Source: Flavobacterium ammoniigenes
GTDB taxonomy: Bacteria > Bacteroidota > Bacteroidia > Flavobacteriales > Flavobacteriaceae
NCBI RefSeq assembly: GCF_020886055.1
Contig: NZ_AP025184.1
Span: 248,001 to 312,000 of the forward strand
DNA length: 64,000 nt
Direction: 5' to 3'
Shown here: in pieces, positions 1-64,000 of the stretch
Layout: each line of letters starts with the position of its first letter
Position numbering within the stretch: the first letter of the stretch is position 1
Program-made: the position numbers and the translations under genes
The notes under the pieces: model-generated
What the model was told of the DNA's origin: nothing
What the model saw: only the letters and a program-made list of their open reading frames with translations
Databases searched by the model: none

Positions 1-92
1 GTAACCACTCCATCTACTCGAACGCCTTTCATAAAATAAGACAAGACGATTACCAAAATAGTGGTAACTAAAATTCTAATAAACAACTTCAT
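1..92 (-). CDS. Phage-holin-4-like small membrane protein (3' end outside window)
   Basis: Only the first 30 codons are in the window; the gene reads leftward off the edge. The start ATG is at 92-90. The visible N terminus (MKLFIRILVTTILVIV, then a short loop with GVRVDG) is one hydrophobic helix followed by a loop, as in the PF04020 'phage holin family 4 superfamily IV' membrane proteins common in Flavobacteriia. These are chromosomal membrane proteins and do not imply a prophage. The gene starts 8 bases past the stop of the hydrolase at 100-861 on the same strand, so the two are probably cotranscribed. Function unknown; the family call rests on a short N-terminal match. Confidence 0.6.
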   Translation of the reverse strand, partial: MKLFIRILVTTILVIVLSYFMKGVRVDGVV

Positions 93-99
93 AATTCTA

Positions 100-861
100 T
101 TAATTTAAATAAGACAAACTCAATTGATAAAACAAGGCTGGATTTTCGGCATGAAGCCAATGACCGGCATTTGGAATAGTTTCAATTCTAGCATTAGGAA
201 ATTGTTCTTTAATTGCCGGAACATCCGTATCCAAAATATAATCGGAATTGCCGCCACGGATAAAAAGTGTTGGTTTTTCAAAACTTAACTCTAATGGCAG
301 AGGTACTCCAATTTCGGTAATTTTTGTATTGAAAACTGCTAAATTAAATCGGAAGGCCAATTGACCCGGTTCTTGCCAATACAAACTTTTCAATAAAAAC
401 TGTCGGGTACCAAAATCTGGAATATATTTCGAAAGTATTGCTTCGACTTCAATTCGACTTGGTTTTAAAGTAAAATCAACAGCATTCAAACCTGCCAAAA
501 TATCTTGATGATGGGGTGCATAGTATTTAGGACCAATATCGGCCACAATTAATTTGTCTACTAATTCTGGATAGCGTGCTGCTAACAGCATGGCCGTTTT
601 TCCACCCATTGAGTGACCAATGATATTGATGTTGTTCAACTGATTATCTTTACAATACTGAACAATGTCTTGTACCATTAGTTTGTAACTAAATTCGTCC
701 GAGTGAAAGCTGCGCCCGTGGTTGCGCAAATCCAAAATATGGACTTCAAAACCTTCGGAAGCAAATTGTACTCCCAATGTTTTCCAATTGTCTGACATTC
801 CTAAAAATCCATGAAGAATTAAAAGTGGTTTGCCCGAACCTTCTATTTTTGAATATAACAT
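100..861 (-). CDS. Alpha/beta-fold hydrolase (YbfF-like esterase)
   Basis: A 253-residue cytosolic alpha/beta hydrolase. An HGF oxyanion-hole motif lies near residues 17-19, the nucleophile elbow GHSMGG at 82-87 puts the catalytic Ser at 84, and the C-terminal NAGHWLHAENP carries the catalytic His near 238. Size and motif order fit the YbfF/esterase group that cleaves short acyl esters or thioesters; the substrate cannot be read from sequence. There is no signal peptide. It lies downstream of pdxJ on the same strand, separated by a 98-base gap holding a palindromic repeat, and upstream of a small membrane protein. No functional link to pdxJ is evident. Confidence 0.85.
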   Translation of the reverse strand: MLYSKIEGSGKPLLILHGFLGMSDNWKTLGVQFASEGFEVHILDLRNHGRSFHSDEFSYKLMVQDIVQYCKDNQLNNINIIGHSMGGKTAMLLAARYPELVDKLIVADIGPKYYAPHHQDILAGLNAVDFTLKPSRIEVEAILSKYIPDFGTRQFLLKSLYWQEPGQLAFRFNLAVFNTKITEIGVPLPLELSFEKPTLFIRGGNSDYILDTDVPAIKEQFPNARIETIPNAGHWLHAENPALFYQLSLSYLN

Positions 862-879
862 ACTATTTTATTTTGAGCT

Positions 880-956
880 GCGTGAGGGATAGAGGCGATA
901 TCCTCGTAGTGCAACGGAGAGATAAAGCCGAAAGCCCGACCCGAAGGGACACGCCC
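880..956. repeat. GC-richer palindromic intergenic element (REP-like)
   Basis: The gap between pdxJ and the hydrolase contains about 77 bases that are clearly richer in G+C than their surroundings. The ends are inverted (GCGTG at 880-884, CACGC at 950-954). Inside are GAGG/CCTC arms at 892-895 and 902-905 and a CCCGAAGGG mini-hairpin near 940-948. Elements with similar ends (GCGTGAGGG ... GGGACACGCCC) recur in intergenic regions of Flavobacterium genomes as I recall them. Only one copy is seen here, so the repeat call is partly from memory. No ORF or terminator U-tract explains it. Confidence 0.5.
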
Positions 957-959
957 AAA

Positions 960-1673
960 TTATTTTAATTTTTGCAAATACATATTAACGACATTGTCTA
1001 AACCTAAATACAACGCTTCGGAAATCAATGCGTGGCCAATAGAAACCTCTAATAAGCCTGGAATATTTTGTTTGAAAAACTGAACATTGTCCAAACTTAG
1101 ATCGTGACCTGCGTTGATTCCTAAGCCTAATTCGTTAGCTAAAACTGCAGACGCGACATAGGGCTCAATGCCTTTTTCATTGCCTAAACCGTACTGGTGT
1201 GCAAAGGCTTCGGTATACAATTCGATGCGATCTGTTCCTGTTTTTTTGGCGCCTTCGATCATTTCAACAATGGGATCTACAAAAATAGAAGTGCGAATGC
1301 CATTGCGTTGAAATTCCTGAATCATCTCTGTTAAATACGATTGGTTTTTTACTGTGTCCCAACCTGCCGAAGAGGTAATAGCACCAATGGCATCTGGAAC
1401 TAAAGTGACTTGGTCTGGTTGACATTCTAACACCAAATCAATGAAATTATGTTGCGGATTGCCTTCAATATTGTATTCGGTTGAAACAATAGATTTCAAG
1501 TCGCGTGCATCTTGATAGCGAATGTGGCGTTCGTCTGGACGCGGATGAATAGTGATGCCTTGTGCACCAAATCTTTGAATATCGGCAGCGACTTTCAATA
1601 GATCAGGCACATTTCCACCACGGGCATTTCGTAAAGTTGCTATTTTGTTGATATTTACGCTTAACTTTGTCAT
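960..1673 (-). CDS. pdxJ: Pyridoxine 5'-phosphate synthase
   Basis: A 237-residue TIM-barrel enzyme of the DXP-dependent vitamin B6 pathway. It condenses 3-amino-2-oxopropyl phosphate with 1-deoxyxylulose 5-phosphate to give pyridoxine 5'-phosphate. The N-terminal VNINKIATLRNARGG, the TIHPRPDERHI stretch (about residues 41-51) and the C-terminal GLGINAGHDL motif are characteristic, and the length is normal. The start ATG at 1673 directly precedes the conserved N terminus. The gene is divergent from the CBS-domain gene at 1788, with candidate -7 boxes for both directions in the gap. Confidence 0.96.
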   Translation of the reverse strand: MTKLSVNINKIATLRNARGGNVPDLLKVAADIQRFGAQGITIHPRPDERHIRYQDARDLKSIVSTEYNIEGNPQHNFIDLVLECQPDQVTLVPDAIGAITSSAGWDTVKNQSYLTEMIQEFQRNGIRTSIFVDPIVEMIEGAKKTGTDRIELYTEAFAHQYGLGNEKGIEPYVASAVLANELGLGINAGHDLSLDNVQFFKQNIPGLLEVSIGHALISEALYLGLDNVVNMYLQKLK

Positions 1674-1698
1674 ACAACTGGAATTGGTTTAAATACAC

Positions 1699-1706
1699 TA
1701 TTTTTG
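1699..1706 (+). promoter_or_regulatory. Candidate -7 element for the CBS-nadK unit
   Basis: TATTTTTG matches the Bacteroidota sigma-A -7 consensus TAnnTTTG exactly, about 80 bases before the ATG at 1788. No TTG is found at the expected -33 distance, so this is a half-supported promoter. Confidence 0.35.
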
Positions 1707-1712
1707 CGGAGA

Positions 1713-1720
1713 CAAAAATA
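1713..1720 (-). promoter_or_regulatory. Candidate -7 element for pdxJ
   Basis: The plus strand reads CAAAAATA, which is TATTTTTG on the minus strand and an exact TAnnTTTG match, about 40 bases upstream of the pdxJ ATG. It lies only a few bases from the divergent -7 box at 1699-1706, so the two promoters would overlap. No -33 TTG is visible. Confidence 0.35.
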
Positions 1721-1787
1721 CAAAGTAAAAGGTAGGAGTTTTTGCCTTTTTTTGATTATTTTGCATAAACTATCGAGAATTGATTTT

Positions 1788-2447
1788 ATGACAGTAATTA
1801 CAGACTACATTAACAACGACTATAGAGCCCTGGATAGCCAAGAAACAATTCTTGCTGCACAGGACTTTTTTATGGACGCTTCGTATTCTCATTTTCCGGT
1901 TTTGGATGCGGGAGTATACATTGGTAGTATTGTAGCTGATGATTTGGAAACTTTTGATACTGACAAAAAAGTAGGTGATTACAAATATACTTTGGAACCG
2001 TTTTTTGTAAGACCCAATATGATCTGGCTGGATGTTTTAGAAGTTTTTGGCAAAAATCATTCGGATATTGTTCCTGTTTTAGATGAAAACAACCATTATG
2101 TTGGCTATTATGAATTAGCCGATGTTATGAAATTTTTTAACGAAACGTCATTCATTAAAGAAGCAGGAGGCATCATTATTGTAAAAAAAGCGCTGATTGA
2201 CTACTCCATGAGCCAGATTACCCAAATTGTAGAAAGCAATAATGGAAAATTATTAGGCCTTTTTGTATCTGATTCAGATAATGAAACGATAGAAATTACA
2301 ATAAAAGTAACTTTAGGTGTTATAAATGACATTATCCAAACTTTCAGACGCTACAATTATGAAATTATATCCGAACACAATGAAGATAATTACATCAACA
2401 ACTTGAAAGAACGTTCTGACTATTTAGACAAATACCTGAATATTTAA
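1788..2447 (+). CDS. CBS-domain protein (AcuB-like)
   Basis: About 219 residues counted from the ATG at 1788 (MTVITDYINNDYRAL); upstream in-frame codons are not protein-like and overlap the promoter region, so this start is preferred. Two CBS motifs occupy roughly residues 1-125 (DASYSHFPVLD; HSDIVPVLDENNHYVGYYELADVM). A C-terminal region of about 80 residues resembles the ACT-like tail of AcuB-type proteins. CBS pairs usually sense adenine nucleotides. It lies 22 bases before nadK and is probably cotranscribed; a role in adjusting NAD(P) or envelope metabolism is only inferred from that position. Confidence 0.85.
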   Translation: MTVITDYINNDYRALDSQETILAAQDFFMDASYSHFPVLDAGVYIGSIVADDLETFDTDKKVGDYKYTLEPFFVRPNMIWLDVLEVFGKNHSDIVPVLDENNHYVGYYELADVMKFFNETSFIKEAGGIIIVKKALIDYSMSQITQIVESNNGKLLGLFVSDSDNETIEITIKVTLGVINDIIQTFRRYNYEIISEHNEDNYINNLKERSDYLDKYLNI

Positions 2448-2469
2448 CTTCAAGTTATACCTATAGAAA

Positions 2470-3354
2470 ATGAAAATAGCCATCTACGGACAATATTATC
2501 TCAACAGTACCGAACCGATTATAAAAGACATTTTTGTTTTTTTTAAAAAGAATAATATTGAACTCATTATTGAATCGGTATTTCTTGACATGTTGTACGA
2601 GAAAAATATTATTCACGAAACCTACCCCACTTTCTCTTCTCATACCGAATTAGATTCTAGTTTTGATATGGTAATCAGTATTGGTGGCGACGGAACTATT
2701 TTGCGAGCCGCTACTTTGGTTCGCAATTCTGGAGTCCCTATTTTGGGAATCAATGCTGGGCGATTAGGATTTTTGGCAACGGTTCAAAAAGAAAAAATTG
2801 ATTCATTTTTGCAATTTGTCATTGATAAAAAATACAGTATCTCAAAAAGAACTTTACTAAGTTTGGATTGTTCTCCTGAAAATGAAGCGATCCAAGAGAT
2901 TAATTTTGCCATGAACGAAATCACCGTGAGTAGAAAAGATACAACTTCGATGATTACGATAGAAACTTATTTGAACGACGAATTTTTAAATTCGTATTGG
3001 GCAGACGGATTAATTATTTCCACTCCAACGGGTTCAACGGGTTACTCTATGAGTTGTGGCGGTCCTATTTTAACTCCAGAGGTAAAAAGCATAGTAATTA
3101 CTCCAATTGCACCTCATAATTTAAACGCACGTCCTCTTGTTATTCCGGATAATACCGAAATCAAACTACGAGTTACTGGCCGAGAAGATCAATATTTGGT
3201 ATCGCTCGATTCCCGAGTAACCACAGTAAAAAACGAATCCATTTTGATTATCAAAAAAAATCCTTTCGAAATCAATATGATCGAAATCCCAGAAGAAACT
3301 TTTTTAAAAACTTTGCGTAACAAATTATTGTGGGGAGAAGATAAAAGAAATTAA
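2470..3354 (+). CDS. nadK: NAD kinase
   Basis: A 294-residue cytosolic enzyme phosphorylating NAD+ to NADP+. The diagnostic ISIGGDGTILRAA motif lies near residue 72, NAGRLGFLA follows around 95, and TPTGSTGYSMSCGGP sits near 185; all key residues are present. Length is normal for the bacterial family. The ATG at 2470 begins MKIAIYGQYY, a typical Rossmann-like N terminus. It follows the CBS gene closely and precedes the porG-like gene, which has its own candidate promoter. Confidence 0.96.
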   Translation: MKIAIYGQYYLNSTEPIIKDIFVFFKKNNIELIIESVFLDMLYEKNIIHETYPTFSSHTELDSSFDMVISIGGDGTILRAATLVRNSGVPILGINAGRLGFLATVQKEKIDSFLQFVIDKKYSISKRTLLSLDCSPENEAIQEINFAMNEITVSRKDTTSMITIETYLNDEFLNSYWADGLIISTPTGSTGYSMSCGGPILTPEVKSIVITPIAPHNLNARPLVIPDNTEIKLRVTGREDQYLVSLDSRVTTVKNESILIIKKNPFEINMIEIPEETFLKTLRNKLLWGEDKRN

Positions 3355-3468
3355 TTCCCGTTTATACGATTTGAATCTGATTTTCGTTTCTACTTAGTTT
3401 AGAGTTTCTGAAATTTGAACTTTCCATTCAGTAAACGCACCTTTATACATTATATGAACTCATAGTCC

Positions 3469-3476
3469 TATATTTG
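3469..3476 (+). promoter_or_regulatory. Candidate -7 element for the porG-uppS-bamA unit
   Basis: TATATTTG, an exact TAnnTTTG match, lies 18 bases before the ATG at 3495 in the 140-base gap after nadK. This predicts a short leader. No TTG at -33, so support is partial. Confidence 0.4.
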
Positions 3477-3494
3477 TGACCCATTTTTATTTCA

Positions 3495-4175
3495 ATGACT
3501 AAAATCAATATTGCTTTAATCTGTTTATTATTCTTTACAGCAACTCAAGCTCAAATAAATGAGTTAGGCGTTTTTGTGGGAGGAAGTAACTTTATAGGAG
3601 ATGTTGGTTCAACAACCTATGTTAATCCGAATAGTCCAGCAATAGGGTTAGTATACAAATGGAATAAAACCCCTCGACATTCTTGGCGATTTTCTTTTAT
3701 TAAATCAAAACTAACAGCCAAAGATATCGAATCTAATGATCAGAAACGAATGGTGAGAAAGTATGAATTTGACAATGCTATAACTGAACTTTCTGGTGGT
3801 ATCGAATTCAATTTTTTTGATTTTAATATCTTCAATCCATTAGAAAGAAAAATAACTCCTTATGTCTATACTGGTCTAAGTCTAAGCTTTTATGATAGTT
3901 TATTTTTCAAATATGGAAGGTCAGAATTTGATTCAAAACAAAAAACTCTTGGATTACCATTAATTTTAGGTGTAAAATCCAATTTAACTTCTAATTTTGT
4001 GGTCGGTTTAGAAGTAGGTAGCCGATTTACTTTTGCTGACGACTTAGATGGTAGTCTTCCAAAAAATAGTAATGGAATTCCTTTTGGAAATTTCAACAAT
4101 AAGGATTGGTATGTATTTTCAGGTTTGACGTTAACCTATACGTTTGGCAACAAACCATGTTTTTGCGCAGAATAA
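3495..4175 (+). CDS. porG: PorG-like (DUF6089) outer-membrane protein, type IX secretion
   Basis: A 226-residue protein with a signal peptide ending near residue 20 (LLFFTATQAQ-INEL). The rest is an alternating beta pattern with an aromatic-rich C-terminal strand region (WYVFSGLTLTYTFG), as in small outer-membrane barrels. It fits the DUF6089/PorG family, in which Porphyromonas PorG associates with the PorK/PorN ring of the type IX secretion system. The gene order PorG-like, uppS, bamA, ompH, ompH is the same as I recall for the Porphyromonas locus, which supports the call. Its stop is 1 base before the uppS ATG. The symbol is by family and synteny, not proven. Confidence 0.75.
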   Translation: MTKINIALICLLFFTATQAQINELGVFVGGSNFIGDVGSTTYVNPNSPAIGLVYKWNKTPRHSWRFSFIKSKLTAKDIESNDQKRMVRKYEFDNAITELSGGIEFNFFDFNIFNPLERKITPYVYTGLSLSFYDSLFFKYGRSEFDSKQKTLGLPLILGVKSNLTSNFVVGLEVGSRFTFADDLDGSLPKNSNGIPFGNFNNKDWYVFSGLTLTYTFGNKPCFCAE

Positions 4176-4176
4176 A

Positions 4177-4917
4177 ATGGATATAATAAAAAATATAGAT
4201 ATAAATAAACTCCCAAAACACCTTGCCATTATTATGGATGGGAATGGCCGTTGGGCAAAACAACGCGGTTTATTACGCGCATTAGGTCACGAAAGCGGTA
4301 CTAAATCGGTAAAAAAAATTATCGAAGCTTGTGCTAAATTGGGCATTGAAAATTTAACTCTATATGCATTTTCAACCGAAAATTGGAACCGGCCACAATT
4401 AGAAGTTGAAGCTTTAATGCGAGTTTTAGTTAATTCGCTTAAGAAAGAACTACCCACTTTAGAACGGAACAATATCAAAATGAATGCAATTGGTAATTTA
4501 AACCAATTGCCAAAAGTCGCTCAAAAAGAATTACAAGAAGTAATTGATAAAACAGCTAAAAACACCAAACTTACCTTAACATTAGCATTAAGTTACGGAT
4601 CAAGAGAGGAAATTGTGCGAGCAGTGAAAAATATTAGTGATAAAGTTAAAAATAATATAATTTCAATAGACACTATTGACGATTCCATTATAAATGAGCA
4701 TCTTTACACCCAAAATTTACCAGAGGTAGATTTATTAATACGAACTAGTGGAGAACATAGAATCAGTAATTTTTTGCTATGGCAAATAGCTTATGCAGAA
4801 TTATATTTTACTGATATATTATGGCCTGACTTTAAAGAAGAAGATTTATATGAGGCTATCCTTAGTTATCAAAAAAGAGAACGTAGATTTGGAAAAACAA
4901 GCGAACAAATTAAATAA
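4177..4917 (+). CDS. uppS: Isoprenyl transferase (undecaprenyl diphosphate synthase)
   Basis: About 246 residues from the ATG at 4177, one base after the porG-like stop; the longer in-frame start at 4144 lies inside that gene and adds non-conserved residues. The cis-prenyltransferase makes undecaprenyl diphosphate, the lipid carrier for peptidoglycan and surface glycans. The catalytic IIMDGNGRWA motif (about residues 18-27) and the C-terminal RTSGEHRISNFLLWQ with following YAELYF are intact. It is translationally coupled to porG-like and followed directly by bamA, so lipid carrier supply and outer-membrane assembly share an operon. Confidence 0.95.
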   Translation: MDIIKNIDINKLPKHLAIIMDGNGRWAKQRGLLRALGHESGTKSVKKIIEACAKLGIENLTLYAFSTENWNRPQLEVEALMRVLVNSLKKELPTLERNNIKMNAIGNLNQLPKVAQKELQEVIDKTAKNTKLTLTLALSYGSREEIVRAVKNISDKVKNNIISIDTIDDSIINEHLYTQNLPEVDLLIRTSGEHRISNFLLWQIAYAELYFTDILWPDFKEEDLYEAILSYQKRERRFGKTSEQIK

Positions 4918-4924
4918 TTTATTA

Positions 4925-7594
4925 GTGTTACAAAAAAGCATACGATTAGCAATTTGCTTACTAATATTCGGAAGTATTTTCCAGGCAAAAGCACAAGATA
5001 GAGTACCATTTGATCAAGGAAAAAAATATTTCCTAGCAGATGTTAATGTAGTTGGTAAAATCACTTTCAACACACAAACGGTAGTGACGTTTACAGGACT
5101 TCAAAAGGGAAATGAAATTACTATCCCTGGAGAAGAGATTAGTAGCGCAATTAAAAAATTAGGCAAATTAGGCTTATTCAATGAAATTTCGTTCTACGTT
5201 AATAAAGTAGAAAATGACAGTATTTACCTTGATTTGCATTTAGAAGAATTACCTAAACTAAACAAGGTTAGATTTGTAGGGATAAAGAAAAATAAAACGG
5301 AAGCTTTGATCAAAGACAATGGCCTAACCGAAAATAAAGTAGTGAACGAAAACTTAATTACTACCACTAAAAACTATATCGAAAACAAATACAAAAAAGA
5401 CGGTTATTTTAACACTAAAGTAAATATTAATACCGTAGTTGATACCACAACAATTAACCAAGTTAATATGTTGGTTTCAATCGACAAAGGCACCAAAGTG
5501 AAAATTGATAAAATTGACTTTGTTGGTAATGTTAAACTATCTGACAAATCGTTGCGAAAAGCAATGAAAGATACCAAACAGAAAAAAATTACTCGTTTAT
5601 TTAAGGCGTCCAAATTTATCAAAGACAAATACAAATCTGATTTAGATAAAGTAATTGATGCGTATAAAGAAAAAGGGTTTAGAGATGCTAGAATCGTATC
5701 GGATACTGTAAGTTATGATAAATCAAAGAATGCTTTAGCGGTATCCATTAAAGTTGAAGAAGGTAATAAATACTATTTCGGAAACATTAAATTCTTAGGT
5801 AATACGGTTTATCCAGACCAAGGATTAAGCAGAGTTTTAGGGCTAAAAAAAGGGGATGTATATAACGGTGTTTTATTAGAAAAACGAATTGCTGATAAAT
5901 CTAAACCAGACGGTGAAGACATCACAAACTTATATCAGAACAATGGATATTTATTTTCAAGCATCAATGCTGTTGAAGTAAAAACGGCTAATGATACAAT
6001 TGATTTTGAAATTCGCGTTACCGAAGGACCTATAGCTTACTTTAACAAAATTACTGTCGTTGGAAATGACAAAACCAATGACCAAGTAATTTACCGTGAG
6101 TTGAGAACCAAACCAGGTGAAAAATACAGTAAAGAAGAATTGGTAAGAACTATAAGAGAAATTGGACAACTTGGTTTCTTTGATCCAGAAACTATTGATC
6201 CTAAATTTAAAAATGTGGATTCCAGTGCAGGAACTGTGGACATTGAATATAATCTTGCCGAAAAGGGAGCTAGTCAAATAGAACTTCAAGGTGGTTATGG
6301 CGGAGGTGGTTTCATTGGAACACTTGGTCTGTCATTTAATAACTTTTCTGCTCGAAATATATTTAATAAAGAGGCTTACAAACCGTTGCCAATGGGAGAT
6401 GGACAAAAAGTATCTTTACGATTACAAGCAAGTACCTATTTTAAAACCTACAGTGCATCGTTTTCAGAACCTTGGTTTGGCGGAAAAAAACCGGTTCAAT
6501 TCAGTACTTCTGTTTCATTTAGCGAACAATATTTAAACAATTTTGTGACTTATAAGGTAGATAAATCAAAAAGTTTCAGCATCCTAACCCTTTCTGTTGG
6601 TATAGCAAAAAGATTAACGGTACCAGATGATTATTTTGTTTTATCCCAATCATTAAGTTACCAACATTATGCATTAAACAACTACAATACTGGCTTGTTT
6701 ACTTTTGGAAATGGAACATCAAGAAACTTATCTTATACAGTTGGTTTAACAAGAAGCAATAAAGGGGTTAACCCAATATTCCCAACCTATGGTTCTGAAT
6801 TTAGTGTATCGGCAAAATTAACCCCACCCTATTCTTTGTTTAGCAAAACAAATTATGCAACCCTTGGCGACCTAGAAGCATTCAAATACCGACATGTAGG
6901 CACCACTTATGCTGGAACAGACGGAATATTGGTGAATGAAGGAGATCTAGTTGAAGCAATCCCAAGTGCAGCAAATCCAACTCCTAACCGAGTTACAAAT
7001 ATCCAAGAAGCAGCCGCAGATCCATCTAAAGTAGATCAGGAAAAATTCAAATGGTTAGAATATTACAAAATCAAATTCAAAGCCGATTGGTACACCAAAA
7101 TATACGGAAAATTAGTATTGCGTAGTTTGTCTGAATTTGGATTTATGGGAGCTTACAATCAAAACCGCGGATCTGTTCCTTTCGAAAGATTCTATTTAGG
7201 TGGAGATGGAATGGCTAATTTTGCAATGGATGGTAGAGAAACAATTCAATTAAGAGGTTATCCAAACAACTCTCTTACACCAATTAATAATGCAGGAGAA
7301 CAATTGGGAGCAACTATCTATAATAAATTTTCATTAGAAATGAGATATCCAATTACATTGAAAGCATCAGCATCTATTTACGCATTAGCATTTTTAGAGG
7401 CTGGTTCATCCTATGAATCTTTCAAAAGCTATAATCCATTTGCATTAAATCGTTCTGCCGGTGTTGGATTAAGAGTTTTCATGCCTGCTTTCGGATTATT
7501 AGGAATTGATTTTGCTAAAGGTTTTGATGCATTACCTGGACAAACAGCTCCTAATGGATGGGAAACCCATTTTATCATTGGACAGCAGTTCTAG
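4925..7594 (+). CDS. bamA: Outer-membrane protein assembly factor BamA
   Basis: An Omp85-family protein of about 889 residues: signal peptide (VLQKSIRLAICLLIFGSIFQAKA-QD), successive POTRA repeats over roughly residues 25-440 (e.g. LADVNVVGKITF, KIDKIDFVGNV, YYFGNIKFLGNT, AYFNKITVVGND), then the surface-antigen beta barrel ending FIIGQQF. It inserts beta-barrel proteins into the outer membrane. I chose the GTG at 4925, 7 bases after uppS, because it starts directly at the signal peptide; an in-frame ATG at 4850 would add 25 charged residues and overlap uppS. The next genes are its periplasmic chaperones. Confidence 0.94.
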   Translation: MLQKSIRLAICLLIFGSIFQAKAQDRVPFDQGKKYFLADVNVVGKITFNTQTVVTFTGLQKGNEITIPGEEISSAIKKLGKLGLFNEISFYVNKVENDSIYLDLHLEELPKLNKVRFVGIKKNKTEALIKDNGLTENKVVNENLITTTKNYIENKYKKDGYFNTKVNINTVVDTTTINQVNMLVSIDKGTKVKIDKIDFVGNVKLSDKSLRKAMKDTKQKKITRLFKASKFIKDKYKSDLDKVIDAYKEKGFRDARIVSDTVSYDKSKNALAVSIKVEEGNKYYFGNIKFLGNTVYPDQGLSRVLGLKKGDVYNGVLLEKRIADKSKPDGEDITNLYQNNGYLFSSINAVEVKTANDTIDFEIRVTEGPIAYFNKITVVGNDKTNDQVIYRELRTKPGEKYSKEELVRTIREIGQLGFFDPETIDPKFKNVDSSAGTVDIEYNLAEKGASQIELQGGYGGGGFIGTLGLSFNNFSARNIFNKEAYKPLPMGDGQKVSLRLQASTYFKTYSASFSEPWFGGKKPVQFSTSVSFSEQYLNNFVTYKVDKSKSFSILTLSVGIAKRLTVPDDYFVLSQSLSYQHYALNNYNTGLFTFGNGTSRNLSYTVGLTRSNKGVNPIFPTYGSEFSVSAKLTPPYSLFSKTNYATLGDLEAFKYRHVGTTYAGTDGILVNEGDLVEAIPSAANPTPNRVTNIQEAAADPSKVDQEKFKWLEYYKIKFKADWYTKIYGKLVLRSLSEFGFMGAYNQNRGSVPFERFYLGGDGMANFAMDGRETIQLRGYPNNSLTPINNAGEQLGATIYNKFSLEMRYPITLKASASIYALAFLEAGSSYESFKSYNPFALNRSAGVGLRVFMPAFGLLGIDFAKGFDALPGQTAPNGWETHFIIGQQF

Positions 7595-7627
7595 GACTTG
7601 AATTCATTTCCAAAAACAACAAAAGTT

Positions 7628-8638
7628 ATGAGAAAACAATTATTATTTCTATTTTTAACGATTATTGGAACAGGAACAATTCAAGGGCAAATTAAAAGCA
7701 CTAAGATTGGTTATATTGATATGGAATACATTTTACAAAATGTTTCCAATTATAAAGAAGCTCAAAACCAATTAGAACAAAAAGCACAAAAGTGGCAACA
7801 AGAAATTGAAGAAAAAAAGAAGGAAATTAACAAACTTTCTGAATCGTTAAAGACAGAAAAACCTTTGTTAACCAAAGAACTAATAGAAGAAAGAGAAACT
7901 GAAATCAAGTTTTTAGAGAAAGAGTTAATTGAGTTTCAACAAAATAGATTTGGTGCCAATGGAGCATTGATTCAACAAAAATTAGTATTAACCAAACCCA
8001 TCCAGGATCAGGTTTTTACAACGGTTCAAGATATTGCTGAGGCCAAACAATTTGATTTTATATTTGATAAATCATCAGACTTGACAATGTTATTTGCCGC
8101 CAAACGATTTGATATTAGTGACCAAGTATTGCGTGTATTAAATAGAGCGGAAAAGAGAGAACAACTCACTAAAAAACAACAAAAAGAATTAGAAGAGAAA
8201 GAAAAAAAAGAAGATGCTCTTAATGAAAATCCAGGTGTTTTAGAACGAGAAAAAGCATTGGAAGAGAAAAAAGCAGCTCGGGAAAAAATAATTGCAGAAA
8301 GAAAGTTGCAACAGGAAGTAAAGAAAAAAGAATTTGAAGAGCAAAGAAAAAAGGTAGCCGAAGAAAAAGCAGCTAAAAAAAGTACTCCCCCTACAACAAA
8401 TAACAAGAGTGAAGAAAAAGTTAGTATCACTAATAAGGCGCAAGAAAAACTGGAAGCTGCGGAATTAGTGAGAAAAAAACAAGCGGAAGATAAAGCCAAA
8501 ATTCTTGAAGAACGTAAAAAAATAATCGAGGAAAAAAGAAAGGCTGCCGAAGACAAAAGAAACAAAATAATAGAAGAAAGAGCTGCGGCTAAAAAAGCTG
8601 CCGAAGAAAAATTAAAAACAAATACAAACAATAATTAA
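7628..8638 (+). CDS. Skp/OmpH-family periplasmic chaperone with long charged tail
   Basis: About 336 residues from the ATG at 7628, starting with a signal peptide (MRKQLLFLFLTIIGTGTIQGQ). Residues 25-170 form the OmpH/Skp domain (KIGYIDMEYILQNV, coiled-coil arms, FDFIFDKSSDLTMLFAAK). The remainder, roughly 170-336, is an extremely Lys/Glu/Ala-rich heptad-like tail (KKAAREKIIAERK, KKAAEEKLK) that ordinary 160-180-residue Skp proteins lack. Skp holds unfolded outer-membrane proteins for BamA. It lies between bamA and a second, short ompH paralogue. The tail may extend the coiled coil or bind peptidoglycan; neither is shown. Confidence 0.88.
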   Translation: MRKQLLFLFLTIIGTGTIQGQIKSTKIGYIDMEYILQNVSNYKEAQNQLEQKAQKWQQEIEEKKKEINKLSESLKTEKPLLTKELIEERETEIKFLEKELIEFQQNRFGANGALIQQKLVLTKPIQDQVFTTVQDIAEAKQFDFIFDKSSDLTMLFAAKRFDISDQVLRVLNRAEKREQLTKKQQKELEEKEKKEDALNENPGVLEREKALEEKKAAREKIIAERKLQQEVKKKEFEEQRKKVAEEKAAKKSTPPTTNNKSEEKVSITNKAQEKLEAAELVRKKQAEDKAKILEERKKIIEEKRKAAEDKRNKIIEERAAAKKAAEEKLKTNTNNN

Positions 8639-8657
8639 TATTAAACACCTTTAAACA

Positions 8658-9155
8658 ATGAAACAAATCAAGACTTTAGTTATCGCTGCAATAGTATTCT
8701 TAGGAGCAAACCAAATTTCAGCACAAACAAAAACGGCTCACGTAGATGTAAATGAAATCATGGCTAAAATGCCTGCTATGTTAGATGCTCAAAAACAATT
8801 AGAAAAATTAAGCACTACCTACGATGCCGATTACAAAAAAATGGTAGAAGAGTACCAAGCAAAACTAAAAAAATATGAAGCTGAAGCAGCTACTGTAACT
8901 GAAGCAGTAAACGGAGAACGTTCTAAAGAAGTACAAGACATGCAAAAAAGAATTGTAGACTTTAGAGATAACGCTCAAAAAGAGTTACAACAAAAAGAAT
9001 CAGATATTGTAAAACCATTAATGGAAAAAGTAAGAGCTTCAATCCAAAAAGTTGGAAAAGCTAAAGGTTTCCAATATGTTTTGGATGGATCTTCTCTTTT
9101 ATTAGCCGATGGTACTAACCTAACAGTTGATGTGAAAAAAGATTTAGGATTTTAA
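8658..9155 (+). CDS. Skp/OmpH-family periplasmic chaperone
   Basis: A 165-residue protein of standard Skp length: signal peptide to about residue 22 (ANQISAQ-TKTAHVDVNEIMAKMP), a long helical coiled-coil arm (about 50-120), and the C-terminal FQYVLDGSSLLLADG strand that closes the trimer body. It should act with the longer paralogue upstream and with BamA in carrying outer-membrane proteins across the periplasm. It is the last gene of the porG-like/uppS/bamA/ompH/ompH unit and is followed by a clear Rho-independent terminator. Confidence 0.92.
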   Translation: MKQIKTLVIAAIVFLGANQISAQTKTAHVDVNEIMAKMPAMLDAQKQLEKLSTTYDADYKKMVEEYQAKLKKYEAEAATVTEAVNGERSKEVQDMQKRIVDFRDNAQKELQQKESDIVKPLMEKVRASIQKVGKAKGFQYVLDGSSLLLADGTNLTVDVKKDLGF

Positions 9156-9176
9156 TCTTAAACTCTTAAAAATATA

Positions 9177-9211
9177 AACGGCTCTTTCTATATGAAAGAG
9201 CCGTTTTTTTA
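9177..9211 (+). terminator. Rho-independent terminator after the bamA/ompH operon
   Basis: A perfect 12-bp stem, AACGGCTCTTTC (9177-9188) with GAAAGAGCCGTT (9194-9205), a 5-base loop and a following T-tract. It separates the ompH genes from murI. Confidence 0.9.
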
Positions 9212-9219
9212 TACACCAA

Positions 9220-9258
9220 TATATTTGTAGGAATTTAAATTTGTAGTTGGTAACTTTG
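9220..9258 (+). promoter_or_regulatory. Three tandem -7 elements before murI
   Basis: TATATTTG (9220-9227), TAAATTTG (9236-9243) and TAACTTTG (9251-9258) all match TAnnTTTG. The last would start transcription about one base before the ATG at 9264, giving an essentially leaderless mRNA. No good -33 TTG is present for any, so which is used cannot be told. Confidence 0.4.
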
Positions 9259-9263
9259 TTTCT

Positions 9264-10040
9264 ATGGAGAATAACCAACCTATAGGAATTTTCGACTCTG
9301 GCATTGGAGGTACTTCCATTTGGCAAGAAATACATCAATTACTTCCCAATGAGAAAACCATCTACCTTGCCGATAGTAAAAATGCTCCCTACGGACAAAA
9401 ATCAAAACAAGAAATAGTTGATTTGAGTATGAAAAATACCGATTTTCTACTCCAAATGAATTGTAAGTTAATTGTAGTAGCATGTAATACAGCTACTACA
9501 AATGCTATACAGGAATTAAGAGCTAAATACACTGTCCCTTTTATTGGTATTGAACCTGCAATTAAACCTGCGGCTACGAATTCAAAGACACAAACTATTG
9601 GCATTCTAGCTACCAAAGGAACCCTCAATAGCGAATTGTTCCATAAAGCTACAGAAATGTATCAAGATACCAGAATTATTGAACAGGTGGGACATGGTTT
9701 GGTGCAACTTATCGAAGGAGGACAAATCAATTCTATAGAAATGGAACAATTGCTTCACTCCTATTTGCAACCCATGATTGAGGCAAATATTGATTATTTA
9801 GTATTAGGTTGTAGCCATTATCCTTATTTGATCCCACAAATAAAAAAAATGCTGCCTGATCACATTCAAATTATCGATTCTGGACAAGCTGTTGCAAGAC
9901 AAACCCAAAAAATACTGCAAGAAAAGGTAGGCGTTTCATACATAAAAAACCCAAAACCTGTTTTTTATTCAAATACAGATACGTCAGTATTAAATGCTAT
10001 TTTAGAAAATAAATATACCTCAGAACAAATCAATTTTTAA
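9264..10040 (+). CDS. murI: Glutamate racemase
   Basis: A 258-residue cytosolic racemase supplying D-glutamate for peptidoglycan. The N-terminal GIFDSGIGGTSIW motif is present, and the two catalytic cysteines are in VVACNTATT (Cys74) and LGCSHYPYL (Cys183). Length is normal. It has its own promoter region after the ompH terminator, and it ends 5 bases from the stop of the convergent gamma-carbonic-anhydrase gene with no terminator hairpin between them, so transcripts from the two sides probably overlap. Functionally it fits the envelope-building genes upstream. Confidence 0.96.
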   Translation: MENNQPIGIFDSGIGGTSIWQEIHQLLPNEKTIYLADSKNAPYGQKSKQEIVDLSMKNTDFLLQMNCKLIVVACNTATTNAIQELRAKYTVPFIGIEPAIKPAATNSKTQTIGILATKGTLNSELFHKATEMYQDTRIIEQVGHGLVQLIEGGQINSIEMEQLLHSYLQPMIEANIDYLVLGCSHYPYLIPQIKKMLPDHIQIIDSGQAVARQTQKILQEKVGVSYIKNPKPVFYSNTDTSVLNAILENKYTSEQINF

Positions 10041-10045
10041 AGAAA

Positions 10046-10561
10046 CTATTCTTCTTTGAACCAATTAGAATACATTACATAGTTATTGGATATACGCTCA
10101 ATTTCCCCAGCAAAATCAGATTGATTAATGTCTTTTACTTTTTTAGCAGGTACACCTGCCCAAATGGTCCCAGACTCCACTACAGTGTTTTGAGTAATTA
10201 CAGAACCGGCTGCAACTATTGAATTACTTTCGATAACACAATTATCCATTACGATCGCTCCCATTCCAATTAAGACATTATCTTTAATAGTACAACCATG
10301 AACGATAGCATTATGTCCAATGGAAACATTATTTCCAATAATAGTAGGGTGTTTTTGATAGGTACAATGAATAATCGCTCCATCTTGGATATTTACTTTA
10401 TTTCCAATTGCAATAAAATGCACATCTCCCCGAATAACTGCATTGAACCAAACGCTACAAGAATGACCAAAAGTAACATCCCCAACAATGGTAGCATTTT
10501 CAGCAACATAACAATCTTCTGGAATTACAGGAGACCTCCCGTTAACTGATTTGATTAGCAT
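10046..10561 (-). CDS. Gamma-carbonic-anhydrase-like hexapeptide-repeat protein
   Basis: A 171-residue left-handed beta-helix protein with hexapeptide repeats through the middle (ATIVGDVTFG, VIRGDVHFIAIG, NVSIGHNAIVHGC, VLIGMGAIVMDN). The zinc-site histidines typical of the YrdA/CaiE/gamma-CA group are visible in IIHCTYQKHP and the IGHNAIVHG stretch. It may be a carbonic anhydrase or an unassigned trimeric zinc protein; many family members lack measurable activity. It follows the SprF-like gene by 21 bases on the same strand and is probably cotranscribed with it, without an obvious functional link. Confidence 0.88.
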   Translation of the reverse strand: MLIKSVNGRSPVIPEDCYVAENATIVGDVTFGHSCSVWFNAVIRGDVHFIAIGNKVNIQDGAIIHCTYQKHPTIIGNNVSIGHNAIVHGCTIKDNVLIGMGAIVMDNCVIESNSIVAAGSVITQNTVVESGTIWAGVPAKKVKDINQSDFAGEIERISNNYVMYSNWFKEE

Positions 10562-10582
10562 AGAATATAAATAATAATAAAT

Positions 10583-11566
10583 TTATAGTGTGGTTCCAAT
10601 ATAGTATTCTTGTTTACAATTAAAATTGAAACCTAAAGTAATTTGATGATAGGCCCCTTGATCAAATAATACCGGTCCTGAAACTTTGGAATAGGTATAT
10701 GCAACCATAAATTGTTTGTATGTTACTCCAAAAAAAGGAGTTAAATATTGCAATTTCTGACTCGAAATACCGGCCCCATTTAAATATTGCGCACCTTCAA
10801 AACTACGTCGATAGGAAAGTCCACCCCAAATCGTTCCTTCTCCTAAGGCGAATTGTTTTTGGGCTTTAATATTTAAATCAACTAATTTTTCTTTAGTAGC
10901 ATCAATCATTTGAAACAAAATCGAAGGCTCCCAAAGGATCGTTTGTTTGTCACCAAAAGCATGACCTGTACTGAAAATATAACGACGCAAATTAGCACTC
11001 TCAAAATCACTATATAATGATCTGTTTACTTCTAATGCACCTAAAACAGTTGCATGAACATAAAAATTCAAAAAATTATAAGATGCTCCAAAATCAACAT
11101 TGTAATACGAACTTTTTTGAACCAGTCCACTATTCAAAGGGTCAAAATCAATAAATGTAGTCTCGTCTAATTGACTTTGAATATATCCAGCACTCATCCC
11201 AAAAGACAATTGATTCAAATCGATATCGTCCCTAGAAAACATAAGATGATGGGCATAGGTTAATTTAACTCCCTTTTGAGAATGATATCCATTTTTATCA
11301 TTAAACAAAATAATTCCTGCTCCCGATTTTTCATCAAGGCGCATATTATAACTAGCGGTTTGCAATTCTGGCGCATCCTCTTGACCAAACCATTGCTTGC
11401 GACCCGTTATTCTTAATTTGTCACAATTAGAAGCGCCGGCCATAGAAGGATGTAATAAATAATAATTATCCGTTAAATAATCAGAATATACAGGAATCCC
11501 TTCTTGTGCAATAGAAGTAAATTGAATCAATAAAACAAAAAGTAATAATCTTAATTTATTGTGCAC
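10583..11566 (-). CDS. PorP/SprF-family type IX secretion membrane protein
   Basis: A 327-residue outer-membrane barrel-type protein with a signal peptide (LLLFVLLIQFTSIAQ-EGIP). The mature N terminus DYLTDNYYLLHPSMAGASNCDKLRITGRKQWFG carries the family's conserved NPA(Y/M)AG-like segment followed by the R.QW motif, and the C terminus ends in a strand pattern (YHQITLGFNFNCK). PorP/SprF proteins work with the type IX secretion system and are often paired with individual adhesin cargos; SprF is needed for SprB export in F. johnsoniae. Here it stands without an adhesin neighbour, so its partner is unknown. Downstream is the gamma-CA gene. Confidence 0.85.
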   Translation of the reverse strand: MHNKLRLLLFVLLIQFTSIAQEGIPVYSDYLTDNYYLLHPSMAGASNCDKLRITGRKQWFGQEDAPELQTASYNMRLDEKSGAGIILFNDKNGYHSQKGVKLTYAHHLMFSRDDIDLNQLSFGMSAGYIQSQLDETTFIDFDPLNSGLVQKSSYYNVDFGASYNFLNFYVHATVLGALEVNRSLYSDFESANLRRYIFSTGHAFGDKQTILWEPSILFQMIDATKEKLVDLNIKAQKQFALGEGTIWGGLSYRRSFEGAQYLNGAGISSQKLQYLTPFFGVTYKQFMVAYTYSKVSGPVLFDQGAYHQITLGFNFNCKQEYYIGTTL

Positions 11567-11599
11567 ACTTTGATGTATTTAGTTTTTTAAACTAACGTT

Positions 11600-11616
11600 A
11601 ATACTATGATAGTATT
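11600..11616. promoter_or_regulatory. Inverted repeat in the sprF-like/nfu divergent region
   Basis: AATACTA-TGA-TAGTATT, 7-bp perfect arms with a 3-base spacer, lies between the predicted promoter and the start of the SprF-like gene. It could be an operator or an mRNA 5' hairpin; no regulator is identified. Confidence 0.3.
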
Positions 11617-11628
11617 GTATTTAATTAT

Positions 11629-11636
11629 CAAATATA
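11629..11636 (-). promoter_or_regulatory. Candidate -7 element for the SprF-like gene
   Basis: The plus strand reads CAAATATA (TATATTTG on the minus strand), an exact TAnnTTTG match about 63 bases upstream of the ATG. The divergent nfu -7 box lies 25 bases away. Confidence 0.4.
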
Positions 11637-11660
11637 GCGATTCAAAGAAAATAACTTTAG

Positions 11661-11668
11661 TAAATTTG
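11661..11668 (+). promoter_or_regulatory. Candidate -7 element for the Nfu-type gene
   Basis: TAAATTTG matches the -7 consensus exactly, 16 bases before the ATG at 11685, predicting a leader of about 12 bases. The -33 position would fall on the divergent promoter. Confidence 0.4.
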
Positions 11669-11684
11669 CAAAAAAATAAAACTC

Positions 11685-12584
11685 ATGACAAAAGTGACCA
11701 TAAAAGAAACACAAAACCCAAGTATATTAAAATTTGAATTCCCTGATTTTATTACTCAAAATGAAAATTTCGAATTTAAAAATATCGACGAAGCTGGAGC
11801 ATCTCCATTGGCACAACAACTTTTTTATCTGCCGTTTGTAAAAACAGTATATATATCAGGTAATTTTATTGCTATTGAACGTTTCAGTATTGTTGAATGG
11901 GATGATGTAAAAGAAGCCGTTGCAGAGCAAATAGAAAAATTTGTGAACGATGGTGGGATTATCATTAAACAAGATGAAAACAAAGCTAAAAAACAACCCA
12001 TAACCGTTTACGGAGAAACCACACCCAATCCTTCAGCTTTAAAATTTGTAGTAAGCAAGATGCTAACTCGTTCAGCTGTCGAATTTAAAAATATTGACCA
12101 AACGGCTTCTGCTCCTTTGGCAAAAGAGTTATTCAAATTTCCATTTGTGAAGGAAATTTTTATTGACGAAAACTATATTTCGGTTACCAAATATGACATT
12201 AATAACTGGGATGAAATCACATTGGAACTCAGAAGTTTTATAAAACAGTTTATTGAAAATGGCGGAACGGTTTTAGAAGAAAATTTTGTGCAAGAAACAT
12301 TGGTTGAGGAAACTAAAAAAACAGAAGAATTTGATAATTTAGATAGTACATCTCAAAAAATAATCAACATATTAGAAGAGTATGTAAAACCAGCCGTAGC
12401 TGCCGATGGTGGAAATATTGCTTTTGAATCGTTTGACGAAGAAAATAAAGTGGTAAAAGTAATTCTTCAAGGGGCCTGTAGCGGATGCCCTTCGTCTACA
12501 TTTACATTAAAAAGCGGCATTGAAGGCTTACTTAAATCAATGCTAAATGATGATACAATAGTTGTCGAAGCGGCCAACGCCTAA
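11685..12584 (+). CDS. NifU/Nfu-family Fe-S cluster carrier
   Basis: A 299-residue cytosolic protein with two tandem Nfu N-terminal-like domains (about 1-95 and 105-195; compare QNPSILKFEFPDF with TPNPSALKFVVSK) and a C-terminal NifU domain carrying ACSGCPSS (Cys265 and Cys268), the pair that holds a transferable 4Fe-4S cluster at a dimer interface. Two copies of the N-terminal module in one chain are a Bacteroidota-style arrangement, compared with one in E. coli NfuA. It is monocistronic, ending in a strong terminator 13 bases after the stop. The start follows a -7 box closely. Confidence 0.92.
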   Translation: MTKVTIKETQNPSILKFEFPDFITQNENFEFKNIDEAGASPLAQQLFYLPFVKTVYISGNFIAIERFSIVEWDDVKEAVAEQIEKFVNDGGIIIKQDENKAKKQPITVYGETTPNPSALKFVVSKMLTRSAVEFKNIDQTASAPLAKELFKFPFVKEIFIDENYISVTKYDINNWDEITLELRSFIKQFIENGGTVLEENFVQETLVEETKKTEEFDNLDSTSQKIINILEEYVKPAVAADGGNIAFESFDEENKVVKVILQGACSGCPSSTFTLKSGIEGLLKSMLNDDTIVVEAANA

Positions 12585-12596
12585 TGACACCAAACG

Positions 12597-12627
12597 AAAA
12601 GCGTTTCCTTCTTGAAACGCTTTTTTT
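12597..12627 (+). terminator. Rho-independent terminator after the Nfu-type gene
   Basis: Stem AAAAGCGTTTC (12597-12607) with GAAACGCTTTT (12614-12624), a 6-base loop and a run of T. The following gene begins 13 bases later. Confidence 0.88.
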
Positions 12628-12639
12628 AGCAACAAAAAA

Positions 12640-14664
12640 ATGAACGAGCTCCATTTAGAAACCAGTCCTTACTTATTACAACATGCCAATAATCCAGTTC
12701 ATTGGAAAGCTTGGAATAGTACCTCATTGGCTGCTGCCAAAGAAAAAAACCAGCTTATCATTATCAGTATTGGCTACTCGGCTTGTCATTGGTGTCATGT
12801 AATGGAGCATGAAAGTTTCGAAAACGAAGCCGTTGCAGCTGTTATGAATGCTCATTTTGTCAATATCAAAGTAGACCGGGAAGAACGTCCTGATATAGAT
12901 GCAGTGTACATGAAGGCAGTGCAGATTATGACCGGTCATGGAGGTTGGCCTCTAAATGTAGTCGCTTTACCTGATGGGAGACCAGTTTGGGGAGGCACCT
13001 ATTTTAGAAAAGAAGAATGGACTGACACCTTAGAGCAATTGCAAAAAATGTATCAATTGGCTCCAGAAAAAATGGTAGAATATGCTGAAAAATTACATCA
13101 AGGAATTGAAGCTATTTCTATAATTCAAAAAGAGGGTCAAGAAAACTCAAATCAACAACTATTAGTAGAAAACTTAGTAGCCAAGTGGAAAAAAAGTTTT
13201 GATTGGGAATTTGGTGGAATGGCTAGAGCACCCAAATTTATGATGCCCAACAATTATCATTTTTTACTACGATATGCGCATCAAAATCAAGATAACGAAT
13301 TGTTAGAATTTGTTAACCTCACATTGACTAAAATGGCATATGGTGGAGTTTTTGACACGGTAGATGGGGGATTTTCTCGCTACTCTGTCGACATTAAATG
13401 GCACGTTCCTCACTTTGAGAAAATGCTATATGATAACGGACAGTTAATTTCACTATACAGCGACGCCTATAAATTGACCAAAAATCCTTTATATAAAAAA
13501 ATCATTGAGAAATCATTAAACTTTGTAAACAAAGAGTGGAAAACAGCAGAAGGAAGTTTCTATTCGGCTTTGGATGCTGATAGTTTAAATGAAAAAGGAC
13601 ATCTTGAAGAAGGCGCATTTTATGTTTGGAAAATCAATCAATTAAAGGAGTTAATAAAGGAAGATTTCGAACTGTTTGCACAGGTATTTAATATCAATTC
13701 TTTTGGTTTATGGGAAGAAGAAAATTATGTCTTAATTCAGAATCAAAGCCTTGAAATGATTGCCGAACTAAACCATCTTTCTTTAACTGAATTAGCAACC
13801 AAAAAGAAAAATTGGGAACAACTCCTCTATACCGAAAGAGAAAAACGAACTAAACCAAGATTGGACGATAAATGCCTTACTTCTTGGAATGCCATCATGC
13901 TAAAAGGATTTGTAGATGCCTATAAAGCTTTGGGTGATCAAGAATACATAAATTCTGCTATAGCAAATGCTAACTTTATAATCAAAAAACTGTGGTCTCA
14001 AGAAGGTAATTTATTTCACAGTTATAAGAATGATACAAGTTCTATTAATGGTTATTTAGAGGATTATTGCTTTGTAATTGCTGCTTTTATTGCCTTATAT
14101 GAAGTGACACTTGAAGAAAAATGGCTTCATGATGCAAAACAACTTACCGATTATACTTTAGAACATTTTTATGATGTTAAACAAGCGTTTTTTAGATTTA
14201 CTTCGGATAAAGATGACGCATTAATTAGTGTGCATTATGAAACAGAAGACAACGTAATTCCTGCTTCAAATTCGGTTATGGCTAAAAATTTGAACCAACT
14301 CGGCATCTATTTTAATAACTCGTATTATGAAAAAATTAGCCAACAAATGCTAGCTATTCTTTTACCAAATATTGATTATCCATCAGCCTATTCCAATTGG
14401 CTGGATCTGTCTCTGACACTATCTGAGCAAAATAGAGAATTGGCTATTTGTGGTCCTGATGCTACGGAAATGAATACGGTTATAACTGGATTGTATTTGC
14501 CAAACGTAATTGTTGCTGGTACAAAAAAATCCTCTCAGTTGCCTTTCTTAAAAGATCGATTTACATCGGAAAAAAACCTCTTTTACGTTTGTCAAAATAA
14601 AACATGTCAATTACCTGTCGAAGATTTTCAAGAGATGATTACTCAACTTTCTTGGAAGTCGTAA
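12640..14664 (+). CDS. Thioredoxin-domain protein, YyaL/SSP411 family (DUF255)
   Basis: A 674-residue protein. Residues 1-160 form the DUF255 thioredoxin-like domain with the signature HANNPVHW (15-22) and the CHWC pair (Cys49, Cys52) in YSACHWCHVMEHESF; the rest is a six-hairpin-glycosidase-like (alpha/alpha)6 region (e.g. HVPHFEKMLYDNGQLI, TSWNAIMLKGF). The family is widespread from bacteria to human SPATA20, and its biochemical role is not established. There is no signal peptide, so it is cytosolic. The start is 13 bases after the nfu terminator. Its last 26 bases overlap the 3' end of tsaB, transcribed toward it. Confidence 0.9.
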   Translation: MNELHLETSPYLLQHANNPVHWKAWNSTSLAAAKEKNQLIIISIGYSACHWCHVMEHESFENEAVAAVMNAHFVNIKVDREERPDIDAVYMKAVQIMTGHGGWPLNVVALPDGRPVWGGTYFRKEEWTDTLEQLQKMYQLAPEKMVEYAEKLHQGIEAISIIQKEGQENSNQQLLVENLVAKWKKSFDWEFGGMARAPKFMMPNNYHFLLRYAHQNQDNELLEFVNLTLTKMAYGGVFDTVDGGFSRYSVDIKWHVPHFEKMLYDNGQLISLYSDAYKLTKNPLYKKIIEKSLNFVNKEWKTAEGSFYSALDADSLNEKGHLEEGAFYVWKINQLKELIKEDFELFAQVFNINSFGLWEEENYVLIQNQSLEMIAELNHLSLTELATKKKNWEQLLYTEREKRTKPRLDDKCLTSWNAIMLKGFVDAYKALGDQEYINSAIANANFIIKKLWSQEGNLFHSYKNDTSSINGYLEDYCFVIAAFIALYEVTLEEKWLHDAKQLTDYTLEHFYDVKQAFFRFTSDKDDALISVHYETEDNVIPASNSVMAKNLNQLGIYFNNSYYEKISQQMLAILLPNIDYPSAYSNWLDLSLTLSEQNRELAICGPDATEMNTVITGLYLPNVIVAGTKKSSQLPFLKDRFTSEKNLFYVCQNKTCQLPVEDFQEMITQLSWKS

Positions 14665-15313
14665 TCATAAAATCTTTTAAATAATACGGCTCAAAATAAG
14701 CGACGTCTACAAAATTAGATTGTTGAAATTTAGCAAAACTTATGGCACACATCTCTTTGGCAGAAGGGTATTTGATTTCTTTTAAGAAAACAAAATTAGG
14801 TTTTACTAAAACAGATTGGCATTTTTCGGCACAATCACCAACGAAATAGACAGTCTCAGAAATAGTTTCAAAAGATGCTTCGGTGATAATCTCTGCTTGG
14901 ATTTCACGTTGTTTTTCCAATTTAAAATTAAAAATAGCACTGTAGACTTCCATTCTTCGTGCATCGAGCATTGGAACTATGAATCCTTCTTTAACTTTTG
15001 CTTGAGAGGCTAAAATTTGCAAAGTATCAACTGCTATCAAAGGTAGATTCAAAGCAAAACACAAACCCTTGGCTGCTGAAACTCCAATACGCAATCCAGT
15101 ATAGGAACCTGGTCCTTGACTCACTGCAATTGCTGTAAGATCTTGAAAAGTGATTCCAGCTTCTTGTATGATTTCCTCAATAAAAACATGTAATCTTTCA
15201 GCGTGAGAATAGCCTTCTTCAGCAATTTCTTTACAAAGAATAATTTTTCCTTCTTGAGCTAAGGCTACCGAACAATTTTTAGTAGCCGTTTCAATATTTA
15301 AAATATAATTCAA
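14639..15313 (-). CDS. tsaB: tRNA threonylcarbamoyladenosine biosynthesis protein TsaB
   Basis: A 224-residue ASKHA-fold protein that partners TsaD and TsaE in forming t6A37 on ANN-decoding tRNAs. The N-terminal ILNIETATKNCSVAL, the SHAERLHVFIEEI helix and AIAVSQGPGSYTGLRIGVSAAKGL are diagnostic; the last 80 residues are divergent, as usual. It is the last gene of a run after the TolC and HlyD genes, 5 bases downstream of HlyD, so it is probably cotranscribed with the pump genes although the functions differ. Its 3' end overlaps the YyaL-type gene convergently. Confidence 0.93.
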   Translation of the reverse strand: MNYILNIETATKNCSVALAQEGKIILCKEIAEEGYSHAERLHVFIEEIIQEAGITFQDLTAIAVSQGPGSYTGLRIGVSAAKGLCFALNLPLIAVDTLQILASQAKVKEGFIVPMLDARRMEVYSAIFNFKLEKQREIQAEIITEASFETISETVYFVGDCAEKCQSVLVKPNFVFLKEIKYPSAKEMCAISFAKFQQSNFVDVAYFEPYYLKDFMITTSKKVE

Positions 15314-15318
15314 GCTAA

Positions 15319-16599
15319 TTACTTCTTCTCTGATTTTACTTTTACTTTATCTCCAGAATTTAAATCCTTGGAAACGGTTGTGTATGGACCTGTAATAATT
15401 ACATCACCCTTTTTAAGACCTGTTAGAACTTCAATATTGGTATCATCTTGAATTCCAGTTTTGATGATGCGAATTTTAGCTTTATTACCTACTTTAACAA
15501 ATACACATTCAAATTTTTTATCACTTTTCGGAGCTGATTTTTCTGCTTCTGGATCGTCTACTTTAATTTCCTTTACCGCTGCGGTATCCGATTTTACAAC
15601 AACAGCACTAATTGGCACTGCTAAAACATTCTTTTTAGTCTTAGTAATAATATCTACAGTAGCAGTCATTCCTGGTCTAAATGGAGAATATGTAGATGGC
15701 TTGCCGTTTAATAAATCTAGATACGATTCTTTCAAGATTCGTACTTTAACTTTAAAGTTAGTAACTTGATCTGCAGTTAAAGCAGAACTTGCAGAGTTAG
15801 CGATACTGGTAACAACACCTCTAAATTCCTTTTTCAAATAGGCATCAACTTCAACTTTAGCCTCATCTCCTACTTTGATTTTAACAATGTCATTTTCATT
15901 AACATCAACTTCCACTTCCATATTGTTCAAATTGGCTACTCTTAAAATCTCTGTACCAGCCATTTGTTGGGTTCCCAATACGCGTTCCCCTAATTCTACA
16001 TTAAGTACAGAAACTGTTCCGTCTGCTGGAGCATAAATAACTGTTCTTCCCAAATTGTCTTTCGCTTCAATTACGGATGCAGAGGCACTTTTAACATTGT
16101 AATACGCTGATTCTTTAGATGACTTAGCTACTTCAAAAGCAGCAATCGATTTATCCCAATCTGCTTTAGAAATGATTCCTTTTTGGAATAATATACGGTT
16201 TCTTTCGTAGCTTGCTTTTGCTTCATTAAAACTAGCATCTGCTTGTTGTAAGCCCGATTTAGTTCCGGATAAATTAGCTTGAGCCCTATTCAAACCTGAA
16301 GTATATAAATCTGGATTAATCTTAACTAATAAGTCTCCTTTATTAACTACTTGCCCTTCTTTAATTGGCAATTCAATAATTTCACCTGAAACCATGGAAG
16401 CAATTTTTACTTCAATTTCAGGTTGAATTTTTCCAGTGGCAGAAACAGTTTCGATAATTGTTGATGCATCAACATTAACAGTTTCAATTTCTTTTCCTTC
16501 GTCTTTATTACCTATTGCGCCTGTTTTAGACAAAACGATTAATAATGTAATTAAAGCTACTGCTGAACCGAGCAGGATGTATATGGTCTTTTTTGACAT
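15319..16599 (-). CDS. Periplasmic adaptor subunit of an efflux system (HlyD/MacA-like)
   Basis: A 426-residue membrane-fusion protein. The N terminus has one inner-membrane helix (YILLGSAVALITLLIVL). The lipoyl-like halves are at about 55-95 (ATGKIQPEIEVKIASMVSGEIIELPIKEGQVVNKGDLLVKI) and about 190-215 (VIYAPADGTVSVLNVELGERV), separated by a coiled-coil hairpin, followed by beta-barrel and membrane-proximal domains (GLKKGDVIITGP). It bridges an inner-membrane pump and the TolC channel encoded 6 bases upstream. No ABC or RND pump gene lies beside it, so the partner is elsewhere or absent. Confidence 0.9.
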   Translation of the reverse strand: MSKKTIYILLGSAVALITLLIVLSKTGAIGNKDEGKEIETVNVDASTIIETVSATGKIQPEIEVKIASMVSGEIIELPIKEGQVVNKGDLLVKINPDLYTSGLNRAQANLSGTKSGLQQADASFNEAKASYERNRILFQKGIISKADWDKSIAAFEVAKSSKESAYYNVKSASASVIEAKDNLGRTVIYAPADGTVSVLNVELGERVLGTQQMAGTEILRVANLNNMEVEVDVNENDIVKIKVGDEAKVEVDAYLKKEFRGVVTSIANSASSALTADQVTNFKVKVRILKESYLDLLNGKPSTYSPFRPGMTATVDIITKTKKNVLAVPISAVVVKSDTAAVKEIKVDDPEAEKSAPKSDKKFECVFVKVGNKAKIRIIKTGIQDDTNIEVLTGLKKGDVIITGPYTTVSKDLNSGDKVKVKSEKK

Positions 16600-16605
16600 G
16601 ATAAA

Positions 16606-17970
16606 TTAGTTTTTAATGATTGGAATTCCAAAATAGAATTCAAGAATTTTGATTTTAAAAATAGAGTCGTATTTTGTTCTAAGTACTTCCGATTGAGCAT
16701 TCACTAATAAGGTTTGCGCTTGGTTGTAATCAAAAGAGTTCATCAACCCTACGGCATATTTTTCTTTGGCATAATTGTATGCTTCTTGACGCGCTTCCAA
16801 TGTAGAAATAGCAGATTCATTAGCATTCAATGCTCCTTTGGCATCTGTAAATGCAGCATAAACCGTTCGCTGCAAGTCTAAGTTTTGTTGTTCTAAAGCA
16901 ATTTTTGATTTTTCTAAATTAACTTTCGAACGTTCCACATTGTTTTTAACAGAAAAACCATTAAAAACAGGAATTGATAATTGTGCTCCGAAAGATTGCC
17001 CTTTATTATCGCTAAACTGAGTCCAAAAAGGATTTGCCGGTTTTGTCACTAGTGTACCCCCTGAAATAGTGGCTACATCTGCATATGAAATTCTGGTATT
17101 AAATCCGTAAAAACCTTGAATAGTAGGCTGTAAAGCTCCTTTTGCTATGGCAAGATTTTGTTGAGCAATTTCTAGATTAGTTTGAGCAATCTTAAGATCT
17201 GTTCGAGATTCTTTTGCTTTTTCAACAATAGCATTTGGAGACTGAGTTAAAACAGCTATTTCATCAGTAACTCTTATTGAATCAATTACATCAAAATTTT
17301 CAAACTCTTTTATTTGTAATAGCTGAGCCAAACTCAATTTAGAAATTAGTAAGGCATTTTCTGCAGCAACCACATTTTGTCGGTTTAAAGCCAAATTTGC
17401 TTTGATGTCTAATACATCTCCTCTTGGGATTGATCCTGCATTAACTAATTCTATGGAACGATTCAATTGTTTGTCATTAATTGCCAACTGCTCCTGTTGT
17501 ACTTTTAAATTCTCTTTATTAAAAAGTACTTGCAAAAAAGCATTGGCTACATTCAAAGCAATATCTTCTTGCATTTTAAGTAATTGATATTTAGAGGCAA
17601 TTAAAGCTAAATTAGCTCTTCGCAAATTGTTTTGGTTTTGTAGGCCCTTATAAATATCAATTCCTACATTGGCTCCAGAAGAAGTAAATTGAGTGGTTTG
17701 ATTTCTTAATAAACCTGTGGTAATATCTTGATTCAAACCAATATTCCAAGAATGGTTTGTAGTAAGGTTAATTGAAGGAAGAAAATTGCCTAGAGCACTT
17801 TTTTTATCTACAGAAGCGATCTGAGTATCTAATTCTGATTGCTTGATCGAGATATTGTTTTCTAAAGCATAGTTTACGCACTCTTCCAGCGTCCACTTTT
17901 TAGATTGTGCTTGAATTGACAATCCAAAAAAGAGGATTACAATCAAACTGAAATAACTATTTTTTTTCAT
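16606..17970 (-). CDS. TolC-family outer-membrane channel
   Basis: A 454-residue outer-membrane factor with a signal peptide (LIVILFFGLSIQAQ-SKKW) and the standard WTLEECVNYALENNISIKQSELD opening. Two TolC repeats follow, rich in long helices (AENALLISKLSLAQL; EQQNLDLQRTVYAAF), with the second beta hairpin near RISYADVATISGG. It should form the trimeric exit duct for the HlyD/MacA-like adaptor encoded next. It is the first gene of the TolC-HlyD-tsaB run, with a candidate promoter upstream. The substrate is unknown. Confidence 0.92.
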   Translation of the reverse strand: MKKNSYFSLIVILFFGLSIQAQSKKWTLEECVNYALENNISIKQSELDTQIASVDKKSALGNFLPSINLTTNHSWNIGLNQDITTGLLRNQTTQFTSSGANVGIDIYKGLQNQNNLRRANLALIASKYQLLKMQEDIALNVANAFLQVLFNKENLKVQQEQLAINDKQLNRSIELVNAGSIPRGDVLDIKANLALNRQNVVAAENALLISKLSLAQLLQIKEFENFDVIDSIRVTDEIAVLTQSPNAIVEKAKESRTDLKIAQTNLEIAQQNLAIAKGALQPTIQGFYGFNTRISYADVATISGGTLVTKPANPFWTQFSDNKGQSFGAQLSIPVFNGFSVKNNVERSKVNLEKSKIALEQQNLDLQRTVYAAFTDAKGALNANESAISTLEARQEAYNYAKEKYAVGLMNSFDYNQAQTLLVNAQSEVLRTKYDSIFKIKILEFYFGIPIIKN

Positions 17971-18004
17971 ATTCTTTGAATGAATGTTCAGTAAAGATAC
18001 TATA

Positions 18005-18012
18005 CAAATTTA
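18005..18012 (-). promoter_or_regulatory. Candidate -7 element for the TolC-HlyD-tsaB unit
   Basis: Plus-strand CAAATTTA (TAAATTTG on the minus strand) is an exact -7 consensus match 35 bases upstream of the TolC ATG. No -33 TTG at the right distance. Confidence 0.38.
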
Positions 18013-18105
18013 CATTTTCTAGTTAAGAATTACAGTAGAAGCTGTAATTATTTTAGCAATTAAAAACTATTAGACAGCTTAGCATCTGATTTGTTACAAT
18101 TACGA

Positions 18106-18134
18106 TTGAAAATATACTACTTTTAGTATTTTTG
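18106..18134 (+). promoter_or_regulatory. Bacteroidota-type promoter for the DUF4403 gene
   Basis: TTG at 18106-18108 (-33), an 18-base spacer and TATTTTTG at 18127-18134 (-7) give a complete consensus promoter 17 bases before the ATG at 18151. It is one of the few in the window with both elements. Confidence 0.6.
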
Positions 18135-18150
18135 TACAAATTCATATCCA

Positions 18151-19563
18151 ATGCAACGTATTAGCATTATTCTTTTTTTTCTAGGTTTTCTATCCATAGC
18201 CGTTAACTGTTCTTCGCCAGCTAAAATTAACAACTTCAAGCCTGAGCTTGACGATGCTATTCCATTAGCCTACGACAATAGTCCTTCTTATATTCATCTA
18301 CCCATTGCAATTCAATTAAAAGATATTGAAAATAAAACCAATCATTCCCTAAACGGTTTACTATATAAAGACACGATTATTGAGGATGATAATATCGAAA
18401 TTAAAGTTTGGAAAATTGCTCCAATTCGCTTCGAAAATAGTACAAGCCCAATAGATAATGGAAAAATAAAAACTACTTTACCATTAAAAGTGACTATAAA
18501 ATACCGAGTTGGCACTGCGAAATTGGGAGTAAGTTTATATAACACAAAAGAATTCGACTTAAATGGAATTGTTACTTTGGTAAGTGATGTTGATTTATCA
18601 AATTGGAAATTATCAACTAAAACAAAATTTGAATCTGTTGAATGGACTGAGAGTCCTACTATGAAACTTTTAGGAAAAAATATTCCAGTAACCTTCCTCA
18701 TCAATTCAAGTCTTCCTCTTTTTAAAACTAAAATAGAAAGAAAAATAGACGAGGCGATTTCCAAATATATGGATTTCAAGCCCAATGTTTTGTATGCCCT
18801 TGAAAAAATAAGCATGCCTTTTCAGATGAGTCAAGACTATGAAAGTTGGCTCCGACTAACCCCTATAGAAATCTATAGTACCAATGCAAAATTAGTAGCC
18901 GAATCCATTCAAATAAATATGGGAATAAAATGTATAATAGAAACGTTAATCGGGAATAAACCTCAAACTAAATTTAACCCCAGTGCCATTGTTATTAAAG
19001 CAGTAAATACTATTCCAAATGCAATAAGTGCTAATATTACTGCTGTCTCCACCTACCAGGATGCATCAGTTGTCGTTACAAAAAACTTTGCCGGGCAAGA
19101 ATTTATCTTTGGTAAAAAGAAAATTAAAGTCCAAAACGTAACTATTTGGCATAAAAAAGGAAAAATTATTTTTGGTTTAGACCTAACAGGAAGTGTGAAT
19201 GGATCTATTTATTTGTCTGGAGTACCACACTATAATGAAACTAGTCAGGAGATTTATTTTGACCAAATGGATTATGCTCTGGAAACCGAAAATAAACTTC
19301 TTAAAACCGCAAACTGGTTAGCCCAAGGTATTATTCTTAAAAAAATTGAAGCCAATTGTAAGTATTCAATTCGTAAAAATTTAGAAGAAGGCAAGAAAAA
19401 TATTGAAGGTTATTTGAAAAATTATTCTCCATTATCTGGCGTTTATGTAAACGGAAATATTGGAAATATTCAATTGAAAAAAATGCAATTAACAAACCAA
19501 GCAATCTTGGCTTATTTGAAAATTGATGGGGAAGTAAAAATTAGAGTTGACGGCTTAAAATAA
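18151..19563 (+). CDS. DUF4403 family lipoprotein
   Basis: A 470-residue predicted lipoprotein: N-terminal helix followed by SIAVNCSS with Cys near residue 20. The body is a long beta-rich region matching the DUF4403 family by its opening (YIHLPIAIQLKDIENKTN) and internal repeats of antiparallel strands (IKVQNVTIWHKKGKIIFGLDLTGSVNGSIYLSGVPHYN). The function of DUF4403 is unknown to me; the periplasmic or outer-membrane location is inferred from the signal. It is a single-gene unit with its own complete promoter, converging on the cytochrome oxidase assembly genes, whose last stop is 2 bases away. Confidence 0.78.
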   Translation: MQRISIILFFLGFLSIAVNCSSPAKINNFKPELDDAIPLAYDNSPSYIHLPIAIQLKDIENKTNHSLNGLLYKDTIIEDDNIEIKVWKIAPIRFENSTSPIDNGKIKTTLPLKVTIKYRVGTAKLGVSLYNTKEFDLNGIVTLVSDVDLSNWKLSTKTKFESVEWTESPTMKLLGKNIPVTFLINSSLPLFKTKIERKIDEAISKYMDFKPNVLYALEKISMPFQMSQDYESWLRLTPIEIYSTNAKLVAESIQINMGIKCIIETLIGNKPQTKFNPSAIVIKAVNTIPNAISANITAVSTYQDASVVVTKNFAGQEFIFGKKKIKVQNVTIWHKKGKIIFGLDLTGSVNGSIYLSGVPHYNETSQEIYFDQMDYALETENKLLKTANWLAQGIILKKIEANCKYSIRKNLEEGKKNIEGYLKNYSPLSGVYVNGNIGNIQLKKMQLTNQAILAYLKIDGEVKIRVDGLK

Positions 19564-19565
19564 AT

Positions 19566-19823
19566 TTATTTTTTCTTCATTCTGTAAATAGCATAGCCTA
19601 TTCCCCCAACCAACACATAAGGAATTACCATTAAGTAAACAATCCCATCATTTACAGCTTCGGCTTTCGTTTTGTTTCCTTCACTAGCCAAAGACGCTCT
19701 ACACATAGCACATTGTGCATTGGAAGTAGTGGCGAAAATAAAAAAGAAGACTAAAGTAAGCCAGAAATTGGAAATCCAACTAAATTTTCTTTTTGGTAAC
19801 TTTTGAAATGGATTAGTGTACAT
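19566..19823 (-). CDS. Tiny CxxC membrane protein of the oxidase assembly cluster
   Basis: About 85 residues from the ATG at 19823, overlapping the DUF420 stop by 11 bases; an in-frame start at 19835 is possible. The order is a basic N terminus (KLPKRKFSW), a hydrophobic signal segment (FWLTLVFFFIFATTSNAQ), then CAMCRASL at once, a short linker and a C-terminal membrane helix (IVYLMVIPYVLVGGIGYAIY) ending RMKKK. If the signal is cleaved at NAQ, the CAMC pair sits at the very N terminus of the mature protein on the periplasmic side. I do not recognise a named family. Position after SCO and DUF420 suggests a role in copper or heme delivery to cytochrome oxidase, by inference only. Confidence 0.72.
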   Translation of the reverse strand: MYTNPFQKLPKRKFSWISNFWLTLVFFFIFATTSNAQCAMCRASLASEGNKTKAEAVNDGIVYLMVIPYVLVGGIGYAIYRMKKK

Positions 19824-20358
19824 AATAAGGAGCAATCATAATGTACACAATTACACCCGTTACTGCAACATACAACCAAATTGGAAAAGTGATTTTAGCA
19901 ATTTTTTTATGCTGGTCAAATTTGGAAGCCAAAGCACGTACATAGCTTATCAAAACTAAAGGGATTACTGCAATAGACAAAATAATATGTGAAATCAATA
20001 AAACAAAATAAACCAATCGAATAACGCCTTCTCCTCCAAACTTGGTAGAATCAGAAGTCATATGATAGGCAACATACATCACTAAAAAAGCTAACGACAA
20101 TGCAATTGCAAAAGTCATCAAACGTTCATGAAGTTTTCTATTTCCTTTTTTTATAGCCATTACAGCAGCAATAAGAACTACAGCTGTTATACCATTAATA
20201 GTTGCATAAATAGGAGGTAAAAAAGAAAGCGGTTCTACATCGTAACCCAAATCTTTCAATTTAACATTAAATAAAATAGCTACTACAACAGGTATCACAA
20301 TAGAAACTAATACAATTAATGTATTGTACTTTTTATCAATAGTTACATTCTCTTTCAT
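19813..20358 (-). CDS. DUF420 membrane protein (YozB/CtaM-like)
   Basis: A 181-residue inner-membrane protein with about five helices and family-typical residues (GITAVVLIAAVMAIKKGNRKLHERLMTFAI; VYFVLLISHIILSI; IWLYVAVTGVIVYIMIAPYYVH). DUF420 proteins include Staphylococcus CtaM, needed for a functional aa3-type oxidase, and Bacillus YozB. The gene begins 2 bases after the SCO gene and overlaps the tiny CxxC protein downstream, so the three are one transcript. A role in oxidase maturation is supported by both family and neighbours. Confidence 0.87.
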   Translation of the reverse strand: MKENVTIDKKYNTLIVLVSIVIPVVVAILFNVKLKDLGYDVEPLSFLPPIYATINGITAVVLIAAVMAIKKGNRKLHERLMTFAIALSLAFLVMYVAYHMTSDSTKFGGEGVIRLVYFVLLISHIILSIAVIPLVLISYVRALASKFDQHKKIAKITFPIWLYVAVTGVIVYIMIAPYYVH

Positions 20359-20360
20359 AA

Positions 20361-21044
20361 TTATTCGTTTAATAACAGTTTAATATCTTCTTGAATTTCT
20401 TTTACTCCTTTGGCCTCTAAGCCATCATAATATAAAATTGGATTTCCGTATTTATCTTTACGACAGCGGATATTTCCATCCTTATCGATCAAAGCAAAAA
20501 GTCCTGAATGTTCAAATCCACCACTTACTTTACTATTTTCTCCAGCATACAAATTAAACCCTTTGTTGGCTAAATTAAAAATATAATCTATATCTCCAGT
20601 TAAGAAATGCCAATTTGATGATCTAACTCCCAAAGTAGCAGCGTGTTCTTTCAATACTTTAGGGGAATCCGTTTCCGGATCAATACTAATGGAGGCTATT
20701 CCAAAATTAGGATTGCCAAAAAACTGTTTTTCGATAACCAACATGCTTTGATTCATCTTTGGACAAATAGTAGGACAACTAGTAAAGAAAAACTCAATTA
20801 CAAAAACTTTTCCTTTGAAGGTAGCATTAGTAATTTTCAAATTATTCTGATTCGTTAGTTCAAATTTCGGACAAGGCCCAATTAGAACCAAACTTTCGTT
20901 TGTAGTTGCTCGACTTTCAACTTTATCCAAGCGATCTGCCGAAGTAACCGATCCATTTTGAATTCGTTCAACTATAGTTGGCACAACTAAAATCCCAAAA
21001 ACTAAAATGATAAACGATATTCCTATATAGGATTTATTTTTCAT
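20361..21044 (-). CDS. SCO1/SenC family copper chaperone
   Basis: A 227-residue protein anchored by an N-terminal helix (IGISFIILVFGILVVPTIV) with a periplasmic thioredoxin-like domain. It keeps all copper ligands: Cys90 and Cys94 in FFFTSCPTICPKMNQS and His179 in GGFEHSGLFALID. SCO proteins deliver copper to, or reduce, the CuA centre of cytochrome oxidase subunit II. Downstream is DUF420; upstream, 11 bases away, is a second SCO-like gene without these cysteines. Length is normal and the start is ATG 21044. Confidence 0.92.
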   Translation of the reverse strand: MKNKSYIGISFIILVFGILVVPTIVERIQNGSVTSADRLDKVESRATTNESLVLIGPCPKFELTNQNNLKITNATFKGKVFVIEFFFTSCPTICPKMNQSMLVIEKQFFGNPNFGIASISIDPETDSPKVLKEHAATLGVRSSNWHFLTGDIDYIFNLANKGFNLYAGENSKVSGGFEHSGLFALIDKDGNIRCRKDKYGNPILYYDGLEAKGVKEIQEDIKLLLNE

Positions 21045-21055
21045 TGTCTAGTAAA

Positions 21056-21697
21056 TTAAATTTTTCGTGAAGCATTATGATTTTTCTTAAGTGCTGCACG
21101 GTATTCATATAAAATTACTTTAAAATCATCCAGCATTTCATTACTTAATTCAGATGGATGAAAAGTATCATATCCTTCTTTGTAATCTTTATTATCTTTT
21201 CTGCCTCTCAAATTTCTTTCTTTATCGAGTATATAAATCATTGAAGTACCCAAATTACTATCTAAATCCCCGACTAATTGTAATTGTTTGTAATACGCAT
21301 CAATTTCTGTAGGGCTTGCAAATACAAATTGCCATTGAGCCACTTCGGTATAAGTACCCAATGCTTTAAGCACTCGTTCGGCGTCTTTTTCAGTTCCAAT
21401 TGGACAAAGGTAAACAAACTGTAGGTCTTTAAATTCGTGGTATCTTTGATATACTTTCTGATTTAAATTATACAAGTTTCCTCTATTTTTCAAAAGTTCA
21501 GTACCTCCAAAACCTAAAATAGTGACTTTACCATCTAAACTTACTTTATTTCCACTGAGAGACTTCCAATTACCAAAATCAGCGGTTTTAGAAGTAATTA
21601 TTGGCAACTTAGTATAACTATTTACGCCTGATGCAAAAAAAAGATACGCAACGATAGGCAAAATAAAAAGCACAAATAAAACAATATTTTTTTTCAT
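21056..21697 (-). CDS. SCO-like thioredoxin-fold protein lacking copper cysteines
   Basis: A 213-residue protein with an N-terminal membrane helix (NIVLFVLFILPIVAYLFFA) and a thioredoxin-like domain resembling its SCO neighbour: KVTILGFGG where SCO has KVFVIEFFFTSC, and SMIYILDKERNLRGRKDNK where SCO has GLFALIDKDGNIRCRKDKYG. The CxxxC is missing; the only cysteine is Cys98 in VYLCPIG, elsewhere in the fold. It probably cannot bind copper the usual way and may act as a scaffold for the oxidase or for SCO. It begins after the terminator of the cox operon. The similarity is my reading by eye. Confidence 0.7.
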   Translation of the reverse strand: MKKNIVLFVLFILPIVAYLFFASGVNSYTKLPIITSKTADFGNWKSLSGNKVSLDGKVTILGFGGTELLKNRGNLYNLNQKVYQRYHEFKDLQFVYLCPIGTEKDAERVLKALGTYTEVAQWQFVFASPTEIDAYYKQLQLVGDLDSNLGTSMIYILDKERNLRGRKDNKDYKEGYDTFHPSELSNEMLDDFKVILYEYRAALKKNHNASRKI

Positions 21698-21727
21698 GGG
21701 TTTCTAATAAATATATAAAGAACAAAA

Positions 21728-21758
21728 ATAAAAAAAGGCACGCAAAGCGTACCTCTTT
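21728..21758 (-). terminator. Rho-independent terminator after oxidase subunit IV
   Basis: On the minus strand, AGGTACGC-TTT-GCGTGCCT (21754-21736, with one G-T pair) is followed by a run of T. It ends the ctaB-cox operon before the SCO-like gene. Confidence 0.7.
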
Positions 21759-21776
21759 TATTGAATTAATATCGTG

Positions 21777-22127
21777 TTAAAAATTCCATTTTATGGTAGA
21801 ATTTTTAAAAACCTCATAAATATAATCTCCTTCTGTCAATAAAATAAAAAGAATATACAGTACTAAAAATACAACGGGGAAAACCACTGCATTTCTCAAC
21901 GAAGTTTTTTCGCCTTCAATGTGCATAAAAGCCCATACAATATAATATGCTTTGAAAATTGTCAATGCATAAAATATCCAATTTAATAAATTTAACCCAA
22001 GAAAATTTGTCATATGAAGTGATTCAGGTTTAATGATACCTAAAATAACTTCTATAATGGTTACTGCAGATAAAATTCCGAAAACTTTCCAGATTCTGCT
22101 AGTATTTGATACGTGATCGTGTGACAT
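21777..22127 (-). CDS. Cytochrome c oxidase subunit IV family protein
   Basis: A 116-residue inner-membrane protein with about three helices (WKVFGILSAVTIIEVILGII; LLNWIFYALTIFKAYYIVWAFMHI; AVVFPVVFLVLYILFILL) and a His-containing N terminus (MSHDHVS). The AFMHIEGE loop and helix pattern fit the bacterial subunit IV family (COX4_pro-like), an accessory subunit stabilising the heme-copper oxidase core. It is the last gene of the ctaB, subunit III, subunit III, subunit IV operon, 21 bases after the larger subunit III gene, and is followed by a terminator. Confidence 0.87.
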   Translation of the reverse strand: MSHDHVSNTSRIWKVFGILSAVTIIEVILGIIKPESLHMTNFLGLNLLNWIFYALTIFKAYYIVWAFMHIEGEKTSLRNAVVFPVVFLVLYILFILLTEGDYIYEVFKNSTIKWNF

Positions 22128-22148
22128 GATAATTACTTTTATTGAAAA

Positions 22149-23126
22149 TTAAACAAGATAGAATACTGTAAATACAAATACCCAAACTAAATCTACAAAG
22201 TGCCAGTATAAACCAACTTTCTCAACCATCTCATAACTTTTTCTTTTTTCATAAGTTCCTAAAAGAACATTAAAAAAGATAATGATATTAATGATAACTC
22301 CAGAGAATACGTGAAAACCGTGAAAACCAGTAATGAAGAAGAAGAAATCGGCAAACAATTTATTACCGTATTCGTTTCTAATTAAATTAGCACCTTCAAC
22401 AACTACTGCAGCATCTTTCAAACGTGCAACAGATTCTTCTCTTGACAATATTGTTTTATGTTTTTCTTTAGTGATCGTTTCTGTTCTAATTAACAAATCA
22501 GGGTGTGCTTCAAAACCAGCTTGAACTTCAGCAACAGAATAAGTAGGTAAAGTTGGCTCACTCATAAACCATCTCCCTTTATTTCTAGTCAATTGCTCTC
22601 TTTCTTCAGGTAAAGTAGCAGCAAAATCAGCCAAGGCTACTCTATGCCCTTCTTTGTCAACAAATTGAAGTAAACTTCCTCCTTTAGTTTCGATAGCACC
22701 ATATTCTCCTTTGATGAAATTTTTCCATTCCCAAGCTTGAGAACCAACGAAAATTAAACCTCCAATAATGGTTAAGAACATGTAAATTGTCACTTTCGCT
22801 TTGTTTAATTGATGACCTGCATCAACTGCTAAAACCATGGTAACAGAAGAGAAAATCAATATAAATGTCATTAATGCCACATAATACATTGGAGCAGATA
22901 CTCCGTGTAAGAATGGAAAGTGTGTAAACACTTCATCAGCCAAAGGCCAAGTTTCAATAAATTTAAATCTAGAAAAACCATAAGCTGCTAAAAATCCAGA
23001 GAATGTTAAGGCATCTGACACGATAAAAAACCACATCATTAATTTACCATAACTTGCTCCCATTGGCTCATTTCCGCCTCCCCAAGTTTTTTCTTCACTA
23101 TTTGCAGTAGTAACTGTAGCTCCCAT
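22149..23126 (-). CDS. Cytochrome c oxidase subunit III with a soluble insertion
   Basis: A 325-residue membrane protein of the heme-copper oxidase subunit III family. Typical motifs are SYGKLMMWFFIVSDALTFSGFLAAY at about 25-50 and TGFHGFHVFSGVIIN plus VEKVGLYWHFVDLVWVFVFTVFYLV at the C terminus. Between helices, roughly residues 140-257, is a hydrophilic insertion of about 115 residues (LLQFVDKEGHRVALADFAATLPEE and onward) not present in ordinary subunit III or in the 195-residue paralogue encoded next. It is part of the oxidase operon that starts with ctaB. Confidence 0.9.
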   Translation of the reverse strand: MGATVTTANSEEKTWGGGNEPMGASYGKLMMWFFIVSDALTFSGFLAAYGFSRFKFIETWPLADEVFTHFPFLHGVSAPMYYVALMTFILIFSSVTMVLAVDAGHQLNKAKVTIYMFLTIIGGLIFVGSQAWEWKNFIKGEYGAIETKGGSLLQFVDKEGHRVALADFAATLPEEREQLTRNKGRWFMSEPTLPTYSVAEVQAGFEAHPDLLIRTETITKEKHKTILSREESVARLKDAAVVVEGANLIRNEYGNKLFADFFFFITGFHGFHVFSGVIINIIIFFNVLLGTYEKRKSYEMVEKVGLYWHFVDLVWVFVFTVFYLV

Positions 23127-23169
23127 AAAAAGTTATTCGTTAAAAAGTTCCCAAATTTACGTTTTTTTC

Positions 23170-23757
23170 TTATTTAAAGAAAATTAAAAATAAAAATATA
23201 TATACCCATAGAATATCAAGAAAGTGCCAATACATTGCACCTAGCTCAATTCCAAGAGTTTGTGATGCATTGTATTTTTGTTTAAAATGATTATAAATTA
23301 TAATTAAAAGAGAAATTATACCTCCTGCAAGGTGCAACAAGTGCATTACCGTTACAACATAAAGAAAGGTAGTGGTAATCGAACTAGCTTGTCCGGTGAA
23401 ATAATAGCCTTCAGCCACAATCTGTCCAAAACCTGCAAATTGTAAAATCACAAATAAAATTCCTAATAATAATGTAGATAATAACATTATAGTTGTTTGT
23501 CTATAATTGTCTTTTTTAATGGCTTTTTTTGCCAAGAAAAAGCTAAGACTACAACTTAAAATTACAAATGTGCTCCAGTAAAATGCTGTTGGCAATTGAA
23601 AATCTTTCAACCAATCTGCTCTTGACTTACTTACTACAAAAGCACTAGTAAGCCCTGCAAACATCATGGTCATACTTACCATCGCAAACAACAAAATCAA
23701 TTTAGCCGAACGCTCTTTTTTTACTTTTTCTTCGTTTTGTGTCATTGTCATATCCAT
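23170..23757 (-). CDS. Cytochrome c oxidase subunit III (short paralogue)
   Basis: A 195-residue five-helix membrane protein with subunit III features: KLILLFAMVSMTMMFAGLTSAFVVSKS near the N terminus, LLHLAGGIISLLII, and the ending LGAMYWHFLDILWVYIFLFLIFF. It sits 2 bases after ctaB and before the longer subunit III. Paired subunit III genes, one short and one long, probably both belong to the same oxidase; the membrane segments are intact in each. Start ATG 23757 (MDMTMTQNEEK); a second ATG two codons in is possible. Confidence 0.9.
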   Translation of the reverse strand: MDMTMTQNEEKVKKERSAKLILLFAMVSMTMMFAGLTSAFVVSKSRADWLKDFQLPTAFYWSTFVILSCSLSFFLAKKAIKKDNYRQTTIMLLSTLLLGILFVILQFAGFGQIVAEGYYFTGQASSITTTFLYVVTVMHLLHLAGGIISLLIIIYNHFKQKYNASQTLGIELGAMYWHFLDILWVYIFLFLIFFK

Positions 23758-23759
23758 AA

Positions 23760-24650
23760 CTATCTTAAAAATTTGTCAAATATATAAACTAATTGCAATA
23801 GTGTAATGTATGCAACACTAACTAACATTAAGGTTCTTGCCGCTTTAGCTGTTCGTAATTGGTACAATCGAATTGCATACAACAACATCCAAAGTCCTAA
23901 TAATAAAACAATAACAGCAGCTAATGGTGTAACATACAATTGTCCTGTATACCCTAAAACAGGTAAAAGAGATGCGACAATTAGCCAAATCGTATACAAA
24001 ATGACTTGCATAGCTGTTCCTTTATCTTTCTTGCCGGTTGGCAACATAAAAAAGCCGGCTTTTTCGTAATCTTCATATAAAAACCAGCCAATTGCCCAAA
24101 AGTGAGGAAACTGCCAAAAAAACTGAATCAAAAACAAAGTTCCAGCTTCAATACCGAAATTATTAGTAGCCGCAACCCACCCTAACATAAACGGAATGGC
24201 TCCTGGAAAAGCCCCTACGAAAACAGAAAGCGAGGTAACTGTTTTTAACGGCGTATAAACACTGGTGTATAGAAATATTGAAATTGCACCAAACATGGCC
24301 GATTTTGGATTGATTGTATACAGTAAAACAATTCCTAAAATAGTAAGTGCAAAAGCAATTATCAATGCCATATTAGACTCCATCCTACCTGACGGTATAG
24401 GTCTATTTTTGGTACGATCCATTAAAGCATCTAAATCTTTTTCGATCACTTGATTAAATGCATTAGAAGCGCCCACCATACAATATCCTCCAATAATTAA
24501 TTTTAGAAGAACTACACCACTTAACGATGCCAAATCAGTTACGCCAATTAAAAAACCAGCTATAGAAGAAAAAACGACACTTACTGCAAGACCTGCTTTA
24601 GTGATCGCTTTGAAATCAAAATAAATAGCTTTGAGTGAAATTGTATTCAA
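23760..24650 (-). CDS. ctaB: Protoheme IX farnesyltransferase (heme O synthase)
   Basis: A 296-residue UbiA-family membrane prenyltransferase converting heme B to heme O for the oxidase encoded downstream. The aspartate-rich motif NAFNQVIEKDLDALMDRTKNRPIPSGR (near 62-88) and the second motif around FFWQFPHFWAIGWFLYEDYEKAGFFMLP are present, with about nine helices. First gene of the oxidase operon, preceded by a -7 promoter element; the gene upstream is an unrelated MFS transporter. Length and start are normal. Confidence 0.94.
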   Translation of the reverse strand: MNTISLKAIYFDFKAITKAGLAVSVVFSSIAGFLIGVTDLASLSGVVLLKLIIGGYCMVGASNAFNQVIEKDLDALMDRTKNRPIPSGRMESNMALIIAFALTILGIVLLYTINPKSAMFGAISIFLYTSVYTPLKTVTSLSVFVGAFPGAIPFMLGWVAATNNFGIEAGTLFLIQFFWQFPHFWAIGWFLYEDYEKAGFFMLPTGKKDKGTAMQVILYTIWLIVASLLPVLGYTGQLYVTPLAAVIVLLLGLWMLLYAIRLYQLRTAKAARTLMLVSVAYITLLQLVYIFDKFLR

Positions 24651-24673
24651 TGTATTTTGTATAAAAACTGGTG

Positions 24674-24681
24674 CAAAGATA
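24674..24681 (-). promoter_or_regulatory. Candidate -7 element for the ctaB-cox operon
   Basis: Plus-strand CAAAGATA (TATCTTTG on the minus strand) matches TAnnTTTG, 24 bases upstream of the ctaB ATG in the 101-base gap. No -33 TTG found. Confidence 0.42.
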
Positions 24682-24751
24682 CAAATAAGATTATGGAATT
24701 TAGAGCTTGAAAATTAGATTTTTTTTATAGAAAAATACACTTGAAAAATAG

Positions 24752-25891
24752 TTACTTTTTGCGCTTATCAAATGTAAAATACAAATACAAACTAAGTACA
24801 ATAATTGCAATTTCAAAAACAATTAATGAAGGAATAATTCCGATTGAATCCGCTAAAAATCCAAGCAAAACTGCCGGTATACCAAAACCTACATAACCAA
24901 AAAACATATAACCCGAAACGGCTCTTGCTTTTTGCTCCCCTCCTAAGTCAGCAATAAGCGCTAAACCACCTTGGTAACTAAACCCGTAGGCTGCCAAACC
25001 AATACAGGCAGTACCCATTAATACTATTGGTAAAACTCCTAAATACGATCCTAAAATTACTAGTCCAAATCCAAAAGGGATTATGACAAATCCTAATTTT
25101 AAGCTGGTTTTGGGAGCAAATCGTTTTCTAATAACGGGTTGAAGAAATCCCCCGGTCCAATTAATTAGCACCAAACAAAAACCAGCATAAGCGGTAAGCC
25201 CAAATGTAGCTAGTTGTGTTGGAATTATTGCAATCACAACACCTGTAGTTGCCCAGCAAATAGCAATCGATACATTTATCGGAAAAGATCCTTGAGGAAA
25301 ATAAGGCAATCTGACTAAAGACCCCCCAATTGGCGGTAATTTGGGAAGAAAGAAAGTGAGTAGTAAACCTATAATTGTAATCCCAACTGCAATGAAATAG
25401 GTAAATGGTAAATACGAATAATGAATAAGCAAAGCGATACTCGTCATAAAAGCACCCCCACTAAATCCGATAGCTGTTGCCATTGATGTAGCATTAGCAG
25501 CACGAACAGATGCGCTTGCATCAGAATGAAGTAATTCCGAAATGTAAGCAGTTCCTGTTCCCATGCTCAACGCCAAGGCAACCCCTTGAAAAAAACGAGC
25601 AAAAATTAAGGCATAAATCGTTGGGAAAATAGTAATAATTAAATTGGAACAAAAAGCTAAAAAAAGACTAAAAATCAATACTGGTTTTCGGCCTATTCGA
25701 TCCGAAATACCTCCTAAAAATACATAACTTGGCAGCATCCCCAATATATAAGCTGATAAAACTAATGACGTTTGTCCGTTATTGAATCCAGCTAATTCAG
25801 CATAAGGACGAAATAATGGCATGGACAAATTGACTGCCAATGTAATGAGGAAAAGAGCAAATGAGATAACCGCAGTAGGTTGTAATTTCAT
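24752..25891 (-). CDS. MFS transporter (YnfM-like drug/metabolite exporter type)
   Basis: A 379-residue, 12-helix major facilitator protein. The loop 2-3 signature GGISDRIGRKPVLIFSLFLAF (about residues 60-80), the charged helix-4 region IFARFFQGVALALSMGTGTAYI and a C-terminal half with repeat symmetry (GYMFFGYVGFGIPAVLLGFLADSIG) are clear. These fit the drug:H+ antiporter/YnfM-like groups; the substrate is not deducible. It lies between the oxidase operon and vanZ on the same strand, separated from vanZ by a terminator, so it is its own transcription unit. Confidence 0.85.
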   Translation of the reverse strand: MKLQPTAVISFALFLITLAVNLSMPLFRPYAELAGFNNGQTSLVLSAYILGMLPSYVFLGGISDRIGRKPVLIFSLFLAFCSNLIITIFPTIYALIFARFFQGVALALSMGTGTAYISELLHSDASASVRAANATSMATAIGFSGGAFMTSIALLIHYSYLPFTYFIAVGITIIGLLLTFFLPKLPPIGGSLVRLPYFPQGSFPINVSIAICWATTGVVIAIIPTQLATFGLTAYAGFCLVLINWTGGFLQPVIRKRFAPKTSLKLGFVIIPFGFGLVILGSYLGVLPIVLMGTACIGLAAYGFSYQGGLALIADLGGEQKARAVSGYMFFGYVGFGIPAVLLGFLADSIGIIPSLIVFEIAIIVLSLYLYFTFDKRKK

Positions 25892-25902
25892 ATTTTAATT
25901 AT

Positions 25903-25925
25903 AAAAAAATCCCACCTAAGTGGGA
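25903..25925 (-). terminator. Rho-independent terminator after the gcvH-vanZ unit
   Basis: Minus strand TCCCAC-TTAG-GTGGGA (25925-25910) followed by seven T. It lies 13 bases past the VanZ stop and just upstream of the MFS start. Confidence 0.85.
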
Positions 25926-25938
25926 CTAATTATTTATT

Positions 25939-26322
25939 TTATGACTGATTTTTTCGAATTTGTTTTGCAACAAGAACAAAAAATAAAGCTAGCAATGCTC
26001 CTGTAAAATTTGCCAAAACATCAAAAACATCTCCATTTCTAGTTACTGTAAGTCGGGATTGAAGTATTTCTATTCCGATTCCGAAAAACAAAGAAAAAAA
26101 CACTGCGCCAATTAAAAGCTTAGTTTGATTTTTCTTTTTTACTTGTTTTTTAAAAAATAAAAACCAAAGTATGGTAAATACAAAATGAAAAAAAGAATGG
26201 GCCAATTTATCTAAATTCGGAATGCTAATTGATGGAATATCTGAAGCAGGTGCCAAACAAAAATAGGCGACCACTACTGTCCAGCTGAAGGCAATCCAAA
26301 AATAAAGATTGTTAAGCACCAA
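25939..26322 (-). CDS. VanZ-family membrane protein
   Basis: A 127-residue protein with four helices. The family-typical [21 protein letters not shown] (about residues 38-58) and [37 protein letters not shown] stretch are both present. VanZ proteins are linked to teicoplanin resistance in enterococci, but most members in Gram-negative bacteria have no known function; no resistance role should be assumed. The start overlaps the gcvH stop by 11 bases and both end at one terminator, so it is cotranscribed with gcvH. Confidence 0.85.
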
Positions 26323-26692
26323 TCAATTCTTTGTATGCGTCACTTGAAAGTAATGAATCCACTTCTGCCAAGTCAGATACTTTTACTTTAATCATCCATC
26401 CCGCTCCATAAGGATCAGAATTCACGCTTTCTGGTGCGCTTTCTAATGCATCATTGAATTCAATAATTTCTCCTGACAACGGTAAAAACAAATCAGATAC
26501 TGTTTTAACAGCTTCTACAGTTCCAAAAACCTCATCTTTATCTAGCGTTTGATCTAAAGTTTCTACTTCAACATAAACAATATCTCCCAATTCTTTTTGA
26601 GCGAAATCTGTAATTCCAACGGTAGCAACATCTCCATCGATGCTAACCCATTCGTGATCTTTTGTGTACTTTAAATTTGCAGGTATATTCAT
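26312..26692 (-). CDS. gcvH: Glycine cleavage system H protein
   Basis: A 126-residue lipoyl carrier that shuttles the aminomethyl group between the P, T and L proteins. The lipoylated lysine is Lys63 in [17 protein letters not shown]; the N-terminal [25 protein letters not shown] and C-terminal [14 protein letters not shown] are canonical. The P and T proteins are not in this window. It lies downstream of sprA with a complete promoter of its own in the 83-base gap, so it is not dependent on sprA transcription. Confidence 0.96.
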
Positions 26693-26732
26693 AATATTAG
26701 GTGTGTATAATTAATTATTGAATTTTGAAAAG

Positions 26733-26761
26733 CAAAGGTAGTATCTTCATTTGAAAATCAA
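26733..26761 (-). promoter_or_regulatory. Bacteroidota-type promoter for gcvH-vanZ
   Basis: On the minus strand, TTG at 26761-26759, an 18-base spacer and TACCTTTG at 26740-26733 give both -33 and -7 elements, about 40 bases before the gcvH ATG and past the sprA stop. Confidence 0.6.
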
Positions 26762-26775
26762 ATTAGAATTGGAAA

Positions 26776-29700
26776 TTAATTTCCGAAATTATATCGAAGT
26801 GTAAAACCAGATCGAATATTTGTCAATGGAAAAGTAGTAGACACTACTGCTTTTGAAAATGAATGATCGTAATAAAAAATAGCCGTTAGGTTTTTGCTCA
26901 ACGAATAATCTGCTGTTAGCTTTAACGACCAAATGTTTTGACCGGCAGCCAATTGATTTTTATTATAATCCAAATATCTTACAATAGTTTGATTGTCTCT
27001 TAATGAAACATCTGCTTTTATGTTGATATCACTTTTGATAATTCCGGTTGGATTATCTGCTAAACGCGAAGAGAAAATTACATCCTTAAATCGGTACCCT
27101 AATCCAATTATGTATTCTATACCTTTTACTTCTGTCAATAAATTATTGTCAAAACTCATTGATAATGCTCGGTCTTTTTTAATCTCGGTTAGTACTTTTA
27201 ATGAATTTTTCAACTCAAAATCCATTCGTACTAATGGACTAAATTGTTCTACTAAATTGACGTTGGACATAATGGTTGAGTTTAAAAAATTTCCATTTTT
27301 ATCCAACCCATTTGGGTTTTTATCGAACTCTAAGTTGGAACGAAATGCATTAATCGTATACGATGATCTGTAATTATGTTGGAACGAAACCCGTTTGAAA
27401 TTATTCTTGAAAAATTCGTATCGCATAAAACCATTATATCGAATTGACCAATTGGGCAATGGCATACTTTTAAAAATACCTAATGACGCATCCGTAGCAT
27501 TTGATCCCGAGTAAGCGGCAAGAAAAGCTGGTAACAAAACTGCTTGATTATTTTTTCCAAAACCTAATGGATATCCATCAGTATCTAAATTAGCCGGGTT
27601 TCCGATATCTATACCTTTTGCTATTGCTAAACGATTAGCCACAATAATTCGATTGTCTCTAAAATCGTCAAAAGCAGCTGATGAAACTCCATCGCTTTTG
27701 GTAAAAGAAGTTGAAATAAGTACGGTTGAAATTGAAAATATTCCAGAACTATAGGGCGATCTTGCATTATAATTTCCGTTTTCAATATCATATTGTTCAG
27801 AAAAATTCTCAGAATAGGAACGGTCCATACTCAGGTCAATTTTCAAATCGGGTAGTACATCTACAGTGGCGGTGGCTTTAAAAATAGTATTTTTTACTTG
27901 GGTGAAATTTTGGTTGAAATTCGGATAATTAGTCAACCAACCTCTTTTAGCGGCTTCATAGCGAATGTCATCTTGGCTTCCAAAAATAAAACCCATTGTA
28001 GGTTTTGAAGAACCAAAAAAACCAATACCTGGAGTATAGCCAGGCATGACCGTTCCACTGTTTTGGGTATAATTCATTTGGATGTTTTTCACACCAGTCA
28101 AAACACCAATTAACCCATCCATAAAAGGACTAGATTGGTTTTGTGAATTAGTAGCCTGCACCATTTTTTCTCCTGGTTTTGGAGTGACTAGTTTAGGTCT
28201 TGAGTTGATTTGCGCTTTGGATTTAGTTATACCTAAATAACGATAGAAACTTTCCATGTTAAACGTAGCATTCAAATTATTGGAATTGGCATTTTGGATA
28301 GTGTTCCCCAAATTATAGGAACTACCGTCTATTTCAATTTCAGACAAAGCCTCAGAAGCACGTTGCCAACTGTAATCAGCAGTGTATGAATAATTCGCTT
28401 TTATAAAACCAAAAATTGGGATTTTGTTGATCGGTAATTCATAATTAACCACAAGCTGTTGTTGGTGTTGATTAGGAGTTCCAATATTCCAATAATCATC
28501 CCAAACCGTTAGTTCGTTATTCGAGGAATTATCAGCATTTAAATAACTCTTTACAATATTTCCAGAAGATGCTGAATAATTTAATTTTAATGCTTTGGTA
28601 AGATTGTAATTGAATCCATATTGATAGTTAAATGCATAATTTCTTCTATATAAAGCATCTAAACCAATTCCTTCTACTCCATCTACTTGTCTAAATTGTT
28701 GTCGGTTATATTGTCTAATAATATCTGAATTGAAAGAAATACTAGCCGGTAAAAAATTAAAATTAAAGTCCTGCAGTAATTTCCAATACCCACTTTTTTT
28801 CATAAATGCCATTTTGTTAAATGGCTCCAAAGGTTTTGAATTGAAACTATAGGCAAAATCTACTGAAGTAGTAACTTGTTGATCAGCGTAATCTTCGATT
28901 TCAAAATCATGACGTTGCACTTCATTAATAGATTGCGAAAATGTGAAATTTTCAGGATCATACAAATGGGATTTACTTTGCGGATTTTTTTCTTTACGCA
29001 CCCCAATAAAGTTGATACTTGTTCGTTTTGTATAATCGATAGCACGATTGCGAATATTTGCCTTACTATCAGCATCTGTAGTAGTTGTTAGTAATTGCTT
29101 CAATCGGATATCTTGATTGAATGGATCGTATTCAGGGGTAATAATTTCTTCTCCCACTCCATAATTAAACGGCAAATTAACACCCCATTTTTTGGGCAAT
29201 AACTTTCCTAAGTTAACATTAGTAACAATATTGTATTGCTGAATATCTTCGCGACTTCGTTCATTTGGACCTTGCTCCAAAGCCCCAAAACCAATGGTTG
29301 TTTTCTTTCCTGAAGCAGAAACCGTTACTAAATCAGCCATATTAGAATCGACATTCAGTATCGCTGCCATACCCCCTTTATTGTCCATATCAGCCAAACG
29401 CAATTCATTGAACCAAACCTCTCCTTTAATTCGTCTCGATGTTTCGTTACTTTTTACCCCTACCATCAAGGTTCTAACCAAACCAAAATTAGGATTTCCT
29501 TTGATTCCTAATCGCAATTTATTGGTTTTACTTGCCGCTTTTGGATCTAACTGTTCTTCATTTTGATAGTAAATACCATCTTGAGGCAAAGTCGTTGGAT
29601 CAACTCCCATCGACTGAATTTTTAATTTGGTTAACAACTCTAAAGCGAGATCGATTTGATTTTCATCTGGCCAAACTACCTCAGGACTCAAAGGAGAACA

Positions 29701-32700
29701 ATCTGAATTAGACGATGAAGAGGGTAAAGTTACTTTTAAAGGAATTTCGACTTGGTAGAAGTTTTGGGTAAAATCATTTCCAAAACGAATAAATCCTATC
29801 ATTTGATTGTCTCGAATCGCAATTTCATTAGGCAAAGATTCTGCGTGTAAAAACATTTTTAATTTGTTAAACTGACGCATGTCTACACTAACATTTTTAA
29901 ATACTGCCCTTGAATCTCCAGTTTCTAAACCATCTCCAGATACGCGTAAAGAAAGAGATTGCTCATCTTGATTAATAACAGTATTGTTATTATACAATTG
30001 CTCTCGTACTACTCCTGGAGGGGTGATATAGTTTATTGGACATCTTTCGTTATTTTGCTGAAGATTCACTGCTAATACATCCAAATCGGTTCTGTCATCA
30101 TCTACATTGGTATCTCTTACATCCAATGTATTGGTATACCTTCTCCACTCTCCACGAACTAATTCCAATGCACCAAAACGAACCGTAACAGGATTAGCGA
30201 ATCCTGTCATAAAAAGTCTTATAAATCGAATAGAACGAAAATCGGAAATACTACCTATAGTGTTTTGAGGTTGCGAAACAGGTATTTTAAATTGGATCCA
30301 TCGGGCATCAGTTGTGGATCCATCGGGCAATGTTACTTGTGTATTTCTAATATCGGTCACAAAATTTTGACCTACTTCCATATTGGGTTTCATATCAATG
30401 CCGTATTCATAATACGCATTAATAGTATTCATGGTATTGTCCCGATTGATATCTTCTACATCAGGAAAAGTCGTGGCTCCTCTGTTAGGGGTATCAATAG
30501 AAACAGCTGAGTTTCCATCCGTCCCATTGTAATTTTTATAGCGATCCAATACATTACCAGAAGCATTTAAATAATAATTGTAATCGTCTGCCGCAGGATC
30601 TGTTTCGGTGGCAAAATTAGAATAGGTAGCTGCTTCATCATCATTTTTAAGACCATCTAGACCAATATCTTGATTGGTTCTGTTCGATGGATTGGTATCA
30701 AATGTATAAATTAGTGATTGAGAAGCTGGGACATTTCCCCAAAGTGATCTTGGATTGGCAACAACCTGATCAGGACCTAATCCGTTTTCATACTGTTTTC
30801 TTCCGTCTTTGAGGACATCTTCGGAAATCTCTCCTAAATTGAAATATATTTTTCCTGCATTTGATGGCGTTGTAGCGCCTTTTCCAACATAAGGATCTAA
30901 AACCCAAAATTGAATATATTCGACATTTCCTTGCTCAAAATTGGTGGAGTTAATGGCTCTCATAATCCCCCCAAAATTATCTCTAGGATTAGACGACACT
31001 GCTGAATTGTTATTATAGGGTCCGCGCTCCGAAGGGTAGTAACTCAAATCCAAAGTATTGATTACCTGTGTTTGTCCCTGTGCAATATCCGTTAACGGAT
31101 ATAATTCTTGACTAAAAATCCTTCTTGTTGAATTCAATGAAAGATCGTTGTTTGAAATTCCGCTTGGCTTTTGAGTGTAAAAAACAGGATCTATAGTATA
31201 CCAAGCTAACCTAGCTCTTTTAAATCCATAGGATAAATCATTGGCACTTTCATTGAAATTATACCTGCTTTCAGAATCATTAACTGGGGTAGATGCCAAA
31301 CTCCAAGCTAAGGGAGAACGCATGTCAATAGTAGACTGAGATCCTTCAAAATCATCCACATAAATGGTTGATTCCCCTTGAAATTGATCTGCTTTAGGCG
31401 TATCGGGTTTCAAGAAAGCAATTTCTCCTTTTACAGAAAGATTAGAAGGAACATCGGTATCAATATTGGGCAATTTATTGGCTAACCTGGTTAAAAAAGG
31501 CACCTCTGTTGAAAATGCAGTGTTCACTCCAAAAATGGTATTGTTCACTGATTCCTGTCCAAAACTCGATTTTTGAGTAAATGGTCTCTCGGTCATTTTT
31601 AAAAATGTAGCTCCAACTAGAAACTGATCTGAAATCTTATGCTCTACATTCACCCCCATAAAACGTCGGGTTTGTTGGCCAAAAATAGAATTATTCTCTA
31701 ATGAAACTTCTATAGGTGTATTTGACGCTTGCAGTGAAGGATCTAAAATTTGAACCCTTCCTAATTGATAATTCACACTGTAATCAACACCTTCAACCAA
31801 TATCCTTCCAGCAGCAGAAACCTTTACAGAACCCTGCGGTACATTAAACGCTCCAATTGGAATTCCTTCACCTGTTGATGATTTATACTTTCCTCGTAAT
31901 AAAAATTTATTTTTTTCACTATCCTGTAAAGCAGCTGATTGAGTACTTCGATACAGGTTACTAAAAACATATTTCTTTTGATTGGGGTTGTAGGAATCAA
32001 CACTTTTATAGGATTCGGATGATCCTGGATTTTTTAATTTTGAAAATAATAATTCGCCAAAAGGTTCTTTCACAGTAAAAATAATTCGACCGTTTTGAGC
32101 ATCAATTGTCAAACCAGGCATAAAGTCAAAAAAACCATCTCCGCCAACCTGTGGATCATTATTATAATTTAATTTATCTAAATTGAATACCTTTAATAAA
32201 GGGGTTTCTGCTAATTTATTATCCGGACTTGGATTAACTGGAAAAGGGGAACCTGTAACAGGAGTGATGTAATTTAGTGGAGAAGGATCGGTATACAGAA
32301 TGTTGAATCTAAAGTCTTCTTTTTTCAATTGATAGCCCCCAGGGATTTGATAAATATTTTTCATCATCAAATTCCAAACTGGATTTTTCACATTAGTCAA
32401 GTTGCTTTTCAGCATCTTTAAAATTAAACTTTGTGTAATTACAGCTTGGGTTGCTGGAGTACTTCCTGTTACCAGTGTCGCATCAATTCCATCATTTCCA
32501 AATTCACCCACTTGATATACTTGATCACCAATAGTATATTGATAGGCAACTGCTAATACCTCATCATTAGCTAATTTTTGTTGTAGCGAAATATAACCTA
32601 ACTGAGGATGGAATGTAAATTCATTAGGATTTAACTTTCTTGCATTTTCTAATTTGGAATAATCTTGTCCTTCACGTACTGTAAAATTAAATCCGGCTTG

Positions 32701-33936
32701 TGCCGTTGCCATTTCACGAATATTAGAGTTCAACAATCCCGTACCAGATTTAATTTGATCTGGATCGTAATCGTTATTTTTATTGTCTGAAGGTGAATTT
32801 GGTTGTTGATTAAACATTCCCGATGACGGATCTTTTACTACAACTTCTGCATCTGTAAGCCCGTTTAATTGCGCCTCTCCTAAATCCTGAATGGCAATAA
32901 TATTTCGAATATTATTATTCGTAGTAGTAATTCGATTTTGCCTATTAGTTACCCAAACTTCTATACGATTGATTTGAACTCTACTATTAATAAAAGGGTA
33001 GTTGGAAAGTGCTTTATCGTAATTATTTCGAAAGTATTGGGACAAGAAAAAATGGCGATCACTATCGTAATCCAATGCAAATATTTCGAAATTTTGAATG
33101 GCACCCCCGCCTTCGGCAACAATACTTTTGGTTTGTGATTTTTGTTCAGAGAACACTCCCGTAACCGTAGTTTTTCCAAATTGCAATTTTGTTTTTACCC
33201 CAAATAAACTTTGTGCTCCTCGAATTAAAGTACTATTCAAAGGCATGCTCACATTACCCACTTCAATATTCTGAATAATCGCATCTTCTGAAGCACTATA
33301 CGTTGGGTCATAGGCGATTTTAAATATATTTTGAAACGAAAAAGTAGATTGGGTATCATAATTGGCATTAACACTTAGTCGTTTTCCCACCTTTCCCGTT
33401 AAACCTAAACTAATTCTTTGGTTAAAATCAAATGTAGTTGTTGTACGATTCCTAGGAGAAAAAGAGGGATTGTCTTGCTTGGTATACCGAAGACCTAAAT
33501 CCATTTCTACTGAACCGGTTGGTTTTACATCAATTGTATTCCCTCCAAAAATGGTTTCAAACAATCCTGATTTAACATAATACTTTGGTAATAAATCTTT
33601 TTTGGCCGCTTCTGTTCCTTGTTTTTTACCCTCTACAGCATCTAATTTTTTCCTAAAATAGGAACGCATTGATTCTTTGAGAACCAAACTTTCATATTCT
33701 TTTGGCGTTAAAATAATAGGATAATCAATTGTAAAACCATTAACCGAATTGGTATAAACATAACGGTCCGTTACAGGGTCATAGGTATAGCCCGACAAAA
33801 TACTTTTGGGGTCTTTAATAGTAATTTTACCTATTGAAAACCCTTTTTTAATCGTATCTTGAACTACTGGTGTAACTTGAGCTTGAGCAGCACAAGTGGC
33901 AAATAAAATTAGCAATAGCTTGCAAATTTTATTCAT
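26776..33936 (-). CDS. sprA: SprA, type IX secretion system outer-membrane translocon
   Basis: About 2,386 residues from the ATG at 33936, which starts at the signal peptide (MNKICKLLLILFATCAAQAQ-VTP); a start 8 codons earlier abuts the ruvA stop. SprA is the giant single-chain beta barrel through which type IX cargo crosses the outer membrane; with PorV and a plug protein it secretes gliding adhesins and enzymes in F. johnsoniae. Supporting features are the full-size length, family motifs such as GFTIDYPIILTPKEYE, VDVKPTGSVEMDLGLRY-type repeats, the long Asp/Asn-rich extracellular region and a C-terminal ending TLRYNFGN. It is directly downstream of ruvA and maeB. Confidence 0.95.
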   Translation of the reverse strand: MNKICKLLLILFATCAAQAQVTPVVQDTIKKGFSIGKITIKDPKSILSGYTYDPVTDRYVYTNSVNGFTIDYPIILTPKEYESLVLKESMRSYFRKKLDAVEGKKQGTEAAKKDLLPKYYVKSGLFETIFGGNTIDVKPTGSVEMDLGLRYTKQDNPSFSPRNRTTTTFDFNQRISLGLTGKVGKRLSVNANYDTQSTFSFQNIFKIAYDPTYSASEDAIIQNIEVGNVSMPLNSTLIRGAQSLFGVKTKLQFGKTTVTGVFSEQKSQTKSIVAEGGGAIQNFEIFALDYDSDRHFFLSQYFRNNYDKALSNYPFINSRVQINRIEVWVTNRQNRITTTNNNIRNIIAIQDLGEAQLNGLTDAEVVVKDPSSGMFNQQPNSPSDNKNNDYDPDQIKSGTGLLNSNIREMATAQAGFNFTVREGQDYSKLENARKLNPNEFTFHPQLGYISLQQKLANDEVLAVAYQYTIGDQVYQVGEFGNDGIDATLVTGSTPATQAVITQSLILKMLKSNLTNVKNPVWNLMMKNIYQIPGGYQLKKEDFRFNILYTDPSPLNYITPVTGSPFPVNPSPDNKLAETPLLKVFNLDKLNYNNDPQVGGDGFFDFMPGLTIDAQNGRIIFTVKEPFGELLFSKLKNPGSSESYKSVDSYNPNQKKYVFSNLYRSTQSAALQDSEKNKFLLRGKYKSSTGEGIPIGAFNVPQGSVKVSAAGRILVEGVDYSVNYQLGRVQILDPSLQASNTPIEVSLENNSIFGQQTRRFMGVNVEHKISDQFLVGATFLKMTERPFTQKSSFGQESVNNTIFGVNTAFSTEVPFLTRLANKLPNIDTDVPSNLSVKGEIAFLKPDTPKADQFQGESTIYVDDFEGSQSTIDMRSPLAWSLASTPVNDSESRYNFNESANDLSYGFKRARLAWYTIDPVFYTQKPSGISNNDLSLNSTRRIFSQELYPLTDIAQGQTQVINTLDLSYYPSERGPYNNNSAVSSNPRDNFGGIMRAINSTNFEQGNVEYIQFWVLDPYVGKGATTPSNAGKIYFNLGEISEDVLKDGRKQYENGLGPDQVVANPRSLWGNVPASQSLIYTFDTNPSNRTNQDIGLDGLKNDDEAATYSNFATETDPAADDYNYYLNASGNVLDRYKNYNGTDGNSAVSIDTPNRGATTFPDVEDINRDNTMNTINAYYEYGIDMKPNMEVGQNFVTDIRNTQVTLPDGSTTDARWIQFKIPVSQPQNTIGSISDFRSIRFIRLFMTGFANPVTVRFGALELVRGEWRRYTNTLDVRDTNVDDDRTDLDVLAVNLQQNNERCPINYITPPGVVREQLYNNNTVINQDEQSLSLRVSGDGLETGDSRAVFKNVSVDMRQFNKLKMFLHAESLPNEIAIRDNQMIGFIRFGNDFTQNFYQVEIPLKVTLPSSSSNSDCSPLSPEVVWPDENQIDLALELLTKLKIQSMGVDPTTLPQDGIYYQNEEQLDPKAASKTNKLRLGIKGNPNFGLVRTLMVGVKSNETSRRIKGEVWFNELRLADMDNKGGMAAILNVDSNMADLVTVSASGKKTTIGFGALEQGPNERSREDIQQYNIVTNVNLGKLLPKKWGVNLPFNYGVGEEIITPEYDPFNQDIRLKQLLTTTTDADSKANIRNRAIDYTKRTSINFIGVRKEKNPQSKSHLYDPENFTFSQSINEVQRHDFEIEDYADQQVTTSVDFAYSFNSKPLEPFNKMAFMKKSGYWKLLQDFNFNFLPASISFNSDIIRQYNRQQFRQVDGVEGIGLDALYRRNYAFNYQYGFNYNLTKALKLNYSASSGNIVKSYLNADNSSNNELTVWDDYWNIGTPNQHQQQLVVNYELPINKIPIFGFIKANYSYTADYSWQRASEALSEIEIDGSSYNLGNTIQNANSNNLNATFNMESFYRYLGITKSKAQINSRPKLVTPKPGEKMVQATNSQNQSSPFMDGLIGVLTGVKNIQMNYTQNSGTVMPGYTPGIGFFGSSKPTMGFIFGSQDDIRYEAAKRGWLTNYPNFNQNFTQVKNTIFKATATVDVLPDLKIDLSMDRSYSENFSEQYDIENGNYNARSPYSSGIFSISTVLISTSFTKSDGVSSAAFDDFRDNRIIVANRLAIAKGIDIGNPANLDTDGYPLGFGKNNQAVLLPAFLAAYSGSNATDASLGIFKSMPLPNWSIRYNGFMRYEFFKNNFKRVSFQHNYRSSYTINAFRSNLEFDKNPNGLDKNGNFLNSTIMSNVNLVEQFSPLVRMDFELKNSLKVLTEIKKDRALSMSFDNNLLTEVKGIEYIIGLGYRFKDVIFSSRLADNPTGIIKSDINIKADVSLRDNQTIVRYLDYNKNQLAAGQNIWSLKLTADYSLSKNLTAIFYYDHSFSKAVVSTTFPLTNIRSGFTLRYNFGN

Positions 33937-33960
33937 GAAATTCCCTGTTTCTTTATGCAA

Positions 33961-34542
33961 TTACAAACTTTTTAATGCTTTTTTAATAATCGATTCAACC
34001 GAAGCATCTGGATCTTCTTTGATGATTTTTTCTACTACCTTTTCGGATGTTTTTCGAACAAAACCTAAAACCTCCAAAGCAGATAACGCTTCATCTCTGT
34101 TTGTATTGTTTAATACCATGGAAACTTCATCTAAATCATATAATTTCAAGACTTTGTCTTGTAAATCTAGGATAACTCTCTGGGCCGTTTTGATTCCAAT
34201 TCCTTTTATGGATTGAACCGTGCCTACATCACCTGAGGCAATCGCTTGAATTATTTGTTTAGGTTCTAAAGAAGATAGCATCGTTCTGGCTATACTTGCC
34301 CCGATTCCCGATACTGATAATAACATTTTAAATATTTCACGTTCTGATTTTTCAAAAAATCCAAACAAAGTATGCGCATCTTCTTTGACTTGAAGATAGG
34401 TAAATAATTTGATCTGATCGGAATTGGGAAGTAACGAATACGTATGCAACGAAATGTTGATATGATACCCTACTCCGCCACAATCAATAACAACTTCGGT
34501 CGGGTTTTTTTCAACTAATTTGCCTTGAATATGTGCTATCAT
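33961..34542 (-). CDS. ruvA: Holliday junction DNA helicase subunit RuvA
   Basis: A 193-residue protein that tetramerises on Holliday junctions and recruits RuvB. Domain I (MIAHIQGKLVEKNPTEVVIDCGGVGYHINIS), tandem HhH motifs (LLSVSGIGASIARTMLS; SIKGIGIKTAQRVILDL at about 75-125) and the C-terminal RuvB-contacting helix bundle (ALSALEVLGFVRKTSEKVV) are all present. Its start is 26 bases after the malic enzyme stop and its stop abuts sprA; the three probably form one transcript. ruvB is far away in this window, at 61744-62766, so the pair is split. Confidence 0.95.
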   Translation of the reverse strand: MIAHIQGKLVEKNPTEVVIDCGGVGYHINISLHTYSLLPNSDQIKLFTYLQVKEDAHTLFGFFEKSEREIFKMLLSVSGIGASIARTMLSSLEPKQIIQAIASGDVGTVQSIKGIGIKTAQRVILDLQDKVLKLYDLDEVSMVLNNTNRDEALSALEVLGFVRKTSEKVVEKIIKEDPDASVESIIKKALKSL

Positions 34543-34568
34543 AATTATGTATAGGAATTATCTCTTTG

Positions 34569-36839
34569 TTACTTTTTTTGTTTTTCTTGTGCGTCAATTA
34601 CAGCTATAGCAGACATATTCACCATTTCTTCAACACTCGCACCCAATTGAAATATATGAACGGGTTTACCCATTCCCAACATAATTGGCCCTATAGATTC
34701 TACATTATTCAATTCTTTCAACAATTTATAGGTAATATTAGCCGACTCTAAATTAGGAAATATTAAAGTGTTGACTTTTTTGCCAGCCAATTTTGAAAAA
34801 GGAAATTTTTTCTCCAACATCTCTTGATTTAAAGCAAAGTCAGCCTGGATTTCTCCATCCACAATCAAATCAGGATGGTTTTTATGTAAATAAGCAACTG
34901 CTTCTCTTACTTTACCAGCGCCTTCGTTGGTTGAAGAGCCAAAATTTGAAAAAGAAACCATCGCAATGACTGGCTCAATACCAAACATTCTGGCAGAATT
35001 AGCAGTCATAATGGCAATTTTGGCTAAATCATCAGCTGATGGATTAATATTAATTGCAGTATCCGATAAAAACATGGGGCCACGAGCCGTTAACATCATA
35101 TTGGTAGTAGCTACTAAAGATGCTCCTGGAGCTTTTTCGATCAACTGTAACATCGGTTTTACTACGGATGGATAACTTCTAGAATGTCCTGAAACCAAAG
35201 CATCTGCTTCACCTTCATTGACCATCATTGCCGCAAAATAATTTCTTTCGCGCATTAATTTTTGAGCATCCAACAAGGAGATTCCTCTTCTTTGTCTTGT
35301 TTTCCAAAACGAAGATGCAAAGCGATTTCTTCGTTCTTCTTCTCCAACTTTAGGATCAATTATAACCACATCAGCATCAAATCCTATCTCCGATTTTAAT
35401 TCTAAAATTACCTCTTTATCTCCCAATAATATCGGAAAACCAATACCCTCTTCATGAACAATTTGCGCTGCTTTCAAAACATCTAAATGATCTGCTTCAG
35501 CAAACACAATACGCTTTGGTTCTCTTTTCGCTCTATTGGTTATCAAACGAACCATTTTATTATCATTCCCTAATCGTTCTAATAGCGATTCTTCGTATTC
35601 GTTCCAATCGGTAATTGGATTTAACGCCACACCCGAATCCATAGCTGCTTTTGCAACAGCAGGTGCAACTACAGTTATTAATCTAGGATCAAATGGAGAT
35701 GGAATGATATATTCTCTACCAAAAGTTAATTTGGTTACACCATAAGCTATGTTTACTTGTTCTGGCACATTTTCTTTTGCCAAAGCCGCTAAAGCTCTAA
35801 CAGCTGCCATTTTCATGGCTTCATTAATTTTAGTGGCACGAACATCTAATGCACCTCTAAATATATAAGGAAACCCAAGAACATTATTCACTTGGTTCGG
35901 AAAATCAGATCTTCCTGTGGCCATAATAATATCTTTTCGAGTCGCTATTGCTAAATTATAATCAATTTCTGGAACTGGATTGGCCATGGCAAAAACAATA
36001 GGATTGTCAGCCATAGTCAATAACATTTCAGGCGACATGATATCTCCTGAAGAGAGACCTAAGAAAATGTCTGCGTCTACTAAGGCTTCCGCCAAAGTCA
36101 TTTGAGGTATGTCCTTAGCATATTTTTGTTGTAAAGGCGAGAGTGAAGGATTGTCTTTGGTCAACAAACCTTTGCTGTTAAACATTAGAATGTTTTCTAA
36201 TTTAACCCCAAGCAAAATATATAAATCGGCGCAAGCTAAAGCAGCTGATCCCGCTCCTGAAACTACCATTTTCATATCTTCTGCTTTTTTTCCTGCCAAT
36301 TCTAAAGCATTTAAAAGTGCTGCAGATGAGATAATTGCTGTTCCGTGTTGGTCATCATGCATTACCGGAATATTTAACTCCTCTACTAAACGTCGCTCAA
36401 TTTCGAAGGATTCTGGCGCTTTAATATCTTCCAAATTGATCCCTCCAAAAGTAGGCGCGATGTTTTTAACTGTTTGAATAAACTCTTCAACATTTTTAGT
36501 ATCAACTTCAATATCAAAAACATCAATTCCAGCAAAAATCTTAAATAAAACTCCTTTTCCCTCCATCACTGGCTTTGAAGCTTCAGGACCAATATCACCT
36601 AATCCTAAAACAGCTGTACCATTGGAGATTACAGCAACTAAATTTCCTTTTGTAGTATATTTATATACGTCGTTGACGTCTTTTGCAATTTCTAAACAAG
36701 GCTCCGCAACACCTGGTGAATAGGCCAAAGATAAATCTCTTTGAGTAGCATATTTTTTAGTTGGAATAACCTGGATTTTACCTGGTTGTGGATGGGAATG
36801 ATATAATAACGCCTCGCTTTTTTTAGTATTTTTATCCAT
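34569..36839 (-). CDS. maeB: NADP-dependent malic enzyme (MaeB type)
   Basis: About 756 residues from the ATG at 36839; an upstream in-frame start at 36863 falls inside the -7 promoter box and is rejected. The malic enzyme domain (about 1-425: LAYSPGVAEPCLEI, GTAVLGLGDIGPEASKPVMEGK, VMHDDQHGTAI, VVSGAGSAALACADL) is fused to a phosphotransacetylase-like domain (about 430-756: RIVFAEADHLDVLKAA, EGEADALVSGHSRSYP). It decarboxylates malate to pyruvate with NADP+; the C-terminal domain is regulatory in E. coli MaeB and has no PTA activity. It is first of a maeB-ruvA-sprA run. Confidence 0.94.
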   Translation of the reverse strand: MDKNTKKSEALLYHSHPQPGKIQVIPTKKYATQRDLSLAYSPGVAEPCLEIAKDVNDVYKYTTKGNLVAVISNGTAVLGLGDIGPEASKPVMEGKGVLFKIFAGIDVFDIEVDTKNVEEFIQTVKNIAPTFGGINLEDIKAPESFEIERRLVEELNIPVMHDDQHGTAIISSAALLNALELAGKKAEDMKMVVSGAGSAALACADLYILLGVKLENILMFNSKGLLTKDNPSLSPLQQKYAKDIPQMTLAEALVDADIFLGLSSGDIMSPEMLLTMADNPIVFAMANPVPEIDYNLAIATRKDIIMATGRSDFPNQVNNVLGFPYIFRGALDVRATKINEAMKMAAVRALAALAKENVPEQVNIAYGVTKLTFGREYIIPSPFDPRLITVVAPAVAKAAMDSGVALNPITDWNEYEESLLERLGNDNKMVRLITNRAKREPKRIVFAEADHLDVLKAAQIVHEEGIGFPILLGDKEVILELKSEIGFDADVVIIDPKVGEEERRNRFASSFWKTRQRRGISLLDAQKLMRERNYFAAMMVNEGEADALVSGHSRSYPSVVKPMLQLIEKAPGASLVATTNMMLTARGPMFLSDTAININPSADDLAKIAIMTANSARMFGIEPVIAMVSFSNFGSSTNEGAGKVREAVAYLHKNHPDLIVDGEIQADFALNQEMLEKKFPFSKLAGKKVNTLIFPNLESANITYKLLKELNNVESIGPIMLGMGKPVHIFQLGASVEEMVNMSAIAVIDAQEKQKK

Positions 36840-36862
36840 TTCATTTTGAATTTTGAGATGCA

Positions 36863-36870
36863 CAAAGATA
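36863..36870 (-). promoter_or_regulatory. Candidate -7 element for maeB-ruvA-sprA
   Basis: Plus-strand CAAAGATA (TATCTTTG) is an exact -7 match, 24 bases before the preferred maeB ATG. It decides that start, because the longer start would be untranscribed from this promoter. Confidence 0.45.
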
Positions 36871-36920
36871 GAACTCTTGAACTAAAAAAAGGATTTTAGA
36901 ACGAGTCTTTTGCAAAATGC

Positions 36921-36946
36921 AAAAAGCTGCATCAATTGCAGCTTTT
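36921..36946 (-). terminator. Rho-independent terminator after the CBS-domain gene
   Basis: Minus strand AAAAGCTGCA-ATTGA-TGCAGCTTTTT: a 10-bp stem with a U-tract, 19 bases past the stop of the CBS gene and upstream of maeB. Confidence 0.85.
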
Positions 36947-36964
36947 CTATCTATTTAGTTAACA

Positions 36965-37390
36965 CTATTGGGTAATATATGAATTCAAATGGTTGATGGT
37001 GTCTTTTTGAATTTCAATAATCGCTTTGACCACATCACTGATCGAAATGATTCCTACTACAACATCATTATCCATCACGGGCAAATGCCTTATTTTTTTA
37101 GTATTCATCAATTCCATACAATAGTCTAAATTATCGGAGGGTTTAATGCAAATTACTTCACTAACCATAATCTCTTTTACTAATGTATCTTTTGATGACT
37201 TGTCTTTCAAAACAATTTTACGGGCATAATCTCTTTCCGAAAGAATCCCTTTTAAAACAGTATCCTCAATTACGAGGATTGCTCCAATATTTTTTTCACT
37301 CATGATAGTCAATGCTTCAAACACTGTATTGGTTGAAAGTACTGAATATACATCTTTGCCTTTTGAACTAAGAATTTGATTTACAGTCAT
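36965..37390 (-). CDS. Two-CBS-domain protein
   Basis: A 141-residue stand-alone Bateman module: CBS1 at about 10-65 (VFEALTIMSEKNIGAILVIEDTVLKGILSERDYARKIV) and CBS2 at about 75-130 (VICIKPSDNLDYCMELMNTKKIRHLPVMDNDVVVGIISISDVVKAII). Such proteins bind adenine nucleotides and regulate partners in trans; none is identifiable here. It is downstream of the PfkB kinase at 37450 by 59 bases on the same strand, so readthrough from the sugar operon is possible, and it ends in its own terminator. Confidence 0.88.
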   Translation of the reverse strand: MTVNQILSSKGKDVYSVLSTNTVFEALTIMSEKNIGAILVIEDTVLKGILSERDYARKIVLKDKSSKDTLVKEIMVSEVICIKPSDNLDYCMELMNTKKIRHLPVMDNDVVVGIISISDVVKAIIEIQKDTINHLNSYITQ

Positions 37391-37449
37391 ATTATTACGA
37401 TTTAGTGAACCCTAAAGTTAAGAAAATAATCTTTCGAAGAACAAAAAAT

Positions 37450-38388
37450 CTATTTACTGGATGCCAAATATTCTTTGATGTTGATTCCTTCTGGCAGTCG
37501 ACCTACATTTTGTAGTTTCAAAACAGCTAATTTTTGTGCAATCGTAATCGTTTCTTCAAAATCTTTACCTAACAAACGAGCATATAAAAAACCCGTCCAA
37601 AAAGCATCTCCGGCTCCAGTAGTATCTTTGATGTCGTCTATTTGAGTAGCTTGTTGATGAAACATTCCATGTTCTTTATCTGATAAAACTACGCCATCTT
37701 TCCCTTTGGTTAAACAAATGGTAGACGCACCTAATTCGTGAAAATAGTCAAAAATATAATCCTCAGTTTTAGAGGCTGCGAAGAGACGGTAACAATCGTC
37801 TTCACTCAATTTTACTAACGGATTTGTTGACAAATAATCTCTCAAAACTCGTTTTGCTTCTTCTCTGTCTGGCCAAATACGTTCGGAAAAATTGATATCA
37901 ATACTTGTTTGCAAACCTAATGATTTGGCTTTTTTTGCTCTTTCAACAATCGTCGAACGCGCTGGATTTTTGCTTAATGCAAAACAGGTGGTGTGGAAAA
38001 TCTTGGCGCTTTCTAATAATTCATCTGGAATTTGAGATGGCAAAATTTGATAGTCGGCTTCTCTATACGGAATAAAATCAGGTGTTCCTGTAGATTTAGA
38101 AACAAAAATCACAGAGGTTGGCTCTGTTTCAGATTTTCTAACCTGAGAAGTAATTACATGATTGTCTTTTAACTTTCGTACGATATATTCACCAAGTCCA
38201 TCCTCACCACAAGTAGCTACTATAACTGATTTTAATCCCAAACGTGTCGCATTAACAGCAACATTAGTTGGCGAACCACCTAAAAATCGGTGGTAATCTT
38301 TGGTTCTATTAATAGAAGTATTTACTTCGTGTCCTATAAAATCTATAAGTACCTCTCCGGCACAGATCAAGTCTATTTCTTTTTCCAA
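37450..38388 (-). CDS. PfkB-family sugar kinase (fructokinase-like)
   Basis: About 312 residues from a TTG at 38388, which begins MEKEIDLICAGEVLIDFIG, the conserved PfkB opening. Another TTG at 38454 would add 22 unconserved residues and overlap the transporter gene by 43 bases; no ATG is available. PfkB signature 1 (HRFLGGSPTNVAVNATRLGLKSVIVATCGEDGLGEYI) and signature 2 (DTTGAGDAFWTGFLYARLLG, with the catalytic Asp) are intact. It is cotranscribed with the SLC45-like transporter and sits behind LacI-type operators, so it probably phosphorylates imported fructose. A second PfkB kinase is at 56826-57713. Confidence 0.87.
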   Translation of the reverse strand: MEKEIDLICAGEVLIDFIGHEVNTSINRTKDYHRFLGGSPTNVAVNATRLGLKSVIVATCGEDGLGEYIVRKLKDNHVITSQVRKSETEPTSVIFVSKSTGTPDFIPYREADYQILPSQIPDELLESAKIFHTTCFALSKNPARSTIVERAKKAKSLGLQTSIDINFSERIWPDREEAKRVLRDYLSTNPLVKLSEDDCYRLFAASKTEDYIFDYFHELGASTICLTKGKDGVVLSDKEHGMFHQQATQIDDIKDTTGAGDAFWTGFLYARLLGKDFEETITIAQKLAVLKLQNVGRLPEGINIKEYLASSK

Positions 38389-38411
38389 TGGTAACGAACT
38401 ATTTGTATTAA

Positions 38412-39713
38412 TTATTTTTGAGTACCCTTTTTTGATTGAATTAATAAAGTACAAGCTGCACCAATTAACAGTAATACCCCCGCAAAACTAATGGCTAATC
38501 GGGCATCATTATTCAAGAAATTTTTAAGAATATATCCAAAAGTTAGGTTTTGAAAAATCATTGGAATAACAATCATCATATTGATAATGCCCATGTAAAC
38601 ACCATAACGCTCTTTAGGAATATCATTTACAATAATCAAATAAGGGATTCCCATCATACTTGCCCAACCAATTCCATAACCAATAATAATAGCAAAAAAG
38701 AAATACTCATTGTGTATTGTTGGGAAAATTAAAAAACTAGCACCTGCTAAAATTAAACACGCAAAGTGAACTAATTTCGGACTGTATTTTTTGGCTAATT
38801 TTGCCAAATAAAAGGCAACAGAAAAGGTGATTACAAAACCAAAAGCCCCAATTAAACCATTCCATTCTACTGCATTCTCATAAAGCGATTTGTCTTTTGG
38901 TGTCGCATCCCAAACAGAAAGCGCAATACTTTTGGCGTTGTTTTGCCAATAACACATTAAGGCGTACCATTGAAATAAATACACTAAAAACAATTGCCAC
39001 ATCACTTTGGGCATTTCTAAAACTGCTTTATAAATATCTATAAAAGGAGAAAATATATTTAATGGTTCAGCTTTTAAACGCACTAATTCTTCTGCTGTTG
39101 GCGGAATTTCCGGAGTTTTTTTCATACTCCACCAAATGGAAGTAATGGACAGAACCGATCCCAGAAAAAAGGAGGCATAAATCCAATTGGGTAATGCACC
39201 TGTATAACCCACAAAAACTATTGGAAATAGAAATAGCGAAATATAGGATAAAAATTGTCCAAATCCAGTAAAGAAACTTTGCGCTTGAAAACCTGTAGGT
39301 TGTTGCTCTTCATCTAAAGTATCGGCAACGAAAGCTCTATAGGGTTCCATAGCCGTATTATTACCAACATCCAATAACAATAATAAACCTGCCGCCATCC
39401 AAAGTGAACTACTAAAAGGATATAATAATAAAGCCACACTGCAAATCATTGCTCCGACAAAGAAATACGGTTTACGTCGTCCCCAACGCGGGTGCCACGT
39501 TTTGTCACTCATTGCCCCAATGATGGGCTGAATTAATAATCCTGTTAAAGGTCCTGCCAAGTTCAAAATCGGAATTTGATCAGGATTAGCACCTAAAAAA
39601 TCATAAATAGGATTCACAGCACTTTGTTGTAAACCAAAACTATATTGGATCCCGAAAAATCCAACATTCATATTTATTATTTGCCAAAAATTTAGTTTTA
39701 ATTTCGAACTCAT
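38412..39713 (-). CDS. SLC45/sucrose-type MFS sugar importer
   Basis: A 433-residue, 12-helix MFS protein. The N-terminal GPLTGLLIQPIIGAMSDKTWHPRWGRRKPYFFVGA segment is characteristic of the SLC45/plant SUC and related bacterial sucrose/maltose importers, and it is distinct from the sugar-porter type of the second transporter at 55495. It would carry sucrose or another disaccharide across the inner membrane with protons; the exact sugar is inferred from context. First gene of a two-gene unit with PfkB, preceded by two CGAAAACGTTTTCG-type operators. Confidence 0.85.
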   Translation of the reverse strand: MSSKLKLNFWQIINMNVGFFGIQYSFGLQQSAVNPIYDFLGANPDQIPILNLAGPLTGLLIQPIIGAMSDKTWHPRWGRRKPYFFVGAMICSVALLLYPFSSSLWMAAGLLLLLDVGNNTAMEPYRAFVADTLDEEQQPTGFQAQSFFTGFGQFLSYISLFLFPIVFVGYTGALPNWIYASFFLGSVLSITSIWWSMKKTPEIPPTAEELVRLKAEPLNIFSPFIDIYKAVLEMPKVMWQLFLVYLFQWYALMCYWQNNAKSIALSVWDATPKDKSLYENAVEWNGLIGAFGFVITFSVAFYLAKLAKKYSPKLVHFACLILAGASFLIFPTIHNEYFFFAIIIGYGIGWASMMGIPYLIIVNDIPKERYGVYMGIINMMIVIPMIFQNLTFGYILKNFLNNDARLAISFAGVLLLIGAACTLLIQSKKGTQK

Positions 39714-39738
39714 CCTGTATGGTTATTTGGTTAGCTTG

Positions 39739-39752
39739 TAAAAGTAAATGTA
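39739..39752 (-). promoter_or_regulatory. Candidate -7 region for the MFS/PfkB unit
   Basis: Two overlapping imperfect -7 boxes on the minus strand, TACTTTTA (39746-39739) and TACATTTA (39752-39745), each match five of six fixed consensus positions. No -33 TTG is seen. The first gives the same operator spacing as at susC. Confidence 0.35.
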
Positions 39753-39780
39753 AAATCTCAATTTAAAACCCTATTAAACC

Positions 39781-39815
39781 AAAAAACGTTTTCGCAATAG
39801 GCGAAAACGTTTTCG
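39781..39815. promoter_or_regulatory. Tandem LacI-type operators (may also form a terminator hairpin)
   Basis: A perfect palindrome, CGAAAACGTTTTCG (39802-39815), and a variant AAAAAACGTTTTCG (39781-39794) lie 21 bp apart, two helical turns, upstream of the MFS/PfkB promoter. The same motif precedes susC and GH32. Read on the minus strand, the two copies also form a 13-bp stem (39813-39801 with 39795-39783, loop of 5) followed by T, which could terminate the gene ending at 39849. A central CpG flanked by A/T tracts is typical of LacI/PurR operators. Confidence 0.72.
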
Positions 39816-39848
39816 AGTTAAAGAAAATATGTAATTTGATTTTATTCC

Positions 39849-40760
39849 CTATTCTTTTGCAAAAGGAATAATGATCTTGGTTTCCCATTCTAATTCATTA
39901 CCTCCATTAAATGGGTTGGCTAGGAAATATTCGACAACTTTTGTATCTAATGTAACATTTTGTTTTTTTGCATAATCTAGCAAAGCGAACCAAGCTCTAT
40001 CCGAAGTTCTGAAATTGCCAAAATAAGTTGCTTTTAAGCCTTTAACTGCAGGGATAGTTTTGAATTTTACATTTGGATTTGCGACAAATTTGGCATCCTT
40101 CGGAATTGGGAAACAATAATTAAATTGAAGTATCTCTTTGTCTTGATCCCAATGTGTAACTTCAACAAATGGCTTTCCAATAATTTTAATTTTATTAGTA
40201 AACAAATAACCCGTTATGATATTATCGTTAGCGATCATGGTTTGTGCTTTTTCTTGCATCACACTAGTAAGGCTTATATAAGCTATGTTTGCTGAAGTTG
40301 ATTCGCCTTCGCCATCAATTCGTACCTTAAATGCTTTTAAATGCTCCTCTAATCCCGCTTTGAAATCTTTAATGCGTGCAATTTGCTTTTCGCGAAAAGG
40401 AGTTGAAATAAAGGGAGCCGTAAGTTTGTTATACCAACTGTGATTCTCGTCTTTAATATCAACTACAATTTTTGTGGTAGAATCATTTACGGAAGAAAGC
40501 GACCAGGTATATACCAAATCTTCATCTCCTTTATGTAATTCTTGTTTGATAAAATCGAAGTTTCTTTTTTCAATTGTGGTGTAACTTTCAGCATTGGATT
40601 TAGATTTTACAACAGACCAATCTTGAATTCCCTGAAAAATTGTTCCTGTAGCTGTTTTGGCTTCAAAACGTATGGTATAATCGGACGGCTTCAATAAAAA
40701 ATACCAAGCAACAAAAGCGATTAGTATGACAACAATTGATCCTTTAATTTTAGTATTCAT
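39849..40760 (-). CDS. Membrane-anchored SRPBCC + GyrI-like effector-binding protein
   Basis: A 303-residue protein with an N-terminal membrane helix (GSIVVILIAFVAWYFLL) and no DNA-binding domain. Residues about 30-150 look like an SRPBCC/START-type domain (YTIRFEAKTATGTIFQGIQDW); about 155-303 resemble the GyrI/AraC effector-binding fold (VMQEKAQTMIANDNIITGYLF; KGLKATYFGNFRTSDRAWFALLDYAKKQN; ELEWETKIIIPF). The domain most likely faces the periplasm and binds a small hydrophobic ligand. It is the last gene after the vanadium-haloperoxidase-like gene, 15 bases downstream, so probably the same transcript. Precise function unknown. Confidence 0.72.
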   Translation of the reverse strand: MNTKIKGSIVVILIAFVAWYFLLKPSDYTIRFEAKTATGTIFQGIQDWSVVKSKSNAESYTTIEKRNFDFIKQELHKGDEDLVYTWSLSSVNDSTTKIVVDIKDENHSWYNKLTAPFISTPFREKQIARIKDFKAGLEEHLKAFKVRIDGEGESTSANIAYISLTSVMQEKAQTMIANDNIITGYLFTNKIKIIGKPFVEVTHWDQDKEILQFNYCFPIPKDAKFVANPNVKFKTIPAVKGLKATYFGNFRTSDRAWFALLDYAKKQNVTLDTKVVEYFLANPFNGGNELEWETKIIIPFAKE

Positions 40761-40775
40761 TGTACTTATTTATTA

Positions 40776-42134
40776 TTATTTTGATTTAAAAAAACTGATT
40801 TCTGAATTAATATAATTCCCCAAATTCGCTCCTTGTACAACCCCATTTTCAATGGCTGCTCGGTAATGAATTCCGCCATACAATCTACTCATTGAAGCTT
40901 CTGAAGCCGCTTGTTTGAATGATTTAAAATTTCTTTTCGGCAAACCAAAAGGAATTTCAGAATCATCTGTATAACTAAAATTATCTCCAAATATTTCTGT
41001 CAAAATTACTGACGAACATGAAGAAACTACTGAATGTCCGCTGGTATATTCAGGAAAAGGAGGCGTTTGCAATTGCGGCTTCCAATCTTCGTCAATATAC
41101 AAGTTGATATAAGTCTCTGGACGAATCACATTCGTTCTGTATTTTTCGTGCCAACAACTAATAAAACTTTCAAAGATACCAATAGAGGTTTTGGTGAATG
41201 CAAAAACGGTAGTTTCAAAATTGGATTTCGTTTTCTTCAATGCAATTTTGGCAATATTAATCCAGTGGGCATCAGGTGTATTTTTCTTTTTTGCAAACAT
41301 CATATGACCCTGAGTAACCGTTGCATAAGGGTTGCAATCCCAAAAAGTGGCAATGGCAGATTCTTCAGGAATTGTAGTAGTCTTAGCGTTTTCAATAGCT
41401 AATAATCCCTCCGATATTTTATTTCCTACTTCATAAGTTTCTTTGGCTTCTTTATAAAACAAAGAGTTCTTATCGGTTGAAAATGGATGTGGCGCTTTAG
41501 GCTTAAATTGTGAGGCCGAATCCATTACTAAAGTTCTGATTTCACCCCAATGTGGTTCTACTCCGTCCATGTAAGCTGGTGGTGTTGGTTGCCATCTTCC
41601 GGCTTGATCGGTATGAACAGAATACTTAGGAAAAGTTCTCGTTTGTTTGTAGTTGTCTTTACCCATCCAAATTTTAATTCTATCGACAACTTTTAATGCA
41701 TATTCTTTAGAAACTTCAAATTCTTTTTTGTTTTCAGAGCCCCACTTCTCGTACAAACTATCTCTGTATTTTTCTAATGCTTCTTCTGAGAAAATCAATT
41801 GTTTACTCACTTCCATATGCGCAATTAAAGCGGCTAATTTTTTATTCACTCCGCTTTTCGCATCCAATACTGGAATGGAATCCAAACCATTTAACTGTCC
41901 CTGAAGACTTTCATACTTAGTACTGTTTTGCGCAATAATCTCATAAGCTGCTATATTGGGATAGACATAAATTCTACTCGCAACTGGTGGAGAGAAAATA
42001 TCATGCACCATGATTCCGGTTACGGTATCAACTGCAGCACAATAATCATCTGTTGTTACAACAATAGGTTGGTCTTTTTTACAAGCGCTAAAAAGAACCA
42101 ATAGCAATCCTAAAAGAGAAATTTTAGTTTTCAT
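40776..42134 (-). CDS. Vanadium-dependent haloperoxidase-like lipoprotein (PAP2 superfamily)
   Basis: A 452-residue lipoprotein (LLLVLFSACKKDQP, Cys near 18). The vanadate/phosphate-site motifs of the PAP2/haloperoxidase fold are visible: KYRTNVIRPETY near residue 335, SGHSVVSS (His367), and RLYGGIHYRAAIENG (Arg417, His423). The residues after the lipid cysteine (KKDQ) resemble the surface-export signal reported for Capnocytophaga lipoproteins, suggesting an outer-surface location. It could oxidise halides with H2O2 or act as a phosphatase; sequence alone does not decide. It follows two FG-GAP lipoproteins by 10 bases. Confidence 0.83.
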   Translation of the reverse strand: MKTKISLLGLLLVLFSACKKDQPIVVTTDDYCAAVDTVTGIMVHDIFSPPVASRIYVYPNIAAYEIIAQNSTKYESLQGQLNGLDSIPVLDAKSGVNKKLAALIAHMEVSKQLIFSEEALEKYRDSLYEKWGSENKKEFEVSKEYALKVVDRIKIWMGKDNYKQTRTFPKYSVHTDQAGRWQPTPPAYMDGVEPHWGEIRTLVMDSASQFKPKAPHPFSTDKNSLFYKEAKETYEVGNKISEGLLAIENAKTTTIPEESAIATFWDCNPYATVTQGHMMFAKKKNTPDAHWINIAKIALKKTKSNFETTVFAFTKTSIGIFESFISCWHEKYRTNVIRPETYINLYIDEDWKPQLQTPPFPEYTSGHSVVSSCSSVILTEIFGDNFSYTDDSEIPFGLPKRNFKSFKQAASEASMSRLYGGIHYRAAIENGVVQGANLGNYINSEISFFKSK

Positions 42135-42144
42135 TTTAAATTAT

Positions 42145-45100
42145 TTAATTTTTATTCATAGGAAATTCGTACACTTCCGCTTTTTTATTATTGATTGTTA
42201 CCAACAGGTATTTTTTTCCGTTCAACAGAATAATATCTAAATGGCGAACCGCTTTTTGAGATAAATCTATTCCCATTTGGTTACCCAAATAGATCGTTTT
42301 ATCATTTTTGATTAATGCTCCTGAAAATCCATCAAAACGACTGTGATATGGGGTCACTCCAAAATAGTTTCCTGCAGCAAAAACTTCCGTTTTCCCATCG
42401 CCGTCAAAATCCGATTGCACAAAACTAGTGATTGGACTTACTTGCATTTTATTAGAAAATGGGACAAAAGTAAATTTCCCTTTATCATTTCTTAAATAAC
42501 CCGATTTTAAATTATGCACTTCAAATAAAGCTGCTTTTTCTAATAATGCCGGATCAAAAATTTCATCCACTTTTTTTCCTGCAAAGGATTTATAGTTATT
42601 GAATTTTTTCTTCAACATGCCGCTAAATTCCTCCACTAATTCGTCCAGTCCCAATGTTGGATAATAGTTGCCATTTTTTTCAATCGCAACAATAGTTTCA
42701 AAAGTTCCATTAGTATCAAAATCATCATAATACATCTTCATTGGAAACTCTTTGGAAGATTTGAATTTTGAATTCATTCCCCAATTCCCAACTACATAAT
42801 CTTGATCTCCATCTTGATCAATATCAAACGCAGCAATAGATTGCCATAATCCGTTATTATTTCCAGGCGATAAGCTCTCGGTAACGTTTTTAAACCTACC
42901 CTTATTATTAGCAAAAAAAGTAGGTTTCATCCATTCGCCTACGACAATTAAGTCTAGAGTTCCGTCTTTATTAAAATCAGTAACAACTGCATCGGTAACC
43001 ATTCCAATACTTGAAAAAGTAGCGGCTTGTACTATTGTAAATACGCCTTTATTGTTGTTCATCAAATAACAATCCGGCATTCTACCAAAACTATTTGATT
43101 TGGAATTGTTACCAATAAAAACATCCAAATCACCATCTTTATCATAATCAATAGTTTTGATAACCGAAGCATTCATCCCCTTTGTTTCAGGTAAATTAGA
43201 TTTAGTTAATGCCATACCTTGGTATAATCTAGGAATCAAATTGGCTGCATATTGTCCGCTTCCAGAAACAACAAACAAATCGTTTTGTCGATCGCTATTG
43301 AAATCAGCAATTACTGCCGAAGCATCCTCATAAATCGAATCGGAAATAATAGAAGCAAAACTTTTCTTCGTAAATCCATTTCCGTTTTGAAGATAAATTG
43401 CCGCTTGTTTTCCTTGTGCTCTACCAAAGAAAATATCACTTTTACTATCATTGTTTAGGTCTCCAATAACTGTGGCAGGACCTCGATCAGAACGTTGATA
43501 AGGAATTAATTTTTGTGCTGTAAAATCAACAAAATCATTTTCTTGATGTATAAAATCAATCCCAAGATTAGTAGCTGACTTTTTAAATATCGGCAATACT
43601 GAAGGATGTAAATTGGCGTAATTAAATATTTTTCTATTGTTATTTGGGCGAACCGTAAGCGTTTGATTGGTTTTCACTTTTTTAAGCGTCTGGTAGGTTT
43701 TATCTGGCCAAATAATTTGAACCGAATCTACCTGTGCAATTTTCCCATAACCAAAATGCGCTATTGGTTCTGAACTGGATTGAAAACCACGGGTCGTTTG
43801 AATATCTTTAAATTGTTTCTGACCTTTAACATACGAAATAACCTTGGCACCAATTCCAAAAGTATTTTTTGCACCAAAACGCAATTTTACTTTTAAATAA
43901 TTGGCTTTAGCATTGGTTTTATTAATATAAATTGAAGCAACACTATTTAAATTATTCGTTACAATATCTAAATCACCGTCATTATCCAAGTCGGCATAGG
44001 CACCTCCATTAGAAATAATAGAATCGTTTTCAATCCAATCTTTAGATCGGTTTTTAAATTGTAAATCTTTGGAACCTTGAAAAACATAATTGGAAACATT
44101 CGCTGAAGGCATCTTTTTCAACGCTTGTTTATCCAACAATTTAGTGGAATTTAATTTGGTTTTAATGCTTGAATTGGAATAGTATTTTATGTAATCCAAA
44201 TCGTTTGGTCGTTTCGGAATTCCATTACACACAAAAATATCTTGTTCCCCATCTTGATCATAATCTGCAAATAAAGCACTCCAACTCCAGTCGGTTGCAG
44301 CCACACCACTTAGTAGCGCCATTTCGGTAAAATGCTTTCCGCCCTGATTGATTTGCAACATATTTCGAGTATACTGATAGTGATAGCCTAACTTTTCTGT
44401 ACGGTATTTCAACATTTGTGGATTATCATCACCGGCAGAAGATTTCAACGTTTTTTCATCTTCAGGAAGCATGTCTAAAGTCATCAAATCGGGAAATCCG
44501 TCGTGATTAATATCGGCGGCGTCGACACCCATTGAGAAACGGCTGGTATGACCAAAATAATTTCTCATACTTTCGGTGAAAGTACCATCTCCGTTATTCA
44601 AATAATAATAATCATCTTCATGAAAATCATTACAAATGTAAATATCTGGATGGCCATCTAGATTAAAATCGGATACCGCAATTCCTAAACCATACCCATT
44701 GGCACCTCCAAAAATTCCGGCTTTTTCACTCACATCTACAAAATGACCATTGTCATTTCGAAATAGTTTATCACCTGTTTCGTAGCTTCTTTTATTTCGA
44801 ATATCGGCTTTACCGTATGACGCTTCTGAGTGAACTGCATGATTCAACAAATACATGTCTAAATCGCCATCATTATCGTAATCCAAAAAGGCTGCCGAAG
44901 TACTATAATTATCCAAGTCCAAACCATATTCGGCAGCACTTTCAGTAAACGTATTGTCTTTGTTGTTAATATACAACTCGTTGTGACCTTCAAATCCATG
45001 AATCCCCACAACAGAACACACATAAATATCCAAATAGCCATCACCATTAACGTCTGCCATGATGGAACCTGTATTCCAATCACTTTCCCCTTCAACAGCT

Positions 45101-45402
45101 GCTTTTTTCGAAATATCTTCAAATTGATTTGCCCCTTTATTCAGGTACAATTTGTTTTTTCCTTGATTAGAAGTAAAATAAATATCTACTAAACCATCAT
45201 TGTTGATATCACCCAATGCCACACCGCCTCCATTGTAATAATAGAGATAATCTAGAATAGAAATATTTTTAGATTCGTCCAATTGATTCTCAAAAGTGAC
45301 CTTACTTTCATCTGGAGAAAGTTTATCAAACAACTGATTTTCTGGATTGGAACAGCCCGCAATAAATAAGGATGCCAGCGCTATTTTAATGAAATTATTC
45401 AT
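42145..45402 (-). CDS. FG-GAP/VCBS repeat lipoprotein with ASPIC/UnbV domain (copy 2)
   Basis: About 1,085 residues from the ATG at 45402, whose ATGAATAA overlaps the stop of the upstream paralogue by 8 bases (coupled translation). The lipoprotein signal is IALASLFIAGCSNPEN. Many calcium-binding FG-GAP/VCBS loops follow (GDINNDGLVDIYF, DVNGDGYLDIYV, DYDNDGDLDMYLL, DLDNDGDLDIVTN) in a beta-propeller. An ASPIC/UnbV segment is near residue 550 (RGFQSSSEPIAHFGYGKIAQVDSVQIIWP), then a second propeller. Such proteins often neighbour SusC/SusD in Bacteroidota; their role is unknown. Paralogous along its length to 45395-48694. Confidence 0.85.
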   Translation of the reverse strand: MNNFIKIALASLFIAGCSNPENQLFDKLSPDESKVTFENQLDESKNISILDYLYYYNGGGVALGDINNDGLVDIYFTSNQGKNKLYLNKGANQFEDISKKAAVEGESDWNTGSIMADVNGDGYLDIYVCSVVGIHGFEGHNELYINNKDNTFTESAAEYGLDLDNYSTSAAFLDYDNDGDLDMYLLNHAVHSEASYGKADIRNKRSYETGDKLFRNDNGHFVDVSEKAGIFGGANGYGLGIAVSDFNLDGHPDIYICNDFHEDDYYYLNNGDGTFTESMRNYFGHTSRFSMGVDAADINHDGFPDLMTLDMLPEDEKTLKSSAGDDNPQMLKYRTEKLGYHYQYTRNMLQINQGGKHFTEMALLSGVAATDWSWSALFADYDQDGEQDIFVCNGIPKRPNDLDYIKYYSNSSIKTKLNSTKLLDKQALKKMPSANVSNYVFQGSKDLQFKNRSKDWIENDSIISNGGAYADLDNDGDLDIVTNNLNSVASIYINKTNAKANYLKVKLRFGAKNTFGIGAKVISYVKGQKQFKDIQTTRGFQSSSEPIAHFGYGKIAQVDSVQIIWPDKTYQTLKKVKTNQTLTVRPNNNRKIFNYANLHPSVLPIFKKSATNLGIDFIHQENDFVDFTAQKLIPYQRSDRGPATVIGDLNNDSKSDIFFGRAQGKQAAIYLQNGNGFTKKSFASIISDSIYEDASAVIADFNSDRQNDLFVVSGSGQYAANLIPRLYQGMALTKSNLPETKGMNASVIKTIDYDKDGDLDVFIGNNSKSNSFGRMPDCYLMNNNKGVFTIVQAATFSSIGMVTDAVVTDFNKDGTLDLIVVGEWMKPTFFANNKGRFKNVTESLSPGNNNGLWQSIAAFDIDQDGDQDYVVGNWGMNSKFKSSKEFPMKMYYDDFDTNGTFETIVAIEKNGNYYPTLGLDELVEEFSGMLKKKFNNYKSFAGKKVDEIFDPALLEKAALFEVHNLKSGYLRNDKGKFTFVPFSNKMQVSPITSFVQSDFDGDGKTEVFAAGNYFGVTPYHSRFDGFSGALIKNDKTIYLGNQMGIDLSQKAVRHLDIILLNGKKYLLVTINNKKAEVYEFPMNKN

Positions 45403-48400
45403 TGATAGAAAATAATTTAGGTGACGCATTATTCAATACCGCAACAAATGAAGCTGGTTTATTTTTTGTCTTGATTGCCCTCATTTTTTGCACTTCTCCA
45501 GTGAGGAATAGTCCTGATTTTTGATACGGTAACAAGCTAAATTTTCCTTTTTTATTTCCTAACAAAACATTGCCGTGACTCGCATCCAAACGCCCAAATT
45601 GAGGTTTGAATTCGTATTGATTTCCACCAAGGATAATGTCTAAATTTCCATCTTTATTGATATCCAAAACACAAGAGGTATTTACAGTTGACAATTGAAC
45701 TTCCTGAGGCAATATTTGGATTTCAAATTGACCCTTCCCTTTGTTGATAGCTATAATACTCTCTTGTAAAACTGCCGTTTTTTGCAACGAATTACTTATC
45801 ACCTCTGGGGCAAAAATTTCTTGAATAGTTTTTTTTGCGTAATCACTATAACTTAAATTTTTCTTTTTAATAGAAGGAATTTGTTTGGCCAATTCTTGTT
45901 TTAAATTAATTGGCATGTCTTTTTCGTCAATCGTGCGTGTTGTAATTTGTTCGATTGTTCCGTTACTATCAAAGTCGTTCACAAACAAACGCATCGGATT
46001 TTTAGCTGTGGCTTTATAGGAAGTATTTGTTCCTTTGTTACCTAAAATTAAATCTTTTTTACCATCATTATTCAAATCAACACATTGCACCGAATTCCAA
46101 AAACCACTATACCCAGACAAATTCGATTTAAATACAGCCAAGCGTTTTCCTGTATTTTTAAATACCTGAGGAGCCATCCAATCACCAACTACAATTAAAT
46201 CTTTCTTTCCATCGTTATCAATATCTTCCCAAACAGCATCCGTAATCATTCCTGTTGCATTTAGTTTGAAAGCCTTTTTGTCAATAACGTTGGTAAAATT
46301 ACCTTTACCATCATTTTCCAATAATAAATGCTTAGGGTCAATTCCATAAACACCAGGAACGCTTCTACTTCCAACAAAAATATCTACATCACCATCCTGA
46401 TCAAAATCGCAAGGAGCCATAACAGCTACATTGGTACTTGCAAAAGGAATAACAGAACTAGATTTTGTAAAAATTCCTTTTCCATTATTTAGATACAAAC
46501 GATTTTTGAAATTTTCGGGACTGGTTCTTTCGTTACCACCAGAACCTACTACTAAATCCAGATCACCATCGCCATCAACGTCTAGAAAACTTGAAGCGGT
46601 GTCTTCAAAATTAGCATCTGCTTCCAAAGCAGTTTGTTTAGTTACACTAAACACATTTCCATTATTGCTATATATTTTTCCTGATTGCCCTTTAGCACCC
46701 CCAACAAAAACATCCTCATTCCCATCGCCATTGATATCGCCAACTGCTAATGAAGGGCCTTCTTGTGAAAGCATTTTAGAGATCAATCCTTCGTAATCAA
46801 AATCAATAAAATCATTTTCTTTGTGTGCTGCCCAATTCGATTTAACTTCTTTTAATAGAGGTTTTGTAATTGTTGTTTTAAATACATAATCGGAGGTAGC
46901 ATTTGCAATAGACAAATTGATAGTTGTGTTTGAAGCTACTTTCTTAATAGTTTGTGTTTTGCCATTAGGCCAAATCACTTGTAAGGAATCAATTTTTTTG
47001 GTTCCAATACCAAAAGTCATTACATAATCAATTGACGATTGAAATCCTCTTGACGGAATTAACTCTTGACGAATAATTTGTTTCCCTGAGTACAATTCAA
47101 CCACACTTCCAACAGCAAACTTATTTTTAAGATCACCTTTCAACTTCACTTTTACATAATGATTGTCTTTATTTTTCTCTGAATTATTGCGGAAAACAAA
47201 CGACTCCATATTCACATTATTGACAACTAAATCCAAATCACCATCGTTGTCTAAATCACCATAAGCCGCTCCATTAGAAAAACTTGGCATATCCAATCCC
47301 CATGTTGAAGCATTATTAGTAAATGTCAAATTACTATTGTTTTTAAAAGCATAATTAGGTATTGGAGTACTTGGCATTTTGGCTATAATAGTTTCAATAT
47401 CCTCTTTTTGTCCAGTAACCACCATTTTTTGCATCAATTCATTAGCAAAAAAGTCCATAAAATCTTGATTCGTCAAATCGTGATAAATCCCATTACAAAC
47501 ATAAATATCTTTGTAACCATCGTTATCCATATCGAAAATTAGTGCTCCCCAACTCCAATCGGTTTTTGAAACACCAGCAAAATTGGCGATTTCTGTAAAA
47601 TGAGTTCCGTCATTGATATGCAATGCATTAGACATGTATTGATTGAAGAAATCCATATTCAACTTACGAGTCAACAAATCGTAGTTTTCAAAACTTGTGG
47701 TTGTTTTTAAACGTTCGTCGCCTTCAGGCAACATATCGGTAGTAAAAATATCTGCTTTTCCATCATTATTGATATCGGCAAGATCGGCGCCCATTGAGGC
47801 TTGACTAATATGCGTTGCCCATGATTGAATTTGCTCAGAAAAAGTTCCGTTTTTATTATTGATATACAAATAGTCTCTTTCATAAAAATCATTAGACACA
47901 TAAATGTCTGGGTACAAATCGCCATTCACATCCCCTACGGTTACTCCAAGTCCAAAACCAATTAAACTACCATAAATTCCAGAAGCTTCGCTAACATCAA
48001 CAAATTTCCCATTATCATTGCGTAACAACTTATCACCACCTCCCTTTAAGATATCGGCCACTTTCCAATCTTTGTCACGTAGTTCTCTTTTATTCGAATA
48101 GTTCAAAGAACTCACCGGAATAAAACTATTATTTAATATATAGCAATCTAAATCACCGTCTTTATCATAATCGAAAAAAGCAGCATGTGTTGTAATTCCT
48201 GTATCTGCCAAATTATATTCTGCCGCTTTATCTGTAAAAGTGCTATTCCCGTTGTTAATATATAGTTGACTTTTTCTAATAGCGTCAATATTATTTCCAG
48301 CATCCAAAACATAAATGTCTAAAAATCCGTCTCCGTTAACATCTACCATAACTACACCTGTAGACCAAGCCTTTTTTCCTTGAACACCAGATTTTAATGA

Positions 48401-48694
48401 GATATCCTCAAATTTAAAATCGCCTTTATTTAGATACAATTTGTTCGCACCTTGATTAGAAATTAAAAAAACATCAGCCAAACCATCGTTATTGATGTCA
48501 CCAATTGCTGCACCTCCGCCATTATAAAAATTGCGGTATTTAAATATGTTCATGTTCTCCCCATTTTTGACTTCATTTTTAAAATCAATTCCCGTTTGAG
48601 AAGGTTCCAAAAGCGTAAAAAGAGTGTCTGAATTTCCTTTAGAACAACTCGTTAAAAAAGATAAAAGGATTAAAAAAAGTAGGCGATACAACAT
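45395..48694 (-). CDS. FG-GAP/VCBS repeat lipoprotein with ASPIC/UnbV domain (copy 1)
   Basis: A 1,099-residue lipoprotein (LLFLILLSFLTSCSKGNS) built like its downstream paralogue: FG-GAP loops (GDINNDGLADVFL, DVNGDGFLDIYVL, DYDKDGDLDCYIL, DMDNDGYKDIYVC), an ASPIC/UnbV region near 520-570 (RGFQSSIDYVMTFGIGTKKIDSLQVIWPNGKTQ) and a second propeller half with more Asp-rich loops. It is predicted to be on the outer membrane, possibly binding glycan or protein through the propellers; this is inference. It lies 196 bases after susD, past a strong terminator, so its expression is probably lower than susCD. Confidence 0.86.
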   Translation of the reverse strand: MLYRLLFLILLSFLTSCSKGNSDTLFTLLEPSQTGIDFKNEVKNGENMNIFKYRNFYNGGGAAIGDINNDGLADVFLISNQGANKLYLNKGDFKFEDISLKSGVQGKKAWSTGVVMVDVNGDGFLDIYVLDAGNNIDAIRKSQLYINNGNSTFTDKAAEYNLADTGITTHAAFFDYDKDGDLDCYILNNSFIPVSSLNYSNKRELRDKDWKVADILKGGGDKLLRNDNGKFVDVSEASGIYGSLIGFGLGVTVGDVNGDLYPDIYVSNDFYERDYLYINNKNGTFSEQIQSWATHISQASMGADLADINNDGKADIFTTDMLPEGDERLKTTTSFENYDLLTRKLNMDFFNQYMSNALHINDGTHFTEIANFAGVSKTDWSWGALIFDMDNDGYKDIYVCNGIYHDLTNQDFMDFFANELMQKMVVTGQKEDIETIIAKMPSTPIPNYAFKNNSNLTFTNNASTWGLDMPSFSNGAAYGDLDNDGDLDLVVNNVNMESFVFRNNSEKNKDNHYVKVKLKGDLKNKFAVGSVVELYSGKQIIRQELIPSRGFQSSIDYVMTFGIGTKKIDSLQVIWPNGKTQTIKKVASNTTINLSIANATSDYVFKTTITKPLLKEVKSNWAAHKENDFIDFDYEGLISKMLSQEGPSLAVGDINGDGNEDVFVGGAKGQSGKIYSNNGNVFSVTKQTALEADANFEDTASSFLDVDGDGDLDLVVGSGGNERTSPENFKNRLYLNNGKGIFTKSSSVIPFASTNVAVMAPCDFDQDGDVDIFVGSRSVPGVYGIDPKHLLLENDGKGNFTNVIDKKAFKLNATGMITDAVWEDIDNDGKKDLIVVGDWMAPQVFKNTGKRLAVFKSNLSGYSGFWNSVQCVDLNNDGKKDLILGNKGTNTSYKATAKNPMRLFVNDFDSNGTIEQITTRTIDEKDMPINLKQELAKQIPSIKKKNLSYSDYAKKTIQEIFAPEVISNSLQKTAVLQESIIAINKGKGQFEIQILPQEVQLSTVNTSCVLDINKDGNLDIILGGNQYEFKPQFGRLDASHGNVLLGNKKGKFSLLPYQKSGLFLTGEVQKMRAIKTKNKPASFVAVLNNASPKLFSINE

Positions 48695-48813
48695 AATAAA
48701 TTGCAGGTTAATTGTAAAAGAATATAAGGCAGCAATTTATGGAAAAAGTAGAATATAAAAAAATTAAAAACAGCTTAATATTATTGTGTTTACAGGAGAT
48801 TATAAACAAAAAA

Positions 48814-48864
48814 AAGAGCCTTTAAAGGCTCTTAAAAAAATAAGGAGGACAACGTCCTCCTTAT
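48814..48864 (-). terminator. Two hairpins after susD; strong intrinsic terminator
   Basis: On the minus strand, the first hairpin (48864-48840, 11-bp arms ATAAGGAGGAC/GTCCTCCTTAT, loop of 3) is 27 bases past the susD stop. The second, AAGAGCCTTTAAAGGCTCTT (48833-48814), is followed by seven or more T. It separates susCD from the FG-GAP genes. Confidence 0.88.
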
Positions 48865-48890
48865 CTATTATGATCTAAAATCAAGAATAA

Positions 48891-50441
48891 TTAGTATCCA
48901 GGATTTTGAGATAAATTAGAGTTAAATAATGCATCCGCAGGAATTGGATACAATAAATATTTAGCATCTGAAGTGTATGGTTTTAAAGCTCTTGCTCCAA
49001 GGAATTTTCCAAAACGAATTTGATCGTTTCTTCTCCATCCTTCCCACCATAATTCTCTACCTCTTTCAGCATAGATTCCATCTAAAGTAGCAGCAGCAGC
49101 AGTAACACCAGCTCTTGCAGCTAAGTTAGATAAAATTGTAGCAGATCCAGAACCTGAACCACCTCTAGCGATAGCTTCTGCTTTCATTAATAAAGCATCA
49201 GACAAACGCATTAAGATCAAGTCATTATCAGGACTACCTAAGTTAGCAGCATCTGGTACATATTTAATACCACGTACACCAGCAGTCTCAAGTGTAGCAC
49301 CTGAAGTGATCAATGTTACATTTCTAGTGAAGTTCAATGGATTGTTGTTTCTGTCTTTTAATGCATTTGCAGAACTTACAACACCATTTTTATACACTTG
49401 CCCTTCTAAATAACCTGCACCATTACCATTAGCATCTACTGTATAAGTATATCCAGGAACAGCATAGTGAGCACGTTTATCAGACGCAGTAAAAGTACTG
49501 TAATAATCAGCTACAGTAGCAAATCCATTCCATCCGTCTGGAGTTTGGTTGTAGTGGTTACACATTCTCCATTTAGACTGCATACCTCCACCTGCTCCAC
49601 CTTGAATATTCTTAGAAGAGAAGATGATTTCGTTAGATGTATTGTTGTTTGGTTGGAAGTTGCTCCAGTATCCAGATCCAACAGTTGTATCTAAAGTATT
49701 AGTTAAAGCATCTACATATTGTACTACTTTAGTCATATCTGCAGCATCAAATGTATAAGGTCCAGCAGGATTTGTAGCTTTAAACACACCTTTATTTAAG
49801 TATGTTTTTGCTAACAAGAAACGAGCTGCATCTTTATTTGCAATACTTGCATCATTAGCTGTTCTGTTTGGTAAAGCGTTTAAAACAGCTTCCAATTCAG
49901 CAATGATGAAATCTGTAGCTTCAGCACGAGACCAAACTTTAGGATCGTCTGTCAAAGCTGAACCTGCTGGTCTGTATGGCGCTTGACCAAACAAATCCAC
50001 TACATTATAGTAGTACCAAGCACGTAAAAAACGAGCCTCAGCTACCTGAGAAGCAGTACCACCATTTTCAATTACCAAGTTACATTTGTAAGCATTTGAT
50101 AATAATGAATTCCATGCATTTCTTACCTCACCGTGATCAGGAGCCCAAGTTTGTGTATGGATTTGTCTCCAAACTCCATTATCATCCCAGTCACCTCCAC
50201 GAGTAGGTCCTACCATAGCGTCAGTAGACATTTCGTTCAAAGCGTAAACACCACCTTGACCATTAAAATCTCTTAACCCTTCATAAGCTGAAACTAATGT
50301 TGCAGCAGTATTAATAGCACTACCACCAGAAGTTTCATTGGAAACACCATCTAAGATTTTTTCATCTAAGTTAGTACATCCGATGCTAAAAGAAACTACA
50401 CCTAAGTATAATAATCCTTTAATTATATTATTTCTTTTCAT
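48891..50441 (-). CDS. SusD/RagB-family outer-membrane glycan-binding lipoprotein
   Basis: A 516-residue surface lipoprotein (LLYLGVVSFSIGCTNLDEKILDG, Cys near 22) of the SusD family. It has TPR-like helices, the ARFLRAWYYYNVVDLFGQAPYRP region and the C-terminal GRELWWEGWRRNDQIRFGKF and LYPIPADALFNSNLSQNPGY that are near-universal in SusD proteins. It forms the lid of the SusC transporter encoded 11 bases upstream and binds the incoming oligosaccharide, here probably a fructan or sucrose-related sugar. It ends in a strong terminator. Confidence 0.94.
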   Translation of the reverse strand: MKRNNIIKGLLYLGVVSFSIGCTNLDEKILDGVSNETSGGSAINTAATLVSAYEGLRDFNGQGGVYALNEMSTDAMVGPTRGGDWDDNGVWRQIHTQTWAPDHGEVRNAWNSLLSNAYKCNLVIENGGTASQVAEARFLRAWYYYNVVDLFGQAPYRPAGSALTDDPKVWSRAEATDFIIAELEAVLNALPNRTANDASIANKDAARFLLAKTYLNKGVFKATNPAGPYTFDAADMTKVVQYVDALTNTLDTTVGSGYWSNFQPNNNTSNEIIFSSKNIQGGAGGGMQSKWRMCNHYNQTPDGWNGFATVADYYSTFTASDKRAHYAVPGYTYTVDANGNGAGYLEGQVYKNGVVSSANALKDRNNNPLNFTRNVTLITSGATLETAGVRGIKYVPDAANLGSPDNDLILMRLSDALLMKAEAIARGGSGSGSATILSNLAARAGVTAAAATLDGIYAERGRELWWEGWRRNDQIRFGKFLGARALKPYTSDAKYLLYPIPADALFNSNLSQNPGY

Positions 50442-50452
50442 TGATATTAGTA

Positions 50453-53428
50453 TTAAAAAGTTACATTAAGACCTAAAGCAAATGCTTTTGAACGTGGGTA
50501 TGATAAATAATCGATACCAGCAGATGGCACACCGTTAAGTGATTTATCTGTGTTCACCTCAGGATCAAAACCAGAATAGTTAGTAAATAACAATAAGTTT
50601 TGTCCATTTACAAAGAAACGTGCTGATTTAATTTTCAATTTCTCTAATGAAGCTCCTGTGAAAGTATAACCTAATGTTAAGTTACCCATTCTTAAGAAAT
50701 CTCCTTTTTCTAAGAATTTAGTAGAAGGTGAGTTTGGATCTCCTTGAGATTGTGTAGATGTAGCAACACTTGCTGGAACGTTTCTTCCTCCAAGGTAAGC
50801 ACCTTTAAAGAAATACGCATTAGCAGTATTGTTATACAAATAGTGACCAAATGCTCCGTAGAAAGATACAGCAGCATCAAAGTTTTTGTAAGTTACATTA
50901 GTAGAGAAACCTAAGTTCATTTTTGGTAAACCAGTTTTTCCAACTAATTTTTTAGCAGCTAAACCTAAAGTAGCATCTGCTCCTGCAGCATCTGCATAGA
51001 TAGATGATCCTGTAGAATCATAACCTCTCCACTCATACATATAGTAGCTGTAGATTGGTTCGTTGTTAGTAACCACTTGAGCATAAGCTCCAGATAAACC
51101 TTGTCCGTGTAAAGCTCCAGCTTGGATAAATCCAGCAAAGTTTTCCATTTTGTTAGACAAGAATGAAGCATTAGCAGCGATATCCCAAGTCAATTTTTCA
51201 GAATCAATGATTTTGTAATTAGCACTTACCTCAAAACCTTTGTTAATTAAGTTTCCTGGTAAATTCACAAAACGTGGAGATGGTGGTCCTGGTTGAGTAG
51301 CAGCAGAAGGTACTGGGAAAATTAAATTTTCAGTATCTCTTTGGAAGTAATCAACTGTACCTGTTAATCTGTTGTTGAATAATGCGAAATCAACACCTGC
51401 TCCTGATGAAGTAGTAGTTTCCCATTTCAAATCAGCGTTAGCATTTGTATCTACGTTTAATGAACCGTTGTTTCCATAAGAAGCACGAGCAACAGCTGAA
51501 TTTACAGCAAACTCTTGGTTACCAGTAATACCGTAGTTAGCTCTTACTTTTAAGCTATTCACTAAACCAGCTTTGTCTTCAAAAACTTTGTATCCTAAAC
51601 CTACAGAAGGGAAAGAACCGTTTTTGTTATTAGCTCCTAATTTAGTAGAACCGTCCACACGAAGTGTAGCAGTAACTAATAATTTTTTGTATAAAGTAGC
51701 ATTTACTCTACCAAAATAAGATTGTAACTCCACTTGATTTTTGAAAGATGAAGAACGGAATTCGTTTTGTAAACCACCTTCAATATTATCAATTAAGTTC
51801 TTTTGTTTTGGATCAAAACCTTTTGCAGAAGCATCGCTACCACTAGCATTGTATTGGTAGTAAGAGTAACCAGCTAAAGCATCAAAGATAAAGTTCTCAT
51901 TGAACGTTTTGTTGTAGTTCAAAGTGTGTTCAAATGTTTTGTTGAATTTTTCAATTCCAGAGATACCAGCTTGTCCGAATTTTGGAGTAGATGATCCTGG
52001 AGGAGTAGCTTGAGCTACGTTTTGAATATCAATTGTTGGATCCAATTGGTACTTTCTAGTAGAAGTAGAAGTTTCAACACCAAACAACATTTGGTAATTT
52101 AAATTCTCATTGATTTTCAATGTAGATTTAATACTAGCTAATAATTTGTTAGTGTTAGCATAGTCAGTGTAAGCATTTGCTAATTGAACTGGGTTAATGT
52201 AAGTATTACTAACTACATTATAAGTACCATTAGCATTGTACAATTTATTAGTTGGGTTCCAGTATAAAGCTGTTCCAATTAAGTTACCAATGTAACCAGC
52301 ACTATTTGAAATCAATGCAGATTGATCTCTCAAACTTGAGTAGTTTACTTTAGTATCAACTTTCAAAGCACCACCGAAGAAATCGTTAGAGTTGTTGAAA
52401 GCAAAAGTATACTTGTCTAAACCTGTGTTTTTAACAACACCTTCAGTGTTAGATGCACCAATAGACAAACGAGTTGAAGAGTTGTCAGTTGATTTTGTAA
52501 AAGCAACATCATGGTTTGTAGAGAATGCATCTCTTAAGATAGCATCTTCCCAGTTGTAACCAGTACCACCGTTGTTAGCACCACCATTAGCAACAAATTG
52601 TGCTGAATTCATTAATTTCAAGTTACTAGCTAAAGTACTGAAAGTAAATGAGTTTGAATACGTTAATTGTGCTTCTTTTGATTTTGATTTTTTAGTAGTA
52701 ATAACTACAACACCATTTGCTCCACGAGAACCATAAATAGCAGTAGATGACGCATCTTTCAAGATAGTCATACTTTCGATATCATTTTGGTTGATAAAGT
52801 TTAATGGGTTTCTTGCAGAAGAACCTCCTAAACCAATATCACTACCACCCGCAGACACATCTCCACCATCCAAAGGCACACCATCAACTACGATAAGCGG
52901 TCCGTTTCCTGAACGAATAGATGAATTACCACGAATTCTAATACTTGCTCCAGCTCCTGGCTCACCACTTTGAGAAGTTACTTGAACTCCTGAAACTTTA
53001 CCTCTCAACAAATCTGCTGGAGATGGTGCACCTACGTTGTCAAAGCTTTTAGAGCTTAATTGATCAACTGCTCCGGTAGCATCTTTTTTCTTCACAGAAC
53101 CGTAACCGATAACGACTACTTCTTTTAATTCTGCTGAATCTTCTTTTAAAGTAACATTTACATTACTTCTTCCTGCTACATTTACTTCTTGTGATTTAAG
53201 ACCAATGTAACTAAAAACTAAAACTGCATTTGAGCCAGCATTCTTGATAGTAAATTTACCATCAAAATCTGTTTGTGCTCCTTTTGTCGTTCCTTTAACT
53301 AATACAGAAGCCCCTGGAAGAGGTCCGCTAGCATCGGATACGGTACCTGACACATCTTGCGAGTATGTCAAACTTGTACATAGCATGGTTAGAAAAACCA
53401 TCAAGCCTTTAAGTAGACTATTTTTCAT
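50453..53428 (-). CDS. SusC/RagA-family TonB-dependent transporter
   Basis: A 991-residue outer-membrane transporter: signal peptide to about residue 23, a carboxypeptidase-D-like domain (about 25-100: VSGTVSDASGPLPGASVLVKG), TonB-box/plug region (LKEVVVIGYGSVKKKDATGAV; LLRGKVSGVQV; IRIRGNSSI) and a barrel ending KAFALGLNVTF. With SusD it imports oligosaccharides too large for porins using TonB energy. It is preceded by a -7 box and two LacI-type operators. GH32 and GH13 enzymes on the other side of the control region suggest fructan/sucrose substrates. Confidence 0.94.
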   Translation of the reverse strand: MKNSLLKGLMVFLTMLCTSLTYSQDVSGTVSDASGPLPGASVLVKGTTKGAQTDFDGKFTIKNAGSNAVLVFSYIGLKSQEVNVAGRSNVNVTLKEDSAELKEVVVIGYGSVKKKDATGAVDQLSSKSFDNVGAPSPADLLRGKVSGVQVTSQSGEPGAGASIRIRGNSSIRSGNGPLIVVDGVPLDGGDVSAGGSDIGLGGSSARNPLNFINQNDIESMTILKDASSTAIYGSRGANGVVVITTKKSKSKEAQLTYSNSFTFSTLASNLKLMNSAQFVANGGANNGGTGYNWEDAILRDAFSTNHDVAFTKSTDNSSTRLSIGASNTEGVVKNTGLDKYTFAFNNSNDFFGGALKVDTKVNYSSLRDQSALISNSAGYIGNLIGTALYWNPTNKLYNANGTYNVVSNTYINPVQLANAYTDYANTNKLLASIKSTLKINENLNYQMLFGVETSTSTRKYQLDPTIDIQNVAQATPPGSSTPKFGQAGISGIEKFNKTFEHTLNYNKTFNENFIFDALAGYSYYQYNASGSDASAKGFDPKQKNLIDNIEGGLQNEFRSSSFKNQVELQSYFGRVNATLYKKLLVTATLRVDGSTKLGANNKNGSFPSVGLGYKVFEDKAGLVNSLKVRANYGITGNQEFAVNSAVARASYGNNGSLNVDTNANADLKWETTTSSGAGVDFALFNNRLTGTVDYFQRDTENLIFPVPSAATQPGPPSPRFVNLPGNLINKGFEVSANYKIIDSEKLTWDIAANASFLSNKMENFAGFIQAGALHGQGLSGAYAQVVTNNEPIYSYYMYEWRGYDSTGSSIYADAAGADATLGLAAKKLVGKTGLPKMNLGFSTNVTYKNFDAAVSFYGAFGHYLYNNTANAYFFKGAYLGGRNVPASVATSTQSQGDPNSPSTKFLEKGDFLRMGNLTLGYTFTGASLEKLKIKSARFFVNGQNLLLFTNYSGFDPEVNTDKSLNGVPSAGIDYLSYPRSKAFALGLNVTF

Positions 53429-53476
53429 ACGTAATAAATAAGTTGGTTAATAAATGGTTTGTTTTAAATATTGAGC

Positions 53477-53484
53477 CAAACATA
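53477..53484 (-). promoter_or_regulatory. -7 element of the susC promoter
   Basis: Plus-strand CAAACATA (TATGTTTG on the minus strand) is a full TAnnTTTG match, about 50 bases upstream of the susC ATG. The -33 position lacks TTG, as expected if an activator is needed. Confidence 0.5.
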
Positions 53485-53519
53485 ATACTAATTTTATGAA
53501 AAAATTAAGAAAAAGTGAA

Positions 53520-53553
53520 CTATATCGTTTTCGGGGCATCGAAAACGTTTTCG
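53520..53553. promoter_or_regulatory. LacI-type operators upstream of susC
   Basis: A perfect 18-base palindrome, ATCGAAAACGTTTTCGAT (53538-53555; core 53540-53553), is accompanied by a weaker copy CTATATCGTTTTCG (53520-53533, 11 of 14 core bases) 20 bp nearer the promoter. The core edge is 56 bp from the -7 box, placing both sites upstream of -33, where an activator would bind. The probable binder is the LacI-family protein at 59785-60807. Confidence 0.75.
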
Positions 53554-53779
53554 ATTTGAAAATTAATACCGCAAAAAAACAGATGAAAAAATAGCTATTC
53601 TATAAAAAAAAAGAACTAAAAAAACACATTTGCTATATTTAAATCTGATTCGTTGAAAAAACAGTGAATTATTCCCAATAAATTAACTGAAAAATAAATT
53701 TTATTGCGAATTCCATAAAATCAAAAAAAATAGGATCAAAATGGATGATTCCAAATACAATAGAATCCAATACCTATAA

Positions 53780-53793
53780 CGGCAACGTTTTCG
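53780..53793. promoter_or_regulatory. LacI-type operator upstream of GH32
   Basis: CGGCAACGTTTTCG matches 12 of 14 bases of the CGAAAACGTTTTCG core. Its near edge is 56 bp from the predicted GH32 -7 box, the same spacing as the main susC site. Only one copy is seen here. Confidence 0.6.
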
Positions 53794-53848
53794 GAAAAAT
53801 TTATACCTTAATATAACTACTACAGCAATCTATTCATAAAAAGAATAC

Positions 53849-53856
53849 TATTTTTA
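53849..53856 (+). promoter_or_regulatory. Candidate -7 element for the GH32-MFS-PfkB-GH13 unit
   Basis: TATTTTTA matches five of six fixed positions of TAnnTTTG, 18 bases before the GH32 ATG. No -33 TTG. The best candidate between the operator and the gene. Confidence 0.38.
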
Positions 53857-53874
53857 TCCATTCAAATAAACAAG

Positions 53875-55449
53875 ATGAAAAATCAGTGGAAAAAAATAAT
53901 AGCCGCTAGCGCATTGCTTAGCAGTTTATGTCAAGCTCAAGAAAAGAATCATTTTTCAATTTCGTCAAAAGAAATAATTACTGTTGATTCCAATCAATAC
54001 TACAAAGAACCTTTTCGACCACAATTTCATTTTTCGCCTGAAAAAAAATGGATGAACGATCCTAATGGAATGTTATTCTATAAAGGAACATATCATTTGT
54101 TCTACCAATATTACCCTGAAGACATTGTTTGGGGACCTATGCATTGGGGACACGCCACTAGTACCGATTTGATTCATTGGCAACATAAAAAAATCGCTTT
54201 ATTCCCAGATCAGTTAGGATTAATTTTTTCTGGAAGTGCCGTTATGGACACCTACAACACATCAGGACTTGGTACAAAAGAAAACCCTCCCATGATTGCC
54301 GTTTTTACGTATCACAACATGGAATTCGAAAAGGCAGGAAAAATTAATACACAAACCCAAGGATTAGCCTACAGTTTAGACGAGGGTGAAACTTGGACAA
54401 AATACCAAGCCAATCCAATAATCAATAATACTACTTTACGTGATTTTAGAGACCCTAAAGTTTTTTGGAATAATGACACTAAATTATGGAATCTTGTTTT
54501 GGTAGCAGGTGATCGTGCTCAATTTTATACCTCAAAAAACTTAATCAATTGGAATCTAGAAAGTGAATTTGGACAAAATAAAGGGGCCCATGGAGGGGTT
54601 TGGGAATGTCCCGATCTATTTAAACTAAAAATAAACGGTACCCAAGAAGAAAAATGGGTGCTTTTGGTGAGTATCAACCCAGGGGCACCAAATGGTGGTT
54701 CAGCTACTCAATATTTTGTAGGTGATTTTGATGGAAAAACATTCACTACTTCACAAAAAGAAATTAAATGGGTAGATTATGGAACGGATAACTATGCGGG
54801 TGTCACCTATAATAATGCTCCGAATGGGGAACGCATTTTCTTAGGTTGGATGAGTAATTGGAATTATGCCCGAGATACGCCAACAACCAATTGGCGGAGT
54901 GCAATGACGTTGCCAAGAACACTTTCGCTTTCTACAATTAAAGGGGATTATGTATTACAAAGTCAGCCTGTTGCACAATTAGATAAACAATTATCAACAG
55001 ACTTTTCTATTGAAAAAATTAAATTAAATAAAGGTACAAATAAAACATTTACTTACTCCAATTTAAATCAATCGAAAATCCAATTTAAAGCGGAAAACAA
55101 AAATCTTAAACTAGTATTTTCGAATGATGCAAATGATTTGTTAGTACTTCATTACGATGCACAAAAACAAACTTTTGCTATTGACAGACGACTTTCAGGA
55201 AAAGTGAATTTCGAGAAAAGTTTTGGCGAAAAAATTCACAGTACTCCAACTCCAAATTTAATTACAAAAAACATCGATTTTCTAATTATTATGGACTGGT
55301 CTTCAATTGAAATTTTCTTAAACGGAGGAGTGTATTCGTTTACAGAACAAATTTTTCCCAACCAACCTTACACTAAACTAACTATTCAGTCGGTTGAAAG
55401 TCAAGAAATAAAAAACACCACCATCCAATCTGTGAAAAGAATTTGGTAA
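53875..55449 (+). CDS. GH32 glycoside hydrolase (exo-fructosidase/levanase-like)
   Basis: A 524-residue secreted enzyme (signal AASALLSSLCQAQ-EKNH). The five-bladed propeller carries all three GH32 catalytic motifs: WMNDPNG (nucleophile Asp62), FRDPKVFW (transition-state stabiliser Asp193) and WECPDLF (acid/base Glu244); a beta-sandwich follows (about 375-524). It cleaves terminal beta-fructosyl bonds of levan, inulin or sucrose. Whether it prefers levan, inulin or sucrose cannot be read. First gene of a GH32, sugar porter, fructokinase, GH13 unit, divergent from susC, with a LacI-type operator upstream. Confidence 0.94.
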   Translation: MKNQWKKIIAASALLSSLCQAQEKNHFSISSKEIITVDSNQYYKEPFRPQFHFSPEKKWMNDPNGMLFYKGTYHLFYQYYPEDIVWGPMHWGHATSTDLIHWQHKKIALFPDQLGLIFSGSAVMDTYNTSGLGTKENPPMIAVFTYHNMEFEKAGKINTQTQGLAYSLDEGETWTKYQANPIINNTTLRDFRDPKVFWNNDTKLWNLVLVAGDRAQFYTSKNLINWNLESEFGQNKGAHGGVWECPDLFKLKINGTQEEKWVLLVSINPGAPNGGSATQYFVGDFDGKTFTTSQKEIKWVDYGTDNYAGVTYNNAPNGERIFLGWMSNWNYARDTPTTNWRSAMTLPRTLSLSTIKGDYVLQSQPVAQLDKQLSTDFSIEKIKLNKGTNKTFTYSNLNQSKIQFKAENKNLKLVFSNDANDLLVLHYDAQKQTFAIDRRLSGKVNFEKSFGEKIHSTPTPNLITKNIDFLIIMDWSSIEIFLNGGVYSFTEQIFPNQPYTKLTIQSVESQEIKNTTIQSVKRIW

Positions 55450-55494
55450 ATATACATTTGCAACTAAAATTAACTAAACCATAAAACCAAAAAA

Positions 55495-56823
55495 ATGAAA
55501 AACAAAAAAATACTTTACTGGTCGATTGTAGTGGCCTTGGCAGGATTCTTATTCGGATTTGATACCGTAGTGATTTCAGGAGCCGACAAACAATTGCAAC
55601 AATTATGGGGATCATCTGATTTGTACCATGGATTAGTCGTAATGTCATCTGCTTTATGGGGAACCGTTATTGGAGCTATATTTGGTTCATACCCAACCAA
55701 TATTCTAGGAAGAAAAAAGACCTTAATCATTATTGGATTATTGTTTTTTATCTCGGCAATTGGAACTGCTTTTGCCACTGATTCTATCATCTTTTCTATC
55801 TTTAGATTCTTAGGCGGAATTGGAATTGGAGCCTCAACTATTGCAGCCCCAACCTATGTTTCTGAGATTGCGCCTGCAAAGGATCGAGGAAAATTAGTAG
55901 CCTTGTACCAATTTAATATTGTTTTTGGAATTCTAATCGCCTTCACTTCTAATTTTTATTTACAAGATATTGGCGAAAATTCTTGGCGTTGGATGCTTGG
56001 AATTCAAGCTATTCCAGCTTTTGTATATACCCTATTGGTTTTTGGAATTCCTGAAAGTCCACGTTGGATTTTTGAATACAAAAAAGACAGAGCTCAAGCT
56101 ATATCCATACTAAAACAAATCAATTCTGACGCACAAGCAGAAGAAGAAATCGCAGCTATGGAAATGGAAACTGCTCAAGAAGTGAAAAATGAATCTATTT
56201 TCATGAAAAAATATAGAAAGCCATTGCTCCTTGCCTTTTTCATTGCATTTTTCAATCAGCTTTCTGGAATTAATGCCTTTTTGTATTATGCGCCCCGTAT
56301 TTTTGAATTGGCCGGTTTAGAAAAATCAGCTTCTTTCTTGAGTAGTATTGGAATTGGAATAATCAATTTGTTGTTTACCATGGTGGGTATTTCATTAATT
56401 GACAAATACGGCCGTAAAACCTTGATGTATTTAGGTTCTTTTGGTTATATAATTTCGTTAGGACTAGTAACGACTGCCTTTTATTTTGAATGGAAAGGAA
56501 TGGCTGTACCGCTATTTTTCTTCTTGTTCATTGCCTCTCATGCGATAGGGCAAGGAGCGGTAATTTGGGTATTTATATCCGAGTTATTCCCTAACAAATT
56601 AAGAGCAGCTGGAACTTCATTTGGCACCTCAGTGCACTGGGTTTTAGCAGCATTGATTCCGTCATTCATTCCATTTTTATTCAAAGAAATTGGAACCACC
56701 ACTGTTTTTGCCATTTTCTGTATCATGATGGTATTCCAACTACTTTGGGTATTCTTCAAAATGCCAGAAACCAAAGGAAGAACATTAGAAGAATTGTCTG
56801 AAAGTTTATCCAATAACAACTAA
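55495..56823 (+). CDS. Sugar-porter-family MFS transporter (probable fructose/hexose importer)
   Basis: A 442-residue, 12-helix transporter with every sugar-porter signature: AGFLFGFDTVVISGA in helix 1, GRKKTLIIIGLLFF in loop 2-3, PESPRWIFEYKKDRA before the central loop, NQLSGINAFLYYAPRIFE in helix 7, DKYGRKTLMYLGS, and PETKGRTLEELSE at the end. It imports a monosaccharide with H+; next to GH32 and fructokinase, fructose is the likely substrate. It starts 45 bases after GH32 and ends 2 bases before the kinase. Confidence 0.92.
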   Translation: MKNKKILYWSIVVALAGFLFGFDTVVISGADKQLQQLWGSSDLYHGLVVMSSALWGTVIGAIFGSYPTNILGRKKTLIIIGLLFFISAIGTAFATDSIIFSIFRFLGGIGIGASTIAAPTYVSEIAPAKDRGKLVALYQFNIVFGILIAFTSNFYLQDIGENSWRWMLGIQAIPAFVYTLLVFGIPESPRWIFEYKKDRAQAISILKQINSDAQAEEEIAAMEMETAQEVKNESIFMKKYRKPLLLAFFIAFFNQLSGINAFLYYAPRIFELAGLEKSASFLSSIGIGIINLLFTMVGISLIDKYGRKTLMYLGSFGYIISLGLVTTAFYFEWKGMAVPLFFFLFIASHAIGQGAVIWVFISELFPNKLRAAGTSFGTSVHWVLAALIPSFIPFLFKEIGTTTVFAIFCIMMVFQLLWVFFKMPETKGRTLEELSESLSNNN

Positions 56824-56825
56824 TT

Positions 56826-57713
56826 ATGGCAACAAAAATTGCTTGTTTTGGCGAAGTCTTATTTGACGTTTTTCCAACCCATAGAAAAATTGGCGGAGCC
56901 CCTTTAAATGTTGGACTCCGAATGGCTTCACTTGGAATCGATACACAGATCATTAGTCGCATTGGACAAGATGAAATTGGGAATGAGTTACTTGATTTTG
57001 TTTCCCAAAATGGAGTAAGTACCGATTCTATTCAAATAGACCCCAATTTTGCTACTGGTGAAGTACTAGTTCAATTAGACGCAAAAGGATCTGCGTCTTA
57101 CACCATCAATTATCCCGTAGCTTGGGACAAAATTGAAGCTACTCCAGAAGCGCAAAGTGTGGTTGCCAATTCCGATGCCTTTGTTTTTGGAAGTTTGGTT
57201 TGCCGTGACATTACCTCATACCAAAGCCTATTGACATTATTAAATTCAGCAAAGTATAAAATATTTGATGTGAATTTAAGAGCGCCTTTTTATACTAAAG
57301 AATTACTTTCTGAATTAATGAACAAAGCCGATTTTATCAAATTTAATGATGATGAGTTGTATGAAATTAGCGCGTTTTTAGGATCTCCTTTTCATTCTTT
57401 GGAACAAAACATGCAGTTTATTGCGGAGCAAACCAACACCCAACATATTTGTGTTACTAAAGGAAGTCATGGAGCTGTTTTAATGTATAACGATCAAATG
57501 TTTTACAATAGTGGCTATAAAATTACGGTTGCTGACACTGTTGGCGCTGGAGATTCATTTTTGGCAGGATTATTAACTCAATTGTTGACTGGAATTGACC
57601 CTCAAAAAGCCATTAACTTTGCTTGTGCTTTGGGTGCACTTGTAGCACAAGAAGAAGGCGCCAATCCAAAAATTTCTACAGAAGCTATTGCTAATTTTAT
57701 GCAAGATAAATAA
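56826..57713 (+). CDS. PfkB-family fructokinase
   Basis: A 295-residue cytosolic ribokinase-fold enzyme: N-terminal IACFGEVLFDVFPTHRKIGGAPLNVGLRMASLG (substrate-binding GG motif) and C-terminal VADTVGAGDSFLAGLLTQLL with the catalytic Asp and anion hole. It probably phosphorylates the fructose released by GH32 and imported by the adjacent porter. A second, only distantly similar PfkB gene at 37450-38388 is paired with the other transporter, so the locus has two transporter-kinase pairs. The ATG at 56826 is 2 bases past the transporter stop. Confidence 0.92.
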   Translation: MATKIACFGEVLFDVFPTHRKIGGAPLNVGLRMASLGIDTQIISRIGQDEIGNELLDFVSQNGVSTDSIQIDPNFATGEVLVQLDAKGSASYTINYPVAWDKIEATPEAQSVVANSDAFVFGSLVCRDITSYQSLLTLLNSAKYKIFDVNLRAPFYTKELLSELMNKADFIKFNDDELYEISAFLGSPFHSLEQNMQFIAEQTNTQHICVTKGSHGAVLMYNDQMFYNSGYKITVADTVGAGDSFLAGLLTQLLTGIDPQKAINFACALGALVAQEEGANPKISTEAIANFMQDK

Positions 57714-57809
57714 ACCTTCATCTTGGATATGGCGAAAGTCATTAAATCTGTCAAAACAAAAATTAAAATTGATTACAAACAACTACATATTTCACTAAAT
57801 TTTACCCGC

Positions 57810-59561
57810 ATGAAAAAGAATCAAATGCTGTTGATTGCCTTACTCTTTACTTCTTTTATGAGTATAACAGCACAAGAAAACAAAACAACAATAGTCAAAA
57901 TTAGCGACGCTAAATGGTGGAAAGAAGCTGTCATTTACCAAATTTATCCCCGCAGTTTTAAAGACAGTGACGGAGATGGAATTGGAGATATCAAAGGGAT
58001 AATCTCCAAATTAGACTACCTAAAAAGTTTGGGAATCGATGCGGTTTGGTTAAGTCCGATTTACGATTCTCCAAATGATGATAATGGCTATGATATTAGC
58101 AATTATAAAGAAATCTTAAAGGATTTTGGAACCATGGCTGATTTTGATCTTTTGTTGAAAGAAATGCACAAAAGAAACATCAAATTAATAATGGATATGG
58201 TGGTAAATCACAGTAGTGACGAGCACGAATGGTTCAAACAATCCAAAAGTTCAAGAGACAATAAATACCGTGATTATTATTATTGGTGGCCAGCTGAAAA
58301 AGGCACTCCGCCTTACCGTTGGAGTTTTTTTGATGTCAATAGTAATGCTTGGAAATACGACGCTACAACAAATGCCTATTACTTGCATTATTTCTCTCAA
58401 AAACAACCCGATTTAAACTGGAATAATCCTTCCCTTCGTAAAGAAATATACGACACTATGACCTTTTGGTTAAACAAAGGAATTGATGGATTTAGAATGG
58501 ATGCATTCCAATTTATTTCAAAGGACGATTCGTTCCCAGAATTACCAAAAGAAATTGTAAACAATACGTTTGAAATTATTAAGTTTTATGGTAACGGACC
58601 TAAACTACACGAGCATATTCAAGAAATGAATCGTGAAGTTTTGAGTAAATTTCCAAATGCCATGTCAGTTTCTGAAGGTGCTGGAGATTCGCCAGAAGCA
58701 GCTATGAAATTTGTTGATCCAGATCGAAAAGAACTAAATCTTGCATATCACTTCGAAAGTGTTGACATTGGCAATCACATCAGCGAATTTGGATTGATAA
58801 AATACAAAGACATTTTCTCAAGATATGACGAAGTTTTTAAAGAAAAAGGCTGGTTGTCAATTTTTGTTTCCAATCATGATCAACCAAGAATGGTGAGTAA
58901 ATTTGGTAACGACACTCCTCAATTTAGAGCAATTTCGTCAAAAATGCTTTCTACTTTCGTCATGACAATGAGAGGTACGCCATATAACTTTAATGGGGAT
59001 GAAATTGGAATGGTAAACATTCGATTTGACAACATTGAGGATTATAACGATGTTGATACCCGAAATAAATACGAACAACTTAAAAATGGCGGAGGCGATT
59101 TGAAAGCTTTCTTGGAAAACAAAAAACAAACTTCAAGAGAAAATGGAAGAACTCCTTTTCAATGGGATGCTACTGCTAATGGGGGATTTACTTCGGGTAA
59201 ACCTTGGTTAAAAGTAAATCCAAACTATGCTGAAATTAATGCGGCAGCACAAGAAAAAGATCCAAATTCAGTTTTAAATTATTACAGAAAGTTGGTTAAA
59301 ACTCGTAAGGCAAGTCCGATTCTTAAATATGGAAAATTCACTCTTTTAGATCATGATAATCCAAATGTATTTGCATATATTAGAGAACTTGAGGGTAAAA
59401 AAGTATTAATTTTATTAAACTTTACTGGGAAAGAAGCTTCATTTGATTTGGGGTTTTCAACAAAACATACAACACTGATTTTGGGCAATTACCCCAATAA
59501 AAGTTTATTAACCTCAAACACTTTACGACCATACGAGTCTTTAATTTTAGAGTTAAAATAA
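57810..59561 (+). CDS. Secreted GH13 alpha-glucosidase (oligo-1,6-glucosidase/sucrose hydrolase type)
   Basis: About 583 residues from the ATG at 57810, which begins a signal peptide (MLLIALLFTSFMSITAQ); an earlier in-frame ATG at 57723 adds 29 unrelated residues. The (beta/alpha)8 barrel has the GH13 regions: DMVVNHSSDEHEWF, GIDGFRMDAF (nucleophile Asp231), SVSEGAGDSPE (acid Glu289) and FVSNHDQPR (Asp357). EIGM and the oligo-1,6-glucosidase-like QIYPRSFKDSDGDGIGDIKGI opening place it with GH13 alpha-glucosidases; sucrose or short alpha-glucans are likely substrates. Last gene of the GH32 unit, followed by a terminator. Confidence 0.92.
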   Translation: MKKNQMLLIALLFTSFMSITAQENKTTIVKISDAKWWKEAVIYQIYPRSFKDSDGDGIGDIKGIISKLDYLKSLGIDAVWLSPIYDSPNDDNGYDISNYKEILKDFGTMADFDLLLKEMHKRNIKLIMDMVVNHSSDEHEWFKQSKSSRDNKYRDYYYWWPAEKGTPPYRWSFFDVNSNAWKYDATTNAYYLHYFSQKQPDLNWNNPSLRKEIYDTMTFWLNKGIDGFRMDAFQFISKDDSFPELPKEIVNNTFEIIKFYGNGPKLHEHIQEMNREVLSKFPNAMSVSEGAGDSPEAAMKFVDPDRKELNLAYHFESVDIGNHISEFGLIKYKDIFSRYDEVFKEKGWLSIFVSNHDQPRMVSKFGNDTPQFRAISSKMLSTFVMTMRGTPYNFNGDEIGMVNIRFDNIEDYNDVDTRNKYEQLKNGGGDLKAFLENKKQTSRENGRTPFQWDATANGGFTSGKPWLKVNPNYAEINAAAQEKDPNSVLNYYRKLVKTRKASPILKYGKFTLLDHDNPNVFAYIRELEGKKVLILLNFTGKEASFDLGFSTKHTTLILGNYPNKSLLTSNTLRPYESLILELK

Positions 59562-59579
59562 ACTTATTTATTTGTATTT

Positions 59580-59615
59580 AATGCGGTTTCAATTCATTTG
59601 AAACCGCATTTTTTA
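59580..59615 (+). terminator. Rho-independent terminator after GH13
   Basis: A 13-bp perfect stem, AATGCGGTTTCAA (59580-59592) with TTGAAACCGCATT (59598-59610), a loop of 5 and a run of T. It ends the GH32-GH13 operon before the regulator gene. Confidence 0.92.
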
Positions 59616-59758
59616 TATCTGTTACTTTTGAAAAAAATATAACATATTACTTCCTATTTGTAAATAGTAAACAAATTGAAACCCTATATTCAAAAAAATG
59701 AATATCTTGGCATTTGTATGTGTTTTACTAGTAAAACAATTCGCAAACTGATATTTAA

Positions 59759-59766
59759 TATATTTG
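59759..59766 (+). promoter_or_regulatory. Candidate -7 element for the LacI-family gene
   Basis: TATATTTG is an exact -7 consensus match, 18 bases before the ATG at 59785. No CGAAAACGTTTTCG motif is seen in this gap, so autoregulation through that site is not supported. Confidence 0.4.
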
Positions 59767-59784
59767 TTGCCAAATCAAAAGTCA

Positions 59785-60807
59785 ATGAAAAACATTACTC
59801 TTAAAGAAATTGCAACTACCCTAGGAATTTCGATAACGACCGTTTCAAAGGCGTTAAAAGATTATTCTGATGTTAGTGAAAAAACTAAAAAAGCAGTCAA
59901 GGAATTGGCTGAGAATTTGAATTATACACCTAATAGTTTTGCCGTCAATTTAAGAACAAAAGAGTCCAAAACTATTGGTTTAATTATTCCTGAGGTTACT
60001 CACCACTTTTTTTCAAATATCATTAAATCAATAATTGATGCCGCTGAAAAAAATGGCTATTTAGTGATCATATTACAATCCAATGAAAGCCTAGAGTTAG
60101 AAAAAAAACAAGTCGATTTATTGATAAATAAAAGGGTTGATGGTATTTTAATTTCCTTGTCTAATGAATCCAATAACGATTCGCATATTCAAGACATATT
60201 GAATAGGAAAATTCCACTAGTTATGTTTGATAAAATTGCCAAACTTGCTAAATGTTCTAAAGTAGTCATTGACGATCAAAAAGCGGGATTTGATGCCACA
60301 CAACACTTGATTGACAATGGTTGTAAAAAAATAGCCCATATTCGCGGTCCCCTTAATCCACAAAATTCAATAGATCGTTATTTAGGCTACAAAAAAGCAT
60401 TAGAGTCCAACGGAATTCCATTTGATTCGAAATTAGTATACACCTGTGAAAAAGTAAACTTTGAAGAAGGACTGGAATTTACCAAACAATTATTTGAAGA
60501 ACATCCAGATGTAGATGGGATTTTTGCAATAACTGACTTAGTAGCCGTTGGAGCATTAGCATATTGTAACGACCAAAAAATAAATGTCCCAAAGGATGTT
60601 AAAGTAATTGGTTTTAGCAACTGGTTCATGTCTCAAGTAATTACACCCAAATTAAGTACGGTAGAACAACCGAGTCACGAAATGGGTATTACGGCTTTTA
60701 ACTTATTATTAGAAGAAATGGTAGCACGAAAAGAAGAATCAGAATACATTCCAAAAACCATAGAATTAGAAACTCAAATTATTGAAAGAGAGTCAAGTAG
60801 AAACTAA
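59785..60807 (+). CDS. LacI-family transcriptional regulator of the fructan locus
   Basis: About 340 residues from the ATG at 59785 (MKNITLKEIATTLGISITTVSKALKDY); an upstream in-frame TTG start adds residues not seen in the family. The helix-turn-helix is at 5-25, hinge helix near 46-58 (NSFAVNLRTKESKTIG, with the Leu that inserts at the operator centre), and periplasmic-binding-protein-like core at 60-340. It probably binds the CGAAAACGTTTTCG sites upstream of susC, GH32 and the MFS/PfkB unit; their position upstream of the -7 boxes suggests activation. The effector would be a sugar or sugar phosphate. It lies between the GH13 terminator and queG. Confidence 0.92.
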   Translation: MKNITLKEIATTLGISITTVSKALKDYSDVSEKTKKAVKELAENLNYTPNSFAVNLRTKESKTIGLIIPEVTHHFFSNIIKSIIDAAEKNGYLVIILQSNESLELEKKQVDLLINKRVDGILISLSNESNNDSHIQDILNRKIPLVMFDKIAKLAKCSKVVIDDQKAGFDATQHLIDNGCKKIAHIRGPLNPQNSIDRYLGYKKALESNGIPFDSKLVYTCEKVNFEEGLEFTKQLFEEHPDVDGIFAITDLVAVGALAYCNDQKINVPKDVKVIGFSNWFMSQVITPKLSTVEQPSHEMGITAFNLLLEEMVARKEESEYIPKTIELETQIIERESSRN

Positions 60808-60812
60808 TTGAT

Positions 60813-61733
60813 TTATTTCAAAAATTGTATATTTCGTTTTAAACCCTCTAGTTTTGTTCTTTTCAAAGGCGAATCTTTGAATACTTTTTGAAAAGTTTCG
60901 GCTGTAATTTCTTCCCAATCTTGTTTGGAATACGAAAGCAGTTCCGGATTAGCTTGAAATAAGGGTTCGTTATGCGCTTTGGAAAAGCGGTTCCAAGGAC
61001 ACACATCTTGACATACATCGCAACCAAAAGCCCAATCATCCAATTTTCCTTTCATCTCTTCTGGAAGATTATCTTTCAATTCAATGGTGTAATAGGAAAT
61101 GCATTTACTACCATCGACTTGATAAGGAGCAATTATCGCCTGAGTTGGACAAGCATCTAAACAAGCCGTACAACTGCCACAATGATCTGTTGTTGCAAAA
61201 TCATATTCTAATTCCAAATCAATAATTAATTCGGCAATAAAATAAAATGAGCCCACTTTTTGGGTAATCAGATTGCTGTTTTTACCAATCCAACCCAAAC
61301 CACTCTTCGCAGCCCAAGCTTTATCGAGAACTGGAGCAGAATCTACAAAAGCTCTTCCAGATACCGTTCCTATATGTTCTTGAATGCTAAATAATAATTC
61401 GTTAAGCTTCTCTTTGATTACAAAATGATAATCTTGGCCATAAGCGTATTTGGATATTTTATAGGAATCTTCTCTTTGCAATTCGGAAGGGTAATAATTC
61501 AGAAGCAAAGAAACAACACTTTTGGCACCGTCAACCAATAAGGTAGGGTCTAATCGCTTGTCAAAATGATTTTCCATGTAGGACATTTGACCATGACTAT
61601 TGTTTTTAAGCCATTTTTCGAGTCGAGGAGCCTCTTTTTCTAAAAAACCAGCCTCAGATATACCACAAGACAAAAAACCAAGGCGTAAGGCCTCCGATTT
61701 AATGAATTGTGAATATTTTGATTTGGTAGTAAT
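60813..61733 (-). CDS. queG: Epoxyqueuosine reductase (unusual start)
   Basis: Reduces epoxyqueuosine to queuosine in tRNA, a cobalamin-dependent enzyme with two 4Fe-4S clusters: [16 protein letters not shown] and [15 protein letters not shown] are both present. The conserved N terminus ([21 protein letters not shown]) continues upstream of the first usable start codon (TTG at 61673), but that frame has no ATG, GTG or TTG before a stop. An ATT at 61733 would give about 306 residues, close to the normal length. So either a rare ATT start, a mutation, or a shortened TTG-initiated protein of 286 residues. It ends close to the LacI gene, convergently. Confidence 0.85.
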
Positions 61734-61743
61734 AAAAATAGAA

Positions 61744-62766
61744 TTAAAACAATCCGCCTTGAATATTGGTTTTCAATTTGCCCAAATGTTTGTAGGCCTT
61801 ATCAGTCACTTCTCGGCCACGAGGAGTACGCATGATAAATCCTTCTTGAATTAAGAAAGGTTCATAAACTTCTTCAATGGTTTCACTACTTTCTGAAACC
61901 GCAGTTGCCAGGGTAGTTAAACCAACTGGACCGCCTTTAAATTTATCGATAATGGTATTTAAAATTTTATTGTCCATTTCGTCCAAACCATGAGCGTCCA
62001 CATTAAGCGCTTTTAAGGCGTATCTAGCAATTTCTATGTCAATTGTACCGTTACCCTTAATTTGTGCAAAATCACGCACTCTACGCAACAATGCGTTGGC
62101 TATACGAGGCGTGCCTCTACTTCGTCCAGCAATTTCAATGGCAGCTTCAAGGTCAATAGGCATTTTTAAAATACCAGCACTACGTTCAATAATGGTTGTC
62201 AAAAGCTCAGTAGTGTAATATTGTAAACGAGAGGAGATTCCAAAACGAGCACGCATTGGAGCAGTTAATAAACCTGAACGAGTAGTTGCTCCAATTAGCG
62301 TAAAAGGATTTAAATTAATTTGAACCGTTCTAGCGTTTGGACCAGATTCAATCATAATATCAATCTTGAAATCTTCCATAGCCGAATACAAATATTCTTC
62401 TACAATTGGACTCAAACGATGAATTTCATCGATAAATAAAACGTCTCGTTCTTCAAGATTAGTTAATAAACCCGCTAAATCTCCAGGTTTATCAAGAACA
62501 GGACCTGAAGTGATTTTGATTCCTACTTGCAATTCGTTAGCCAAAATATTAGCCAAAGTAGTTTTCCCTAAACCCGGAGGCCCATGAAATAAAGTATGGT
62601 CTAAAGCTTCATTGCGTTGATTCGCCGCTTCTACAAAAACCTTAAGATTTTCAAGAATTTGATCTTGTCCTGCAAAATCATCAAATGAAAGCGGTCTCAA
62701 TCTTTTTTCAAGATCAAGTTCTTCTGGGTTGTAACCTTTTGTAGTGGGGTCTAAATTTTCGTTCAT
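61744..62766 (-). CDS. ruvB: Holliday junction branch-migration ATPase RuvB
   Basis: A 340-residue AAA+ motor that drives branch migration with RuvA. Walker [11 protein letters not shown] (61-70), Walker [11 protein letters not shown] (near 110), the sensor and arginine-finger region ([19 protein letters not shown]) and the C-terminal winged helix ([17 protein letters not shown]) are all present. Length and start are normal. It is downstream of the cytochrome oxidase subunit I gene, separated by a terminator, and 10 bases upstream of the queG ATT codon. ruvA is 27 kb away in this window. Confidence 0.96.
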
Positions 62767-62821
62767 GAAACAAATATAGAGAAAGATTAGTAAGAAATAA
62801 TCGTGCTAATAAAGTTGAAAT

Positions 62822-62850
62822 AAAAAAGCCTCTACAATAGAGGCTTTTTT
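62822..62850 (-). terminator. Rho-independent terminator after oxidase subunit I
   Basis: Perfect 12-bp stem AAAAAAGCCTCT / AGAGGCTTTTTT with a 5-base loop; on the minus strand it ends in six T just past the subunit I stop at 62854. Confidence 0.88.
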
Positions 62851-62853
62851 ATA

Positions 62854-64000
62854 TTAGTGATGTAAAACTTCTTCACCTGGTTTCATTGGAACATTCTGCG
62901 GTACAAAATCTTCATCATGAGCTGGATTACTGTAATCGTATGGCCATCTGTGTACTTCAGGAATTTCTCCTGGCCAGTTTCCGTGAATATGTTCAACAGG
63001 CGCAGTCCATTCTAACGTATTTGATTTCCATGGATTTTGTTCCGCTTTCTTTCCGTAAAAAATGCTTACAAAGAAATTGTATAAGAACACCAATTGGAAA
63101 GCTCCACCAATTAAAGCAAATGTTGTAATTAATACATTCACATTTTGTAAATCGTCAAATAATGGAAAGTTAGTATTCGTATAATAACGTCTCGGCAAAC
63201 CAGCTAATCCAATAAAGTGCATTGGAAAGAAAACTCCATAAGCACAAACTGCTGTTACCCAAAAGTGAATATACCCTAAATTTTTGTTTAACATTCTTCC
63301 AAACATTCTTGGGAACCAGTGATAAATTCCAGCAAACATTCCATAAAGAGCAGAAATACCCATTACTAAGTGAAAGTGAGCTACAACAAAATACGTATCG
63401 TGAACATTAATATCCAAAGTACTATCTCCTAAAATAATACCAGTTAAACCACCAGTAATAAAAGTAGAAACCAATCCAATTGAAAACAACATGGCTGGAT
63501 TAAACTGTAAATTTCCTTTCCACAAAGTAGTAATGTAGTTAAATGCTTTTACAGCAGATGGAATTGCAATCAACAAAGTAGTAAAGGTAAATACCGAACC
63601 CAAGAATGGATTCATACCCGATATAAACATATGGTGACCCCAAACTATAGTTGATAAAAATGCAATTGCTAAAATAGACATGATCATCGCTCTGTAACCA
63701 AAAATTGGTTTACGAGAACTAGTTGCGATAACTTCAGATGTAATACCTAAAGCTGGCAATAATACAATATATACCTCAGGGTGACCTAAGAACCAAAATA
63801 AATGTTCGAATAATACTGGTGATCCTCCTTGATAGTGAAGTACTTCTCCAGCAATATAAATATCAGACAAGAAAAATGAGGTTCCAAAACTTCTATCAAA
63901 AATCAACAATAAAGCTGCAGATAATAATACTGGGAAAGATACAATCCCAATGATAGCAGTCACAAAGAAAGCCCAAATAGTAAGAGGCAATCTTGTCATT
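62854..64000 (-). CDS. Cytochrome c oxidase subunit I (5' end outside window)
   Basis: The C-terminal 382 codons of the heme-copper oxidase core subunit; the frame is open to the right edge, so the Met at the edge is internal. Motifs are LFWFLGHPEVYIVLLPALG (CuB His and Tyr of the cross-linked HPEVY), WGHHMFISGMNP (two CuB His), and DTYFVVAHFHLVMG (heme a and a3 His). It reduces O2 and pumps protons. This is the aa3-type core belonging with ctaB and subunits III/IV at 21.8-24.7 kb, or with a subunit II cluster beyond the window. A terminator follows. Confidence 0.95.
   Translation of the reverse strand, partial: MTRLPLTIWAFFVTAIIGIVSFPVLLSAALLLIFDRSFGTSFFLSDIYIAGEVLHYQGGSPVLFEHLFWFLGHPEVYIVLLPALGITSEVIATSSRKPIFGYRAMIMSILAIAFLSTIVWGHHMFISGMNPFLGSVFTFTTLLIAIPSAVKAFNYITTLWKGNLQFNPAMLFSIGLVSTFITGGLTGIILGDSTLDINVHDTYFVVAHFHLVMGISALYGMFAGIYHWFPRMFGRMLNKNLGYIHFWVTAVCAYGVFFPMHFIGLAGLPRRYYTNTNFPLFDDLQNVNVLITTFALIGGAFQLVFLYNFFVSIFYGKKAEQNPWKSNTLEWTAPVEHIHGNWPGEIPEVHRWPYDYSNPAHDEDFVPQNVPMKPGEEVLHH

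Follow-up and report, generated by a model that had tools for sequence, protein, structure and literature searches.

A conserved cassette of FG-GAP/ASPIC lipoproteins, a vanadium haloperoxidase and a START-GyrI membrane protein beside susCD in Flavobacterium ammoniigenes

The locus in the window

The window is the whole stretch of 64,000 nucleotides of Flavobacterium ammoniigenes DNA analysed here, in which open reading frame (ORF) calls place four minus-strand genes at 39849-48694, encoding two FG-GAP/ASPIC lipoproteins (FG1 and FG2), a vanadium haloperoxidase (VHPO) and a membrane-anchored START and GyrI-like protein. These four genes, called the cassette below, lie among the following features:

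37450..38454, minus strand: PfkB-family sugar kinase, start uncertain (PF00294)
38412..39713, minus strand: sucrose-type (GPH-like) MFS symporter (PF07690; TIGR01301 at 81.6 bits, below cut-off)
39781..39815, no strand assigned: LacI-type operator pair between cassette and symporter gene (pattern scan)
39849..40760, minus strand: START (25-144) and GyrI-like (145-302) protein, membrane-anchored (PDB match, AlphaFold2 model)
40776..42134, minus strand: VHPO, vanadium haloperoxidase (PAP2) lipoprotein, 452 aa (PDB 4cit/4usz)
42145..45402, minus strand: FG2, FG-GAP/ASPIC lipoprotein, 1085 aa (Pfam, structure model)
45395..48694, minus strand: FG1, FG-GAP/ASPIC lipoprotein, 1099 aa (PF13517, PF07593)
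48732..48739, minus strand: candidate -7 promoter element of the cassette, TAAATTGC (TAAATT conserved)
48814..48833, minus strand: second hairpin and T-run, terminator-like (read from the sequence)
48842..48862, minus strand: first hairpin and T-run after susD, terminator or attenuator (read from the sequence and folded)
48891..50441, minus strand: SusD-type surface lipoprotein (PF07980, PF14322)
50453..53428, minus strand: SusC-type TonB-dependent transporter (TIGR04056, 667 bits)
53540..53553, no strand assigned: LacI-type operator before susC (pattern scan)
53875..55449, plus strand: GH32 enzyme (PF00251)
59764..60807, plus strand: LacI-family regulator (PF00356, PF00532)

The FG1 and FG2 genes overlap at 45395-45402 (ATGAATAA), a region in which ORF calling also permits an alternative upstream ATG at 45429, and the gaps from FG2 to VHPO and from VHPO to the GyrI gene measure 10 bp and 15 bp. 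Lipobox cysteines can be read from the translations of FG1, FG2 and VHPO; the fourth protein lacks a lipobox and carries a membrane helix. A first-pass annotation of this DNA had described these gene positions, the tight packing and the three lipoprotein signals with one membrane anchor, all of which are borne out. It had further seen the genes as a run downstream of susCD; the four-gene set stands, but not one simple run with susCD, because a strong hairpin with a T-run lies between susD and FG1, and a simple susCD operon including the cassette has to be qualified on the same ground. Such a hairpin and T-run are found in the SusD-FG gap of 12 of 12 Flavobacterium relatives, in 43 of 59 other gaps and in none of 71 shuffled ones. 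Since many of the hairpin-bearing relatives have SusD-FG gaps of just 52-110 bp, we generally read the structure as an attenuator. The cassette may also possess a separate promoter in the window, for which the Bacteroidota promoter consensus points to the candidate -7 element; its TAAATT occurs in 13 of the 15 aligned Flavobacterium SusD-FG gaps, window included.

An exact LacI-type site together with a second copy near the symporter gene is found in 10 of 12 Flavobacterium relatives. When up to three mismatches are allowed, the pattern is found 6 times against a mean of 4.1 in shuffles, with 22 of 100 shuffles reaching 6, and as this loose count is no higher than chance, we base the operator argument on the exact sites and on their recurrence in relatives. 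The pattern scan gave sites at susC and at the MFS gene and none directly before FG1.

Recurrence of the cassette and its sugar neighbours

The order FG1-FG2-VHPO-GyrI recurs in relatives, on the same strand and with the same spacing. Our main set comprises 120 Flavobacteriaceae VHPO loci, drawn from 123 typed among the matches listed (the last 3 left out) and excluding partial genes, some matches on short contigs, and weaker matches. An FG gene lies directly upstream of VHPO in 92 of these listed loci and none does in 28. GyrI is the next gene downstream in 67, and each of these 67 loci has two or more FG genes. The first-pass annotation would have been refuted by genes that are rarely found together, and this is clearly not the case. 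SusD is present in 79 of the 120 regions; of the 92 FG-VHPO loci, 50 have it immediately ahead of the FG run and 23 have it further upstream. Across 200 loci, the gap is at most 50 bp at 152 of the 162 junctions between FG and VHPO and at 123 of the 130 between VHPO and GyrI, a count that holds some genes twice owing to overlap between the 120-locus set and a named set (the best 80 of 588 loci, sharing species with the former).

Among 50 genomes hand-picked from 299 and leaning to VHPO carriers, FG2 and GyrI orthologues occur once per genome and almost only within the cassette, with 26 of 27 and 25 of 26, respectively, beside VHPO. Recurrent gene order in the 120 loci and this reciprocal linkage in the 50 genomes lead us to reject chance neighbours. 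Outside Flavobacteriaceae, FG-VHPO pairs occur at 14 of 30 loci, with no FG directly upstream at 16 (20 of the 30 were viewed over 1.5 kb each side only, and 19 were offered to the tree), and SusC-SusD-FG-VHPO can be contiguous there too (loci L262 and L263). Distances between the core proteins co-vary over 58 loci (r 0.67-0.76; 0.76 for FG1-VHPO; L033-L045 left out), and those of SusD co-vary less with the core in the same 58 loci (r 0.27-0.60; L033-L045 left out).

SusC and SusD genes are adjacent, as they are in a polysaccharide utilization locus, and GH32, GH13 and LacI genes, which may be co-regulated with them, lie beside them in the window. In Flavobacterium, SusCD and the cassette are found about 1 kb before the sucrose-type symporter gene in 24 of 27 VHPO genomes, and a lone TonB-dependent receptor holds the place of this block by the symporter in the 4 VHPO-less Flavobacterium sampled. 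Sugar genes are also close by at many other loci: they flank 44 of the 92 FG-VHPO loci in the 120-locus set and 24 of 70 in the named set, with GH97, GH100-like, trehalase and xylose genes as frequent neighbours, and the fetched flanks of the remaining 48 and 46 carry none of the sugar markers used. The earlier view that the four genes are not explained by fructan use, taken to mean no relation to the sugar locus, is not supported in that form, given the symporter neighbour, the receptor that takes the same place and the frequent sugar neighbours.

The encoded proteins and their possible task

Pfam matches FG-GAP_3, FG-GAP and UnbV_ASPIC in both FG1 and FG2, giving them the propeller and ASPIC combination of the CRTAC1/ASPIC family. 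A structure model of FG2, compared with a structure aligner, divides into a CRTAC1-like propeller with ASPIC domain (21-588) and a second propeller (601-1085). FG1 contains 12 strict D.[DN].DG motifs and FG2 contains 11.

VHPO carries a PAP2 domain (PF01569, 34.6 bits against a cut-off of 27.2), and among solved structures the Zobellia enzyme 4cit/4usz comes closest, with an alignment that spans almost the full protein at E 7e-180. It has the K, R, S-G-H, R, H pattern of vanadium-dependent haloperoxidases, and the residues concerned (K331, R338, S365, G366, H367, R417 and H423), which we take to be the vanadate ligands, are kept in 201 sequences, G366 in 200, these counts coming from two overlapping locus sets with some genes counted twice. 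The initial assignments of a vanadate-site enzyme and of propellers were therefore right. Asp322 in the second shell of the Zobellia enzyme corresponds to His329 in the window; Asp is present in 185 of the 201 sequences, and some Flavobacterium have E or N. We do not know of Asp322 as a defining feature of the bacterial iodoperoxidase clade, and its replacement means that iodide specificity may not hold.

The product of 39849-40760 gave no Pfam match, GyrI-like PF06445 included, and its Z. uliginosa orthologue matches PF06445 at 40 bits (cut-off 26). Sequence similarity to PDB 7zhd/7zhe (E 4e-6) and a confident AlphaFold2 model (pLDDT 93) nevertheless show a START/Bet v 1-like and a GyrI-like domain after one N-terminal helix, in keeping with the GyrI-like label it had been given. 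In model comparison the GyrI-like fold lies next to rhodamine- and closthioamide-binding proteins, which are binders of aromatic drugs or dyes. Of the first-pass proposals for the module, oxidation or dephosphorylation of a glycan-linked or phenolic compound, the phenolic one would be compatible with this resemblance.

With conserved gene order and domain content, an intact vanadate site, lipoprotein signals and sugar genes nearby at many loci, we tentatively favour an uptake module of the outer envelope that is conserved as a unit and includes an enzyme for oxidation. SusC and SusD would import a sugar, free or conjugated, and FG1 and FG2, as putative calcium-binding surface double propellers, would hold or present the substrate. 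VHPO would oxidise a halide using hydrogen peroxide (iodide in the Zobellia relative), a putative activity suggested by that homologue, and the hypohalous species may then alter the substrate or a protecting group near the cell. The START-GyrI protein, presumably in the inner membrane, could bind, within the periplasm, an aromatic or other hydrophobic compound that arises as a product or by-product. In the Flavobacterium of the window, the module would stand in for a simple TonB-dependent receptor at a sucrose/fructan locus under LacI control. Lipoproteins can carry a surface-export motif, scanned here as K/S/Q with two acidic residues or as three acidic residues; it occurs in a minority (26 of 154 VHPO, 31 of 169 FG1 and 24 of 138 FG2), so the motif gives no sign of surface exposure. 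The first-pass interpretation is supported in part: as to the conserved set, the vanadate site and the propellers, and not as to a separation from the sugar locus.

A halide or iodine system is doubtful although conceivable, in which VHPO removes peroxide and makes HOI or I2, SusCD and the FG proteins capture oxidised or organic iodine, and the sugar genes are an energy or peroxide source or incidental. The Zobellia homologue is reportedly an iodoperoxidase and strictly iodide-specific, but the halide-site Asp is replaced in the window, and the nearest named relative, F. ammonificans, is a freshwater species, from a habitat where there is little iodide. Nor do the 25 neighbour families shown, out of 32, include a peroxide-producing oxidase, in a flank scan that took in 55 ORFs chosen by hand from the 88 downstream ones listed (same strand, 150-760 aa). 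The D.[DN].DG motifs of both FG proteins speak for the iodine system, as does Arenibacter C-21, whose iodine uptake needs glucose, oxygen and calcium and has been ascribed tentatively to a haloperoxidase (PMC5064120); two other Arenibacter carry FG1-FG2-VHPO-GyrI (L057 and L108). A further, rather unlikely reading is that the genes form an undescribed Sus-type surface complex with the haloperoxidase as a working part. Halide oxidation at the surface would then be linked with substrate capture and with import through the TonB-dependent transporter, and peroxide-dependent iodine uptake in marine Flavobacteriaceae would have this cassette as its basis.

VHPO might instead be a PAP2-type acid phosphatase in the cell, stripping phosphate from a substrate, either a sugar or lipid-linked, before it is taken up. 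Pfam assigns PAP2, haloperoxidases and PAP2 phosphatases have their vanadate site in common, and the sugar context of the loci would suit such an enzyme, but the nearest relative with a structure bears the name of a vanadium-dependent haloperoxidase and is said to be strict for iodide, which makes this reading rather improbable. Still harder to credit is a shared place with no shared task, with SusCD-FG serving uptake in general and VHPO-GyrI carried along as a separate pair for stress or resistance: FG relatives are plentiful at other places (as many as 27 matches in one of the hand-picked 50 genomes) and SusD co-varies less with the core, but FG2 and GyrI orthologues are nearly confined to the cassette and FG1 and VHPO distances go closely together.

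The preferred uptake module would join a sugar-type cell-surface uptake system to a vanadium enzyme with an iodide-oxidising, crystallised relative. A structure has been solved for bacterial vanadium iodoperoxidases, and we know of no settled physiological role for them; the cassette names 4-6 partner genes for enzymes of this type, kept together in many Flavobacteriaceae, and opens a direct genetic test of the enzyme's role and of the genes behind Arenibacter-type peroxide-dependent iodine uptake. It also suggests that the CRTAC1-like FG-GAP/ASPIC lipoproteins, numerous in many genomes searched, are likely parts of complexes for uptake at the cell surface.

Comparison with known systems

Term searches of the open-licence literature found no description of the cassette, no paper joining ASPIC, UnbV and SusD or haloperoxidase, SusD and FG-GAP, and none pairing any of vanadium-dependent haloperoxidase, VCBS and SusD, among the papers listed; PMC5613140, PMC7440613, PMC11036162 and PMC11345257 likewise gave no hit. 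With the Zobellia galactanivorans enzyme (4cit/4usz; Fournier et al. 2014), VHPO shares the vanadate ligands and a lipobox-like N-terminus, and differs in the His that stands for Asp322; a near-identical Z. uliginosa orthologue of that enzyme sits in an FG-FG-FG2-VHPO-GyrI cassette. Peroxide-dependent iodine uptake in Arenibacter C-21, for which a haloperoxidase was proposed and which needs calcium and glucose, has been described with candidate PAP2 genes and no cassette (PMC5064120), and we infer the link between the two. Compared with the CRTAC1/ASPIC-UnbV family, FG2 stands apart as a lipoprotein with a second, C-terminal propeller. Compared to the GyrI-like binders CTR107, CtaZ and SbmC, the window protein adds a membrane helix and a START domain in front, and its model has no DNA-binding domain. 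With SusC/SusD polysaccharide utilization loci, the window shares the SusC-SusD pair, lipoproteins, a LacI regulator and nearby glycoside hydrolases, whereas the places after SusD are occupied by FG-GAP/ASPIC double propellers and a haloperoxidase.

Conservation and linkage of the cassette

The four minus-strand genes at window positions 39849-48694 encode two CRTAC1-like FG-GAP/ASPIC lipoproteins (FG1 and FG2), a vanadium-haloperoxidase (PAP2) lipoprotein (VHPO) and a membrane-anchored START and GyrI-like protein (GyrI), and they form a conserved, closely packed envelope gene set in which the vanadate enzyme is intact and which is tied to SusCD and, in many loci, to sugar genes. VHPO matches at E 1e-3 or better, counting in weak PAP2 relatives, occur in 187 of 299 Flavobacteriaceae genomes, and 120 family loci, a selected set, were fetched from the matches listed. 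The first-pass annotation had read the four genes as one set, and genome-neighbourhood co-occurrence bears this out: 92 of the 120 loci have a same-strand FG gene immediately 5′ of VHPO and 67 have GyrI immediately 3′, all 67 having at least two FG genes, while at least two consecutive FG genes are found in 80/120. Among the best 80 of 588 named loci, the corresponding neighbors are present in 70 (FG) and 63 (GyrI). Junctions of at most 50 bp, taking the first possible codon as ORF start, account for 153/159 FG-FG2, 152/162 FG-VHPO and 123/130 VHPO-GyrI cases in the two sets together, which overlap in species. SusD occurs somewhere in the region of 79/120 family loci; where FG directly precedes VHPO, it stands immediately before the FG run in 50/92 and farther upstream in 23/92, upstream SusD is absent in 17/92, and the region stops within the FG run in 2/92.

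The reverse search covered 50 hand-picked genomes, leaning to VHPO carriers, and found 26 GyrI relatives of at least 138 bits (next best 56 bits), 25 of them no more than 150 bp from VHPO and the last, in genome G172, adjoining FG2. Likewise, 26 of 27 FG2 relatives with at least 50% identity adjoin VHPO, the exception again being G172, as does one of the next three (918-968 bits), and more distant FG relatives are abundant, reaching 27 matches per genome. When 206 VHPO sequences are placed in a tree, a single clade of 162 (support 0.88) takes in all 121 that are GyrI-linked; the GyrI-linkage label changes 16 times, compared to at least 55 in 200 shuffles, and the FG-adjacency label 24 times, compared to at least 34. 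Distance matrices of FG1, FG2, VHPO and GyrI correlate with each other at 0.67-0.76 and with that of SusD at 0.27-0.60 (58 loci, L033-L045 left out), correlations to which common species history contributes.

Variants and relatives outside the family

An ORF of 180-215 aa separates FG genes in 21/120 family loci, none of whose regions contains GyrI, and in six of the 80 named loci, one of which has GyrI. The four examples inspected have a lipobox-like cysteine, judged by eye, and a Pfam/NCBIfam scan of one inter-FG ORF gave no match.

Lipoprotein-like ORFs of about 190-205 aa between FG paralogues (locus and positions)
L128:7354-7923
L063:2619-3239
L076:2893-3465
L086:2877-3449

Across the phylum, VHPO at E 1e-30 or better is found in 51/247 genomes. 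Outside the family, FG lies immediately 5′ of VHPO in 14/30 VHPO loci, two of which (L262, L263) carry an uninterrupted SusC-SusD-FG-VHPO order, and GyrI was found in 0/30, of which 20 span just 1.5 kb each side. Upstream partners of other kinds include GH65 phosphorylases (L249, L251 and L252, with no FG directly upstream) and, in L260, a GH116-like enzyme; some are housekeeping genes. In L249 and L252, VHPO follows the GH65 phosphorylase and is followed by a sugar symporter gene.

Regulation and place in the sugar locus

38412-39713 (-), sucrose-type MFS symporter gene, on the far side of GyrI from VHPO
39802, exact LacI-type palindrome, with weaker ones nearby
53540, exact LacI-type palindrome, with weaker ones nearby
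59764, start of the LacI regulator gene

An exact LacI-type operator with a second copy lies between GyrI and the symporter gene in 10 of 12 Flavobacterium relatives, and the susD-FG1 gap of the window contains no LacI-type palindrome. A hairpin with a T-run follows susD in 12/12 Flavobacterium relatives and 43/59 other loci (0/71 mononucleotide-shuffled susD-FG gaps), and a TAAATT element precedes FG1 in 13/15 aligned Flavobacterium gaps. Taken together, these features suggest that cassette expression can differ from that of susCD, with attenuation or an own promoter as candidate routes.

A search of 199 Flavobacterium genomes gave VHPO in 27 (at E 1e-80 or better) and the symporter in 48 (at E 1e-150 or better), the two lying 1041-1253 bp apart in 24 of the 27; in the other three, the symporter is on a different contig or was not found. 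VHPO is missing from 22 of the 48 symporter-bearing genomes, and all four sampled show the order LacI gene, TonB-dependent receptor (confirmed by Pfam; two ORFs in L276), symporter, so that relative to those four the SusC-to-GyrI block holds the place of a simple receptor. Beyond Flavobacterium the flanks differ, including a xylose isomerase and a xylulokinase-like gene, and downstream ORFs scanned there gave GH97 in 11/55 and GH100-like enzymes in 6/55. Any chosen sugar marker is present in 44/92 unnamed and 24/70 named FG-VHPO loci.

Recurring beside the cassette in marine genera are a protein of 284 aa whose SdiA-regulated match is weak (L056:11332-12180) and an opposite-strand protein of 1236-1250 aa with an Omp85-like C-terminus (L056:12225-15932), whose Zobellia copy has a metallophosphatase domain. 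Elsewhere in the window, the genes for the SprA/Sov type IX secretion translocon (26776-33960; TIGR04189) and RuvA (33961-34542) are ordinary. A 141 aa ORF (36965-37390) matches sugar-phosphate isomerase and IMP dehydrogenase models weakly, the pattern given by CBS-domain proteins, and an L034 ORF of similar size has CBS domains.

Proposed working and comparison with the Zobellia enzyme

We propose that SusCD would take in a sugar-containing substrate that FG1 and FG2 may keep at the cell surface, where VHPO could carry out peroxide-driven halide oxidation beside it, and the periplasmic ligand of the START-GyrI protein would be aromatic or hydrophobic. A rival reading of the cassette, in terms of iodine uptake, is also supported: according to PMC5064120, iodine uptake by Arenibacter C-21 requires glucose, oxygen and calcium, and the strain encodes at least five PAP2 proteins homologous to 4usz (a structure of the Zobellia galactanivorans vanadium iodoperoxidase); FG1-FG2-VHPO-GyrI is also present in two other Arenibacter (L057, L108). 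Judged from sequence, the VHPO product might conceivably act as a phosphatase instead.

The vanadate ligands are invariant, bar one Gly, across 201 VHPO sequences (some counted twice). Position 329, which we take to be the counterpart of Zobellia Asp322 (the chain numbering less 8, which is self-consistent), is Asp in 185 of them; 11 have Asn, Ala or Glu, and the window, L032, L033, L228 and L230 have His. Asp322 lies two residues N-terminal of the vanadate lysine, and residues around it influence halide specificity.

The components are of already known kinds, and no published description of their combination was found by keyword searching of the open-licence literature, most subscription journals lying outside that scope. 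In Z. galactanivorans, an iodoperoxidase named vIPO3 is reported to go up on Ascophyllum. The VHPO orthologue of Z. uliginosa (L117; L048 is the same place) differs little from the crystallised enzyme (4cit) when the two are aligned and stands in the order FG-FG-FG2-VHPO-GyrI; thus the crystallised enzyme type is kept in the cassette by a sister species of its source.
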